A stretch of 64,000 nt of DNA from Pristionchus mayeri (lineage: Eukaryota > Nematoda > Chromadorea > Rhabditida > Neodiplogasteridae). Position numbers and translations under genes: made by a program. Each line of letters starts with the position of its first letter. Positions within the stretch are counted from its first letter, which is position 1. Shown here one piece after another: positions 1-64,000 of this stretch. Under the pieces are notes generated by a model. The model was not told the DNA's origin. It worked only from the letters and a program-made list of their open reading frames with translations, and did not search any database. Location of the stretch: positions 40,158,661-40,222,660 of the forward strand of contig BTRK01000002.1 in assembly GCA_036245805.1 (NCBI GenBank), written 5' to 3'.

Positions 1-212
1 TCCACATGCGATCAGCAAAATCTGGAAAATGCTTGTAGTTTCTCAAAACAGTTTATGCATTGCATTATGTCCACGATAACTGATGAATGTTGGAGCAATT
101 ACAGTAACAGTTTTCTATCATGAAACACCGAAAGACGATTCTCGCCACAGGCTATACACCAAAATAGAGTTAGTTACGTGATGAACTATGCAGATCAGGA
201 ACGATTTCTTTT
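1..212. other. No feature recognised
   Basis: AT-rich sequence upstream of the first recognisable sensor exon. The N-terminal exon that other family members carry (see 39821-39944 and 49755-49944) is not visible here and may lie outside the window. No promoter element is evident. Confidence 0.4.
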
Positions 213-1076
213 CAGCGGGCAAGAAGTTAATGCTAAGTTGCCCATGCGTAAGATTAACGAGGTGTGCGTTCATGAAAACGCTTTATATTTCGCTGCGTCC
301 GATGAAGTATTGTGCTAAACTTGGCATACCAACATATTTGTTTTCTATCATTGAAGATATTCAAAGCAATTCTGACATTGCGAGGTGAACTCGAAGTTCG
401 ACATAGTTATACATATTTGCATGTACGTTTGCTACTATGATGATTACATATCGATTTATTAAAGCATGTCTAAAAAGGATGTATTTCCAAAACCGATTGT
501 GATGGGCAAATAAAAGTCACTCGGATGTCTGATGCCACTGACAGTGACATTATTACCGTGGATCTATCAATGGCTGAATTGGGAGACGCACGGCTTTTGG
601 GCATTCACAGGTATGATAAAGTGTGAATTAAGGTTTAAACGATTATGTTATTCGTGCAGAGAGAAGGTCATATACGCAACGAAGAGTTCCGAATACATTA
701 GTTGGTGTAACGTGAAAAGGAGGACGGACAATGTGATACTCCTAGAGGTAGTTCTATGTTTAATATTTGTTGAATGCTGGTTAATGCTTAGAGTTCTTTT
801 AATCTTACGAATGTATACACTGAAGATTCATCCCCGTTCTTGTATGTCTCTACTGTTTATAATATCTGCATTCTGGACACTCGAACGATGGATTTTCTAC
901 CACCATTAAAAATTAAGTTCGGTTTATCGAATAATAATTGTGAAATTGACGTATATTTAAGAGGGCACAATTTCAAATACATTGTAAATGTCCATGAAAG
1001 TGACATGACGATTGTGGCTTGGAAAACCAATACAACAGATTTATACTTAATTACTGCACGACTTCCCAGTGAATAC
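213..1076 (+). CDS. Sensor module of sensor-kinase gene 1 (exons)
   Basis: Four exons are recognised by comparison with the other copies: 213-304 (motif VNAKLP, then ALYFAA), about 488-610 (ending LLGIHR before gtatga), 660-747 (EKVIYATKSS...VILLE) and 792-1076. The last holds the family hallmark LDTRTMDFLPPLKI and the TARLPSEY end before gtaagc. The same exon order occurs at 5356-6492, 7592-9845, 39821-47262 and 49755-50861. The repeating 'Y-x-LD-x-x-T-x-x-FLPPL' pattern suggests a beta-rich, perhaps propeller-like, fold. That is inference, since I recognise no named domain. The kinase exons from 2594 follow on the same strand after a linker, as in the intact gene at 49.7-56.9 kb. No signal peptide is visible. 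Confidence 0.6.
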
Positions 1077-1217
1077 GTAAGCCAACTTGATTTATAGTCT
1101 CCGGATTATCAAAAGTTCACGTGAGTGTAAGTAAATTCCAGTTAATATATTTCAAGCATGGAATTGAACCGACAATAAGATAATGAATAAAAAAGAAAAT
1201 ACAATATCATAAGGCCT

Positions 1218-1485
1218 CAATTCTACCATAAGAACCTCAGGCCAGCAAAGAGTCCACTTCAAAGATCTCATCCGTTCCCCAAGCCAACAAATCTGCTGAG
1301 ATAGAGACCAAACCCACTCAAGAGGTTTACGCTTCTTTTACAACAATATTCAGTGTGCAAATTTTTCAGTTCAGCAACGATTCTATTTCAAAGGTTTCTG
1401 CAGTTCACGTAACAAACAAATCTGCTGAGATAGACATACAACTTTCTCAAGAGGTTTGCGATTTATTCGTTTCTAAAAAAAAGTA
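1218..1485 (+). repeat. Two-unit direct repeat, possible linker exon
   Basis: Two diverged units share 'aaatctgctgagatagaNac' and 'ctcaagaggtttRcg', about 130 bp apart. One frame reads KSAEIETKPTQEVYAS and then KSAEIDIQLSQEVCDLF, so the segment may be a duplicated linker exon between the sensor and kinase parts of gene 1. Splice borders are not clear. Confidence 0.35.
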
Positions 1486-2130
1486 TTACACATACACAAA
1501 TAGCCATGTCGCAAATGAACGGATGATAAATGTTGTTGAGTCAATTTCAATTTTCAATTTAATTTAATTTAAATCTATTTATCCGCCAGAAGCAAGAATC
1601 GAGTAGTAGGGGGGAAATCTTCGTTAGAGTTTGGCAGATTTCCGGTGTGTTGAAGAGTCGGTGTTGGGGTTGGGGCTTCGGGTGCAGCAGCAGATTGGTG
1701 GGAAAAATTGAGACACATTTGAGAATTTGTTTTGCTGTAAATTGTTATGATTACTGAAGACCTGAAATATACGTAAAAAAAGACGTATATACTCATTCAA
1801 TTAACGCTATTGTCAATTTTATTTTGTTTGCGTGGTTTGAGCAAAAACAATTAATAATAATAATGAATGGATCAAGTTCTTTGGCGGTACACTATCTTTG
1901 CGAAATATCATTTCTCTAAGTGGACTTCGGAAATATGGAATGAGTTGTTACTGTATTTTCATTTTAAATTTATTAATTCTAAACTGTTTTTAACATATTT
2001 TTTTCTGAAATTTGGATTTATCGAAATACATTTATAATTTGGGGTACTACCATAATGTGCATAGATAACTACTTTAAATTTAAAATTAACATGAGCGAAT
2101 GTAAGGAAAACATCAATATCATACAATGAG
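1486..2130. other. No feature recognised
   Basis: AT-rich spacer or intron between the sensor exons and the kinase exons. I see no coding segment. From about 2095 onward the sequence matches, inverted, the region near 13640-13700 on the far side of the kinase copy on the - strand. Confidence 0.35.
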
Positions 2131-2593
2131 TTTAATCGTTTAACGCGGAGTAGCTGACCTCGAGTTCCTGCGATCGAACGACGTTACCGTAGAGAACAAC
2201 AAAATGCGAGCCTTTCGAGCTCTCTAAGAAGATACCCACTTACATTTACTTTATATTGTCTATCTCTTCTCAATGATGTGAACTCCCCGTTGCATCCGTC
2301 CCAATTAGATAAACCTTTGGATGATTAGCTTAGCACAGTTCCTGGCTACTTTATCAAAAAACAGGACAGTTTAATTCTTAAAAAAACAGTCGAGTATATA
2401 TTTGAAAAGAAATATATTACTTTTATCAATTCATTATCAATTCAGTTCCTCCAGGCTGATATCACGAAGACGAACGGCGGAAAACACGGCGTTGATCAGA
2501 GAATGAACATCAAAAGTGATCAAGAAAACAAGGAATTCGAATCCGAGTGAGCGAAATAATATACGATCATGAAACAATATTCCGTCACATTAG

Positions 2594-4685
2594 ATTTCTG
2601 AAGAAATTCAAGCCAACGGCCTTGCTTGGATATGGAGGATGTGGTTGCGTATTCAAGGAACAGAACATAATGGATAAGTGGAATTACGCAGTAAAAAAGA
2701 ATCGCACTACGAGGAAGGTAAGAAATGATACAGAAGTGATATTTATGAGGACTCGTGGACAAATCGAGTACATGAATTAGAGGACAATCAGCTTTAATTT
2801 ATGTTGGATTTAACGAATTGTATTGTACAGCGATTGAGTAATGTATCTATTTATTTCAGCGAAGAATCAATAAACGAGTCATTGGCTGAAGTGTTCACAC
2901 TTGCATCTCTCAGACACGAGGGCATCGTTGGCAATAACAGCTCATGGATGGAACAACCGCCCCCGGGGTGGCAGGTAGATCAAACGAGACCGATTGTACC
3001 GATTGAACTAATGTATTTCCATTGAAGAATCGATCGGACGCATCTCTTCTGAAGACTTTCGGAAAATCTGAATCGGTAAATTGAATATATGGGGAAATAG
3101 TAAGCTGTTTATTTCAGTTCAACTATAGCGATGATTGCGTTTTTCTCTACATGCAGATGGAGGTATTTTCTTTTACATTTTTATTTTCAAAATAATTTCA
3201 GCTCTGTGGACTTACTCTCAAAGAATTTCTTGAAAAGTCGCCTCAGCGAGACTCTAAGGCCAAAGTGTGCTTCAAACAATTGGTATCAGCTGTAGGATAT
3301 CTTCATCGTAAGGGAAAGATCCATCGAGATTTAATAATACATCCAACTCCAGAATATTCGTAGATGCATAAGTAGAAGTGTTTAGCCCAGCAACATTCTT
3401 CTCTCCGAGGATAATTGCCTCAAAATAGGCGATCTCGGAATCGCTGCTGATAGAGCGATCAAAAATGGACAAGAAGTCGACAGAACGAGAACTGTAGCTG
3501 GGACAATGATGTACATGGCACCCGAACAGGTGCTGTTCATAATATTTTTTTAAAATGTATGTGTTACAGAAAAAGGACAAATACTTGTCCAAAGTGGATA
3601 TATATAGTCTCGGATTGGTTTTAACTGAGATGTCTGTGCATATGACATTTAGTAAGAAAGACGAGGTGAGTAAATACCAATGACGCCTTGATTTATTAGG
3701 TTGTTGCAAAAGTCTTGCGGTTTTTTGATATTTTGCCTTCCATCTTCATTTTAGTTTGACTGATGAACTTCCACATATTGTTTACTAATGAGGCCTTGTA
3801 TACTCTTTCATATGCGCACCCTATCAGCGTTGCCTAATCGGGGAGGCGAGAACAGGACAAAGTTAAAATTGCAAAAATGTATCCATCGAAAAAGACACAT
3901 TTCTCAATATTATGTTTCCTCTGAAGCATGAATGCTCAATTCCGGGAGATTATATGAAGCTCCCATTTTTACCTATACATACTTTTTCTCATTGATGATG
4001 GAGGTTATATCCTTTCGAGGAATTCATTGAACTGTAAATGACTACATTTTGCATTTTGTATGTTGATTTTGCATATTTTTGAAAATGAGAAATTCAAATT
4101 TTCTGAAACGAGAAAGGTGCAGGGGCCAATATTGTTTTCTTTGTATGAAGCCTCTCGGTGGGTGAACATAGCGCACTCATAGTGGAGCCTATATGATTGG
4201 TATTCGATGCAAAAAATCTGAACAAGTTTCATGTAACCAGAATCGACAGCATATATTCAATATCATGTAATTCGGTCCAATCTTAATCGAGACACAGTTG
4301 AAAAATATTTTCTGAAAGGGTATAGGTGATACTTCCCAGACATCAGTATGGGTAGGTTTCGTGAATTCTGCCGGCAAATATCCAGTAAAATATATTAAAT
4401 GCAATATTTTGAGAATCAATTGCAATTGTGTTCATCATAATGTATCCCATTGATCGCGATATTGGATTGATTGAAATGTATGCATGTAAAGTACAAGCAT
4501 ACCTCTAAACACTGCTGTGCTTGTTAGTTATTGTGATTTGTTACAAAATAATTATGATAGTTCAAAATACGGACACAAAAAACCGCAAGACTTTTGCAAC
4601 AACCTTATAATTCCACAAATATCAGGTTTTCCGTAATTATCAGAAAGGACGGCCGAATACAATTCTGAATCATCTGCCTGAAGTG
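2594..4685 (+). pseudogene. eIF2alpha-kinase-like kinase domain, copy 1, damaged
   Basis: Exons are about 2594-2717 (glycine loop GYGGCGCVF, lysine in YAVKK), 2860-2974 (ending WMEQPPPGWQ, as in PERK/GCN2 kinases), 3118-3162 (FLYMQME), 3202-3332 (LCGLTLKEFLEK to HRDL), 3386-3529 (DLG in place of DFG; MYMAPEQ), 3570-3665 (KVDIYSLGLILTEM) and 4625-4685 (VFRNYQKGRPNTILNHLP). Family knowledge: the PPxGWQ box and YMxPEQ are typical of eIF2alpha kinases. Damage: the exon ending in HRDL lost the following lysine and the splice donor that the - strand copy keeps. A 0.9-kb mariner-like element sits in the following intron, and exon 4625-4685 is caught up in a local inverted amplification. No kinase end (HPYF-type) is seen. 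It was probably once joined to the sensor exons at 213-1076. Confidence 0.7.
3697..4607. mobile_element. Mariner-like non-autonomous element in kinase intron
   Basis: About 0.9 kb bounded by inverted ends TTAGGTTGTTGCAAAAGTCT and its complement, next to TA dinucleotides. The ends match the usual mariner terminal pattern (AGGTTG...AAAAGT). I see no transposase. It lies between the kinase exon ending at 3665 and the exon starting at 4625. Confidence 0.75.
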
Positions 4686-5190
4686 GTAAGCTCTATTTTT
4701 GTAGAACTGCATTTGTTCTTGATTGTATACTTTCTGATTGCACTCCAACTTGACCCTGTCATAAAGACAGGGTCAAGTTGGAGTGCAATCAGAAAGTATA
4801 CAATCAAGAACAAATGCAGTTCTACAAAAATAGAGCTTACCACTTCAGTCTTCTTTATGACAGGGTCAAGTTGGAGTGCAATCAGAAAGTATACAATCAA
4901 GAACAAATGCAGTTCTACAAAAATAGAGCTTACCACTTCAGGCAGATGATTCAGAATTGTATTCGGCCGTCATAAAGACAGGGTCAAGTTGGAGTGCAAT
5001 CAGAAAGTATACAATCAAGAACAAATGCAGTTCTACAAAAATAGAGCTTACCACTTCAGGCAGATGATTCAGAATTGTATTCGGCCGTCCTTTCTGATAA
5101 TTACGGAAAACCTGATATTTGTGGAATTATAAGGTTGTTGCAAAAGTCTTGTGGTTTTTTGTATCCGTACTTTGAACTATCATAATTAAA
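4547..5190. repeat. Complex inverted/tandem amplification with a captured exon
   Basis: The arms at about 4547-4683 and 5054-5190 are inverted copies. Each contains a mariner end, the intron and the kinase exon VFRNYQKGRPNTILNHLP. Between them a unit of about 80 bp ('aagctctatttttgtagaac' to 'ttgaccctgtc') occurs four times: once in one orientation (about 4685-4765), then three times inverted (about 4766-4846, 4858-4940, 4975-5057). Junctions share 'cataaagac'. The open frames here are by-products of the symmetry. The structure resembles template-switch products. Confidence 0.75.
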
Positions 5191-5355
5191 GTGCGGTGAG
5201 TATGTTGTAAAAATATCTTTGTAATTAATTTCTTTATTCGTTCTATGTGATATCTCGACCATACGACTGATCGAAAAGGTAGCATAATTAAGAGTTATTT
5301 CATTCGATATCACCCTTGCATGAACATTGTAAGCAATATTGAATATTAATTGAAG

Positions 5356-6651
5356 GGGCAAAGACATCGATGCAGATCTTCCCGAGGATGTGATTATTCA
5401 CTTTGATACCGTGCACAGAAACACAATTTACTTCAGCACGAAGCAACGGGTGAACCACTTTCTAGCTTGCGATACGATAAATTAGTAAGCAGTATGTGTG
5501 CCCCAATACGGTGCTTCGAACATCCAGACAGTATTGTGATATCTCCAACCGTATTTCCCTAACATACAAATAATTGATAATGGATACATGCGTATTTAGT
5601 CAATTCTCTTGTATCATAACACATAAGTAATTATTCGTCTTTCGTTACGCCACCGAGCGTAGATAAAATATATATATTTTAGATCTTTAGAACCGTCACA
5701 ACCCCATCTAACGGAATCGCCGTCACTTACCTTCGACATATTCAGCATGTGAGAACTAGACAAAGTGCGTTAATATTTAGTATCAACTAGGACGAAAACG
5801 AGATCGGCAATGGAATACTCACCAGAAGCAGGAATGGGCAAAAATATGCGTATAGAATGTGGAACAATCCGGATACTGATGGCATCCAGATCGATATTCC
5901 GGACGAGATCACGACAGGAACGATGCATTTGAAAAGCATTCACAGGTGACAATACATCATTTTTGATATATTAGTTGTTGATGTACTAGTTCAAAATTGA
6001 TATATTAGTTGACGAAGAGAGTTCTCGTTTGCAGAAATAAGTTATTGTATATCTCGATAAATTCGGAGTTGACTAAGCCGACGGCAACCAGAATGAGCCG
6101 GAATGCGATGCTGCTGGAGGTGAAATTCAACAATCAATTTTTAATGCACCATTACTAACTAATTTACTATATTCGATCAAAGACATGCATGCTTTAGTTA
6201 AATTTTTCTTTGCGTCATCATATAGTTATATTCGAGTGTAATGTCAGCCTTTATGCAATCGACATCCACACATTACAATTCTTACCGCCCTTAAAATTTA
6301 CGTGAGTTGATTTTCATTATTGAAATCCTGAATAATTAACGTATTTGGTCTCCATTTAATTAACTGCAATTCCCTATCAGCAATATCGATTCTGTCGGTG
6401 TGCTTGCCGGAGTGTTCAACGGAGTACTGACGCTAAATGGCGAAATAGATAACACGAGATTCTTAATCACAACGAAGCTTCCGAGGACGCATGTGAGTGT
6501 GTCTCGTATTATATTCGATTTATAAATGTAATTCTGGAGGAAAAATTCTCAGACTGAAAGGTTAACGCCTGATGATGGAGTAAATGCCGTCACAAATCAA
6601 CGCTCGGAAGAATCATTACCAGAAAGAGTGTTGAATTTCACGATCAAATAG
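5356..6651 (+). CDS. Sensor-family gene 2 with short tail
   Basis: Exons: about 5356-5450 (IDADLPEDVIIHF...NTIYFSTKQR), 5699-5748 (TVTTPSNGIAVTYL), 5791-5945 (YAYRMWNNPDTDGIQIDIPD...SIHR), 6035-6120 (NKLLYISINSE...MLLE), about 6190-6301 (LYAIDIHTLQFLPPLK), 6382-6492 (VGVLAGVFNGVLTLNG...TKLPRTH) and 6553-6651 (TERLTPDDGVNAV...LNFTIK, stop). The order matches sensor copies 1 and 3-5. Instead of a kinase or RING, the last exon encodes about 32 polar residues and a stop. The N-terminal exon beginning with TSIYQT in other copies is not found, because its expected place is taken by the amplification ending at 5190. I see no internal stop, but exon 5 has no clear acceptor. Function unknown. Confidence 0.65.
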
Positions 6652-6798
6652 AAATTACCGCCAGCAATATCCATCCTTCAAATAGATGACGGTTTGAATG
6701 CTAGTCGTCGTAAAGCTAAGGAAGAGATTTAGGTACAGTGTTCAATTGGAGATACGAATTGCCCCAGAGACTGTGGATCAAGAGGGAGTATGTCTCAC

Positions 6799-7555
6799 AA
6801 GGAAAGGTCGTCTTGTGTCCATCGCCTTTTCGAAAATTTTCAAAGCGCCTAACTAGAGTATCGTCTGGGAAGCCTGAAAGTGTTCTCCATTTTGCGGAGG
6901 AGAACTAAGGGCAAAGAAAAATCAATAATTGTAATTTCCCGGGGTGCTCATCTACACTTTCAACCCCCTCACCAGTTGAGTGGTAAGGTGTCCGACTAGT
7001 AATCCAATGAGCTTGGGTTCGATGTCCCCACGATGTTTTAGATTTTTGCTCCCTTCGAATGCAAGTTTTTGACATCAAGAATTGCATGATGGGACTTCTA
7101 CCCTATTAAAACACGACTCCATTCGAGGAGCTAATGAGCAACTCAAGGGGTGATGAGTTATGGAAAGGGCCTCCGAAGATATTTCTTCGAAGAAACATGT
7201 GCAATTGCATTAGCTCCTGAAATTGTGCCATAATAGGTCCCATCAAGCAATTCTTGATGTCTAAAACGTGCATTCGAAGGGAGCAAAAATCTAAAACATC
7301 GTGGGGACATCGAACATCGTGGGGTTCGTTGGATTACTAGTCGGGCACTTTACCTCTCAACCACAAGGCAGTTGGTGAGGGGACGGTTGAAAGCGCAGAT
7401 GAGCACCCCGGGAAATTACAATTATTGATTTTTCTCTGCCCTCAGGGCTCCTCCGCAAAAATGGAGAACACTATCAGGCTTCCCAGACGATACTCTAGTT
7501 AGGCGCTTTGAACATTTTCGAAAAGGCGATGGACACAAGACGACCTTTCCTTGTC
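6799..7555. mobile_element. Fold-back element with tRNA-like arms
   Basis: The arms at 6799-7085 and about 7247-7555 are inverted copies, centred near 7177. Within the left arm, 'ttgagtggtaaggtg' resembles an RNA polymerase III A box and 'gggttcgatgtcccc' resembles a B box. Between them lies a tRNA-like anticodon segment (ccgactagtaatccaatg). This suggests a tRNA-derived SINE, or a tRNA relic, duplicated as a hairpin. It lies between sensor genes 2 and 3. Confidence 0.6.
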
Positions 7556-7591
7556 AGCTTTTTTTAAAAAAAGCATAAAGTTGTTATTTAG

Positions 7592-10500
7592 AGGCAGAGA
7601 AATCGACGCGGAATTGCCCGACGTTGTGATAAATTGAGAAGAAGTGCACGGCAATGCTATTTACTTTAGTACGCAATTACGAGTAAGTTAAAATCTCAAT
7701 TTTACTTTAAAAAGTTTAAAAAATAACGCAATCATACAAGATCTTCAAAACCGTCTTCACATCTTCTGGTGGAATCGCAGTTACTTACCCGCGTAATTTT
7801 GCAAAAGTTTTTCATTTTTAAGAAAAGTCAATGTTCAATATTCCGCAGGATGAAGTGAACATTGAAGGGGCGATCAGTACACGAATAAGGAATGGAAATA
7901 TGTACGCATTCATACTGTGGGAGAATCCTGATTCGGACGGAATTAGCATCTACGAAGGGAATGAAATTGGCAACCATTTACAGGTAGAAACGTATATCCG
8001 CAAAACAGTGAGGCATTACCGTTTTACAGGGTAAATTTGATCTACCTCACGAAAAAAGATGTGAGGCACCCTGAGGCACACCGGCAGAGCCCTAATGCTG
8101 TACAGGGTGTCCAAAAAGTATTGTTACACTTTTGAAACGCGAATTTTTTTAACATGTAGGTCGAGTTGTCAAAACCTGTAATAACACGTTTGAGCCCACC
8201 CTTCGGTGCGTTGAGGGAACCTACTAATTAGTTTCCCATAGTCATGGTTCGTCCAAATCGCTATCGTCAAACTATTATCAACCTTTGGACCCTCGGCGAC
8301 CCCCCAGATTCCATCAGGAGGAAGCTTCGTATTTCCCGAATGACAGTCTATCGCACCATCTCCCGTTTCAAGCAGTTGGGCACTGCGAAGGACCGTCCAA
8401 GATCAGGAAGACCCAAGACCGCTCTCACTCAGAAGAACAGGAGAATCGTGGAGAAGAGAGTGAGTCGCAATGCCAAACGATCCATCAGGAAGATGGCTAA
8501 GGATCTCAAGATCTCCAAAGGATCCGTGTGTGCCATCGTTCATTCTCTTCTCAAGTCCTACCCCTACAAGATGAGAAAGGGCCATGGCCTCACTGATGTC
8601 CACAAGCAGAAGCGCCTGGAGAGATGCAAGCTGCTCCTTCAGCGGGCCGATCGTGGGGAGCACTTGACTACCGTTTACTCTGACGAGAAGCTGTTCTCAG
8701 TCGAGGAGGTCTACAACAGTCAGAACACCAGGATCATCGCCAAGTCTCCTCAGCAAGCTGACGCCAGAGGTAGAACCATCTCTCGCATTGCCCACCCCCA
8801 GGCACTGATGGTTTGGGCTGGTGTGTGCTCGACGGGCAAGACTCCTCTCGTGTTCGTGGATCCCGGGGTCAAGATCAACAAGGAGTACTACACCAGGGCA
8901 ATTCTCCAGAAGGCCCTTCTCCCCTGGTCCCGCTCCCACTTCAAAGGGGCTCGCTGGACCTTCCAACAGGATTCAGCGCCTGCTCACTCGGCAAAAGTGA
9001 CGCAGGCATGGTGTCGCGCCCATCTGCCCGACTTCATCTCGAGTGAGGAATGGCCCTCGAACTCCCCCGATCTCAACCCTCTGGACTTCAGCATTTGGTC
9101 AGTGTTGGAGAAGGAGGCCTGCTCTACTCGCCACAAGAACCGCGATTCCCTCAAGGCAGCCCTTCTCAAGGCATGGGAGAAGATCGACGTCCCTTACCTG
9201 CGGGCCGTCATCGACTCGGTCCCTCGTCGTCTCAGAGAGGTCATCGCGGTCAATGGAGGCCAGATCGAGTGATCGTGCATTGTTATGTTCATATGGTCAC
9301 TGATAAATACTGTGCCCCGTTTGAGTTGTCTATGTTGCTTTTAAAGAAAGATACATGGTTTTATCCGTGTAACAATACTTTTTGGACACCCTGTATTATT
9401 AGAGGTAAAACACCGTGTCCACCCGAATATCTTTTTCATTTTAGATTCCTGCACCAATCTTGACCCGGACCCAAGAAGCTGACCCATTCTACTACTTCTA
9501 CTGTGCAAATTTCCTCTACGCTCTCGACATCGATTCACTGCAGTTTCTTCCGCCCTTGAAGATCAGCTTTAGTTGTTTCTAAAGCTGTTGCGTCTCGAGC
9601 TGTTGCAATACGTCTCAGCCCCTCGCGTAGTGTTGAATCAGGGTTTTGCAGTTAAAGAGCATTCCTTGAATATTCGTTTTTATTCGTCAGAGTCTAGTAA
9701 AGAAATAAGAACGGGCTATTTTATTTATTTCAGCAAGTTTGATGTAATTGTTGGATTCGCTGGAATTTTCAACGGAGTGATAACGATGACGGGCGAGAAC
9801 AGATACGATCAATATTTTGCACATGCCGAACTACCCATTGAATATGTTAGTTCTTCCGGAGAGTATATTATTCCTGAATTTTTAGATGATTAATCGAGGA
9901 TCCGCAACTGACGTAATACTACCACAATCCAGGTACGTACTCAACATCGAATTAATTTTTGAAAGAAATATATTAACGTGTTCAGCAAAACATGTCAAGT
10001 CACATTTTGAATTTGAAAAGTTTTTAATAATTTAGCATGTCACCAATCCCTCGAGCGCCCTAACAAGCGTTATCGTAGATAAAGATGAGATGATTGAAGT
10101 GAGATTTTAAATTTTTAATGTTGATGATATGCTTTTGTTTCAGGGTCTTGTTGCAGAAGTTGAGAAAATGAAGGCGATGCTGGATGAACAAACAAAGAAA
10201 CTCAATGTGAGTGCGCAATGAAATCGGATAAAATTTTTAAAAAATCGGCTAGTATGTTATTGCAATTATAAACTGGTGTAATATAGTTTGCAAAGGAGTA
10301 AAATGTTAACGCATAGTTCTACTTCTGTGAAATGATTGTTCGAGTAGGATCTTTCAGGTAGCAGGTCAGTCTAAAGAGAAATCCGCAATTCACTCCGGAC
10401 CAAAATGCGTGATCTGTCTCGATAATCAGGTTTGCGCACCCACAAATTTGATAAAAAGTGTCATTTGTATTATTTTCCAGCCCAATATGGTCTTCTTCGA

Positions 10501-10624
10501 CTGTATGCATGTCGCCGTGTGCGAGGAATGCTTCAACACGGCTGCGGATAATATTGCAACGAAAATGTTCAAATGCCCAAATTGCCGACAATGGATCAAT
10601 GGGGCTCACAAAGTGTTTATGTAG
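7592..10624 (+). CDS. Sensor-family gene 3 with C-terminal RING finger
   Basis: Sensor exons: 7592-7682 (AELPDVVIN, then YFSTQLR), 7849 to 7983 or 8034 (FILWENPDSDGISIYEG), about 9445-9560 (YALDIDSLQFLPPLKI) and 9734-9845 (FAGIFNGVITMTGEN...LPIEY). Effector exons: 10036-10098, 10144-10206 (acidic/basic heptads VAEVEKMKAMLDEQTKKLN, likely coiled coil), 10358-10429 (CVICLDNQ) and 10481-10624 (CMHVAVCEEC...CPNCRQW, stop). The C-x2-C / C-x-H / C-x2-C / C-x2-C spacing is a C3HC4 RING, the signature of E3 ubiquitin ligases. Oddities: an in-frame TGA at 7635-7637 stands where gene 2 has a phenylalanine. The usual exon ending LLE is missing, and a full maT transposon lies in the intron where it would be. 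The gene may be decaying, or may start at a later ATG. Confidence 0.7.
8103..9393 (+). mobile_element. Complete maT-type (DD37D) mariner element
   Basis: 1,291 bp between 27-bp perfect inverted repeats beginning CAGGGTGTCCAAAAAG, flanked by TA at 8101-8102 and 9394-9395 (the target duplication used by Tc1/mariner). It carries one uninterrupted transposase gene. It sits in an intron of the RING gene, same strand. Perfect TIRs and an intact gene mean a recent insertion. Confidence 0.95.
8244..9272 (+). CDS. Mariner (maT, DD37D) transposase, intact
   Basis: 342 residues, full family length, no intron. The N-terminal half has two helix-turn-helix regions (about 8-45 and 60-105) joined by an RSGRPK linker, the DNA-binding part that recognises the TIRs. 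The catalytic aspartates are D147 (VYSDEKLF), D243 (TFQQDSAPAH) and D281 (SPDLNPLDF). Exactly 37 residues separate the last two, which defines the DD37D maT group rather than DD34D mariners or DD34E Tc1. It cuts and reinserts the element at TA sites in the nucleus. Codon use is strikingly GC-rich compared with the surrounding AT-rich genes. The start at 8244 is the first ATG after the 5' TIR. I see no frameshift or missing motif, so it could be active. Confidence 0.95.
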   Translation: MVRPNRYRQTIINLWTLGDPPDSIRRKLRISRMTVYRTISRFKQLGTAKDRPRSGRPKTALTQKNRRIVEKRVSRNAKRSIRKMAKDLKISKGSVCAIVHSLLKSYPYKMRKGHGLTDVHKQKRLERCKLLLQRADRGEHLTTVYSDEKLFSVEEVYNSQNTRIIAKSPQQADARGRTISRIAHPQALMVWAGVCSTGKTPLVFVDPGVKINKEYYTRAILQKALLPWSRSHFKGARWTFQQDSAPAHSAKVTQAWCRAHLPDFISSEEWPSNSPDLNPLDFSIWSVLEKEACSTRHKNRDSLKAALLKAWEKIDVPYLRAVIDSVPRRLREVIAVNGGQIE

Positions 10625-11210
10625 TCTTTGAGATCCATTTTTTATATTCGTATTCGATGTACAAACATGCACACATTGTGCTTAATGTACCACATTGTGA
10701 GAATAAATTATTGTGTTTTCTGGAATTCATGCCATCCATATCGGAATAACTAAATAAGACGATTTGCCATCAACACTTGAACACTTGTATTCCTCCACAA
10801 TATCATTGATTGATCAATGATTTATCATTGAATCATTTCGATACTATTAATAAATAGATTTTTTAAGGAAAATTGAGTACTGATGACAATTAATGACTAT
10901 GTAATAACTGAATTACGGATGATATTAAAGAAGAAAAAAGTCCAAAAAGTGACGTACGTCGATTTAGCCTACATGCCATGCAACAGCTCACATCCAAAAG
11001 TATACTTTCTAAAGGCGAACTAATTATACTGTTTGAGATATTTACGAAAAAAAGAAGTTGTCGCTTAATATCTGTTCACAATCAGGTCGTCTGTTAGCGT
11101 CCAAATTGGTCAGCCACAAGACGAATTGGGCATGACTTATGTCTGTATTCGGTCTAATTAGATCTGTTAGAATCCCTAATATAAAAAGCCCGACTAAACA
11201 TAAATCTACA
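10625..11210. other. Intergenic, poly(A) signal at 10702
   Basis: Short 3' flank of the RING gene. An AATAAA occurs at about 10702, roughly 80 bp after the stop, and could serve it. The rest is AT-rich and shows no gene. Confidence 0.4.
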
Positions 11211-11218
11211 TTATCATA

Positions 11219-12390
11219 CCACTTCAGGCAGGTGATTCAGAATTGTGTTCGGCCGCCCTCTCTGATAATTTCGGAAAACCTGTATATTTCTTGGAATAAA
11301 TAAATGCGTCACTTGTTGATCATTCACCTCATCTTTCTTGCTGAATGTCATATGCACACACATCTCAGTTAGAATCAATCCGAGACTGTAGATATCCACT
11401 TTGGACGAGTATTTGTCTCTTTTCTGCAATACTTTTTCAACGTTTTTTTTAAAAAATTAATAGTATCAACCTGTTCGGGTGCCATGTACATCATTGTCCC
11501 AGCTACAGTTCTCGTTCTGTCGACTTCTTGTCCATTTTTGATCGCTCTATCAGCAGCAATTCCGAGATCGCTGATTTTGAGGCAATTATCCTCGGAGAGA
11601 AGAATGTTGCTGGGCTGAGAAACAGTACATGTCCACTGCTATGGAATATGAACAACCTTCAAATCTCGATGTATCTTTCCCTTACGATGAAGATATCCGG
11701 CAGCTGAGACCAACTGCTTGAACCAAACTTTCACCTTTGCCAAATCTCGCTGCGGTGATTTTTCAAGAAAGTCTTTGAGTGTGATTCCACATAGCTGCAA
11801 CCGTTTTTTAAAATTATTTATAAAAAAATAAAAATGCAATACCTCCATTTGCATGTAAAGAAAAACGCAATCATCGCTATAGTTGAACTGCAATTGACTA
11901 TGAAACATTTCTCAATTTAAACAGAAAATACCGATTCAGGTTTCCCGAAAGACTTTAGCAGGAAGCGTCCGATCGGTTCTTAAAAACTTCAGTTTCTCTC
12001 ATTAATTACATGAATCGGCAGATAATTAAAGACCATGACATAATAAAAAAAATCTATAGCATGATCAAACACTGTACCTGCCATCCGGGGGCGGTTGTTC
12101 TATCCACGAACTGTTATAACCGACAATGCCCTCGTGTCTGAGAGATGCAAGCGTGTACACCTCAGTCAACGATTCGTTTATTGATTCTTCGCTGCAATGT
12201 ATATTCTTAAAGGCATATTCATTTTTTTATTTCCCGAAAGAATGAATATGATCAAATCTCGCCTTCCTCTTAGTGATATTCTCTTCACTGCGTAATTCCA
12301 CTTGTCTAATACATTTTGAGCCTTGAAGACACATCCTTATCCTCCATATCCAAGCAATGCCGTGGGCTTGAACTTCTTCAGAAATCTAAC
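11219..12390 (-). pseudogene. eIF2alpha-kinase-like kinase domain, copy 2 (inverted)
   Basis: This is the inverted paralog of the kinase at 2594-4685. Reading down the - strand: glycine loop and lysine exon (about 12390-12265, YAVKR), the PPxGW exon (about 12190-12078), FNYSDD...LYMQME (about 11890-11845), LCGITLKDFLEK to HRDLK (about 11795-11665), NILLSEDNCLKISDLGI to MYMAPEQ (about 11618-11473), KVDIYSLGLILTEM (about 11424-11328) and VFRNYQRGRPNTILNHLP (about 11279-11219). It keeps HRDLK and its donor, which copy 1 lost. However, the glycine loop reads GYGG-stop-GCVF: a TAA near 12335-12337 replaces the cysteine codon of copy 1. Copies 1 and 2 have therefore been disabled by different mutations. 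No sensor exons are seen upstream and no final kinase exon downstream. Confidence 0.75.
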
Positions 12391-12867
12391 GTGACGAAAA
12401 ATTTTTTCATGATCATATATTATTTCGCTCACTCGGATTCGAATTCCTTGTTTTCTAGATTATTTTTGTTGTTCATTCTCTGATCAACTTCGTGTTTTCC
12501 GCCGTTCGTCTTGGTGATATCAGCCTGGAGGAACTGAATTGATAATGAATTGATAAAAGTAATATATTTCTTTGCAAATATATACTCGACTCGTTTTTTA
12601 AAAAGAATTACACTTTCCTGTTTTTTTAGATAAAGTAGCCAGGAACTGTGCTACACTAATCATCCAAAGGTTTATCTAATTGGGACGGCTGCAACGGGTA
12701 GTTCAACTCACTGATAATAGTAAGACATTAGATACGAAATGTAAGTGGGTATCCTCTTAGAAAGCACGAAAGGGTCGCATTTTTGTTGTTCTCTAAGGTA
12801 ACGTCGTTCGATCGCAGGAACTCGAGGTCAACTACTCCACGTTACACGATTAAACCCATTCGGCCGG

Positions 12868-13193
12868 TTTAATCTGTCAGAATTGTGCGAGAAATGTTAC
12901 GCAAAAGATTTGCGAACTTCTGAGATGCGTAAAACTGTTTCTCTCAAAAAACGCGCAAGCTGTTGTTGTTTGCTTCCTTTGCTCTCTCCGATCGCGCTCT
13001 CTCTCTCCTTACTCTGACTTTTCTCGCAGAAAGGCATCCACCTTTTTCATCGGGCTCGTTGAAAAGTTCGTGAACTTTTCATCGAAGTGGTTAGAGAAAG
13101 AGAGAGAGCGCGCGGTTTTTTGAGAGAAACAGTTTTTACGCACCTCAGAAGTTCTTTGCGCAACTTTTCTCGCACAATTCTGACAGATTTTGG
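12868..13193. repeat. Fold-back element
   Basis: The arms at about 12868-12965 and 13110-13193 are inverted: 'ctgtcagaattgtgcgagaa' against its complement, and 'actgtttctctcaaaaaacgcgc' against its complement, around a loop rich in AGAGAG/CTCTCT. It interrupts the homology between the two inverted kinase copies, so it postdates that duplication or was lost from the other copy. Confidence 0.7.
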
Positions 13194-13198
13194 AAAAT

Positions 13199-13625
13199 TT
13201 CGTTGAATACCCCCCTTCGATTTTCCTAAAAATTTGGCTCTAGGGGTAAAAATGCACGCTGAATCGAATGAAAATGAAACTAAAATGTAATATGGCGAAA
13301 AAAATTTCAGGGTGACAATTTAGAAATTTCAAACGGTCATACCTTTTTTCACTGATGAGCTAGACCTTCACTTCCAACAGGAGAAATGCTTATCTCTTCG
13401 AAATCTTTCAGAATCACAATATTATGAAGTCTGGAAGTCACAAAATGTTTTTCAAAAACCGACCGCCCATTTCGTCGCACCACGGAGAATGAGTGGTCAG
13501 ATATACGGCTTCCTAAGACCGATTTTCGAACTCTATGTGAAAAAGTACCCCTAGTCGCAAATTTTCAGGGTAGGTTAGTTTTTCGTTGTACGGACCCTGT
13601 AGGGAGTTTCTCGATTTTCTCAGAA
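13199..13625. repeat. Interspersed repeat family R1, copy 1
   Basis: The segment containing 'atacggcttcctaagaccga', 'gattttcgaactctatgtga' and 'gctagacc/acttccaacag' recurs at about 37140-37620 and 44400-44860. All three copies include a 'lactaggggtaac / taccccta' stretch and a 'gtacggac' end. No coding capacity is seen. Confidence 0.65.
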
Positions 13626-13689
13626 TGCCTCTGTTAAACAGACCTATTGCATGATATTGATGTTTTCCTTCCATTCGCTCATGTTAATT

Positions 13690-14240
13690 TTCAATTAAAA
13701 AGTGTATCACGAGTCAGTGGATGAAAAGCGATGGCCATGGGAACATTTTAGAAAATGTTGTTCCAGATCTAGCTCACATTATACTGGGATGATGCCCTAG
13801 TAGCAAGATTTCGAAAAATACAAGTCATTGGTAACCGTCAGTTAGGAATTATCCGGTTTTTCTCCCGGCTACACTGTATTTCAGCTCCCAGGTGAACTAG
13901 AAAGCTGGCATTGGGCTTAAAATGTGCGGAAAATTATTTCCAGAAACTTTTATGTTGACTACTTGTTTTTTTGAGTACAATTAATATGAACTTACCACGT
14001 GTATCACGAGCCTGTGGATGTGTGCGGGAACATTTTCGAAAAAGTTGTCGCCGTTTTAACTCATATTATAATGGGATAATACCCTAGAGAGATGGTTTCG
14101 AAAAATATAGGTCATTGGTTGCAGAGCCGGCTTTTAGGAATTTTCCGGTTTTGCACCTGGCTATATTGTATGTCAGCTCCCAGATGAGCTGGAGAGTTGT
14201 TTTTGGTCTTGAAATGTTCGGAAAAACATTTCCAGAAACT
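13690..14240. repeat. Two direct repeats of about 280 bp (family R2)
   Basis: 13700-13935 and 13995-14235 are diverged direct copies: both start 'gtgtatcacgag', contain 'atttcgaaaaatayaRgtcattgg' and end 'cagctcccagRtgaRctRga'. A third piece lies inverted at about 45060-45175. Together with R1 this looks like fragments of one longer repeat, since R1 and R2 are neighbours at both loci. Confidence 0.65.
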
Positions 14241-14604
14241 TTCCTGTTGTGAGCAAGACGATTGGGCAACAATGAAAAACTATGCGCTTGAAAAACGAGT
14301 TTTCGGATCAAAATAAAAATATTTCGTCTGCCAAGCTTTAGAGTGATACAGATTTTTAATGCAGAATATGAAAGAATAAGTGTTCTTACTTGATATAAAA
14401 ATATAAAAAGCAAAATTTAGGGTAGGCCCTTTTTTGCATTTTTCACTCAAACATGGCATACTGAAGAAAAAGTCAAAAAAATTGAATTTTTTATTTTTGA
14501 TATTTCTTCTTCTAACTTCTCCAAACATGTATTGGAGTGATGTAGAAGTGGATCATTATCTTTTGGAAAATATAAATTCTGGGATTCAAATATGATCCAT
14601 TCAG

Positions 14605-15121
14605 AGGGTATCATTGTTCCGACCTTCATCGTAATTCAATGCCTCGACTATGCTACGGTAGCACTTGCATATTTCTGTCATCGATACTGTGACAGTCGAT
14701 ACAAGAAGATCATGAATTCCAGTCTGTCGACTAAGTATCAGGTTCGAGTAACAACTTCACGCTATCTTTATTTATTTATTCTTTCACATTTTAACCGATC
14801 GAGAAAGTGACTATAAATGTGAAAGTGACAGTAATTCATTTGTCAATCATGTTCTCATCTTTAGAGAAGAGATACGCAGATCAAAGTTCGATTTCCAGAT
14901 CCGCGAAGTATCCGCGCTCTTGTTCCCATCACATTTGTCTCCGTTATCATCAAAATGCTGATCGCTGGACTGCTGTGGTGAGTAAATCATATCATTTAAT
15001 TGGAATATCATATATGCTGAATAATGTTGCCCAACTTGGTGAAATATGGAAATTTTTCAGGTGCGAATACATTCTGCGCCTGAAAATTCCGTACATGCTG
15101 ATTGTTTCTGGATATTCGACG
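14605..15121 (+). pseudogene. Chemoreceptor (7TM) gene, 3' half, interrupted
   Basis: Three exons with matching phases: 14605-14741 (hydrophobic IVPTFIVIQCLDYATVALAYF, then SLSTKYQ), 14880-14977 (IKVRFPDPRSIRALVPITF...LIAGLL) and 15061-15121 (WCEYILRLKIPYMLIVSGYS). The 'LSTKYQ' loop before a helix is typical of nematode Sra/Srab-type serpentine receptors, which sense chemicals in neurons. This part covers roughly TM5 to the start of TM7. Upstream exons are not found; repeats occupy 13.2-14.3 kb. The Helitron begins within about 40 bp of the last exon. A fitting C-terminal exon lies beyond it at 21141-21298. Confidence 0.65.
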
Positions 15122-15159
15122 GTGATTTTTTTTTCGCGTGGGCATGAAATATATTTAAG

Positions 15160-18100
15160 CCAGCCGATTGCGCGCGCCACGGCGCGCGCAATCGACTGGC
15201 GTGCGCCGGGTCGTTTTCTTAGTTGGCTAGCTTTCAAGTGTCCCCACTCATCGATTTATTCTTTCGCAATTTATTCAGAGAACTTCTTCGAATACAATGT
15301 TTGTCTGTCGATTAGAATCAGCTTGAACAATTAAACCTTCCTTTGAACGAACTCGGGAAAGAGCAACGTATAATTGACCGTGAGAGAATACTTCCGAAGG
15401 GATCCAGAGGCCAATGTTAGAGAAGGACTGACCCTGGGACTTGTTAATGGAGAGGGCATACGAATGGCGAACGGGGAATTGAGTGCGTCTAACTTTGAAG
15501 GAAAGGTTCTTATCATGATATCAATCGATACGGGGAATGACAGCGAATTCTCCCTTTCGGTCGCCACATGCGAATCGACAACCGAGGGAGCGGGGTCCTA
15601 GATGCTCTACGATAAGTCGGGTACCATTGCACAGGCCGGCAGAAACATCTAGATTCCTCTGCAGCATGACAATAGAGCCCTTCTTCAGCTTGAGAGTGTG
15701 GGGAGGGAGAGTAGAGGGAGACTCTTATTGAGGAACTCAGTGGGGTATGTGGTGTGATCGGATGGTTCATCAGATACGACCTCATCTCGCGAGAGATAGA
15801 TCCTCTCTTCCCCAAGCATCCGCCCATGTACATCGTCATTCAGACGGGTCACATCCACATTCTTAGGGGTCAGAATGACCTTCTCGCAAGGGTCAGTGGA
15901 AGGGTCGACTACTTCCCCGAACACTTTTTCGACGATGTTTCCATCGCACATGTTCGAGAGGGGAAGAGTCACCTTTGACTCAGCATCATTCGCAGATCCG
16001 TCGCCCACCTTGAGGAGGAATTCAATCCATTCCGTATCTCCCGAAGGGACTCTCATGTTTGAGATGAGAGTGAGGGATCGGAACTGACTCCAGAGAGGAG
16101 ATCTCTTGATGCACGCATCGACTTGATCAGCTCTCGTTCCCTTCTCCACCACCGGGAGAATCTCGCGGAAGTCTCCACCGAGAATGATTAGTTTCCCTCC
16201 AAATGGTCGATCGATCTGGGTGATGTCCCTGAGAACAGCATCGGCTGTGTTCAGCGCCGCCTGGAAGAATGGGGATTGTATACTTTAAGTGATGAGTAAA
16301 TAGAGGGAATCTTACCTTTGGGATCATCGACGATTCGTCCCAGATGATGACGTCATTTTCGGCAAGTTCCTTGGCGTCCTGTTCTTGTCTTCTATGGTTG
16401 GAGGACTCGCACCGATTGCTGATATTGAGCTTGAAGAGAGAAGCGGATGTTCGACCGCCTGGGAGAAGATTGGCTGCGATTCCTGTCCAGGCAGTGCAGA
16501 CAACCTAGACATGAAGATTATATTGAACTGAAAATGTAGATGCAAAAATCTCACCTTAAGTCCATTTCCGACGAAGATGTTGTAGAGTGTGGTGTAGAGG
16601 TACGTCTTCCCGCTTCCACCCGGTCCGTCAAGGTGAAAGAGACGGGGGAGAGAGGCATCCTCCAACACTCCCAGAATCGCGTCAGCAGCGGCTTGTTGCT
16701 GAGGGTTCAGAGTCGCGTAGAGTCTCGCGCCTTCCGCAGCACAATAAGCGGGATTGGCAAGGTTGAGGTTTCTGAGTGGAGGGCGGACGGCTGGCTCAGG
16801 AACGAATCTGGAGAAATCGTTTCCTGCCCTGAAAGAGAGAATTTTATATTTGTTCCTGCAAAGTTATCAATATGCAGAATCACCTTCGGAATCGATCAGC
16901 AATATCGAAGTAGGCGAGTGCCTCAGCCTCCTCCTCTCCTGCTCCCATATGACGGTAATCCTCACTGAGATCCCTTTTCATTGCTTCCCAGAGTGCCTGT
17001 GGGTCGTGGACCTCATTGAAAAGAAGAATGGCAGTGAAGGCGGATCGGAGAGCAGCGAGGACTGAGTGGCCAGCCCATTCCTTTAGACACTGGAGATACT
17101 CACTCTCGTCCTTAAGAAGGCCGTGAGCCTTTGCTGCTTCTCCGAAAGTGGGGTAGGTCACTGGCACTCCGTTGGAATCCGAGACAGTACGGAGATCCTC
17201 GAATGAAATCGGTCCCTTGATGTTGAGGAGGAGGATACGGAGGTTGAATCTCTCGGTATCGTGGGGAGGGACCGTATACATGCGTCCTATCTGTCTAGTT
17301 CCGCTCTTTCGCTCACTCCATTGGCCGTTCGGCTTAGTGAAAGTGAAGCGAGTGGGGAGGTCGAAGTAGAAGAATTGGCGAGAATCGACGAAGGAGGGAG
17401 GGATGGTGCCACTATCGATAGTCTCCGCAGACTCCCTGTTCAACTTGAGCCATGCTGTGAGAGTAGTATCTGTGGCAGCCCTAGCTCGAAGCTGCTCAGG
17501 AGGCTCGTTGGGGTCGAAGGTGACCTCTTGGAAGTTCGGTTCGTGAACGGCCAAGCGGTACACAGTGTCCGATTTCCTTTCGTTCTTGAAGCCGAAGATG
17601 TGATGGATTGCCTCTGGGGCGCACACATATCGGGCATCGAGATGGGCACGGATTTCATCAACGATGACTCCGTCCCCGTCCCTCTGTCCGGTACGGAAGA
17701 GGCTGAGAGAGGCGCGATCGGGCCCTTTGTAGACGTACTTGAATAGATTCTTCACTGCCTCGATAAATGCGCAGATTTCGACATTGGCGTGCGCATTGTA
17801 TGTCAGCAGGAAGTACACATTGTAGGACACGATGTGACGGTTGTCGAGGTTATGGCCTCCGTACTCGACTACACTCCCGTCATCCCTCCTACGGTACTGA
17901 GGGTATCCGTCGACAGATTTGTACTGTCCGGGAACTCTTTGGGGAAGCGTTTGGAGCATTGCCCATCTCTGGTGACTCTGGATTGAGTGCACCGCAAGGT
18001 CGGTGGAGCATGTTCGTGGTGACGATGTGATACAGCTCCGGGTCCGTCTCGGGATCAGGGATCTCCGCTTGGACTAACCTGTCGACGTCCTCCGGAGTGG

Positions 18101-19760
18101 AGTGCGCGGCTTTGTGTCCTCACTCATGATGAGGAGGATGTGAACGTGAGGGAGACCTCTCTTCTGCCACTCGAACACTGCGATATAGGCAATGACGCGG
18201 CCGAGCTTGTGGCGATGGAGCAGATCGTCGAATACCCTGTCGACCTGATGCACGCAAATTAGGATAGTCAATTGAGAAGAGAGAGTTAATATTTAACTCA
18301 CCTTTAGTTTGAAGACCCTTGAGATGAGATCAGGTCGATCAGAGGCAGTCTGACCGGGCTCGAGATTCTCGGTGATCTCCCTCCACGCGGGGTTGCACGT
18401 GAAAGTAAAGAAGATGTCGGGCTTGCCGTATTTGGAGACAATCGCCATCGCGTCTTGGAAGTCCTGGGTCATCGCTCGAGGACTACCCGGATGAGTCGAA
18501 GGGAGGATGGTCCTCTTTCCCGGAACATCAGAATCTCCCGCAAGATAGTCCTGAAAAATCAAAGCATGAGAATCAAACTCTGAGAAATTCTATTTTGAAA
18601 ATTATTTTAATTTTGCATACCTGTACAGCCCGGTAGGAGGCGCTCCGAAGCTGATTTTGGTTTGAGCGGAAATAGTTGAGTCTATTTTGTTCGATCTAAA
18701 ATGGATGGGAAGTCAGATATATTGAGGTAGTAAAGCGAATTCTAAGTGAAAATGTACTTACCTTGACCCAGGAGTCCACGGCGAACTGCTGGAAGAGGGC
18801 TTTTCCATGGTGGATGGGATTGAATTGTCCTTCTCGCACCATCATGAGGTAGCTGTAGTACTCCTTCTGGGTGATTCGAGTCCTCTTCCTGCCCGATGGC
18901 TTCTTCTCTAGTTCAGGGTGCCACCCGTCCTTTCCCGTGGGGAAGAATATGGGATAGGTGAGGGGATCGCAGATCTTGTCGATATCCCGAATCGTCATGA
19001 GTCCTCCCCCTCTAGGATGTACTGCCAGAGATCGAGTGACAGGCACATCGTCGTCTTCACCCACGTAGACAACGGCCACTTCATTTGCTTGGGGCAAGAG
19101 ATATTTCATAACAGCATGGAATGTTCTAGAATTTCCTGGATTTTCTGAGCAATTTCTGAGGCGCTCTCTCCATAGCACGCACTATCTCGTTTCCTATGAT
19201 CGGCGAAAATCACGCAAAATGCACCGTCACATTGGATAACGGTAATATTAAACTTGGCGTACCTGAGAAGAAGCGGGCACCGCAGTTGCCGCATGTGGTG
19301 TCCATTGCGCCGAGATAATTCGGCTCTGTCACCGGTCTTTCCCTCTCCTCGTTCCTGTGTGCTTTCATCCTCTCTCTATGATCCATCCTTCTTTGTCCTC
19401 CTTTTCCATTCGTCTCTTCCTCTCTCCTCCTCCTGTCTCGTTCTCTATCCCGTTCTCTGACCTCTTCTCTCTCCTCTTCAGTCATTGATGCTCTTCTCTT
19501 CCTCTGCCTTTCCTGATCTGCGGTGCGTCTCGTTTCCGTCTGCTGCGGATTTTCGCTCGCACGGCGTGATCTGCTAAATTTCCTGAACTTTCTGGAAGTT
19601 TCGAACAATCGATTATAGAAAGATCTAGTACAACTCCAACAATCAACCTCTCAGCCACGAGGGCTCAGCGGGAGAGGAGGAACTTCCGGGTTATGATGGA
19701 AGGAGCGCGCGCTAAAGTCCAATGTGAAATTGCTGCTATTCATGCTCGCTTCAAAAGATC
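15160..19760 (-). mobile_element. Helitron, decayed, inside a chemoreceptor gene
   Basis: The - strand encodes a Rep/helicase Helitron protein. At the 3' end of that strand (15163-15200) a GC-rich hairpin, cgattgcgcgcgcc against its complement, fits the hairpin Helitrons carry just inside their terminus. I do not find a clean CTRR end next to a T, so the exact end is uncertain. The 5' end is not resolved either: it may lie before or after the tandem arrays at 19820-20565. Confidence 0.8.
15300..19608 (-). pseudogene. Helitron Rep-helicase protein, disrupted
   Basis: In protein order: a charged N-terminus with a CGNCGARFF zinc motif (19608-19270); a Helitron N-terminal region (ITQKEYYSYLMM...FQQFAVDSW, 19178-18760); Rep exons with PDIFFTFTCNPAW (18562-18300) and the HUH motif GLPHVHILL (about 18140); the Rep tyrosine region KNLFKYVYKG (about 17730); then a PIF1-type helicase with Walker A GPGGSGKTY (about 16615), IIWDESSMI (about 16330), LGGDFREILP (about 16175) and INKSQGQS with [14 protein letters not shown] (about 15450-15350). 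Several short introns (e.g. 16265-16316) are spliced in frame. Disruptions: a 2-base insertion near 18115, a shift near 17960, a shift near 15690 and an in-frame TGA near 15540. The family replicates by rolling-circle transposition. This copy is non-functional. Confidence 0.85.
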
Positions 19761-19825
19761 TTCTAGAATGTTCTATATTCTTTACCGCACCTATGCAGAA
19801 ATGCCTTCATTTCTTTTAAACTGAT

Positions 19826-20010
19826 TTGAATGTTCCGGAACATTCTAGAAGCTTTGGAACATTTTCGAACTTTCTGGAACATTCTAGAATCTTTGGAACA
19901 TTTTTGAAATTTCTGTAACATTCTAGAAGCTTTGGAACATTTTCGAATTTTCTGGAACATTCTAGAAGCTTTAGAATATTTTCGAACGTTCTGGAACATT
20001 CTAGAAGCTT
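19826..20010. repeat. Minisatellite, unit of about 36 bp
   Basis: About five units of 'ctagaagctttggaacattt' plus 'tcgaactttctggaacatt', diverged. Similar words (aatgttctagaatttcctgg) appear in the N-terminal part of the Helitron near 19120 and 19590, so the array probably grew from Helitron sequence. Confidence 0.8.
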
Positions 20011-20569
20011 TGACCCATGGCTAATTATCGATTGGTATACGGTAGTTGACCCAATGCTAATTATTGATTGGCATACGGTAATTCTAAGATCAAAGATCAA
20101 AATCATAAATCTGACCCACGGAATAAGAGGTGACCCACGGCTAATTATCGATTGGTATACGGTAGTTGACCCAATGCTAATTATTGATTGGCATAGGGTA
20201 ATTCAAAGATCAAAGGTCAAAGTCATAAATCTGACCCACGGAATAAGAGGTGACCCACGGCTAATTATCGATTGGCATACGGTAGTTGACCCAATGCTAA
20301 TTATTGATTGGCATACGGTAATTCAAAGATCAAAGGTCAAAGTCATAAATCTGACCCACGGAATAACAATTGACCCATGGCTAATTATCGATTGGTATAC
20401 GGTAGTTGACCCAATGCTAATTATTGATTGGCATACGGTAATTCAAAGATCAAAGATCAAAATCATAAATCTGACCCACGGAATAAGACGTGACCCACGG
20501 CTAATTATCGATTGGTATACGGTAGTTGACCCAATGCTAATTATTGATTGGCATACGGTAATGGATTGA
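20011..20569. repeat. 120-bp satellite array, 4.6 copies
   Basis: Units start exactly at 20011, 20131, 20251, 20371 and 20491. Each contains 'ttgacccaatgctaattatt', 'gattggcatacggtaattc', 'aaagatcaaaggtcaaagtc' and 'tctgacccacggaataa'. Units differ by only a few bases. As 120 is divisible by three, one frame stays open for 171 codons; this is an artefact. Diverged single units of the same family lie at 25420-25759 (mirrored at 26024-26360) and 29320-30020. Confidence 0.9.
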
Positions 20570-21140
20570 TGCCTTCCTAACGTCATCCCTCCCTCCCCTC
20601 CCTATTTCGCAATCCGGTCAGACGGAGTCACACTGCGCTTTATATATAGGTATTGATGATTAAAATGTGTTAAGTTGTACACGATTATAGCTGTGCTCTG
20701 GTCCCTGTTGCTACTCACATGACATAGGTAAGAACGAATATTATTGGTTGTTTCGAAATGCTTTTGCATTTTGACAGCAAGAAAAAAACAAAAAAAAACA
20801 GGCACTAAGAAGAGAAGTCCAAATGAATGCATGCAGTTCTCTGAAATATTTGTGCTCAGTAACTCACGTTTCATCGCTTTTAGATTCATGATAGATGCGC
20901 TAATCGGAAACTAAAATAGCTTCAATTCAATGACCGAGAAATTCACTTATTCTCACGCGATTCAAAGAGCAAAGGTCTCGAAGAATGTGCACAAAATTTC
21001 CCGCGCTCCCTCAAGCACACACTATGCCGAATGCATTTTTCACACGCTATTTCAAATTGCGGGTTCAACATGTGTTCGTAGTAAGGAAGGGAAAGTGACG
21101 CAGTAAGAACGAATCTTCAGAAAGAGATCGAACTTTTTTT
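20570..21140. other. Spacer between satellite and receptor tail exon
   Basis: Contains AT-rich sequence and poly(A) tracts. I see no exon with a convincing seventh transmembrane helix, which the flanking receptor exons would need. Confidence 0.35.
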
Positions 21141-21298
21141 CAGAGGGCTCCAAAATCGATCGATGAAACTTCTTCGACGCATTCTCTGTTGTCGATCCAA
21201 GCACGATAAAACTCGTAGAATATTGCCTGAAATTGATTTCGCCGGAAATCCAGCTCACACTAAAACTTACTTTGACATGCTCAAGGACGATTGGAAAT
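21141..21298 (+). pseudogene. Chemoreceptor C-terminal exon, cut off by Helitron
   Basis: After a tttttttcag acceptor the frame reads LQNRSMKLLRRILCC and ends THTKTYFDMLKDDWK, stop at 21296-21298. A basic segment just after TM7 and an ending like 'YFDML..W' are typical of nematode serpentine receptor tails. Strand and class fit the exons at 14605-15121, about 6 kb upstream. In phase terms a short piece is missing between them. Confidence 0.6.
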
Positions 21299-21334
21299 GA
21301 GAGGGCATGTTAGAATTCGTAATTTTGGTCCCCG

Positions 21335-21425
21335 TCTCTTCATTTTGCACACTCTCTCGTCCGGTGGAATGGCGAGAGAGTGTGCAGAATAAAGAGAACG
21401 TGGCTTCATTTCACGAACTCTAGTG
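21335..21425. repeat. Short hairpin family H, copy 1
   Basis: Core 'gcacactctctcgtccggtg' pairs with 'cgagagagtgtgc'. The outer arms pair less well. Members share the inner stem CACTCTCTCG / CGAGAGAGTG. Confidence 0.7.
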
Positions 21426-21967
21426 CATGTGTTTTGTCCGTTGAGACATGCTCATCTAGAAAACGTTTAATCGAGTTCTCCCTTCAAATTAAAAAGATCA
21501 TTATTGCTAGTAGAGCCACGATAAAGATGTTTTTCGTCCTAGTCTCCTATTTCCCAACAGCATAACAGCCTCTGGCTTAATGTTATGTTTACTGTGACCA
21601 ATATTACTTCATTGATTCATTGAGAGTTTGTTGAATGAAATCGACAATAAACAAGGACTTTATCCGATCTTGATATTGGGTTTTGATGCGCAACTTGAGT
21701 GCTTCATCAACAGAGTGTGTAGTCCTGCTCAATTACTCGCGACCCAAGATCTGAGATTTATCTAATATTTATAAATATTATATTTATATATTTTATTTAT
21801 AACTTATATTTATACATTGATTCATTTTTAGAAAAATATATGCAACAATGTCAAATGGAGATCTTTCGATTACATGTTTTTCGTTATACTATACTACTAT
21901 CTCTTCAATTCCCATTATTGTCACACCTCAAAGTAAACTGTCGAAACGAATACTGTAATCTTTAGAG

Positions 21968-22076
21968 TTCGAGAAATGATACAATGCTCTGTTCATGATA
22001 CACACTCTCTAAACCGGTCGATGGACGAGAGAGTGTGTAGAAAGAAGAGAGCGTGATATCATTTCTCGAACTCTGC
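21968..22076. repeat. Short hairpin family H, copy 2, overlapping a stop codon
   Basis: Perfect outer stem agagttcgagaaatgat / atcatttctcgaactct around the family core cacactctctaaaccggtcg. The right arm supplies the last codons and stop (22059-22061) of the minus-strand gene at 22059-30147. Confidence 0.75.
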
Positions 22077-25000
22077 CAATTTTGTGTCCATTTTGCTCAC
22101 CATCACGCAGAGCACGGCGAGTAGTGCGGGCAGGAGGGCGGCGATCGGGGACGGAGTGCCGTTTTGATGGATCATCGCGCTGGGATTCGCCCTTCCCTCG
22201 ATCTTCCCGTTCGGGTACTCGAGATGGACGATGAACGAGCCGTTCGTGCTCATGATCTGCAATTAGATTGTTATATATTTGGACGAATTCATTACAAAAT
22301 ATCGATGAAAGGAAATTCATAAAGATATATATTTTTGTGATGTTTTCGTGAAAAGGGGATATCGTGAATATATACTTCGTAGCGAAAATGCAAGAAGATG
22401 GGGAGAGGGTGTCAGGATTAGAGTTTTTTTCTCAGTAACGTTGTATTATTTTCAGGCGACTTTTACGGACACTAGATAGCAGAATCCCCCTACTCACAGA
22501 GAAATTCTTGTTCATCATTGGCACGCGATCCTCCGGAATATCAATCTGGCAGCTGATGCCCTTGTCGACGATTGTTGTCTGCAAATATTTGTTTTATTTT
22601 TTTATTTTTTTAAAATAATATTAGTTTATCATCTCTGAACACATACAGAAGAACCAGCTACCGTATACCCACACCATATACCATGGTGCATTTTCCCAAA
22701 TCGCCGAAAACTCGCCTTGATCACGTTCTCGCTGATTCGCTTCACGTGCAGGTGCACGAGATCCCCGTTGGGCTTCGTGTTGAAGTCCGTGCACAGCGTA
22801 GTGTCCCACTTAAATTTGTTTGTATATTTCTGTATACGAATTATTGATTTAAATCTCTAAGCATAGTCTCCAATTTAAATGTATGTTAATTTTTTTTTTT
22901 CGTAATTCGGGTTACCATCCCTTCCTGTCCGTATTAGCTCAGCGAGAGAGTGGAGTGTGGAGACGGTGCCCCGAATTTGATACGACTTTTAAAGCTTACG
23001 CTTTTGCGATCTTGCGATTCTTCATCGGTAGGTCATCGGAGGTTGCCAGGTGCATCTGTTTTTTTTTTAAATATTTCCTATTTTCGAAAAGTTGATCTTT
23101 GATCTATCTTGCCTCGATCGTATTGCGCTTCGGCTCCCAGTAGTTTCTGCAAAAAAATGCATTTATGTTTTGAAGGTTAAACTCTCGCAGAAGGTCGCAA
23201 CGACTATTTGCGAACTTTTCACACAAAAAAGTGAAACTCACGAATCCTCAGCGCCCGATCCTCCCCAGAACTGGACGATCTTCATGAAGTACTTAGAAGG
23301 ATTCTCAGAAGAAGCGAACACAAGTGCGGGCGTAAAATAATTTTTTAAAATAATATTTAAAATGTATTTACACTGAGATTTTTCGCTTCTCCCGAGGCGC
23401 GCATCACGGCAACCATCTCAATCTGCTTGCCGACTGGTAAGCCATTGATTGTCTGAAATTATATTTTTTTTCAAAACTACAACGAGCGAGCAATGGCCAG
23501 ACTCACTTCAGTTTGCATGCTCTCTCGTTTCTCTGCGAGAGAGCGTGCAAATTGAAGAGAGTCAGACCATTGCCGACTTAGACGAATTGTTCCTAATATA
23601 TGATCATATTTTCAGAAGAGAGAGTTTGGGAATGGATTATGTTCATGTTAGAGATCCCCGTTGTATGTGTTGGTGAGACGTACCACTAGCTCTTTGTTTT
23701 GGAACGGCGTACTGCTGAGGTACGTTTGCGTGTCGTTCAGGGTCAGGTTGATGTTAGTGTGATGCTCCTTGTACCAGAACTGCAAAGATATTTGCAACTC
23801 TTGCAGACCGCCGCAGATGACTAATTTCAAATTTCCTTCATAAAAATAGTCCAAAACGGTATTTTTGATATTTGATGCTTACAATGGTTGCATTGTGGTG
23901 AATGTACTTCGAATCGATATAAACGGATTTGATGTTGTCCAGAGACTTCTGGAATTTCCGGATTCCAGACCAGTAACCTGCAGAAAAATCATTAAATATA
24001 ACAATCGTTTTTTAAATAACATTTTCAAATTCCTTACCATTAAAGAAAACGTTCATGTGGTACTTGTCGATCTTGACTAGATCGAGCTTCCACCATCCGT
24101 GCGACATCGGATAGTAGTCGAGTGGTTGAATAACGTCCTCTGGTGCGGGCTCATCCAACCAGCGACCATTCTGCATTGTAATCAATTAATACACATTTTT
24201 AAACTATTTTATTGACTTGATTTTTTTTTCCAGAAAACAAGAGAATATGAGCTATTTTGCATAGATATTGTTCTAAGAAATGCATTTTGGAAATAATAGT
24301 AAAATATGTCCCGAATTTCATACTAATTGTGGTACACATTCCACCCGTAGCCTTCTTGAGATACCGTACTACCGTACTGCACTCAAATGAACGCTCCAGA
24401 CGCAGTCTCGCAGGAATGTCGTCATCCTGAGAAAATAAAATGCAATTTGAAAAATAAATAATTATATCCCACAACCAATGATCTGACTCTCCTCATATCA
24501 CACACTCTCTCGGCGGTTAGATAAGGCGAGAGGGAGCATGCAGTTTGGAGAGAGTCAGACGAGTACTCTATTCCACCAATCATCTATCTGTCATAGAAAG
24601 AATGGACAAATATGTATCATTTTGAGAAACAAAATAAGGGACCTGAATTGTGGGTAACTACAGGAGAACCAAATGAGAAATGCTTTATTGATGTGAACGA
24701 TTGCGTTAGAAAGATAATCATGAATATCACAACACAAAAAATAAAGGAATTTTTAGGGCCGACGAAATGCATCGCTGATGCAAGCTGTCAGGATATAGTG
24801 ATATAGAGATATCTATGTTCTTGCCCTTATCTCACCTCAAATTGTTGGTTTTCAGTATCGTAGAATGACACATTCACCCTGAAACATGTTCAAAATTAGC
24901 ACATGCGTATGCATTAGGTTTATATTTTTAAATTATTCTTTATTTTCAAAAAAAAATCTTTTTCTTATTTTTTAAAAAATAATTAACAGTGATTTACTGA

Positions 25001-28000
25001 CGATTCCGGAACTTGGAAATTACCATAGTGGTCGAATTGGAAGGTGAGTACGGCGCCTGGAAAAATAAATGTAATTTTTATGAAATAAATACGCATAATT
25101 ATAACATAATGATGTTGCGCTCAAAGATAAACGTCCACAGATCAAAGGATTTGTGCGGCCCGGAATATTAGTTGACACCCCAGGTGACTGGTGATGGCGA
25201 TTGTTCGGCACTTCTGCAGACGACCGGACCACGTCAAAAGGGTTCATCCATAGGTTTTACTACGCAATTAGCCGGTCGTTTTTTTAGATGGTAATGCGCT
25301 TGAGTACAGTGCTCAGATCTATCTTAAAATGGATGTCTTCCTAAGTTGAGCTTGATGTACGTACTACTGGTTAGGATGTTGCGACCTGTACCGGCCTTAT
25401 GCAGAAGTGCAGATCGTTCAAGGATCAACGGTCAAAGCGCACATATCAAAGATCAAAGATAAAAGTCATAGGCGAGACCCACGGAACACGCAATTTAGTT
25501 GAACCAATACAAATGTTCGCTACCTACCGTACGTCACAGAGTCTGACACACTAACTAATAGGTGACTCAAGACGACTGCCGATGGTATACAGTAGATTCT
25601 AGGATCAAAGATCAGGGTAAAGGTCAAAGTCAAAAGCGTGATCTTCTGAATTATATGTGAGCAAGGCTAAATGCTGCGGTTTGCTGAAGTTCTAAGATCA
25701 AATATCAAAGTGCAAAGGTCAAAGTGTGATGCAGGAAATAATAGTTGTCCCAATGCGACATTCCTTGGGTCAAACATATTTCTAAAAAACCAAAATCGAA
25801 AATAAAATTAATGTAAATTATATTTCCGTATATATAATTACTGTAGAATCATCTTATGATCTGTTTGGGATTTTTAGAAAATTTTTCGATTTTTTTAGCA
25901 TTGACTTTAATTTTTTGCACCCTCACCATTTGCCTTGGTTGTCAATTAATATTCCGTGAGCCGCATTATTGGCTTTGACATTTGAACTTTGATATTGTAT
26001 CCTTGAATACTAGCACACCATAAGTCGCATTGGGACAACTATTATTTCCTGCATCACACTTTGACCTTTGCACTTTGATATTTGATCTTAGAACTTCAGC
26101 AAACCGCAGCATTTAGCCTTGCTCACATATAATTCAGAAGATCACGCTTTTGACTTTGACCTTTACCCTGATCTTTGATCCTAGAATCTACTGTATACCA
26201 TCGGCAGTCGTCTTGAGTCACCTATTAGTTAGTGTGTCAGACTCTGTGACGTACGGTAGGTAGCGAACATTTGTATTGGTTCAACTAAATTGCGTGTTCC
26301 GTGGGTCTCGCCTATGACTTTTATCTTTGATCTTTGATATGTGCGCTTTGACCGTTGATCCTTGAACGATCTGCACTTCTGCATAAGGCCGGTACAGGTC
26401 GCAACATCCTAACCAGTAGTACGTACATCAAGCTCAACTTAGGAAGACATCCATTTTAAGATAGATCTGAGCACTGTACTCAAGCGCATTACCATCTAAA
26501 AAAACGACCGGCTAATTGCGTAGTAAAACCTATGGATGAACCCTTTTGACGTGGTCCGGTCGTCTGCAGAAGTGCCGAACAATCGCCATCACCAGTCACC
26601 TGGGGTGTCAACTAATATTCCGGGCCGCACAAATCCTTTGATCTGTGGACGTTTATCTTTGAGCGCAACATCATTATGTTATAATTATGCGTATTTATTT
26701 CATAAAAATTACATTTATTTTTCCAGGCGCCGTACTCACCTTCCAATTCGACCACTATGGTAATTTCCAAGTTCCGGAATCGTCAGTAAATCACTGTTAA
26801 TTATTTTTTAAAAAATAAGAAAAAGATTTTTTTTTGAAAATAAAGAATAATTTAAAAATATAAACCTAATGCATACGCATGTGCTAATTTTGAACATGTT
26901 TCAGGGTGAATGTGTCATTCTACGATACTGAAAACCAACAATTTGAGGTGAGATAAGGGCAAGAACATAGATATCTCTATATCACTATATCCTGACAGCT
27001 TGCATCAGCGATGCATTTCGTCGGCCCTAAAAATTCCTTTATTTTTTGTGTTGTGATATTCATGATTATCTTTCTAACGCAATCGTTCACATCAATAAAG
27101 CATTTCTCATTTGGTTCTCCTGTAGTTACCCACAATTCAGGTCCCTTATTTTGTTTCTCAAAATGATACATATTTGTCCATTCTTTCTATGACAGATAGA
27201 TGATTGGTGGAATAGAGTACTCGTCTGACTCTCTCCAAACTGCATGCTCCCTCTCGCCTTATCTAACCGCCGAGAGAGTGTGTGATATGAGGAGAGTCAG
27301 ATCATTGGTTGTGGGATATAATTATTTATTTTTCAAATTGCATTTTATTTTCTCAGGATGACGACATTCCTGCGAGACTGCGTCTGGAGCGTTCATTTGA
27401 GTGCAGTACGGTAGTACGGTATCTCAAGAAGGCTACGGGTGGAATGTGTACCACAATTAGTATGAAATTCGGGACATATTTTACTATTATTTCCAAAATG
27501 CATTTCTTAGAACAATATCTATGCAAAATAGCTCATATTCTCTTGTTTTCTGGAAAAAAAAATCAAGTCAATAAAATAGTTTAAAAATGTGTATTAATTG
27601 ATTACAATGCAGAATGGTCGCTGGTTGGATGAGCCCGCACCAGAGGACGTTATTCAACCACTCGACTACTATCCGATGTCGCACGGATGGTGGAAGCTCG
27701 ATCTAGTCAAGATCGACAAGTACCACATGAACGTTTTCTTTAATGGTAAGGAATTTGAAAATGTTATTTAAAAAACGATTGTTATATTTAATGATTTTTC
27801 TGCAGGTTACTGGTCTGGAATCCGGAAATTCCAGAAGTCTCTGGACAACATCAAATCCGTTTATATCGATTCGAAGTACATTCACCACAATGCAACCATT
27901 GTAAGCATCAAATATCAAAAATACCGTTTTGGACTATTTTTATGAAGGAAATTTGAAATTAGTCATCTGCGGCGGTCTGCAAGAGTTGCAAATATCTTTG

Positions 28001-30147
28001 CAGTTCTGGTACAAGGAGCATCACACTAACATCAACCTGACCCTGAACGACACGCAAACGTACCTCAGCAGTACGCCGTTCCAAAACAAAGAGCTAGTGG
28101 TACGTCTCACCAACACATACAACGGGGATCACTAACATGAACATAATCCATTCCCAAACTCTCTCTTCTGAAAATATGATCATATATTAGGAACAATTCG
28201 TCTAAGTCGGCAATGGTCTGACTCTCTTCAATTTGCACGCTCTCTCGCAGAGAAACGAGAGAGCATGCAAACTGAAGTGAGTCTGGCCATTGCTCGCTCG
28301 TTGTAGTTTTGAAAAAAAATATAATTTCAGACAATCAATGGCTTACCAGTCGGCAAGCAGATTGAGATGGTTGCCGTGATGCGCGCCTCGGGAGAAGCGA
28401 AAAATCTCAGTGTAAATACATTTTAAATATTATTTTAAAAAATAATATTATAATTTTCTTAAATTTTTTTTGACGTTTACGCCCGCACTTGTGTTCGCTT
28501 CTTCTGAGAATCCTTCTAAGTACTTCATGAAGATCGTCCAGTTCTGGGGAGGATCGGGCGCTGAGGATTCGTGAGTTTCACTTTTTTGTGTGAAAAGTTC
28601 GCAAATAGTCGTTGCGACCTTCTGCGAGAGTTTAACCTTCAAAACATAAATGCATTTTTTTGCAGAAACTACTGGGAGCCGAAGCACAATACGATCGAGG
28701 CAAGATAGATCAAAGATCAACTTTTCGAAAATACGAAATATTAAAAAAACAGATGCACCTGGCAACCTCCGACGACCTACCGATGAAGAATCGCAAGATC
28801 GCAAAAGCGTAAGCTTTAAAAGTCGTATCAAATTCGGGGCACCGTCTCCACACTCCACTCTCTCGCTGAGCTAATGCGGACAGGAAGGGATGGTAACCCG
28901 AATTACGAAAAAAAAAAATGAACATACATTTAAATTGGAGACTATGCTTAGAGATTTAAATCAATAATTCGTATACAGAAATATACAAACAAATTTAAGT
29001 GGGACACTACGCTGTGCACGGACTTCAACACGAAGCCCAACGGGGATCTCGTGCACCTGCACGTGAAGCGAATCAGCGAGAACGTGATCAAGGCGAGTTT
29101 TCGGCGATTTGGGAAAATGCACCATGGTGCGTGGTGTGGTGTGGGTATACGGAAACTTATATTTTAAGAAAACAATAAATAATTGCAGACAACAATCGTC
29201 GACAAGGGTATCAGCTGACAACAATCGTCGACAAGGGCACCCCCAATTCATGCTTGCGCACCGCCCCAAGTTTGGGGCGGTGCTCAGTACCCCCCTGTCG
29301 CCGCCGGCGTGGACACCTATGCTCCGAATAATATGTGACCAAGGCTCACTGCCGCAACATACTTTAGTACGAAGATCAAAAATCTACAAGGGCCAAAGTA
29401 TACGTGAGAGCCGCGGAATATTAGTTGACCCAATCAATGCTAAGAGTGGTGACGTTCGGTTGTTCAAAGATCAAACATCAAAATGCAAAGGCCAACATCA
29501 AATTGAGATGCTCCGAATAAAGGGAGACCCATGGGTAAATATGGTAACATACGACAGATCAAAGCTCAACGAATAAATTCGCGTAATAGGTCCGCGTAAT
29601 AAACGAGACCTTGGGTAAATGTTTGACCCAACGAAGGTCAAAACCATACGTTTTACACACGGAATAATAATTGGCCAAAGGCGAACTTCCGCGGCATACT
29701 GTAGCTTAAAGATCAAATAGCAAAGATCAAAAACATAAGTCTGACACACGGAATAATAGTTGACTCAATGCTAATCGTCGTTGAATGATGTAGTTCAAGG
29801 ATCAAATACAAAGTCTAACCCGCAGAAAAAGGCCGGTGTGCGAACCGTTCAAAGATCAAAATCATAAGTCTGACCGGCGGAATAACAGTTGCCACAAGGC
29901 TAATGGCTGCGGCATACTGTAGTTCAAAGATCAAAGTTCGAAAATCAAAATCATTAGTCTGCCTTGCGGAATAATGGTTGACCCAAGGCAAACTTTTTGG
30001 TATACGGTAGTTCAGAGATACGGTAGTAATTACCATTCATAAATCCGTCTTTCAGGACGAAGTGATTGCCGCCGAGGGCCGTCGTTGTAAGCGTGCACTG
30101 CACGAGATTCGCTGAGAGAGCAGCAGCCAGCCAGAGGAAATCCGCAT
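22059..30147 (-). CDS. Secreted, possibly GPI-anchored galectin-like protein (parent of palindrome)
   Basis: Exons on the - strand: 30147-30034 (hydrophobic signal core ADFLWLAAALSANLVQC), 25056-25002, 24878-24836, 24426-24373, 24170-24038 (HGWWKLDLVKIDKYHMNVFF), 23977-23883 (WSGIRKFQKSLDNIKSVYI), 23779-23684, 23452-23372 (VGKQIEMVAVMRASG), 23303-23242, 23146-23113, 23055-23002, 22808-22716, 22578-22498 and 22256-22059. Nearly all joints keep phase. Exon 1 ends in phase 1 and exon 2 completes it, as in the paralog at 58591-61843. The C-terminus has a hydrophobic run, PIAALLPALLAVLCVMV, that could be a GPI signal or membrane anchor. The 'F-N-VFF-G...F.K.L..I.S.YI' pattern resembles galectin strands, but this is tentative. 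Intron 1 is about 5 kb and contains an inverted copy of exons 2-12. The start codon exon is not certain. Confidence 0.75.
23492..23578. repeat. Short hairpin family H, copy 3 (mirrored at 28205-28292)
   Basis: Intronic hairpin: 'gcaatggccagactcact' pairs with 'gagtcagaccattgc', with core catgctctctcg / cgagagagcgtg. Confidence 0.75.
24480..24566. repeat. Short hairpin family H, copy 4 (mirrored at 27217-27303)
   Basis: Intronic hairpin: 'tctgactctcctcatatcac' pairs with 'tttggagagagtcaga', core cacactctctcgg / gcgagagggagcatg. Confidence 0.75.
25420..25759. repeat. Diverged GATCAAAG satellite units in intron 1
   Basis: Words such as 'aggatcaacggtcaaagcgc', 'agacccacggaacacgcaat' and 'ctaggatcaaagatcagggt' match the 120-bp satellite at 20011. 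They lie in the same orientation as the units at 29320-30020, and both sets lie in intron 1 of the parent gene. This suggests one array that was split by the inverted segment. Confidence 0.7.
25760..26023. repeat. Palindrome spacer: piece of IR element family R3
   Basis: 264 bp between the arms. Words 'ccttgggtcaaacat', 'ttactgtagaatcat', 'tccgtat' and 'gggatttttagaaaat' match, inverted, the centre of the element at 41528-42303. Confidence 0.7.
26024..29216. repeat. Right arm of the 6.7-kb palindrome
   Basis: Inverted copy of 22551-25759. It ends at 29216 inside the exon TTIVDKGIS. Immediately after, 'ctgacaacaatcgtcgaca' repeats the preceding 20 bp (29190s and 29215s), a junction duplication. 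Then follows sequence with 'gtcgccgccggcgtgg', the end motif of element family R3. Confidence 0.95.
26727..29216 (+). pseudogene. Inverted, truncated copy of the secreted galectin-like gene
   Basis: Exons 26727-26781, 26905-26947, 27357-27410, 27613-27745, 27806-27900, 28004-28099, 28331-28411, 28509-28570, 28666-28699, 28753-28806, about 28999-29091 and a partial one from 29187. They match exons 2-12 of the parent almost base for base, with no stop introduced. It lacks a signal-peptide exon (satellite sequence lies there) and the C-terminal exons. It lies antisense within intron 1 of the parent. It is therefore unlikely to make a secreted protein, but it would be transcribed as antisense in every parent pre-mRNA. 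Confidence 0.85.
29250..29320. repeat. End fragment of IR element family R3
   Basis: 'caccgccccaagtttggggc' forms a small hairpin, followed by 'gtcgccgccggcgtgg' and 'cacctatgc', as at the ends of the element at 41528-42303. It lies directly outside the palindrome breakpoint. Confidence 0.6.
29320..30025. repeat. Diverged GATCAAAG / TTGACCCA satellite units
   Basis: About six degenerate units with 'ggaataatagttgac', 'ttcaaagatcaaa' and 'cataagtctgac', the same family as 20011-20569 but far less uniform. It ends just before the signal-peptide exon of the minus-strand gene. Confidence 0.75.
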
Positions 30148-30695
30148 CTGCAAAGTGGGAAGATTAATATTTTAGTGCTCTTGGGGTACTGTAATATCGA
30201 TTGGGTATCAGACCCCATGTTTTAGGACGATTATTATAGCACTATGTAAAGTAGGCGATAATAACGGATTCCGGAAAATGCGGACTATCTCAATTTGTTC
30301 TGATGTATCTGCACTAATGATACTAGAGAGTTTGCTAACGGTATTAGTCACACTATCTTTAACATTTTGGGTAAAAATAGCGAAAAATAAGGGCAAAAAT
30401 TCGATGAAAATATAGAAAAATAGGGAGAAAATAGGGAACGAACCGTGCGCTGCGGCGACCAGACGAGAGAGTGATTTGGAAAATGGAGGAACACGTCATC
30501 GTTCGATTCTCGGACAATGTCTCATTATCTGAACAAAGGCCGTTTTGGAGAGTGCAAATTGATCAATTTTTTTGCGCTCACCTGACACCGAATTTCTGCC
30601 ATATTTATGCAAGATCTTGCAAAAACCATACAAATCATTGTTCTGACACAAATTTCAGCATAGTCCTCCATTTCTAACATTTCAATTTCAAGGAC
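30148..30695. other. Intergenic region between divergent genes
   Basis: Separates the 5' end of the - strand gene from the first + strand secreted peptide gene. It must hold both promoters, but I see no recognisable element. The start codon exon of the - strand gene may be hidden here. Confidence 0.35.
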
Positions 30696-31370
30696 ATGAC
30701 GCCAAGTTTCTACGTCTTATCTTTGCTCCTCGTTTCAGTTATAATCAATGTCGTCGAGATGCAAGTACGTTGATGCAATTGTCAAAAAGGTTTCAAAAGT
30801 TCAAACAGGATCGACACTTCATTTGAGCTAGTTTTAAGACATGTTATCTATGAAAATGCAGGTAGGATGACACAGCTCTGGTACAATGCTCTTCCAAAAA
30901 TCAAACTTTACGAATCTGCTAACGCGTTCCTCTCAGAATCCCAACGCTCGCATGAAGTGCACCGATGAACAGAAAGCCCAGTGCGGAGAGGATGAGAAAT
31001 GCATCGTGGTATAATTTTATTCACTTATTGCCGGGTATAGTCTAAGCCGCGCATCATCTTCTACACTGGGTGAGTGGTAACACTCTAAAATGACAGTTAA
31101 AAAAATATCAGCCCAGTTAGCCAATTCCAACAAAGCTTGCAGAGTTCGTCAGACTATATGATTCAAGGAGCAATTTGTGATACGAATAAGGCATTTCAAT
31201 ATATTTTAGTATCGATGTATATACCATGTTGCAAGGGAAAAGCTTGAGAAAGGTATGAAGAAGTAAGTATATTTCAGCCTAAATGTCGTCCGTGCCCTCG
31301 GGGAAGAATATGTCCGCTGATACTATGCGTGGCGTTCCAGTGCATCCCTAATCCACCTCCCCAGCCATAA
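30696..31370 (+). CDS. Small secreted cysteine-rich peptide 1
   Basis: Three exons: 30696-30764, 30937-31008 and 31278-31370. All lengths are multiples of three (69, 72, 93), so every intron is phase 0. The product is about 77 residues. It begins MTPSFYVLSLLLVSVIINVV, a clear signal peptide of about 20 residues. The mature part NPNARMKCTDEQKAQC...PPPQP has eight cysteines in pattern C-C-C / C-C-C-C-C and a proline tail. I recognise no family. The secretion signal and cysteine pattern suggest a disulphide-stabilised extracellular peptide. It is duplicated 1.2 kb downstream. Confidence 0.85.
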
Positions 31371-31878
31371 AATCGCTAATGAGGACTTGATAAATGCATT
31401 AATTTTGCATCTGACTCGTTGGTAGTGCACGATGACACAGAAGCTTTCGATATTAGTTCCAGATTATATCGACATTGTGCTTTGCATCATTTGAAAGGGA
31501 TGTGACATTGCATCGATGACGATGTCGCAGGCATTTCAGTTGTTGAATATCTTTATTACCTAATTGAAATCAATGATCCAAAAAATAACGATGCAAGGTA
31601 GTCTCAATTCAATCAAAATCCGGAAGTTTCTGCAAACAATCGAAAAATCTGCAGATAATCAGATTAACACTATCCCTCTCTCATGACTCTCAATGAAATA
31701 CACGCTATACGCATATTTTTGAGTGTTTCGCAGGCAAGAGGGTTTTAATCATCGTTATGCATGGAACCTGCAAAATAGTGCATAATACAGAGTCTAGCCA
31801 CTCTGTTGTGTCACATTTCAACGCTCCTTCCGTAGCTACTTTCATTCCTTTTACTTCACTCAAGTGACTTGAGGAAAC
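31371..31878. other. Spacer between the tandem peptide genes
   Basis: About 500 bp without a recognisable gene, holding the 3' end of the first gene and the promoter of the second. Confidence 0.4.
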
Positions 31879-32411
31879 ATGATCCCAACTTTCTTCGTCA
31901 TCTCCCTGTTATTCTGCTCTATGTTCAATGTCGTCGAGATGAGGGTAAGTATATCTCGTTGTTGAATGGCTTCAAAAATGTCAGTATAGTCTAAAGCTTT
32001 CACTTGATTTAGTCATATTAAGTGGTATAGTGCGATATTCGGGTAATCGTCTCTTCATTTTCAATACTCTCTTGACCGGTCGAAATGAAGATACAATTAC
32101 TCGAATAGCGTACTCTATTGAGTGGCTTTCAGAATGAGAATGCTCGCATGAAATGCACGGACGAACAGAAAGCTCAGTGTGGAGAGCATACGATCTGCAT
32201 AGTGGTACACCACTATTGAATTATATCTTAAACTTTTAGACTGAACGTTAAGGACCCATCGAATACCTATAATCTATTATATTGTCGACTTTGAAAACCG
32301 CATCCAAACGCAAAACGTTTTCAGCCTCGATGCCCGTCATGTGGCCCGGGAACCATATGTGCGATGTGTATCGAGTACTTGTGCAAGCCCATTCCTCCAC
32401 CAGATCCATGA
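31879..32411 (+). CDS. Small secreted cysteine-rich peptide 2 (tandem paralog)
   Basis: Exons 31879-31944, 32133-32204 and 32325-32411 (66, 72, 87 bp, phase 0 introns), same architecture as peptide 1. About 74 residues: signal peptide MIPTFFVISLLFCSMFNVV, then NENARMKCTDEQKAQCGE, almost identical to peptide 1 in exon 2. The last exon (PRCPSCGPGTICAMC...PPPDP) has diverged much more, yet keeps five cysteines and the proline tail. The uneven divergence hints at selection on the C-terminal part. Intron 1 holds a hairpin of family H at 32034-32106. Confidence 0.85.
32034..32106. repeat. Short hairpin family H, copy 5
   Basis: 'cgatattcgggtaatcgtct' pairs with 'agatacaattactcgaatagcg' around 'ttcaatactctcttgaccgg'. 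It lies in intron 1 of the second peptide gene. Confidence 0.7.
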
Positions 32412-32637
32412 TTTTCCTCATCTGATGATTCAGTTGCATAGATCCATGATTCCAGTAAACATCAACGAGCTACTACAACATCCTCCTCATCTATGAACAT
32501 TGTGATTCATTTTCTGATAAAGCTTGATAAAGATACAACTTGGTTCCAACAATAATATATTCCGCAAGCATAACAACATACTAATAACACTAATGCTCCT
32601 AAAAATAATAATAAACAAATAAGAATATGAATCTGAT

Positions 32638-33597
32638 CTACGATTTGTACATAGCCGTTGGATGTTTGACAACTTTGGTCGGTTTGATCGAAATTTCGGA
32701 CACTTTCGATATCTGTTGGACGGGATTCTGCAATGTGATGTTTACTTTCGTACGCAGTCAATTTAAAACAAAAACAACCACACAAATATGTAAACAAACC
32801 CTCGTAATCCACCGATGCAATCGCCGTCGGTAGGTCGGCGTGGTGGTGATGAGAACGAGCGACTCGAAGAAAGAGTTGGTAGAGTAGGCGAGCAGACCGA
32901 GGGAGAATACAACTACGAGAAGAGTAAGAATATCGGATAATTATCGTTTTATGCCAAGTATTTTCCTCGTAATCGTATCTATGACTGTATGCCACCTTTG
33001 GCATATCAAATACGACATGACGTCATGGTTTTAATTCGACCTAGTACCTCCTCGAGGTTCAATCTATGTCGTTCTGTCCGACCTGTGAGAGAGTGCGAAA
33101 TTACGAGGGCACGTGGTGATTTGTCATTACTATGATGCAAAATGAATGAACAAATTTGTGTTGATAAGCCGGGCCCATTAATTGCTCACACTGTATCAAC
33201 CGATAGATAAAGTGTGTGAAGATATGATAGCCCCAATTGCGAACTCTGCGAACGCAACGAGTTAGATTGATTAGACTCACTGCTGATGTGTTTGCCCGGA
33301 ATCGCGCATGTCAACGCGAGACCTGTCGGAAGCTGCACGCTCAACATCGGAACAACCGCCTGAGTTGTATTTTTTTAAATTCCTCCATTCCGTCTCTTCT
33401 ATTTGCCCACTCTCACATCCACATATCTGCCGGTCCTGAGACTGTGTGAGATTATAAAATAGAGTGACACTTTTTAGATAGTCGATGATTGCGCCTACCT
33501 GCATGATCAGCACTTTAGTCATCGCAGAGTGATGCGCGCGCGCCTTCTCACTCATAGAAGTTGTCTCGCGCAGGTTGGAGAGAGTGTGACTGACGAG
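32638..33597 (-). CDS. Nematode chemoreceptor-like 7TM protein, 3' exons
   Basis: Exons with consistent phases: 33597-33499 (LSNLRETTSMSEKARAHHS...KVLIMQ), 33359-33281 (AVVPMLSVQLPTGLALTC), 32912-32800 (VFSLGLLAYSTNSFFESLVL then TPTYRRRLHRW) and 32727-32638 (NPVQQISKVSEI...AMYKS, stop). The 'S.KAR.HHS...VLIMQ' loop leading into a hydrophobic helix and 'N-FFESLVLI...TYRRRL' after the last helix are hallmarks of Str/Srh/Srd-type serpentine receptors, which act in chemosensory cilia. These exons cover the third inner loop, TM6, TM7 and the tail. Upstream exons are less clear: a candidate lies at about 33885-34120 on the same strand. I see no stop within the recognised part. Confidence 0.7.
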
Positions 33598-33859
33598 CTG
33601 AGAAAGAGTAATGTTGCATGTCAAACACTCAATGTTTCCAGGCCAATCCGAAGTTGTAACCAATCGACTCTAGAATATGTGTGACGAATATCTTATGAGG
33701 ACGTAACATGAAATTAAAAACACGGCATCGTTCAGCCAACGATTTTAATTTTTTTATGAAAATTATTTTTGTTTAAATTTCGTATACACAAAAAAGCGAT
33801 ATATATGTGAGAGAATATAGGAAATAAAGAACAGAATTTCCGTATATCGAGTCATACTA

Positions 33860-34125
33860 ACCACGACTAGCAGGAGCTGCCAACGTGGGCAGCCGCCATG
33901 AGTAAGAACGGCAGACCATACCTATGGACCGATATGTTGATCGTGCCGGAACAAAGTGGGTGTGGGCTTGTGGTCCCTAACCATACCATAGGTCGTAGCA
34001 GTCCATGCGATGCCGAATTGAAGGAGAAAATGAGAGAAGCTGATATAATTACAAAAATATATCTCAACAAACTTGAAATCGATGATTAAGCTCACCTTTT
34101 GGCTCGTCGACACGCTTCCAGGAGA
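33860..34125 (-). other. Possible upstream chemoreceptor exons, unsure
   Basis: The - strand has an open stretch with TINISVHRYGLPFLLMAAA, and upstream FALESPGSVSTSQK before gtgagc. Position and strand would suit extracellular loop 2 and the TM5 region of the receptor at 32638-33597, but a stop near 33867 breaks the frame and I cannot splice it cleanly. Confidence 0.3.
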
Positions 34126-34289
34126 TTCGAGGGCGAACTTTAGTTATGTACTTGTTTTATTTCGAAAATAATTATGAAACTCACATGCAGTAGGCAGGGT
34201 AAGGACGAGCTAGTTAGAATAAACATGGATACGATAAGAAACTGGGAAGAAATGCGCAGTTTCCATCTTGAGTCCGGGAGAAGAAAATT

Positions 34290-34692
34290 CGGCTTGCGAA
34301 CGTTTTCGCGACCGTCACCTACCATCCACATTATACAAACTCGTCTACATTTATAGAACGATTTCCGTTCGTCATTATCCGTGAGTGGTTCAAAATTATG
34401 CCCTTATTTGGTATTTTACGCAAATCACACTAAATCGGCATAATTTCTCCTTTTCAAGAAGAGCTGATGCGTGAAAATGATTTGTAATCCTGATCTCAGT
34501 TCAACTTTGTCTGATTAATGTGTCTCCTCAACTGCCTTGACAGGGCTGAAGTAAAGCGCGTAAGAAAGGGTAGGAAGCCCCTCACTGATAATTAATATCG
34601 AAATTGAGATTAAATTAATTCAAAGAATTTCTGAGGTTAGAATGCATAAGAGATTGGTCGCGAAAAAAATTATGTTACAACCTGATATTTGC
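34290..34692 (-). mobile_element. Mariner-like repeat MR1, copy 1
   Basis: Inverted relative to 40128-40530 with clear identity over about 400 bp ('gacggtcgcgaaaac', 'ctgtcaaggcagttgagga'). It ends at 'attatgttacaacctga', a mariner-type end (TCAGGTTGTAACATAA). The opposite terminus is not found. Confidence 0.65.
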
Positions 34693-35056
34693 AAACCAGA
34701 TATAGAATATTTTCTGAGACAATTGAGCAATTGTAGGACAAATACTATATATTCTGTTGTGCGCTAATTTCGTGAAAAAGAATATAAATATTTCCGATTA
34801 AATGAGTTTCATCGAGTGAATATACCAACATTACAATTTATACTAAAATGATAAGTTGGACATCGAATTTCGTACAACGATAAATGTATCCCATCTTTAA
34901 AATGCGAAGCCAATAAAAAGGCAATCGACAGTTAATCAAACTTTAATTTTTGCAATATCATTTCATACAAAATTCGTCACGCATTTGGATGCGTTTCACT
35001 GATAAAATATCACAGTAGTGTGATTGATTCGATAATACGATCTCCATTATTCACCA
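34693..35056. other. No feature recognised
   Basis: AT-rich spacer downstream of the acyltransferase gene on the - strand. It includes the expected 3' UTR of that gene. Confidence 0.35.
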
Positions 35057-38000
35057 TCACACTACAACTTCGAATTTCCTGAAAAACATCGTCTTTCGCA
35101 CTCCGTCTTCTCTCCACAGGGTCCAATGCGGAGACCGCATCGAACTAGCGAACACAACCTCATTCGTCATTTCAACGTATTTGAACACGCGCCGGCCTTT
35201 CCTGTAAGTGTGTTTTGTGAAATTAAAGAGTGTAGTCATTATTCCACCAAAGCTACCACACAATAAAACCAATTTTTCCGGAAATGTGTAAAAAATGTCG
35301 TATCAAAATGGCAAAAAATCACGTTCACCATGCCAACGCCTTCGCTAGTGCAAGTTCTACCGCCTTACCCAGGCCCTTGCCTCGGTGTTCAGGAAGGACG
35401 AACTCGTTAGAGATCTGGAATGAAATTCTTAAAAAAAACTCAAATTATTCAATCTTTTGAAATCAAATAGCTTATCTTTAAAAAATCAACTAAATATAAT
35501 GAAGGAAATATGATACGGGTATAGAAATGGAGGGAATTTAAAATAATGGAGAATATTAAACCTGTCCGAAACGTCCACTCATAGCCCATCCGACTAACTG
35601 TCCCGAACTGTCTCTGACGCACGTTGATGGAAATCGCCGGAGTCGCTCCCTGAAATAGACATTTTATTTTTTTAAAATTATTAATTCAGTTGAGCAAGCA
35701 ATCCAAGTATCAGGTTGTTCGGAAAGTCTTTGTGTATGGCTTTGTTTTAACATTGCTCGTCCCTAATGCACTTTGGATTTCCCTCATTCCTACTGAATAA
35801 CAAACAGTGAGGGGCCGTTATAGTAAGCAATTCCCCATTCCCTTCCCTTCAGTCAGGCTCTAGTAGAGCAACGATGTATCTTCCTGGAGCCACCCACTTC
35901 CGACATGTTCTGCTATACCTCACTCTATCATACACCACGATGAAGGATTCGGAGACCCTACTGAAGAATGTTTATAACACACATGCCCCCTCTACAACAC
36001 CTTCAGGAATTGGATCCATCGCTTCGAAGAAGACGACTTTTCCCTCAATGAATGGGATCGATCTGGGAGACCGCGTTCGCTGCATTTTGAGACTTTGAAA
36101 AAAGCTGTTGTAACGGACCCACTTCAAAGTGCCCGTGAAATTTCTATTGCACTTAGAGTCCACCATTGCACTGTCAGAAAAGGCTTGAGATCTCTTGAAA
36201 TGAGGAAATTTATGGGCCGATTCATAACCCATGATCTGAGCCAAGCCAGCCGAGTCGATGATTCAATTACTCTCCTCATTCTCCAAGGTGGGGATCGATG
36301 GCTGGATCGGCTCGTAACGGGGAATGAGAAGTGGGTCCTCTAAGATTACAACCACAGCAGAGCCCCGTTGGTTGGAGAAGGAGAGACCCCGCAGGGCGTC
36401 CGCAAACTTGACCTGCACCACAAGAAAAACAAGCTGGTAATGTGGTGGGGAGCGGATGGAGTGATCTAATCGGAGCTAGTCCCTAAGGACATGGCAATTA
36501 CCGGGACCAAGTACGTCACATACCTACATAATTTGAAGTTGGAAGTCGATCGTTCAAGGCTGAAGGACAACAAAGTGTATAATCAGCAAAATGACCCCGT
36601 CATGACTCAGTGAGGAAATCAACGAAAAAATGTGTGTGTTTGATAAACAAGTAGAAATGAAGGGGAAATGTACTCGCGCTATTTTCCAGGCTCGACCTTG
36701 TTGTTTTTCCTGTCATATATTGTCTCTCTCCGTGCACTTTTTTTATCTCCTCCTCTTCCTTTCGAACGAGAGGAGGAAGTGAGGAGGAGGGAACAACAAA
36801 AAAGCGGATAGAGAACGGAAGGACGAAATGAAAAAGTTCGCCGATGAACGATAAATCGCCTGAAAATATAGGGACCGAGGATATTCCACAAAATGAACAG
36901 TTTTAAGTTGACTAAAACAGTAGAACAAACATAAAGGAAATCATAAATGAACACATCAACACATTAAATCAACACATTGCATTTTCGTCCATAAATGACG
37001 AAGCTTTGCAATTTAATTCTTGATTATTACAAATTTTAACTTAAATCTCGTGGTAAAGCATTTTATTAAAGTTAATACTCTCTAGTTATACATAAAAAGT
37101 TGGAGTATAGAATTTGGAACATTTCATGATAGGTAGAATGTTGAAATCACAAAGGTTCGAAATTTCCGAAATTCAGTGATTCTTCGTATTGTCTTTTTCC
37201 GAATTTTGGGAAAAATCATTGCCTCGCGAATTAACGAGTGAAAATTTGTCCCCAGGGGTAACTTTTCACGGGGAATCTAATTAGCATAGTTAAAATTACA
37301 CCTCGAAGAAAGTGTTTTCACAGTAATAATTTTAATAATTCAAAAGGCCACAACTTTTTCCAGAAATGAGCTAGCCGTTTACTTCCAACAGTAAAAATGC
37401 TTATCTCGTCGAGATCTTTCATAATAATTATATATGTAAGGGGTTTGGATGCGCCATTCAAAAGTTAGAAAAACCGACCGCTCAAGTTCAGCGAAGAACA
37501 AGAAATGAGGGGTGAGAGATACGGCTTCCTAAGGTCGATTTTCGAACTCTACGTGAAAAGTTACCCCTAGGACCACATTTATATGAACTTTCATTTTTTG
37601 CTGTGCGGCCTGAGATCAGTCCTCTCAGATAGTCACTCATAATGAGAACAATTTGAACGTATGCTTTCCCTTCCCCAAGAAATAAAGTTTTGAAAAATAC
37701 ACAAAGACTTTCCGACCAACCTAATAGTACTTTAAGAAGGGTAGAATGATATATTTCAGTCGTCACGACAACTCACTTCGTTATTTCCGCGCTTATTCCG
37801 TTCTTCCACAGCGCGTGAATCGTATCGCCGTCTCTGTCCACATCAACAGGCTCGACAGTGTAACCACAGGGAATTTCCAATTATGTCTAGAAAGATGCAG
37901 ATTTTGCTTGCATTTGAATTGTAATTTACGAAAACTACCGAAAGAAGCTCTTCTCTTTGCGAGGCAGTCATGTAGAACATCCCAACTTCGTGGTCAACGA

Positions 38001-39032
38001 TGACTTTGCACGATCGGCCTAGCAACTCCGCGATGAGGCTTCGAAAGTGCAACAACAAGGGCAACACTGATAAGAGTAATGAGAAAAAAAATTTGAAACT
38101 GGTGAGATTACTGCCCAATCTTTACTTTGTTGAACAACTCTGAGAGAATTGTTTTATTTTAATAGTGCGTTATCAACCACTGTATCTACATTATCTTGCA
38201 GTTGCAAGCGATTAAGTGAGTGTTGCAACGCGAATGTAAACTTGTGCGTTGCAATTATTAATTAGCAGCTAATGAGCAGCAACTACTAATTAGTAATGCC
38301 ATGCTGCGAAAAAAGAGGACGAGTGCCGAAATCTGAAACGCTTACCGCATCTACTATCACTTCATCAGCTGATACCATGAGCCTTCCGTGATCCAAGATC
38401 TGCTGGCGAAATCGCTCAAGAACAAGTCGTACGCTCTCATTAAGCAGTTTCCCATCGTGCTTGGCAGGTGCCCGGACGTAGACGTACGGACTAAAAATGA
38501 AGCAACATTGAGCAAAAGATTTTGGAGGCATGGGGAATCGAACCCCAGACCAGCATGCGAAGCGCGCGCTCTACCCCTGAGCTATGCCCCTATACGCTCC
38601 ATTCTCCCACAACAGATCCCACAAGACAAGAGCTTCAAATTGTGCGCAATTCTTGCAAAAAGGTAAACAAGAGCTCACTGCTGTGCATCGCACGTCTCCA
38701 TGCAATATACGTATTCGGGGCATTCCGTCCTGTAACCGAGCACATCCAGTCGCGAAAGAGGAAATTCATTGCCGATCTCGATTCGAAGAACACTATCGAT
38801 GGGAGAAGTGGACGGCAAATCGAGCTGAAGAACTCGTTCTTATCAACGCTTAAACGGGACACGAAAGGACGCCACATGACACTATGCACTTCTAAAGTAG
38901 CCATCTGAACAGTTGAGAACGATAAATTACAAGGCAAAAGCTGAACTGAAATTTAAAATTCATACCAATCCACAATTCATGATCGAGCAGCTCCTTCAGC
39001 TCCTCGGTGGTGTTGAATTCGTGCAGGGTCAT
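35057..39032 (-). CDS. FR47-type (GNAT) N-acyltransferase
   Basis: Exons on the - strand: 39032-38966 (MTLHEFNTTEELKELLDHEL), 38904-38863, 38824-38694 (LDLPSTSPIDSVLRIEIGNE), 38490-38346 (YVYVRAPAKHDGKLLNESVR), about 38072-37939 (VIVDHEVGMFYMTASQREEL), about 37873-37777 (TVEPVDVDRDGDTIHALW), 35649-35562 (SSGQLVGWAMSGRFGQ), 35414-35329 (NEFVLPEHRGKGLGKAV) and 35201-35057 (VFKYVEMTNEVVFAS...SPHWTLWRED, stop). LPEHRGKGLGKA is the acetyl-CoA-binding GNAT loop. The 'S-P-WT-W' C-terminus is usual in nematode glycine-N-acyltransferase-like proteins, which transfer acyl groups from CoA. Phases match for most joints. Weak points: the joints exon 1/2 and 4/5, and a TAA just before the frame of exon 6. 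A dead mariner fills one intron. Confidence 0.75.
35874..36612 (+). pseudogene. Mariner transposase relic
   Basis: Pieces in different frames: an N-terminal stretch (GIGSIASKKTTFP), then WLDRLVTGNEKWVL followed by a TAA at about 36342 and DYNHSRAPLVG, then LVMWWGADGVI and TGTKYVTYL. The second is the mariner box that normally reads TGDEKW: the first catalytic aspartate is asparagine here, and the next tyrosine codon is a stop. The second half with the other two aspartates is missing. Clearly dead. Confidence 0.8.
37140..37625. repeat. Interspersed repeat family R1, copy 2
   Basis: Shares 'atacggcttcctaaggtcga', 'ttttcgaactctacgtga' and 'agctagccgtttacttccaa' with 13199-13625 and 44400-44860. 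Nested in the decayed mariner. Confidence 0.7.
38523..38591 (-). tRNA. tRNA-Ala(CGC)-like, probably degraded
   Basis: On the - strand: acceptor AGGGGCA / TGCCTCC, D arm GCTCAGGGGTAGAGC (A box TAGCTCAGGGGTAGAGC), anticodon loop TTCGCAT, T arm TGGGGTTCGATTCCCCA (perfect B box). Discriminator A fits alanine. However, position 1-72 is mismatched, the anticodon stem CGCGC/GCTGG has two mismatches and the variable loop seems two to three bases short. It could be a tRNA relic. It lies in an intron of the acyltransferase gene, same strand. Confidence 0.6.
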
Positions 39033-39149
39033 GCCGAAACAGAGAAGGGTAGAGAATCAATGAAAAACGGAGAGAAAAGAGGCGATTGGAGTGATTAAAG
39101 AGACGAGAATTGCTTGTCGCTGTGCGCTTTCTTATCAATATCGAGTTTG

Positions 39150-39600
39150 TAGTGATACTGAATGAGGAAAGGCGGCACATCTGTGCGGGGAATGCAAACT
39201 CTATCCATTAAATGTTATTCCAGAATTGCCAGTCAATCACGGATACGCATCGTCTGAATGTCCCTATCAAGACATGGTTTTCCATCACATTCTCTTCTCA
39301 AAAGGTATGCGTGACAGAGTGGATGTCACAGCTTTCATTTTTTTACGAGCGATAAGGGCTAGCGGAATGTGGAATTATAGATACGATCATTCTCAGATAA
39401 ACGCCTCCATCGATTCTTCTCAGGATACCTCTATCTATTTCTCTCTCTCACTTATCGATATGTCTATTAAATTTTCACGATGTTTAAGTCGACCGCGCTA
39501 AATTTTGAGCTATGGGGCAAAAGTAAAATGTTTCCGAAAACGCTTAACGAATCAATCGTTGTATATACTTGTTTAAACAGCATTTTGAAATTTATCGATT
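39150..39600. other. Possible isolated exon, otherwise nothing
   Basis: 39226-39306 follows a ttccag and precedes gtatgc; one frame reads LPVNHGYASSECPYQDMVF. No neighbour or family match supports it. Confidence 0.25.
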
Positions 39601-39614
39601 GCAATTCTATACGC

Positions 39615-39742
39615 GCTCGTGATGATGTACGCTGCATCATCACGTGCTGATGTAGCTCGTGATGCTCACCTGATCACCTACTGATCATCATCAGGTGATC
39701 ATCAGGTGATCATCAGTGATCAAGATCGTGATGCACCTGTCA
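39615..39742. repeat. Palindrome-rich TGATCA simple repeat
   Basis: Local array of 'tgatcatcaggtgatcatca' and 'gctgatgtagctcgtgatg' words, self-complementary in many registers. Confidence 0.8.
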
Positions 39743-39820
39743 GGACAGAGAGGCGTAGATAATATGCAAGCATGTGAACGTGATTGTATATCTCAATGTA
39801 GAGTGCATTAAATATTTCAG

Positions 39821-42800
39821 AAATGAACAATAATGCCTTAAACGTCGAAGTAATAGGAGTTTTGCCGACGCAAACGTCCATCTACCAAACAAACGACGGT
39901 AGACACGCCATATTTGTATATATACATAATTCTGATATGTTCAGGTACTACTTACTTGTTCCAAGCCATTGAGGGAGCACCGATGAGACTATTTGTGTTA
40001 ATCAGGTTAACATTTGTAAATTCACTACGTTGATTCGACGTTTTGAATTATTTGAACATCGTAATTATGATTGATCAAGAAGCTTTTTATCTGGAAAATC
40101 TGTATTTTTTTCGTCTGCTGATCATGTATCAGGTTGTAACATAAGTTTTGTCGCGTCCAATCTCTTATGCATTTTAACCTCAGAAATTCTTCGAATTAAT
40201 TTAATCTCAATTTCGTTATTCATCATCAGTGAGGGCCTTCGTACTCTTTCTTACGCGCTTTACTTCAGTCCTGTCAAGGCAGTTGAGGAGGCACATTAGT
40301 CAGACAAAGTTGTACTGAGATAAGGATTAGAAATCATTTTCACGCATCAGCTCTTCTTGAAAAGGATAAATTATGCCGATTTTGTGTGATTTGCGTAAAG
40401 TACTACATATGTGCATAATTTTGAACCACTCACGGATAATGACAAACGAAAATCGTTCTAGAAATGTAGACGAGTTTGTATGTGGATGGTTGGTGACGGT
40501 CGCGAAAACTTTCGCAAGCCGAATTTTCTTCTCAGTAGATATCCAGATCCAAATAGTGGTGGAATATAGTTCACCCAAAGTGGTCAGTGTGCAGACAAAG
40601 TTTGGGGTAGATTGGGTTCTGTTGAGATAAGTGGCTCCATTCAGAACGATGGTATGTAAATTAAACTACTGAAATCGGCACTTTGTTCATATTCCTACCT
40701 CGCACACATGTTCAATATCTGATTTGTTGTGTCCATCCGAACCATAAACCCTTCCCTTACTAGTATCTACTTGGGATAAGTTTGGAAATAAATAGCTTTT
40801 GAATGACAATCTTTAATTCGAAACACCTAAACTTGCAAATTTTGGTAAAATTGTGCGCGAATTGAATTAATAAAAATTCAAATTTCCCACAAGTGGAGTG
40901 TTCTTTCTCTCACTTGTTTAATGATAAATTATACCTCCATGAGTGGTAATTGAACGCACTTATGTTAGTCACTGTTGTTGCAATTGTGGATTCAGAAAAG
41001 TTGGTCAAGTTGGCTACGAATCAGCGGCTAACCTTACACTCAGTGAAGTATATCTTTGGTTCCGCTCAACATAGCACCATATCTGGCGTATATTTTGAAA
41101 GAGCATTGACGGGGTATATCACCATGCTGTAGAAGTTTGGTTCATTATTCATCTCTGCGAACTAGCACCCGATCAAACGAATTAATAAAATCTGCACCAA
41201 ATTTAAATCAGTTCATATTAATATTTTTCGCATAGCCAGCGTGCGCAGTTCAGCTCTACCCTATGGTTTGAATGTGCATGAACACCCCAAACATATACTA
41301 GGAGGTCAGGCATTGATAATGTTTGAGAAGTATCCTTCATGGAAATATTACAAATACTTCGAATGCACACAAAGTGTTAAATTACCGTTCAAATTGAAAA
41401 AAACGAAAATGCGCCTCTCGGTTTATACTAAAAACCATGAAATAATTAAAATAGAGATATAATAAATAAAAATGACAGGAATTGTTGGAGTGAGAAGCGG
41501 TGGATAACAACAGGTTATGACACGTGACCATAGTTGCCCAACACTGGCGGCGAGGCATTTTTAGACCATGAACCCCATGCTGGGGCGCTTCCCCCTCATG
41601 CTCATGATGGGGGGTCATGGCCAGAAATCGTTTGGGAGGTCAATGGTAGGTCAAGACTAGGTACCGCACCTAATCGATAGTACAGTACCCCCAGATACCG
41701 TATACCACAACCGTAACCCACGATTATCGAAAACTAATTTTATTCCTAAAAAGTCCTGGTACCGTGCTCAATCGATTCTACAGTACCCAATTGACCACCG
41801 TAACCCAGTTTCTTGGGTCAGATCCAGTTCCTTGGGTCAAACATTTTTCTAAAAATGTCAAACATTTTTCTAAAAATCACAAATCGATCACATAATGATT
41901 CCACAGTAAATAGAAATACGGAATGATAATTTAACATATTATTTTGCTCGATTAAGGATTTTTAGAAAAATGTTTGACCCAAGGAACTGGATCTGACCCA
42001 AGGAACTGGGTTACGGTAGTCAGTTGGATACTGTAGAATCGATAGCGCACGGTACCAGGACTTTTAAAAAATAAAGTTAGTTTGCGATAATCGTGGGTTA
42101 CGGTAGTGGTATACGGTATCGATGGGGTACTGTGCTATCGATTGTGTACGGTACCTAGTCTTGATCTACCATTGACCTCCCAATCGATTTTTGACCATGA
42201 CCCCCTATACATGCTGGGGCGCTTCCCCCCTCATACCGAGGGGGAAGCGCCCCAGCATGTATATGGGTTCATGGGGGTCGCCGCCGGCGTGGGCAACTAT
42301 GCATGTGACCCTATTTCTTTGTCACTGGAACGAATTACCCCTACTTTGGGTTATGCTTGACGTCATGATTTCAGAGGAAAACAAGTGTTTGCGAAACTTC
42401 CAAGTGATATAATAACAGTGCCGGAGACGGATGGAGATGCTATGTACTTCGCTTCGGATGGAAAAGTAAAAACTTTCAAAAGAAACAAATTTCAAATTTA
42501 ACATTTGGAGATCTACAGCGCTGTATTAAATGAGACAAATGAGTTCACTGTTCAGCATGTTCGTGATAAGCTTCCGGTGAAACCAAAAACAAAGGTACAC
42601 ATAAAACCACCTACTGTTTTCAGCTCGAGGAATTTCACGATTCGGCGTTTTGCGTTCACGACAGATATTTATTGTTCATCAATAAGGGGAAATATACCTA
42701 CCGCATGTGGGATAATCCTGCGAGAGATGGAATAGAATACATCATCCCTGATACACACAAAGGATTTCAGCATACTGTTCTTTTCCGGTGGAAGGATAAT

Positions 42801-45800
42801 GAGAAGACGAGGTATGTCATATCTAGAGACTGCAAGCTCCGCCCACTTGGCTCGGTATCTTTTATTAGGTTGGTAAGAAAGTTCTGTCGCGTGTTACGTA
42901 TTTTACATTTTGGTGTATACTTCCCTTCAAAGTTGATCAATATTAATACGATCTTCAGATGACTAATAGTGCTTGGTTACTCTTTCAAGAAAACGTTATC
43001 ACAGTGTTCTCCAATTACTAATTCTGGCACAGTCCACTGCCAAATTCAGTGAAATTGATGGTCAACCATAAATTTTATTTGCTCATGGTTGAAAGAAGAA
43101 GCGTGATATGTACATAACTAACCCACTATTGCAAAGTGCAGCAAGGGGACATGCTTTTGAGTGTTTAACTATGAGAATGCCTCTTTATGCCAACCTGCGA
43201 TCAGCGCTAATTCTGAAAATTACAGTAGATTGATTTTTGTTGATAAGCATTTCACATCCCTGAAGATTTTGCGGTTGGCCTAATAAGATCAATTGTTGTG
43301 GGTAGTGAAGTACACGACATTCTTAGTGTTTGCTTTAAATTGGAGACTGGTGCACCTAACTGTTTGTAAGCCACAGTTTTCCAAAGGCTGATGCCTAAAT
43401 ATGATCGTTGAAATCGGCCTTTTTTGCAATCTACAGCTTCACACACATCTCGAATGCCGAATGTTGTGTGATAATATGGAAGTACAACTCTATTGCTATC
43501 ACACATCGAAGGGGTAGAAGCAGTTGCTAGATCGTGTTAAAACGGTAGAGTTCAAAAAATAACAAACAAAAATCGTCATTTTCCGAATATTCGATATTTT
43601 CTTTATTTACTCGCTTTAAATGCGAACTAGGATCGACTTAAACCCGATGTTGTATACTACTTATGTCAATTCAACTTATGTTAAATTGGATTTCCAGACA
43701 AGCAACGCAGTCGAGAAAAAATGGAAAAATAATACGCGACAGAACTTTCTTACCAACCTAATACAACATAACCGCAGCTTGATCTGATGATTTTGAAAGT
43801 ACTAAATTCGATAAAACATGTCCAACGATAGGGAAATGGAAAAGTCCTCGTATTCGCTTCCATGTGTGGTTTCGATATGACTTGAGGAATGAATTTTGAT
43901 GATTTTTTAAAAATAATACGAAAATATGGCATTTCTTCCGAATCTTGAATGACGTGAATGTCGATGTGAAAATTGTTAATTCTTGCACTGCAATAAATGA
44001 AATAGGAACAACTAATGTAGATCAAGTTGTTTCATAGACAATAAAATACTATGACGCTATGAAACTCCTAGTTTCACTCATTCTGCAAAATCCATTTTTT
44101 TAAACACGATTTTGGCTAAATTTGGATACTGATAATTGAACAATTTTGAATCAAGTCCATTGAAAACCAACTAAAATATAAAGTACTGACTACCGTGAAT
44201 AAGAACATTCCTAAGGGAGTGTCTACAGATCTTCAAAGCGTCAATGAGGTCAGCATTGCTCTAAATTGTATTTTGGCTATATTTTTGAGAAGATTGCATA
44301 ACAACAGGTTTGAAAAATCTATGTTAGTACTTTACGCAATAATACACTGTTAAACAGGGCAAATAACCCCGTTCAAAAATGTAATGAAGGTATGAGCTAA
44401 AATTTTCAATTTCTCTATATCCATTACGGTTATGTTTTTATTATGTGGTTTTCCGGAAAAAAAACACTATTAAAGTTTTTTGTTGTTGACGAAATAGGTC
44501 TTTTCCTGCTCGTAAGATTTCCAAGAGATTCTAAAACTACCATTTCAAAGCTTTGGTGGAAGCATCAATTCCTATTCATTAGTTTTTCAAAAGAGCGAAG
44601 AGCGATGGAAAATGCTTATATCGTCGAGTTCTTTAAGAATTACTATATATGTATGGGTTTGGAGCAGCCGTTCACGATTTACAAAAACCGACCTCACCGT
44701 TGAGGCGCGACACAGGGAATGAGGGGTCAGAGATACGGCTTCCTAAGGTCGATTTTCGTGATCTACGTGAAAAACTATGCCAGGGGCGCATTTTCAGCAT
44801 AGGTAATTTTTTTTGCTGTACGGACGTATCGATTCTCTGCGATTTCCTCTGTTATGCACTTGCTTGAATATGCTGCAATAAAATTTCAGGGTAAGGTATC
44901 CGACAAAATTCATATCGATTTTATTCTGGACTAAATTTTGGTTTTCAAATCATATATTTTTAGATGTTGACCAATTGTTTAGGCCTCAACATAAAAGTTG
45001 AATTTTTGTTGACCAATTGTTTAGGCCTCAACATAAAAGTTGAATTCATGAATTTTTTTCTGCTCAATTTGAGCCCCGATGCATCTTTGTAGCTCATCTG
45101 GGAGCTGAAATACAGTAGACCCGGACACAAAACCGGAAATTTTCTAAAAGCCGGCTCTGAGACTTGTGACCTAGATGTTTCGATATATTGGCTTTAGTGT
45201 ATGTTACCACCCTAATATGAACAGAAACAAAAATAAAATTTGGAAATAGTTCCCGGGGGTTACGTTTTTCCTCCACTGACTCATGATACCCGTGATATGA
45301 GAGACTTTTTGTGTCAGTGAACATATGCTTGGCACTAGGCCAAAAGTCGAAATCCTCCTAAATGTGCATACATGTAGTACTCGGTGAGTGTATCTCAGGC
45401 ATGTCATATTTAGTGTTCTAGATCCTTCTCTAGGGAATGAAATGTACTTTAGTCCGAAAATATTAATTTTCGAAATTTACCATTTCGCAACCGATCAGAA
45501 CGATTGATATCTCTAAAAATGCGCAATATTCAACTGATCGTACCTATAAAATTTTAGATGAATTGGCTTGAAACTGTTTGAGAAAAACTCAAATTTCGAA
45601 TAAAATATTTTTTAGTTCATTCGGCAATGTGGAAAGGAACCTTTTTTATTTGCTTGGTTTGTAGCGCTCACCGATTACTATTTACAGAAAAATTATGAGC
45701 GAAAAAAATTGGGACAAATTTTCGAAAAACTGAAATAAGTCAGTTCGTAACACAATTTCGGGCTACCGTATCCTGACAAGAGAATACCTCGCAAATCTGT

Positions 45801-47540
45801 GAACATTGCTGATTTTTTTAATCCTTTGCGATTTGAATGTTTGAGTGTGGAACCTAACTGGCACATAATAGATAACAATTGAAATCGTTCGCTAAATGAC
45901 TGAAATCGAAAGTAGGTTGAAACTTGTGTAATGGTGCATTTCTCAAATTGCCAAAATTGACCACTGTCGCTTCACATGAATTGAAATCGTATTATCGGAT
46001 TAGGTTTTGGTGATTTATGTGAAAATTCATTTAAAAAAGTTGTGGGCAAAAATTTCAGGCAATTTAGAAAATACACCAGTTCACCATTTTCAGAACCTCT
46101 CCTCGATTTCAGCCATTTAGAGAACGATTTCAATTGTTATCTATTATGTGCCAGTTAGGTTCCACACTCAAACATTCGAATCCCAAAGGATTAAAAAATC
46201 ATCAATGTTCACAGATTTGCGAGGTATTCTCTTGTCAGGATACGGTAGCCCGAAATTTTATTACGAACTGACTTATTTCAGTTTTTCGAAAATTTCAATA
46301 CACATGTCCCAATTTTTTTCGCTCATAATTTTTTTGTAAATAGTAATCGGCGAGCGCTACAAACCAAGCAAATAAAAAAGGTTCCTTTCCACATTGCCGA
46401 ATGAACTAACAAATATTTTATCCGAAATTTGAGTTTCAAATCATCTAAAATTTTGGGTACGATCAGTTGAATATTGCTCATTTTTAGAGGTATCAGTCGT
46501 TCTGATCGGTTGCGAAATGGTAAATTTCGAAAATTGAAATTTACGGACTAAAGTACATTTCATTCCCCAGAGAAGGATCTAGAACACTAAATATGACATG
46601 ACTGAGATACACTCACCGAGTACTACATGTATGCACATTCAGGAGGATTTCGATTTTTGGCCTAGTGCCAAGGGTATCTACAAATATGTTCACCGAGTCA
46701 AAAAGTCTCTCATATACATTTTGCACATGATAATATTTTCTTCAGGAATGTCAAATTTTATTTCCAAAGAAAACAGTATCTGCGTGAACCATCTATACGA
46801 AAATATGGAGACGACATGATTATAATAAAAGTAAGTATATTAATACAGGTCTTCTCAGAATGCTTGCACACCTCATACATCGTAAATTTCCTAAATAAAC
46901 CTGTCGAAAAGTTATGTATTCTATAGCGTAGGATGCAAGTAATGTACTGCATTTCAATATTAATTGCAGGCCTCTTATGAAAATATCCATTTTTTCTGTA
47001 GAGATAACTCTCAATTTTTCTATTTCACATTGTGCGACAAATATATTCACATTCTGGATGTCAAAAAAGCGGATTTTCTGCCAACATTGCTTCTAGAGTG
47101 AGTTATCTTGCAATCCCACTATGAATATGGAATTTCGTGTTACGTTTCAGAGGGGTTAACCAAATATCTCAAATTGTGAGAGTTGAAAATGGAAGAATTA
47201 CTGTAAAAGGATTGATACAGAATAAGTGGCACTTAGTAACTACAAGGCTCCCGGAAGGATTTGTAAGGACTCTTGGTCAAATCAAGGATATCGTGCACTT
47301 TCAGTTTCACATTGGAGAATTTGATAATTATAAAACGCTACTCAAGTTTGCGATAAAGGAGAACTGTCGAGAAATTGTAAGTACATTATACAATAATTAT
47401 ATGTCCCCTCCACCCCGTTCTGGAATCCGCGGGATGCACTGACTTGCATCACTTTTACTTTTTCACCGATTCACTCGTATATCAAAATGTTCTGATTTCT
47501 TTTTTTTTCTAGCTACAGGATCATCTCGTTACTTCATAAA
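39821..47540 (+). CDS. Sensor-family gene 4, stretched by insertions
   Basis: Exons: 39821-39944 (MNNNALNVEVIGVLPTQTSI then YQTNDG), 42375-42465 (VFAKLPSDIITVPE...AMYFAS), about 42512-42593 (EIYSAVLNETNEFTVQHVRD), 42624-42811 (YTYRMWDNPARDGIEYIIPD), 46746-46830 (NVKFYFQRKQYL...DDMIIIK), 46980-47097 (RDNSQFFYFTLCDKYIHILD...FLPTLL) and 47151-47262 (ITVKGLIQNKWHLVTTRLPE). Exon order and sizes match the other sensor genes: the 46746 exon aligns residue for residue in length with 6035-6120. After the sensor the frame runs on as GQIKDIVHFQFHIGEFDNYK to about 47375, and a short exon may end DHLVTS at 47520-47540. No kinase or RING follows. Introns carry at least five mobile elements, yet I see no stop in these exons. 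Confidence 0.6.
40128..40530 (+). mobile_element. Mariner-like repeat MR1, copy 2
   Basis: Starts TCAGGTTGTAACATAAGTTTT, the mariner-type end; inverted relative to 34290-34692. It lies in intron 1 of sensor gene 4. Confidence 0.65.
40531..41525. other. Intron of sensor gene 4, nothing firm
   Basis: Open frame 41241-41462 has no family match and no clear splice sites. The remainder is AT-rich. Confidence 0.3.
41528..42303. mobile_element. Inverted-repeat element R3, full copy
   Basis: 776 bp, near-palindromic. The ends are 'catagttgcccaacactggc' and 'gccggcgtgggcaactatg'. Inner arms contain 'ccttgggtcaaacat', 'gggtactgta' and 'ggtaccaggac' words in mirror order, around a centre near 41915 with 'gattccacagtaaatagaaa'. 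No coding capacity. Related pieces lie at the palindrome spacer (25760-26023) and its outer breakpoint (29250-29320). Confidence 0.8.
42868..43762. mobile_element. Mariner-like non-autonomous element
   Basis: Ends TTAGGTTGGTAAGAAAGTTC and the complement 'gaactttcttaccaacctaa'. About 0.9 kb, no recognisable transposase. It sits in the long intron 42812-46745 of sensor gene 4. Confidence 0.8.
44400..45175. repeat. Interspersed repeats R1 (copy 3) and R2 (inverted piece)
   Basis: 44700-44860 has 'gagatacggcttcctaaggt', 'cgattttcgtgatctacgtg' and 'gctgtacggac' (R1). 45060-45175 has 'catctgggagctgaaataca' and 'aaagccggctctgag' (R2, inverted relative to 13860-14200). A 39-bp direct repeat lies in between ('gaccaattgtttaggcctca' at about 44964 and 45010). 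Confidence 0.7.
45298..46720. mobile_element. Long fold-back element FB1, copy 1
   Basis: The arms 45298-45880 and 46140-46720 are mirror images about 46011 ('gtagtactcggtgagtgtat', 'cgctcaccgattactattta'). The terminal word agagactttttgtg...catatg is shared with the element at 47880-49470. No coding capacity. It lies in the long intron of sensor gene 4. Confidence 0.85.
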
Positions 47541-47879
47541 TTATATAAGCAATAATGAAACAATGTACGAAACAAGATCTGATAATGAAACAATATACGA
47601 AACATAGAAGGTTTTAAAGTGCCGCTGAAGAATCACTTGCCTAAAGCAATACATCGGGAGGGGGAATAGTATTGTATTGCCCCTTTATGCTTCTTCCGTG
47701 CGCAGAGAGAGTTTCTTGATATGTTGTTCTTCTTGAATGACCTTTTTTTCAGCTACTCCAATGGAAAGCACGGAATGAATTCATATCGAGGTATACATTT
47801 ATTTAATATGAACTGAATGTAAATCATGTTTCATCGAATAATTACTAACATCGAAAATTTTCTACGCCAAATTCGATTC
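47541..47879. other. Nothing firm
   Basis: AT-rich flank after the last possible exon of sensor gene 4. Confidence 0.3.
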
Positions 47880-49470
47880 TCTAGTCAGGGATCTTAAGAG
47901 AGATTATCTGAGTGAATGGCCATATGCTTGGTACTAGCGATAAATCGAATTCCTCCAAAATTGGCATGGATGTAGTACTCGGTGAGTATAGCTCAGACCT
48001 GGGATATTTAGTGTTCTACATCACGAAAATCGATTTTCCGAATTATCCATACACAGTTCTTTTTCGATTCGATATGACGTCATTATTCTTAAAACCTCCC
48101 CAAACATCCACTGCAGTTCCAGTTTTTTGATATATATTATAAATTCGTAAAATCGTGATCGGCCAGATGTGACGCCGATTGATTCGGACTTCGGAAGGAT
48201 CATGACTGGTATATATAAAAAAAATGGAACTGCAGTGGATGTTTGGAGAGGTTTTAAGAATAATGACGTCATATCGAATCGAAAAGAAACTGTGTATGGA
48301 TAATTCGGAAAAGCAATTTTCATATCCTCGAAAATGCCCCTTTTTATGCCTTGAAATCCAGCTTAACAAAATCATCCACAATGAACAGCAAACATGTTTT
48401 TACTATGTACCGCGATAAGTAGAAATATCGCGAAAAGAGATTGATACACTGTTTACAAGCCACTTTTTCGGTTTCCTCAAATCGCAAAATTGATGCAGTT
48501 GACACAAATTATTAGCGAGATAAATCATGAGATAGGCATGATTTAGTAATTTTACATCAATTTGAACTTACTAAAAATTAATATCTTCAGAAAAACTTCG
48601 AGAATCATTTTTTTTTGAAAAAATCAAATTTCGACTTCTCGGTTGGACCCATGTTTACGCTTAGCAATCTCAATAAATGTTTAACCAATTACAATCATCT
48701 GATTATTTTCTCATATCAGACTACAACGTAAGTTGAAATATCGTGGAATCGCCCTTTCATATGCTTATTTGGTTGAATTATTATGTCTCAAATTTCTCTG
48801 AACGAGAACATAGTATTTTTTCACATTTTTGCCCTTTTCTCAAAAAACGTATTTTTATTTTTTTTTCATAATTTCAGAATAAATAGACGTGAGACTGTTG
48901 TAACTTACAAAGGAATAAAAGGCGTCAATACCCACTCATCTGAAATATTTAAAATTCAAAAACTCTAAAATATTTCGATAAAATTTTTTTTCTATCCTTC
49001 TTTTGTTCAAATGTGTGTCAAACTTGGTACTGTGAGAATAGAAAGCGTAGTCCGTGGTGTGGTGGGCGAGATTTAGTACATTTGTTTCTACATATACGCG
49101 GAACGCGGAGGGAAAATGTTCTGCGTATACTTAGAAACAAATATACTAAATCTCGCCCACCACACTACGGACTACGCTTTCTATTCTCACAGTACCCACG
49201 ATAATCCGAATATTGCGCATTTTTAGAGACATCAACCGTTCAGATCGGTTTTCGAAAATTGAAATTTTCGGACTAAATTGCATCTTGTTCCTCCGCAAGT
49301 GATGTAGAACACTAAATATCCCAGGTCTGAGCTATACTCACCGAGTACTACATCCATGCCAATTTTGGAGGAATTCGATTTATCGCTAGTGCCAAGCATA
49401 TGGCCATTCACTCAGATACAAAAACAAAAATGTTCACTCACTCAGATAGTCTCTCTTAACAGAATCTGTA
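47880..49470. mobile_element. Long fold-back element FB1, copy 2, with nested hairpins
   Basis: Outer arms about 47900-48010 and 49300-49420 are inverted ('gccatatgcttggtactagc', 'gatgtagtactcggtgagta') and related to FB1 copy 1. Inside are two separate hairpins: 48030-48120 with 48222-48320 ('catatcgaatcgaaaaga'), and 49026-49110 with 49112-49196 ('ggtactgtgagaatagaaag', almost perfect 85-bp stems). So it is an inverted repeat containing inverted repeats. Confidence 0.85.
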
Positions 49471-49754
49471 TTGGGATCTGAATTAGGGATCTCTGAACCA
49501 GAGATATACCACGTCTAGGTTATATCATAGCACAAAGTAAATCTTTAAGGCATGTACAACTTGGATCAGCTTCCCATTTTTGTACCTACGTAAAAAAATA
49601 CATTCAAAGGATCAACCATAGAGAATTAAAAGATAATTAATTACAATTATTTGTAGATCTGAATATCAAACACAATATAATACTAACATATTATTACTCT
49701 ATAAAATGTATTCAAAAAATATGTCTAATACTGGTTAATACTGGTATTGGTTCA

Positions 49755-52700
49755 GATTGAATAAAGGCGGAAACAAATTGCAAATCACAAAGAAAACAAG
49801 TTTGCGCATTCTTACCTCAATCTATCAAACGGATGACGGTGAGCCGAATGTAGTAATTTACCTCAATTGTGTTTCAGGAACAATATATTATTGGCGGGAC
49901 ATTCCTCAAAGGCTAGATCCTCCTAGGTTATTTGCATTATCACAGTGAGATCAATCATTTTCTCCAAAGTAATCACTGCTAAAGGAGATCGTATGTTGAT
50001 GCAACCCTACCCGACAATGTCGAAATGCATTATATCCCCGGAACTCACGATAATACTCTCTATTTATCATCAACAGATGAAGTATGCTAATTATACGTTA
50101 CGATATGAGATGCACTAAAAATTTAAGATTTATACAGTTCTTTGCTCCAAGCCAAAAGTCTTCAACATGTCACTGAAGCGTACTATATTAGAGGTAAGAG
50201 CATGTAAAATTCAATAATCACTCATGCACACAGGGCGAGACATTTCATAATTGGGGATTGTGCAGTCGCGTCCAAAATGACAAGAAATTTGTCTACCGAA
50301 TGTGTGACGATCCGGATGACGGAATACTAGTGGACGTCCCTGATGAAGAGCTTATTGGACTAACATTTATTGGAATTCATCGGTAATGCATACGATTATC
50401 ACCTTCCATGGCACGCCTTTGAATATCACACTCCACATTTACAGAGGAATCGCCATATATTCATCACAAAGCCAAATCAATTACCACTACTCAGTACGAA
50501 GATTGAGAGAAAATATCATAATAATAGAGGTAAATACCAAAAAATTGTAGCATTCGAATCTAACTTTGAGGCGGCTTGGAGGTCATATCCCAAAGTTTTT
50601 GTTAGAGACTCGGATCAATTTATCTACATGACTCTATGCGATAGCAGAATAATAATTCTTGATACTTACACTATGGAGTTTCTACCTGTTTTGCACATTG
50701 AGTCAGACCCTCGCATTTAAACAACGCATCGAAGATTCTTTAGAAATATTTCAAAGATATGGTTAATTGCTGGCCTGTTCAATGGAGAAATCACTGTGAA
50801 GGGGACGGGTGCCGTTATAGGAGCACAATATTTGGTGACTGCCCAGCTTCCGAAAGGATATGTGAGCATTTAAAAGTTGCATAGTTTTTGTGTGAATTTA
50901 GTCCAGTGGATGATAAATCCTATTCGTTTATCCGTTTGAAAAAATAGTCTTTTGCGGAGGATTATTTTCAGTGATCTTTTAGTAATCATATTTTTTTTCA
51001 GTTGACAGGCATATGTGGGGAAACTGAAGGGCAAGAACATGAACATATACCACAAGTTCGTTTTTTTTAAAATTAGATTTGTACGCAAAATTCAGAAAAA
51101 AATAATTACAGGCGGTTGGGCAGTATTTTAATGCAGTAACTTTTCCACCTTCTGCATCATACTCTTCTAGGTAAGAACAATGTATTATACAATTCTTCCT
51201 ATTTTGGGATTGACTATATTTCAGATTTAATAATGATTTTATGATTAAACAAATTCTTGGAGTTGGCACGTTTGGAATAGTGTTTGAAGTAATACATGAA
51301 TTGGATCAGTACAAATATGCTGTGAAGAGAATTTCTGTAAAGCCAAAGTTAGAATTGTGAATTCTGACGTTACTTTGATATTAGTATTCGTTCATATATA
51401 AAGTCGCGCACATAAGTGAGTGGGCAGATTTTGAATTTGTTGCAACTTTTTGCCCAGGAAAGTCATCATTCTGGCACTTGGGTGTTATGTACCAAATTCA
51501 TCGGAGAATATTATCATGGTACTATGGTATGACGTCATCGCATAGTTATTGCTCAGTGATGACGCAATCAATCTGTCTTTTTCAAAACGGCATTATTCTT
51601 ACATAGATTTTTTCCTGTTCGCAATACTTCATATGATTGGAGATATGACGGGGGTCTACCAAGAATACATTTTTGAAGGTGCTGCTCGGTCGCACATTTG
51701 CTGCAGCCTTGCTGCAAAAACAGGGTCTGAAATTTAGAACTCCGCTTCTAGACGACCAAAGGACTCGTTCAAAGCATCAAAATGATCGTCATCATGATCC
51801 CAGACGATCCTGAGAATATGAAGACAAAATCTCGTAATTTGCCCTCAGGGCATGAAAAAATTACATTTTTGCATTCAAAATGTATTGAAGAGCTGATTTC
51901 CAGCTTTTTAGAGCGATTGGACATCTTTCCCGCCCGCGGCGATCTCTTATCGGAGGCATACTAGGGTCGGAAAGCACCCTGTTTACGCACTCTCGTCGTC
52001 TGCACTCTCTCGCCTATAGGGGTAAACATGGTGATTTCCGACCCTGGTATACCTCCGATAAACGCACGCCGCGGGCATGAAAGATATCCAATCGCTCTAA
52101 AAAGTTGGAAATTAGTTCTTCAATACATTTTGAACATTACCAGATAAAAAACAGATTTTTTCCTAACTCTTCCACAAAGTTATGAATGTCCAAAAAATGG
52201 TCATGCTAAAAAGCAATTTTTTCATGCCCTAAGGGCAAATTATGAGATTTTGTCTTCATATTCTCAGGATCGTCTGGGATCATGATGACGATCATTTGTA
52301 TGCTTTGAACGAGTCCCAAGCTCGTCTAGAAGCTGAGTTCCAAATTTCAGACCCTATTTTTGCAGCAAGGCTGCAGCAAATGTGCGACCGAGCAGCACCT
52401 TCAAAAATTTATCCAATCATAGGAAGTATTGCGAACAGGAAAAAATCTATGTAAGAATAATGCCGTTTTGAAAAAAGTGCAGATTGATTGCGTCATCACT
52501 ACGCAATAACTATGCGATGACGTCATACCATTGTACCATGATAATTATCTCCGATGAATTTGGTTCATAATACCTTAGTGCCAGAATGATGACTTTCCTG
52601 GGCAAAAAGTTTGCAACAAATTCAAAAACTGCCCACTCACTTATGCGCGCGACTGTATATACATGCTTACATAAAAATGCAGAGAGGAACATAATAAGTT

Positions 52701-55700
52701 GGAAGAAGTGCGAACTATGGCCAAGTTAAAAAATCCTGGGATCGTTCAATATAATTATGCATGGATCGAGAAACCACCAATAGGGTGGCAGGTTACTTCA
52801 TTTAACCATGACATCAAAAAACACCACATTAAGGTTCAAGCTGATTATGATATGATTAAAAGTGTTGGAGCATCATGGAGACTCTATGTGAGCAATTTTG
52901 CTTCTATGTATTTTCGCGTCGGTATTCTGATTTGAACATTTGTTTACACAGGAAAGTAATTTCCAAGTTGACAGTGTGTTCATATACATTCAAATGGAGG
53001 TAAAATCAGATTGTTGTCAATATTCCGTAAATACGTTATAGCTTTGCGATTGTTCGCTGGCAAAGTGGCTAGATCGACATAGAGAAGACACAAGTCGATT
53101 TTTCGCTCGAATCAAAGAATGGTTCAAACAAATTGTGTCCGCCGTAGCATACATCCACGACAACGACATTATTCATCGTGATTTGAAAGTTTATGCGTTT
53201 GCAATCGCTCACACAACAGAGTTTCTTTCCAGCCGGAAAATGTGTTGTTGCATCAGAACCGCCTGAAATTATGCGATCTGGGAATATCGACTCTTCGGGG
53301 ACTGGAGAAAGGAGATACGGAGTACGATCGAACATGTACTGGAACATCTATGTACATGAGCCCTGAACAAGTAGGCATATTTATGGTGATCTCAACTATT
53401 GTTTTAATCATTTACCGATTCCAGATGTCGCCTCTTCCTAGGTACAGTTCAAAGACGGATGTTTTCTCATTGGGACTCATACTTTTGGAACTCTACAAAT
53501 GGAGACCATTGGATGAACGGGACAAGGTATCGTGTATTTACATGCATATTACTATATATCCATCAACAATAATATGAGAGGAATCACGAGAGATTCGACC
53601 ACTCCGCGGCAGTAGAATTCAAGTTGGTCCTATCTGACTGAAATTTTGCCTACGTGTACTTCGAATGATGCTCTTTCAAACTGCGTCGTCATTATTTTGA
53701 TATCTGTCGTCATCGTCGTGATTCAGAAGGCCAAACTTGGCAATATCACTTTTCGACAGTCAAATCGCGCTCACTTAAATGAACATATCTCCGTTTAAAA
53801 TAAAGATAGAAGGCCGTTCTTTGTTTCATATGATCATGCTCTACGAGATTATATCGTTGACATCATTCCAGGCCCACATCCTGGTGCGGCGCGGTCGGGG
53901 ACACCAAAAGTGACGTAACTTTGGAAATCAAAAAAAACAGGGTTGAGTCATAATGCTTACGTTGTAGTACATATATGTGCGTAACTTATCGCCAAAAATT
54001 GGACAAATCGCGGAGGGGAAAAAAGTGGCGCTCACTTTTGTCCGGTGGCCCGGAAAGGGGTACATGACAGCAATACTTCTGAACCTCCTATTGCCCGCAA
54101 TTGGAAATACTTCGAAAATCAACTAAAACAACATTTTATCTCGTTTCCCCAAAAGCTGTACCATGGTAGTTGGCCAATAATTAGGGTAGAACTTGAAATT
54201 TAAAAATCGATGTTTTGACTTTGTCAACATGTGAGATAGGCCCACATGCGGTAAATCGCTTCCAAATAACATAGAAATGGACCCCTAAACTAATCATACA
54301 AACGGCATACCTGGAAATACCTTATTTCAGCTGAGGATTCCATCAAAAGGTGCAAAACTGTAGTTTATGTCAAAATTGTCCTAGCGACCCCGACCTATCA
54401 AAGAAATGTAGAGAATGATGAGCTAAACATTTTATCTGTTTAAATTGTGTGTCTATCTTTTCGTTGAAGGGTGCTACGGAGCCTAGAACTTGGCTGAAAT
54501 TGGTCTGAAATCCCCCTAGAGCGCGCGCTCTAACCGTCTTGAGCCCTCGCCGTCTGACCTCCCTCTCTCTCCCCTCTATTTAGCGCTTTCCTGGGCGCGT
54601 TGCCAGTCGTTTTGTACCTACTTCCATGCTCCTTAGCGCCCTTCAACGAAAAGATAGAAACTAACTTTCAACAGATAAAATGTTTAGCTCATCATTCTCT
54701 ACATTTATGTGCAAGGTCAGGGTAGCTAGGACAATTTTGACATAAACTACGGTTTGCACCTTTTCATGGAATCCTCAGCTGAAATAAGGTATTTCCAGGT
54801 ACGTCGTTTGTATGATTAGTTTAGGGGTCCATTTCTATGTTATTTGGAAGCGATTTACCGCATGTGGGCCTATCTCACATGTTGACAAAGTCAAAACATC
54901 GATTTTTATATTTCAATTTCTACCCTAATTATTGGCCAACTACCATGGTACAGATATTGGGGAAACGAGATAAATGTTGTTTTAGTTGATTTTCGAAGTA
55001 TTTGAGCCCAATTTCGGGCAATAGGAGGTTCAGAAGTATTGCTGTCAGGTACCCCTTTTCGGGCCACCGGACAAAAATGAGCGCTACTTTTTCCCCTCCG
55101 CGATTTGCACAATTTTTGGCGATAAGTTACGCACATATATGTACTACAAGCATGATGACTCAACCCTGTTTTTCTGATTTCCAAAGTTACGTCACTTTTG
55201 GTGTCCCCGATCGCGCCGCACCAGGATGTGGGCCTGGAATGATGTCAACGACATTATCTCGTAGAGCATGATCATATGAAACAAAGAACGGCCTTCTATC
55301 TTTATTTTAAACGGAGATATCACGCCTTTCACGAGAGAATCGAGCTAGATTCCCCATTCCTGGGAATGGAGGGGAAATCAGGAAATAAGTTCTAACCGGT
55401 TTTGGGCATCCTGAGGCATGCCTGACAGATCCCCAGAATCTCGTTATGCATACTTCATTCTGAAGGTGCCTACACCGGGTCGACTACCTGCAGCCTGAAC
55501 TTTGAGAGCTTTTATCTCAATTCTGGTGAAAGATGGACAAAAAATTTCGAAGGAGTAACCCCCTCTCATTTTTCGAGCTCTATCGATCTGTACAAACCGC
55601 TTTTCCTGAATCGCAATTTGAACCAATGCTACATTCATGGCTAATGTTCTCAAAAGTGTAGGAAAAGGGGCAGCTAAAATTTTATAGTGCATAGAGCTCT

Positions 55701-56925
55701 TCAAGAGCTTTCGAATGAGTACCTGGAAATACGAACACCTGGGTGTGACTACGGCCATTTCTACGTTTCCTAATCATTTGAACTTCATTTTCAACAGTCA
55801 ATTGTCTCTCACACCGCTCCTTTCGGAGGGATTTATCAAAAATGATCATTTTTCTGCGAGCTTTTCTGTTGAAAATAAAGTTCAAATGATTAGGAAACGT
55901 AGAAATGGCCGTAGTCACACCCAGGTGTTCGTATTTCTGTCGCCAGGTACTCATTCGAAAGCTCTTGAAGAGCTCTATGCACTATAAAAATTTTAGCTGC
56001 CCCTTTTCCTACACTTTTGAGAACATTAGCCATGAATGTAGCATGGTTCAAATTGCGATTCAGGAAAAGCGGTTTGTACAGATCGATAGAGCTCGAAAAA
56101 TGAGTGGGGGTTACTCCTTCGAAATTTTTTGTCCATCTTTCACCAGAATTGAGATAAAAGCTCTCAAAGTTCAGGCTGCAGGTAGTCGACCCGGTGTAGG
56201 CACCTTCAGAATGAAGTATGCATAACGAGATTCTGGGGATCTGTTAGGCATGCCTCACGATGCCCAAAACCGGTTAGAACTCATTTCCTGATTTCCCCTC
56301 AATTCCCTGTCCCAGCTCGATTTTCTCGTGAGAGGCGTGATATGTTCATTTAAGTGAGCGCGATTTGACTGTCGAAAAGTTATATTGCCAAGTTTGGCCT
56401 TCTGAATCACGACGATGACGACAGTTATCAAAATAATGACGACGCAGTTTGAAAGAGCATCATTCGAAGTACACGTAGGCAAAATTTCAGCCAGATAGGA
56501 CCAACTTGAATTCTACTGCCGCGGAGCCCCCCCCCCCCCCAAATGGTCGATTTTCTCGCGATTCCTCTCATATATTGTTGAAGATTTTCGGCGAATACCG
56601 CGCTGGAAACGCGTCCGTCATCATCGCTGATGAAGGAACGGTTAGTATGAGCACTATGGGTAATGACGGTAAAATATGCAACAAGTGGCATAGAGAGATA
56701 TGCAAAGGTGGGAAAGTTAACATTTTCCGAAATATATATATAATTTTGTAATTTTATTTATAATTTAATTTTGAATATAATTTTGAAATATATATATGGA
56801 ATCCAGCAATGATCTTATTACCAACTTTTTTCAGGCAAAAATGGTGAAGATGCTAACGCAAGAGAACCCGCAAAACCGCCCGGCATGCAAAGAAATTATC
56901 GCCCACCCATATTTTAGATAAATGT
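49755..56925 (+). CDS. Sensor-kinase gene 5, most complete copy
   Basis: Sensor exons: 49755-49944 (LTSIYQTDDGEPNVVIYLN), about 49985-50081 (DATLPDNVEMHYI...LYLSS), 50138-50193, 50234-50382 (FVYRMCDDPDDGILVDVPDE), 50445-50529, about 50551-50705 (DTYTMEFLPVLHIE), about 50758-50861 (WLIAGLFNGEITVKG), 51004-51053 and 51112-51170. Kinase exons: 51225-51347 (ILGVGTFGIVFE, lysine in YAVKRI), about 52686-52791 (glutamate in NKLEEVR; YAWIEKPPIGWQ), about 52952-52998 (FIYIQME), 53041-53189 (HRDLK), 53233-53370 (DLGIS for DFG; GTSMYMSPEQ), about 53425-53526 (DVFSLGLILLEL), 56577-56641 and 56835-56925 (ENPQNRPACKEIIAHPYFR, stop). The PPxGWQ box and YMSPEQ mark the eIF2alpha-kinase class, which slows translation under stress by phosphorylating eIF2alpha. 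All catalytic residues but DFG are present. No transmembrane segment is evident between sensor and kinase. Confidence 0.75.
51394..52666. mobile_element. Palindromic element FB2 in kinase intron
   Basis: Mirror arms about 51394-51990 and 52065-52666, centred near 52030 ('agtcgcgcacataagtgagt' against its complement, 'gatcatgatgacgatcat'). The centre has family H-like 'ctgcactctctcgc'. It lies between the glycine-loop exon and the alphaC exon of sensor-kinase gene 5. It holds no gene. Confidence 0.85.
53577..56576. mobile_element. Composite element FB3: two palindromes inside long TIRs
   Basis: Outer inverted repeats of about 215 bp (53577-53786 and 56340-56573; 'ccgcggcagtagaattcaag'). Inside are two adjacent perfect-order palindromes: P1 53787-55318, centre near 54552, and P2 55319-56339, centre near 55835. 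P1 words: 'tgacgtaactttggaaatca', 'ggacccctaaactaatcata'. P2 words: 'cctacaccgggtcgactacc', 'cgttatgcatacttcattct'. A C13 tract lies at about 56526. No transposase. It occupies an intron of sensor-kinase gene 5 between DVFSLGLILLEL and the next exon. Confidence 0.85.
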
Positions 56926-56929
56926 TGCT

Positions 56930-58585
56930 TTTGGACGGTGGCCGTTATATTCGATTACTGCTTGTTTACATTCTAACTAATACTACGTAAGCAATTTTTA
57001 TTTGTGACTTTTCTCAAATTGTCGATGAACTACATCGCATTGAAGAATACGATATCAGCATAAATCATCATTTAATTCGCATGAACACTTTGTGAAAGTG
57101 CTACATCGATGTACTTCAACGGGAAGGTAGAAAGGCGTGATTATAATATTATGAAAAAATAATAGCAAAGTGGTGCATAAAATGGAGGGTAGATCTAAGC
57201 ACCTGTCATTCAAATCTTGTGTTGGATCGTAGCCGCTCTCCAAATACAGGATATGAATTACTATCTACACAACCCTACGACTCACCACTAGGTTGGCGAA
57301 CACCATAACGTGATCGTACACGATGACCAGAGACGTTGATGACAATCTGACACACACAAAAGTTAATCTAACTCTGAAGCACCAATCCGTGATGATTGGC
57401 GGTTGATTTCTTCATATCCTACAATGCATAAACTGTTCCGATGGAAAAAATAACTTTAAGCTTGAAATATATAAGTTGAAAGTGAAGAGCGTTCAAACAA
57501 GTGTCAGATATGCTGAAGCAGAAAATTTTCACGAACCGTTAACACTGCTGAGTGATTGCAGTTGAACAGAACGCGGGTATAGCGTTCACTCGCCCCATTG
57601 TAGATTGGAAAATCTAAAATAGGTATTCGTTGGCACAATTATGTGATCATAAAAGTGAAAATGCACCATGAAAATAATGAAATAGTGTCACTGTGGGAGA
57701 TGCTATCAGTTCCATGTCTTAGGGAAAACTCGGAATGCGTCGTGTCTGGTCTCAATACAAAGTACTGACAATCTACACTTTATTCCCATCATTTAATCTA
57801 ATATTGTTGATCTAAGATTTGTTTTCGCATTGAAATTGAGTACATCCGATCACGATTCAAGCTTCAAATACCACCGAAAGTAGATTCAATTGACTCAAGT
57901 CGACGATGTGCAAGTTGTATCAGAGGAATTTATGCGTGATGCACACACACATCCTATATTTTTCGGATTTCAGAGCAATTAGTTCACCTTCACATATTCC
58001 TGTAAAAATGGAATCGTTTGTTGGAGATTAACATATTCATTTGCATTACCAATTTAGAATGAAATGCTGATTCAAATTGTTGTCGTTCAAATTTAAAGTA
58101 ATGATACTGGAATATTCTCGGTGCGTCTTCACATCTCCACGATCGATCGAGGAATCGTATGGTCGAGATGGAGCAGGTGGCCCGAGTTCTGACTTTAAAT
58201 CAATATTTCGAAAATATTGTTTCAATTAAACATTTGCCATATCAATAATCGAATTATATGAAATTTTTGATTCTCCGCACTGAATGTTCAATAATAATAT
58301 GCGAAGTGGAGATTGATTTGTATGAATTTATGCATTGCATGACCATCACATATTTAGGGAATCTTAGTTGGTATTCACATCTCCACGACATATCGAGGAA
58401 TAGTGTGATCGAGATGGAGCATATGGCCTGAGTTCTGACTGTAGATCTGCAATTGAACTTGTTTTACATACTTATAGCTATGGTTTCCCTGGGCAAGTTT
58501 CATTTTTTGTAACAAATAGCATGAGATTTCATGTGACATAGTATAGTCATTAATCGTTGACCACTCGACTAAATTTGGGCATTTT
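56930..58585. other. Intergenic; one 65-bp direct repeat
   Basis: 58132-58195 and 58373-58437 are direct copies ('tcacatctccacga', 'cgaggaat', 'gtcgagatggagca', 'gagttctgact'). The C-terminal exon of the gene at 58591-61843 should lie here, but I cannot identify it. Confidence 0.45.
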
Positions 58586-58590
58586 CATAC

Positions 58591-61500
58591 CGCAAATGGC
58601 GTGTCAAACTGCTTTGCGTGCTCTGGAGAAAGAGTGTGGCGGCAGGTGAAGTCTGTCGTTGTCTTGGTCGATCCCTTGTAGAGCACTCGGATCTGCAAGG
58701 ATTGTAGATTCACAGGGATGGACACGAAAAAATATGCATTTCTCACTACGCATTAGTTCATCTACACACTCTCTGAAAAAGGTGAGCAATGTGAATGGGG
58801 GATTGAAGACACAATTACCCGAATTTCGAACCCTATGATGATTGCACTATCTGTGGCTTTTGATCCAAAGGCTGTATTTCTGTAGGAAAATTTTCTGTAG
58901 GAAAAAGTCGAAATTATATATTATTTGTGGTCACTGACCCCGACTTCACTCTGGCTGATTCTGTGCAGCTCAATGTGCTGCAGATCACCGTTCGGCTTCT
59001 CTTTAGTGCAGAGAACCTGAGGTCGTTTTACAGTTTTAATCGTTTTCTATAACATCTCAAATTTTGACATACTCACATCGGTGACGCCATCGTAGATGTG
59101 GAGCTACAATTAATTGTTATTTATTTTGATCTTATTTTTGTAAATACGCAATAGGGATTCTCGAGCAAGAGTACCGAATGTGCGAAGGTAAGTAAGTCAT
59201 CTATTTTCTTACCTCAACAGTGTCGTCCTTGCGCTTCTGGACAATCATCATGAAAAAGTACTCCAATACGCCTCCGAACGAGATCGATCGACGTCTCTGG
59301 AAAGATGAGTTCGCATTTCGGGTAACGCTCTACTCTTCGTGTGCGGCGCACATTAGTGTATGCGTTGATTCTGATCATTTCTAGCATTAATATGGAGTCA
59401 AATAAGTAACTACATCTTTCGCTCCTCCGGATGCTCGCAGGACCGCAGCCATGGAAATGTCCGTGCCAATGGGGAAGGAGGAGAATTCCCGAAAAAAAAT
59501 TGAATCGAAATCTAAACAGCATTTTGTGGCATTGTGCCACCACATAAAAGTTTAAAATGAATTCTACAAATTGCGAAAAAAACAGTACTGACAACTAGAT
59601 AGATGTGATCTTTCTTCTCTCCGAAGATGAAGTTCTGGAACGTATTGAAGGTGGGATGTGCCAGATTCGAGTTGGGGAGCTTCAAGGACATCTGCAATAA
59701 TATTGATGCACTCACCTTCATAGTATGAGTTCGGGAAACGATTCCACGGTCACTTCATTCCATTCACTGTCTCGCGTGTAAAACAAGTGTGTATAACAAA
59801 TAGAACGTTGTATTGGCTCTTGAACTGTTCATAGTTCAAATAATATGCGGGAATGCCCCATGCGAGAATATTTCTCACCAAAATCAACAAAAAAATAATA
59901 TTTTACCTCCGCATTGTCATGATCAATGTGGTTGGACAGGTAAATGCTTCGAACATTGCCGAGGGATTTCTTGAATACGTGTACACCGGCCCAGAAGCCT
60001 GACAAAATAATTATACATAAATATTAAGAAAATATTACGAAGGATTCACCTTGGAAGAATACGTTCAATCGATTGTTGTCGAGCTGAAATTAATTTTAAT
60101 TTGATACTGTTATTTTTTAGCATCGTAAATATTGCGCAAACAATTGATGATTATAAATTATCATCATACGGCATTACATTGATCAACGAAAAAATCAAAC
60201 ATCAATTAATTTGATCATACCGACTCTCATTCAGTTACCTCAGCTTACCTTTTGTTTGTTTTATGTTATGTAGCGCTTTTTACAATTCACTATCATGCAG
60301 TAGCTCCAAATTATTTTTAAAAAAACAACTATCAACTACCTTGATCACATCGACTCTCCTTCTCTATACAGAGTATATGCGTTTGATTTATTTTATAGAG
60401 TAGCTACTCCCCTTTGTCGTTTATTGAGTCCCAAGGACTTTCGAAAAAAAATGAAACATCAATAATCAAAGATGAAAGATCAATTACTTGATCACATCGA
60501 CTCTCCACATTCCATTAGAGGGAGGCATCCCGTCCAGCGGCGTCTCCATTTTAGTCTCGCCCTGCCATTCTCCGTTCTGCAAATTCATAATTAATAATTA
60601 ATTCAGTGATTTTTTACATAAATTAATTGATGTTGTTGTGCCATTTTAAATTATCTGTTCATGTACCAAATTTGCACAAATACTTTGAAACCTGACGTGA
60701 TTAATCAGATTCACAGTTCGAAGAAAACACACCAATCTGGAGCTGCTCGTCACGGGCGTCTTTTCATCGCGTGAAATTCGGAGATCCGCATAGACATCGT
60801 ATTTATAATCCTTCTGAATATAATTTGTTGTATGCCTTTATTGTTTCGGGCCTTTCTCCCTCTCATTCCTTGACGGCGTTATGTCATACTCCAAGCCTCT
60901 AGGGATTACCATCTATCACTGCTCTCCCTCCAGCTGTCATAGGAGGAGACCAGGCCAGTCTCGCAAGCACCACCATGCGATAAAGACGCTCCCCCCTAGT
61001 CTCCATGTCTTCAACACTACTACAGCGGATGCACATATATTGTGTATAAAGACGGGGGCCCGTCGCGTTTATCGAGCTCTACTACAGACTCTAGCGATGT
61101 CGTAAGCAAAAACAAACAAATTCAATTGAATCAGTAGCGCTGATGGTTTACGACATTCAATCGAAACATGCACTTTTTAAAAAATTACCAAGCAAGTGAT
61201 ATATTTACGCACCGAATCCACAGCCACGTTTGGCAGATCATACATGCTGATGTGGACTCTGAACTTTTTTAAAATTATTATTTTTTAACTTTTCAATTAA
61301 TTATATTTTTAATTACACATATTATCTCGTCGTTTCTCACTAGAGAATGCGAAAGATCACACGAAATAATGAACTGGATGATGATTTGGCAATATTTCAA
61401 TATTTGACCAATTTAGAAATTTACAAAACTTGTCATTTTGCACAAAATAACGTTACTCAATAAAATGCCGGGAAAAATTTGTGAAAAAAATTCCCGGTAG

Positions 61501-61843
61501 TGTTGAATCAAAAAAGATCAAATCGTACGCTTCGCCCTTGCCGTCGTTGCCTGTGTGCTTGAAGTAGAAGGTGAGGATCGTGCCTGTAGGCAATAAGGGG
61601 GTTATTAGAATCAGATAACGATGTGACTGATATGAAAGCATTTGTAAATCATGTTGTGCATTGTCTCCAAAATATAACGTATTCATCAATGGCGTAATAC
61701 TCCGTCGACGAAGGCAAGGGCTAGAAGAGCTCACCGTCTTGCAGTCCAGAAGGCACGTTGAACGTGCTGACAGACTTGGTCTCTGCTCCTTCCACCTTGG
61801 CTGTTGTTGCAAGTAGGACAACACCGATAAGGAATGATCGCAT
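58591..61843 (-). CDS. Secreted galectin-like paralog
   Basis: Exons on the - strand: 61843-61735 (MRSFLIGVVLLATTAKVEGA, signal peptide), 61583-61529 (TILTFYFKHTGND), 61258-61213 (VHISMYDLPNVAVDS), 60810-60733, 60576-60488 (NGMWRVDVIK), about 60081-60048 (LDNNRLNVFFQ), 59998-59907 (FWAGVHVFKKSLGNVRSIYL), 59691-59593 (MSLKLPNSNLAHPTFNTFQN), about 59490-59412 (PIGTDISMAAVLRASGG), 59297-59214 (VLEYFFMMIVQKRKDD), 59103-59077, about 59019-58937 (CTKEKPNGDLQHIELHRISQ), about 58873-58815 and 58692-58591. It is exon-for-exon homologous to the gene at 22059-30147: exon 2 is 55 bp in both, with the same phase. Warning signs: exon 5 lost a G at its donor (aagtaattg), the exon near 59490 lacks an AG acceptor, and the C-terminal exon is not found. 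It may be decaying. Confidence 0.7.
60200..60512. repeat. Triplicated exon-end/donor segment
   Basis: The exon end on the - strand (GAGAGTCGATGTGATCAA) recurs at about 60342-60365, where it is followed by a good donor (aag|gtagtt), and in weaker form at about 60210-60240. The copy attached to the real exon at 60488 lacks the donor G. Confidence 0.55.
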
Positions 61844-61899
61844 CTGGGAATTATACATTCTAAGTTGTAGGATACATTTGAATTAGACATTCAAATTAA

Positions 61900-62300
61900 C
61901 ATACATCTGTGAAATGTATAGTACGATAATCAGATTATCTCCCTTCGAGCGCCTGAAAATTGCGAAAAAAGAGCCACATGATTACGATAACAATTTAAAG
62001 GAATGGTATGCAGAAGCGATTGAGACTGAAATTACCACGAGTGAAGCTACGGCGTTTATTGCATAATAAATACATACATCGAGTTTACAAATGGGAAAAA
62101 CAGGGGGGGGGACGTAAACGTGTAGAATGTAAACTTATCTCATCTGAATGGGGGTTGGTTAAAAACTCGATACTGCAGTACAATCGTCAACTACCATAGC
62201 CATTTCCTAGTGTCCAATGTCAAATTTTAACTTTTCAATTTCCTAAGTCTTGGGTCTCACATTTTCCCAAAAACATCTCACTCGATCTCACGATAATTAA
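61900..62300. other. Nothing recognised
   Basis: Upstream flank of the - strand gene. It should contain its promoter. A G9 tract occurs at about 62103. Confidence 0.35.
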
Positions 62301-62312
62301 ATCGTAACCTAT

Positions 62313-62345
62313 CGGGTTGGTGCAAAAGTTTCTTTACAAAATAAC
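62313..62345 (+). mobile_element. Solo mariner-type end
   Basis: 'tatcgggttggtgcaaaagt' fits the mariner terminal pattern, but no partner end is seen in the rest of the window and no transposase follows to 62890. Confidence 0.45.
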
Positions 62346-62897
62346 TTCCCTAGTTTTCGAATCGAAGTCAGGATAACCTATTATGTTAATGCTCCAATAG
62401 AACAATGGGCATAATTCATTGTTCGCCTCAAGAGCAGCACTTTTCAAAGTGCTGATTTCGAAATTTGATCGACGGAGTCGGTCTTTTCCACCTCACAAGT
62501 TTTTCGCGAGATCACAAAACTACCAGTTCAAGGGTTCGGTGGACATATCAACCGTTACTGATTAACTTCTAAAAAGAACGAACGTGGGATGCCCTTCATT
62601 TAAATTTTACGATAATGTTTGCCAAATACCGAAAAAGTGCGAAAATTGACTTTTCGATTAGCACTATTTTCCCACACAAGAAACTAAATACAAAACTGAG
62701 AGAATCCACGGTAGTCGGCATTGGTAATATCGATTTGGTACAGCCAGTTTTACTAAACCGACTCCCAAGCGATATACGCTCCGCTTACATTACGTTCCCC
62801 ATCCCCACCGGTGAAATGCTACTGAATTTATATTGGAGTGTTCGAAAGGTCGTTATTTTGTACGAATGAACGTAAAATCCGACTTCATGATGTGTGG

Positions 62898-63071
62898 CAC
62901 TACACCGGATGAGAACCGTCGGATGAGAACCAAAAAATCGACACTTCTGTAGGACCTTCGCAGTAGCATTTTTGGCACTTTAGGAACCTACGGTGAACAT
63001 GCTGGAGAAGGGTAATTTTTTGGTTTTCAATCGGTGGGTTCTCATCCGACGGTTCTCATCTGACCTAGTGC
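62898..63071. mobile_element. 174-bp CACTA-ended MITE
   Basis: Inverted ends CACTAcaccggatgagaacc and its mirror 'ggttctcatctgacctagtg'; the inner 'gaaccgtcggatgagaacc' is perfectly inverted. The CACTA terminus suggests a non-autonomous EnSpm/CACTA element. No clear target duplication. Confidence 0.65.
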
Positions 63072-63129
63072 CTGATATGCACCCCAAATGCTAAGACTAT
63101 TGGATAGAGTAACCATTAACTAATCACAT

Positions 63130-63900
63130 ACATTACCGGACAAAATTATTGGAACAAAATGGAAATTGGCATGACTTTCTTCTAAGATGAGATAAAGACT
63201 AGTGGTTGGGAGTATCGAAAGGTATTCCTCGCGAGAATATAGCCACGTGACACTTGTTGATATACAAACGGTAATATATATTGCATATGGAATCTGTCAA
63301 GGGGAAGCGACCTTAATTTCATAAATATTGTTTCTGACATACCACACTTCCTGCGGTGAAAGTACAACCACTGGCTCATATAACGCGCTGCTGAACTCTG
63401 TTGGACGCATTTCGCAATCTCTGGGTACATCTGTTTTTCGGCACCCTTAAAATTTCATAAAATGATCATATCTTCCGTCATAGATCAGCCAATAGTTCCA
63501 GATTTGGCAGGAAATGTACAATGGCAGTGGCAAAGTTATGTACCAAGTTTGGAACTGTTCGGCAGCTTCATTCAAAATCTCGAAAAAATTCTGACCGCAT
63601 TTTCACGCATAACCCAATTTGCCGATGCGTGTAGCTACTAGTCTGGTTTCTTCTCAAGTTGTAAGAAAAGTGTTTACAACAAAGTGTGCAAAGTAGAGAA
63701 GTTACAGTTTTCGTTTGACCGATTTTACAGTTACCCCTTTACTCAGGACCCTTTACTCTTACTTCATATGGTATGAGCACATTGATTATTTTCACTCTTT
63801 ATTTCAGCACTCTAGTTCCAACAATTTATCACTCCAGTTATTTGAGATTTTGTTATTGGAGACGTAAAACGTCTTTCTAATTTTGTTTGCATTTACCGCA
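63130..63900. other. Possible end of a DNA transposon, unresolved
   Basis: 'ttaccggacaaaattattgg' looks like a Tc1-type terminal word, and the following 500 bp is less AT-rich, but no transposase frame is recognisable before the window ends. Confidence 0.25.
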
Positions 63901-63904
63901 TCTC

Positions 63905-63990
63905 TGGATACTAATGTTTTTTTGTTGTTTTTGTTATTGCTGTTATTGTTGTTATTGTTGTTGTTTTTATTGATGTTGTTTTTGAATGCA
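63905..63990. repeat. TTG/TTA microsatellite
   Basis: Imperfect (TTGTTATTG)n and TTTTTG tracts. Confidence 0.85.
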
Positions 63991-64000
63991 CAATAGATAG

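Follow-up and report, generated by a model that had tools for sequence, protein, structure and literature searches.

Probable element-associated inverted duplication in the first intron of a decaying Pristionchus mayeri gene

A gene of the nematode Pristionchus mayeri, here called A, carries within its first intron an inverted copy of its own downstream exons, so that most of the gene forms one half of a large palindrome. The most probable history of this locus, which we hold at a probability of roughly 0.7, is a recent inverted duplication, associated with a dispersed palindromic element, in a decaying gene; the two arms would then have been homogenized by gene conversion, and small interfering RNA output from the resulting hairpin is possible. 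The locus lies in a stretch of 64,000 nucleotides that was analyzed as a whole (the window, C2:40158661-40222660), and DNA searches covered the genome of 290.8 Mb in 73 contigs. Exon limits and splice sites of A and of its sister locus B were read from the genomic sequence, not from cDNA.

The palindrome and its parent gene

The inverted exon copy that the initial annotation placed inside the first intron is real. Its two arms, which with the spacer make up a palindrome of about 6.5 kb, align over 3120 columns, of which 3077 are identical (98.6%, with 10 mismatches and 33 gap bases), a match far above chance expectation, and fainter homology extends outward on both sides (Table 1). The structure therefore combines kilobase arms of more than 95% identity with a short spacer of 264 bp. 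The copy had been described as spanning exons 2-12, and this proves slightly generous: exons 2-11 are present, but the right arm holds just the first 30 nt or so of exon 12, which starts at 22578, and these are decayed. Exons 1 and 13 and most of exon 12 have no counterpart in the right arm, so the palindrome does not consist of two complete facing paralogs.

Table 1. Features of the A locus and of a distant relative (window positions)
Feature	Position	Strand	Remarks
Exon 1 (signal exon) of A	30034-30147	-	after TTTGCAG acceptor; ATG frame stops at 30052
Exon 2 of A	25002-25056	-	begins GAVLTFQFDHYGNFQVPE...; 3' limit by eye, donor GTCAGT
Exon 4 of A	24338-24426	-	limits by eye; 8-bp tandem duplication GTACGGTA
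Intron 8, left arm	23337-23371	-	acceptor missing, 29-bp deletion
Exon 12 of A	22498-22578	-	TTIVDKGISCQIDIPEDRVPMMNKNFS; decayed right-arm counterpart for first ~30 nt only
Last exon of A	22059-22256	-	hydrophobic C-terminus; outside palindrome
Left arm	22669-25759	-	original exons 2-11 of the parent, A; fainter homology on to ~22547, into exon 12
Spacer (loop)	25760-26023		264 bp, centre module at 25761-25898
Centre module of dispersed palindromic element	25761-25898	+	138 bp, starts at second spacer base
Right arm	26024-29139	+	headless inverted copy of exons 2-11 within intron 1 of A
Right-arm outer end	to ~29216-29220		decayed homology, corresponding to start of exon 12
Junction filler	29188-29237	+	29188-29208 (21 bp) recurs at 29217-29237, 1 bp short of element module
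Terminal module, same element family	29239-29325	+	abuts right-arm outer end; up to 98% identity to copies
Distant family member C, proposed silencing target	58600-61850	-	no 22-mers in common with left arm

The identity of the parent copy is indicated by B, which was found at C2:39844632-39847888, about 0.33 Mb from A, when the left arm was used as query in a whole-genome DNA search. Among the best 40 of 1680 candidates, this search returned the two arms, B and shorter dispersed repeats; apart from the arms themselves, only B matched over a long distance. B is 92.6% identical to A over 21892-22882, 88.3% over 22889-24417, 80.5% over 24647-24822 and 81.3% over 24829-25201, and the similarity includes both the exon 1 region (29936-30164, 87.7%) and the sequence upstream of it (30358-30568, 92.0%). 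In B, exon 1, exon 2 and the rest of the gene are collinear on one strand, and a comparison of the 19-kb B stretch with itself revealed no inverted arm. Because B has exon 1 beside exon 2 without an inverted arm, the parent gene comprises exon 1 and the left arm, whereas the right arm is an insertion in intron 1. Judged by the layout of B, exons 1 and 2 were ancestrally separated by an intron of about 1 kb; intron 1 of A would now span 4977 nt.

The initial annotation had the signal exon pairing in phase with exon 2 at 25056 and not with the inverted copy. The B layout bears out a parent gene on the same strand, but the phase does not hold. Read from the ATG at 30147, exon 1 of A gives MRISSGWLLLSQ... 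and runs into the stop. The family protein carries on into exon 2 in the +2 frame alone, and that frame lacks a start codon. The signal exon reads MRLFHLLAAALSSNLVQC... in B and MRLFLFLATALVAG... in a relative, D; A is one base shorter near the start, and the B and D exons, with their extra base, run from MRLF... straight through.

Two further lesions are apparent in A, and both affect the two arms. The duplication in exon 4 shifts the reading frame and is found in both arms but not in B. The intron 8 acceptor reads GCAG in B; the right arm has GACG in its place, and in the left arm it is deleted. A thus appears to lack the intact reading frame and splice sites of a protein-coding gene, and with three apparent lesions its normal splicing and translation look already lost. 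B has suffered a 5-bp frameshifting deletion in exon 7 and an adjoining 15-bp deletion across the donor site. The exon 4 acceptor of A is absent from B, in which an alternative in-frame AG is present (read by eye). A candidate stop codon in exon 4 of B was rejected; the codon is TAC and the frame is open.

The two genes nonetheless retain the imprint of selection. Over 266 codons (exons 2, 3, 5, 6, 8, 9, 11 and 12, with parts of 4 and 7), A and B differ by 19 synonymous and 14 nonsynonymous changes, and the differences fall 9, 7 and 19 times on codon positions 1, 2 and 3, respectively. Differing bases number 38 among 920 aligned in exons versus 208 among 1569 in introns. This codon pattern, together with the lower divergence of exons than of introns, argues that A and B were under coding constraint until lately. 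A looks like a secreted-protein family member that broke recently, and B looks damaged as well.

Most of the family members found are located on chromosome C2. D (L035:2511-7228, at C2:35.3 Mb) encodes 348 amino acids as spliced by eye, has a start resembling a signal peptide and is apparently intact. A Pfam search with the joined exons of A, three single pieces and D gave nothing above the cut-off, and the best E-value in a PDB sequence search with D was 0.31. The joined exons of A found no protein at E <= 0.001, a weak negative result, since D likewise missed itself in the protein search. The only database hit of D is P0001, a P. mayeri protein with 28% identity, which in turn finds itself alone. 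The family seems to be narrow.

Junctions, arm differences and a second palindrome

Both junctions of the right arm are marked by sequences that recur across the genome. The centre module is up to 97% identical to copies at many genomic places (59 matches listed, several per place, the window's own included), and 44 matches, again with the window's own, were listed for the terminal module. The two modules occur together in all 9 distinct places represented by 12 fetched loci, which had been picked by hits to one or the other module, and they do so in the same order and orientation as at A; the downstream end module is partial in L005 and L008. In the 7 places fetched for the centre module the end module is always present, although that of L006 is 1545 bp off, in the overlapping L043. 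The distance from centre to end module is 237-487 bp in 7 of the 9 places and 715 and 1545 bp in the other two, compared with 3340 bp at A. Both modules are parts of one palindromic element of about 1 kb. The copy with 1.5 kb between centre and end module (C5:25784862-25786621; L006, L043) may hold inserted sequence, and a 210-bp inverted repeat (95%) is present in the fetched stretch. Much of the rest of the spacer at A resembles, in inverted orientation, a degenerate repeat of intron 1. A 120-bp tandem repeat (4.6 copies, 95% matches) occupies 20011-20562 of the window, and degenerate relatives of parts of its unit are found in intron 1 of both A and B.

The outer junction carries what appears to be a repair scar. 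Re-copied filler is a scar type of templated end joining or template switching, and the 21-bp repeat next to the terminal module is best read as filler of this kind. The inverted copy would have arisen by a local fold-back or template switch at the element in intron 1, and the filler fits templated repair during its formation. Over its last 80-120 bp or so the right arm differs from the left arm far more than B does, which would fit either error-prone synthesis at the break or an old outer end that was spared by conversion.

The differences between the arms are unevenly distributed. No mismatch falls in the inner 2107 bp and 7 fall in the adjoining 973 bp (Fisher p = 3e-4, with the boundary set after the data were seen); the remaining 3 are adjacent, at 22677-22679, and similarity drops steeply beyond 22669. 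B agrees with the right arm at 5 of the 7 outer mismatches and with the left arm at 2, and at the adjacent 3 it agrees with the left arm. The 10 mismatches are thereby split evenly, with B matching each arm at 5, so that the assembled arms are not copies of one another. From this one genome we infer that arm-to-arm gene conversion, following the duplication, homogenized the inner part of the palindrome. A mismatch gradient of similar look would be expected if the duplication were young and its outer end error-prone.

A second and larger palindrome is located 0.28 Mb from A (C2:39877466-39887803 and 39888478-39898810; L046, L030, L031 and L047), with one family member in each arm. Its 10.35-kb arms align over 10,352 columns at 99.62% identity (6 mismatches, 33 gap bases) around a 674-bp spacer. 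Five of the 6 mismatches are in the inner 2.3 kb or so, the opposite of the A palindrome, and thus the central-first pattern is not general. No module of the A element was found in this stretch. By eye, the signal exon of a further gene seems to lie in its spacer, with the body of that gene in the left arm and a headless copy in the right.

The local frequency of such structures was gauged in 248 kb of sequence, made up of the window (64 kb), a C5 stretch (50 kb), the B stretch (19 kb), the second palindrome (35 kb) and further loci of the family (80 kb). Inverted repeats with a spacer, at least 300 bp long, at least 95% identical and less than 20 kb apart, comprised the A palindrome, the second palindrome, a 768-bp pair in C5 and two short pairs in L036, both inside one element. 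The second-palindrome stretch is a biased sample, having been fetched because an inverted family pair had shown there; in the C5 stretch, which was picked regardless of content, the 768-bp pair (98%) is the only spaced pair of at least 95%. Large gene-bearing palindromes may be frequent in this genome. Literature searches, mostly run without the species name, returned no report of P. mayeri palindromes or of the A locus. Palindromes are nowhere mentioned in the P. pacificus repeat paper, and the main text of the P. mayeri genome paper (PMC11544036) mentions neither palindromes nor inverted sequence.

The window contains several other repeats and genes. Beyond the 3' end of A, minus-strand frames at 15688-19181 match PIF1 helicase (E 7e-23), with Helitron_like_N below the cut-off, and are probably a Helitron remnant. 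A plus-strand frame of 346 amino acids (8232-9269), with helix-turn-helix matches and DDE_3 just below the cut-off, has the look of a Tc1/mariner-like transposase and sits between inverted repeats at 2125-3697 and 11295-12860 (80-88% identity). A nested palindromic element covers 53602-56526, with 188-bp inverted repeats (98%) around 53785-54488/54622-55320 and 55362-56307. A 131-amino-acid frame at 53182-53574 (+) matches a protein kinase domain (E 1.7e-10), and a tRNA-Arg (tcg) is encoded at 38522-38592 (-).

Silencing potential and competing explanations

A single possible transcript, from exon 1 to the 3' end of A, would span the antisense arm, the 264-nt loop and the sense arm in that order, as the initial annotation proposed, with up to 3077 paired positions. 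If transcribed, the A locus may accordingly form a hairpin of about 3 kb and feed small-RNA pathways. The proposed target at 58.6-61.8 kb is a different matter: gene C shares no exact run longer than 14 nt with the left arm and not one 22-mer, and its role as a silencing target is not supported. No left-arm 22-mer was found in D or in eight other family stretches either, and the longest exact run in D and the other fetched family stretches is at most 19 nt. The 19-kb B stretch, by comparison, contains 547 of the 3070 left-arm 22-mers (262 of the 667 exonic ones), and its longest exact run is 114 nt. B, itself damaged, was thus the only gene elsewhere found to have extended complementarity, and by this measure B is the sole silencing candidate found besides the dispersed intron repeats.

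How the palindrome came to be present admits explanations other than local repair. Near-perfect palindromes are a known class of error in long-read data, and a missed adapter or an inverted haplotype join could have produced one here. However, 10 substitutions and 33 gap bases separate the arms, B agrees with each arm equally often, and both the spacer and the outer junction are specific. Moreover, the available text on the published assembly (291 Mb, laboratory strain RS5460) describes PacBio HiFi data (Canu, minimum read length 10,000) with Hi-C and an androdioecious species (PMC11544036); HiFi reads of at least 10 kb exceed the 6.5-kb palindrome. An assembly artefact is unlikely, and we give it very little weight. 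In a Pack-type capture by an element with terminal inverted repeats, the right arm would have traveled inside a mobile element and landed in the intron of its own donor, which would account for element modules on both sides of the arm in their normal order. Yet the arm is flanked by one terminal and one centre module and not by both element termini, one half of the element was not found, and besides B no further genomic copy of the segment appeared among the best 40 of 1680 candidates. Insertion beside its own source is also better explained by local repair, and such a capture appears distinctly improbable.

The remaining alternatives concern what the locus does. The initial annotation envisaged that the gene is intact and that splicing competes with folding in its pre-mRNA, so that it regulates itself and its paralog C. 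Exons 1 and 2 do share a strand and do flank the copy, and B displays the ancestral joining; but the stop in exon 1, the frameshift in exon 4 and the loss of the intron 8 acceptor, the latter two in both arms, and the near lack of shared sequence with C make this reading highly improbable. A working hairpin-RNA locus, in which a transcribed pseudogene yields a hairpin that is diced into small RNAs silencing B and A, in the manner of Drosophila hpRNAs or Arabidopsis VIM4-VIM2, has somewhat more in its favor: both arms would lie in one transcription unit, B shares the 22-mers described above, and A and B both look damaged though their exons were constrained until lately, as silenced genes would be. 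P. pacificus, moreover, makes 26G, 22G and 21U RNAs, as C. elegans does (available text of PMC6468775). On the other side, with its only long match itself damaged, such a locus would have few regulatory targets remaining; exons are not clearly spared by the small number of arm differences (1 of the 7 single mismatches is exonic, which by hand estimate is not significant); and the available text of PMC2453295 names P. pacificus as unable to respond to external dsRNA. On balance a working locus of this kind is unlikely.

A more speculative variant would make A a nascent hairpin locus: the element-associated fold-back would have placed both arms under a single promoter, the resulting 3 kb or so of dsRNA would have given rise to small RNAs that silenced A and B, and both genes, under relaxed selection, would have begun to decay with the hairpin still in place. 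This sequence of events is a long shot. Under the preferred reading of an element-associated duplication in a decaying gene, the structure of A can be explained without a dedicated function.

Comparison with known systems

In our view, the origins of hairpin-RNA genes are mostly inferred from old and worn examples. At A, one can still make out the parent, an insertion-free sister, the junctions and a scar resembling repair, and the host is a selfing nematode whose genome was assembled from HiFi reads. If A is transcribed, it would offer a direct test of whether an antisense copy newly arisen in an intron can silence the family it came from and push it into decay; if it is silent, it is a clean case of element-linked palindrome formation, with a larger second palindrome nearby.

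The intron of A would pair with exons of its own gene, whereas the inverted repeats of structured introns in C. elegans reportedly pair within non-coding sequence. The two cases are alike in having inverted repeats in introns. The structured introns are found on C. elegans autosome arms (Reich & Bass 2018, as cited in the available text of PMC12401492).

In Caenorhabditis, pairs of paralogous genes form long, near-perfect inverted repeats for which gene conversion was proposed (Zhao et al. 2007, PMC1803023). They resemble A in several respects: the host is a nematode, the arms are of kilobase length (2207 bp at the F44E5.4 locus, with a 126-bp spacer and 99.7% identity), and conversion is the proposed cause of their similarity. 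The Caenorhabditis arms are more similar than their age predicts, and the same may hold for A, where the mismatch gradient and the decayed outer end would fit conversion. According to the available text of that paper, the genes of each Caenorhabditis pair face each other, and orthologous pairs exist in other species of the genus, whereas A has a headless and broken copy in intron 1 of its parent.

Hairpin-producing loci provide the other comparison. The VIM4-VIM2 locus of Arabidopsis Cvi is an inverted repeat of about 6.4 kb that, like A, involves related genes, with a 50-bp centre and read-through transcription, and class II elements are present at the related loci (PMC13213937, available text). 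Drosophila hpRNA loci produce inverted-repeat transcripts, are evolutionarily young and have been proposed to originate from their target genes (PMC10317233, available text). Small interfering RNAs and trans-silencing of VIM1 were demonstrated for VIM4-VIM2, and the Drosophila loci were recognized through Dcr-2-dependent siRNAs and de-repressed targets, whereas A is known from its sequence. A stands apart in that its second copy is headless, lies within intron 1 of the parent gene and has modules of a single element at its borders.
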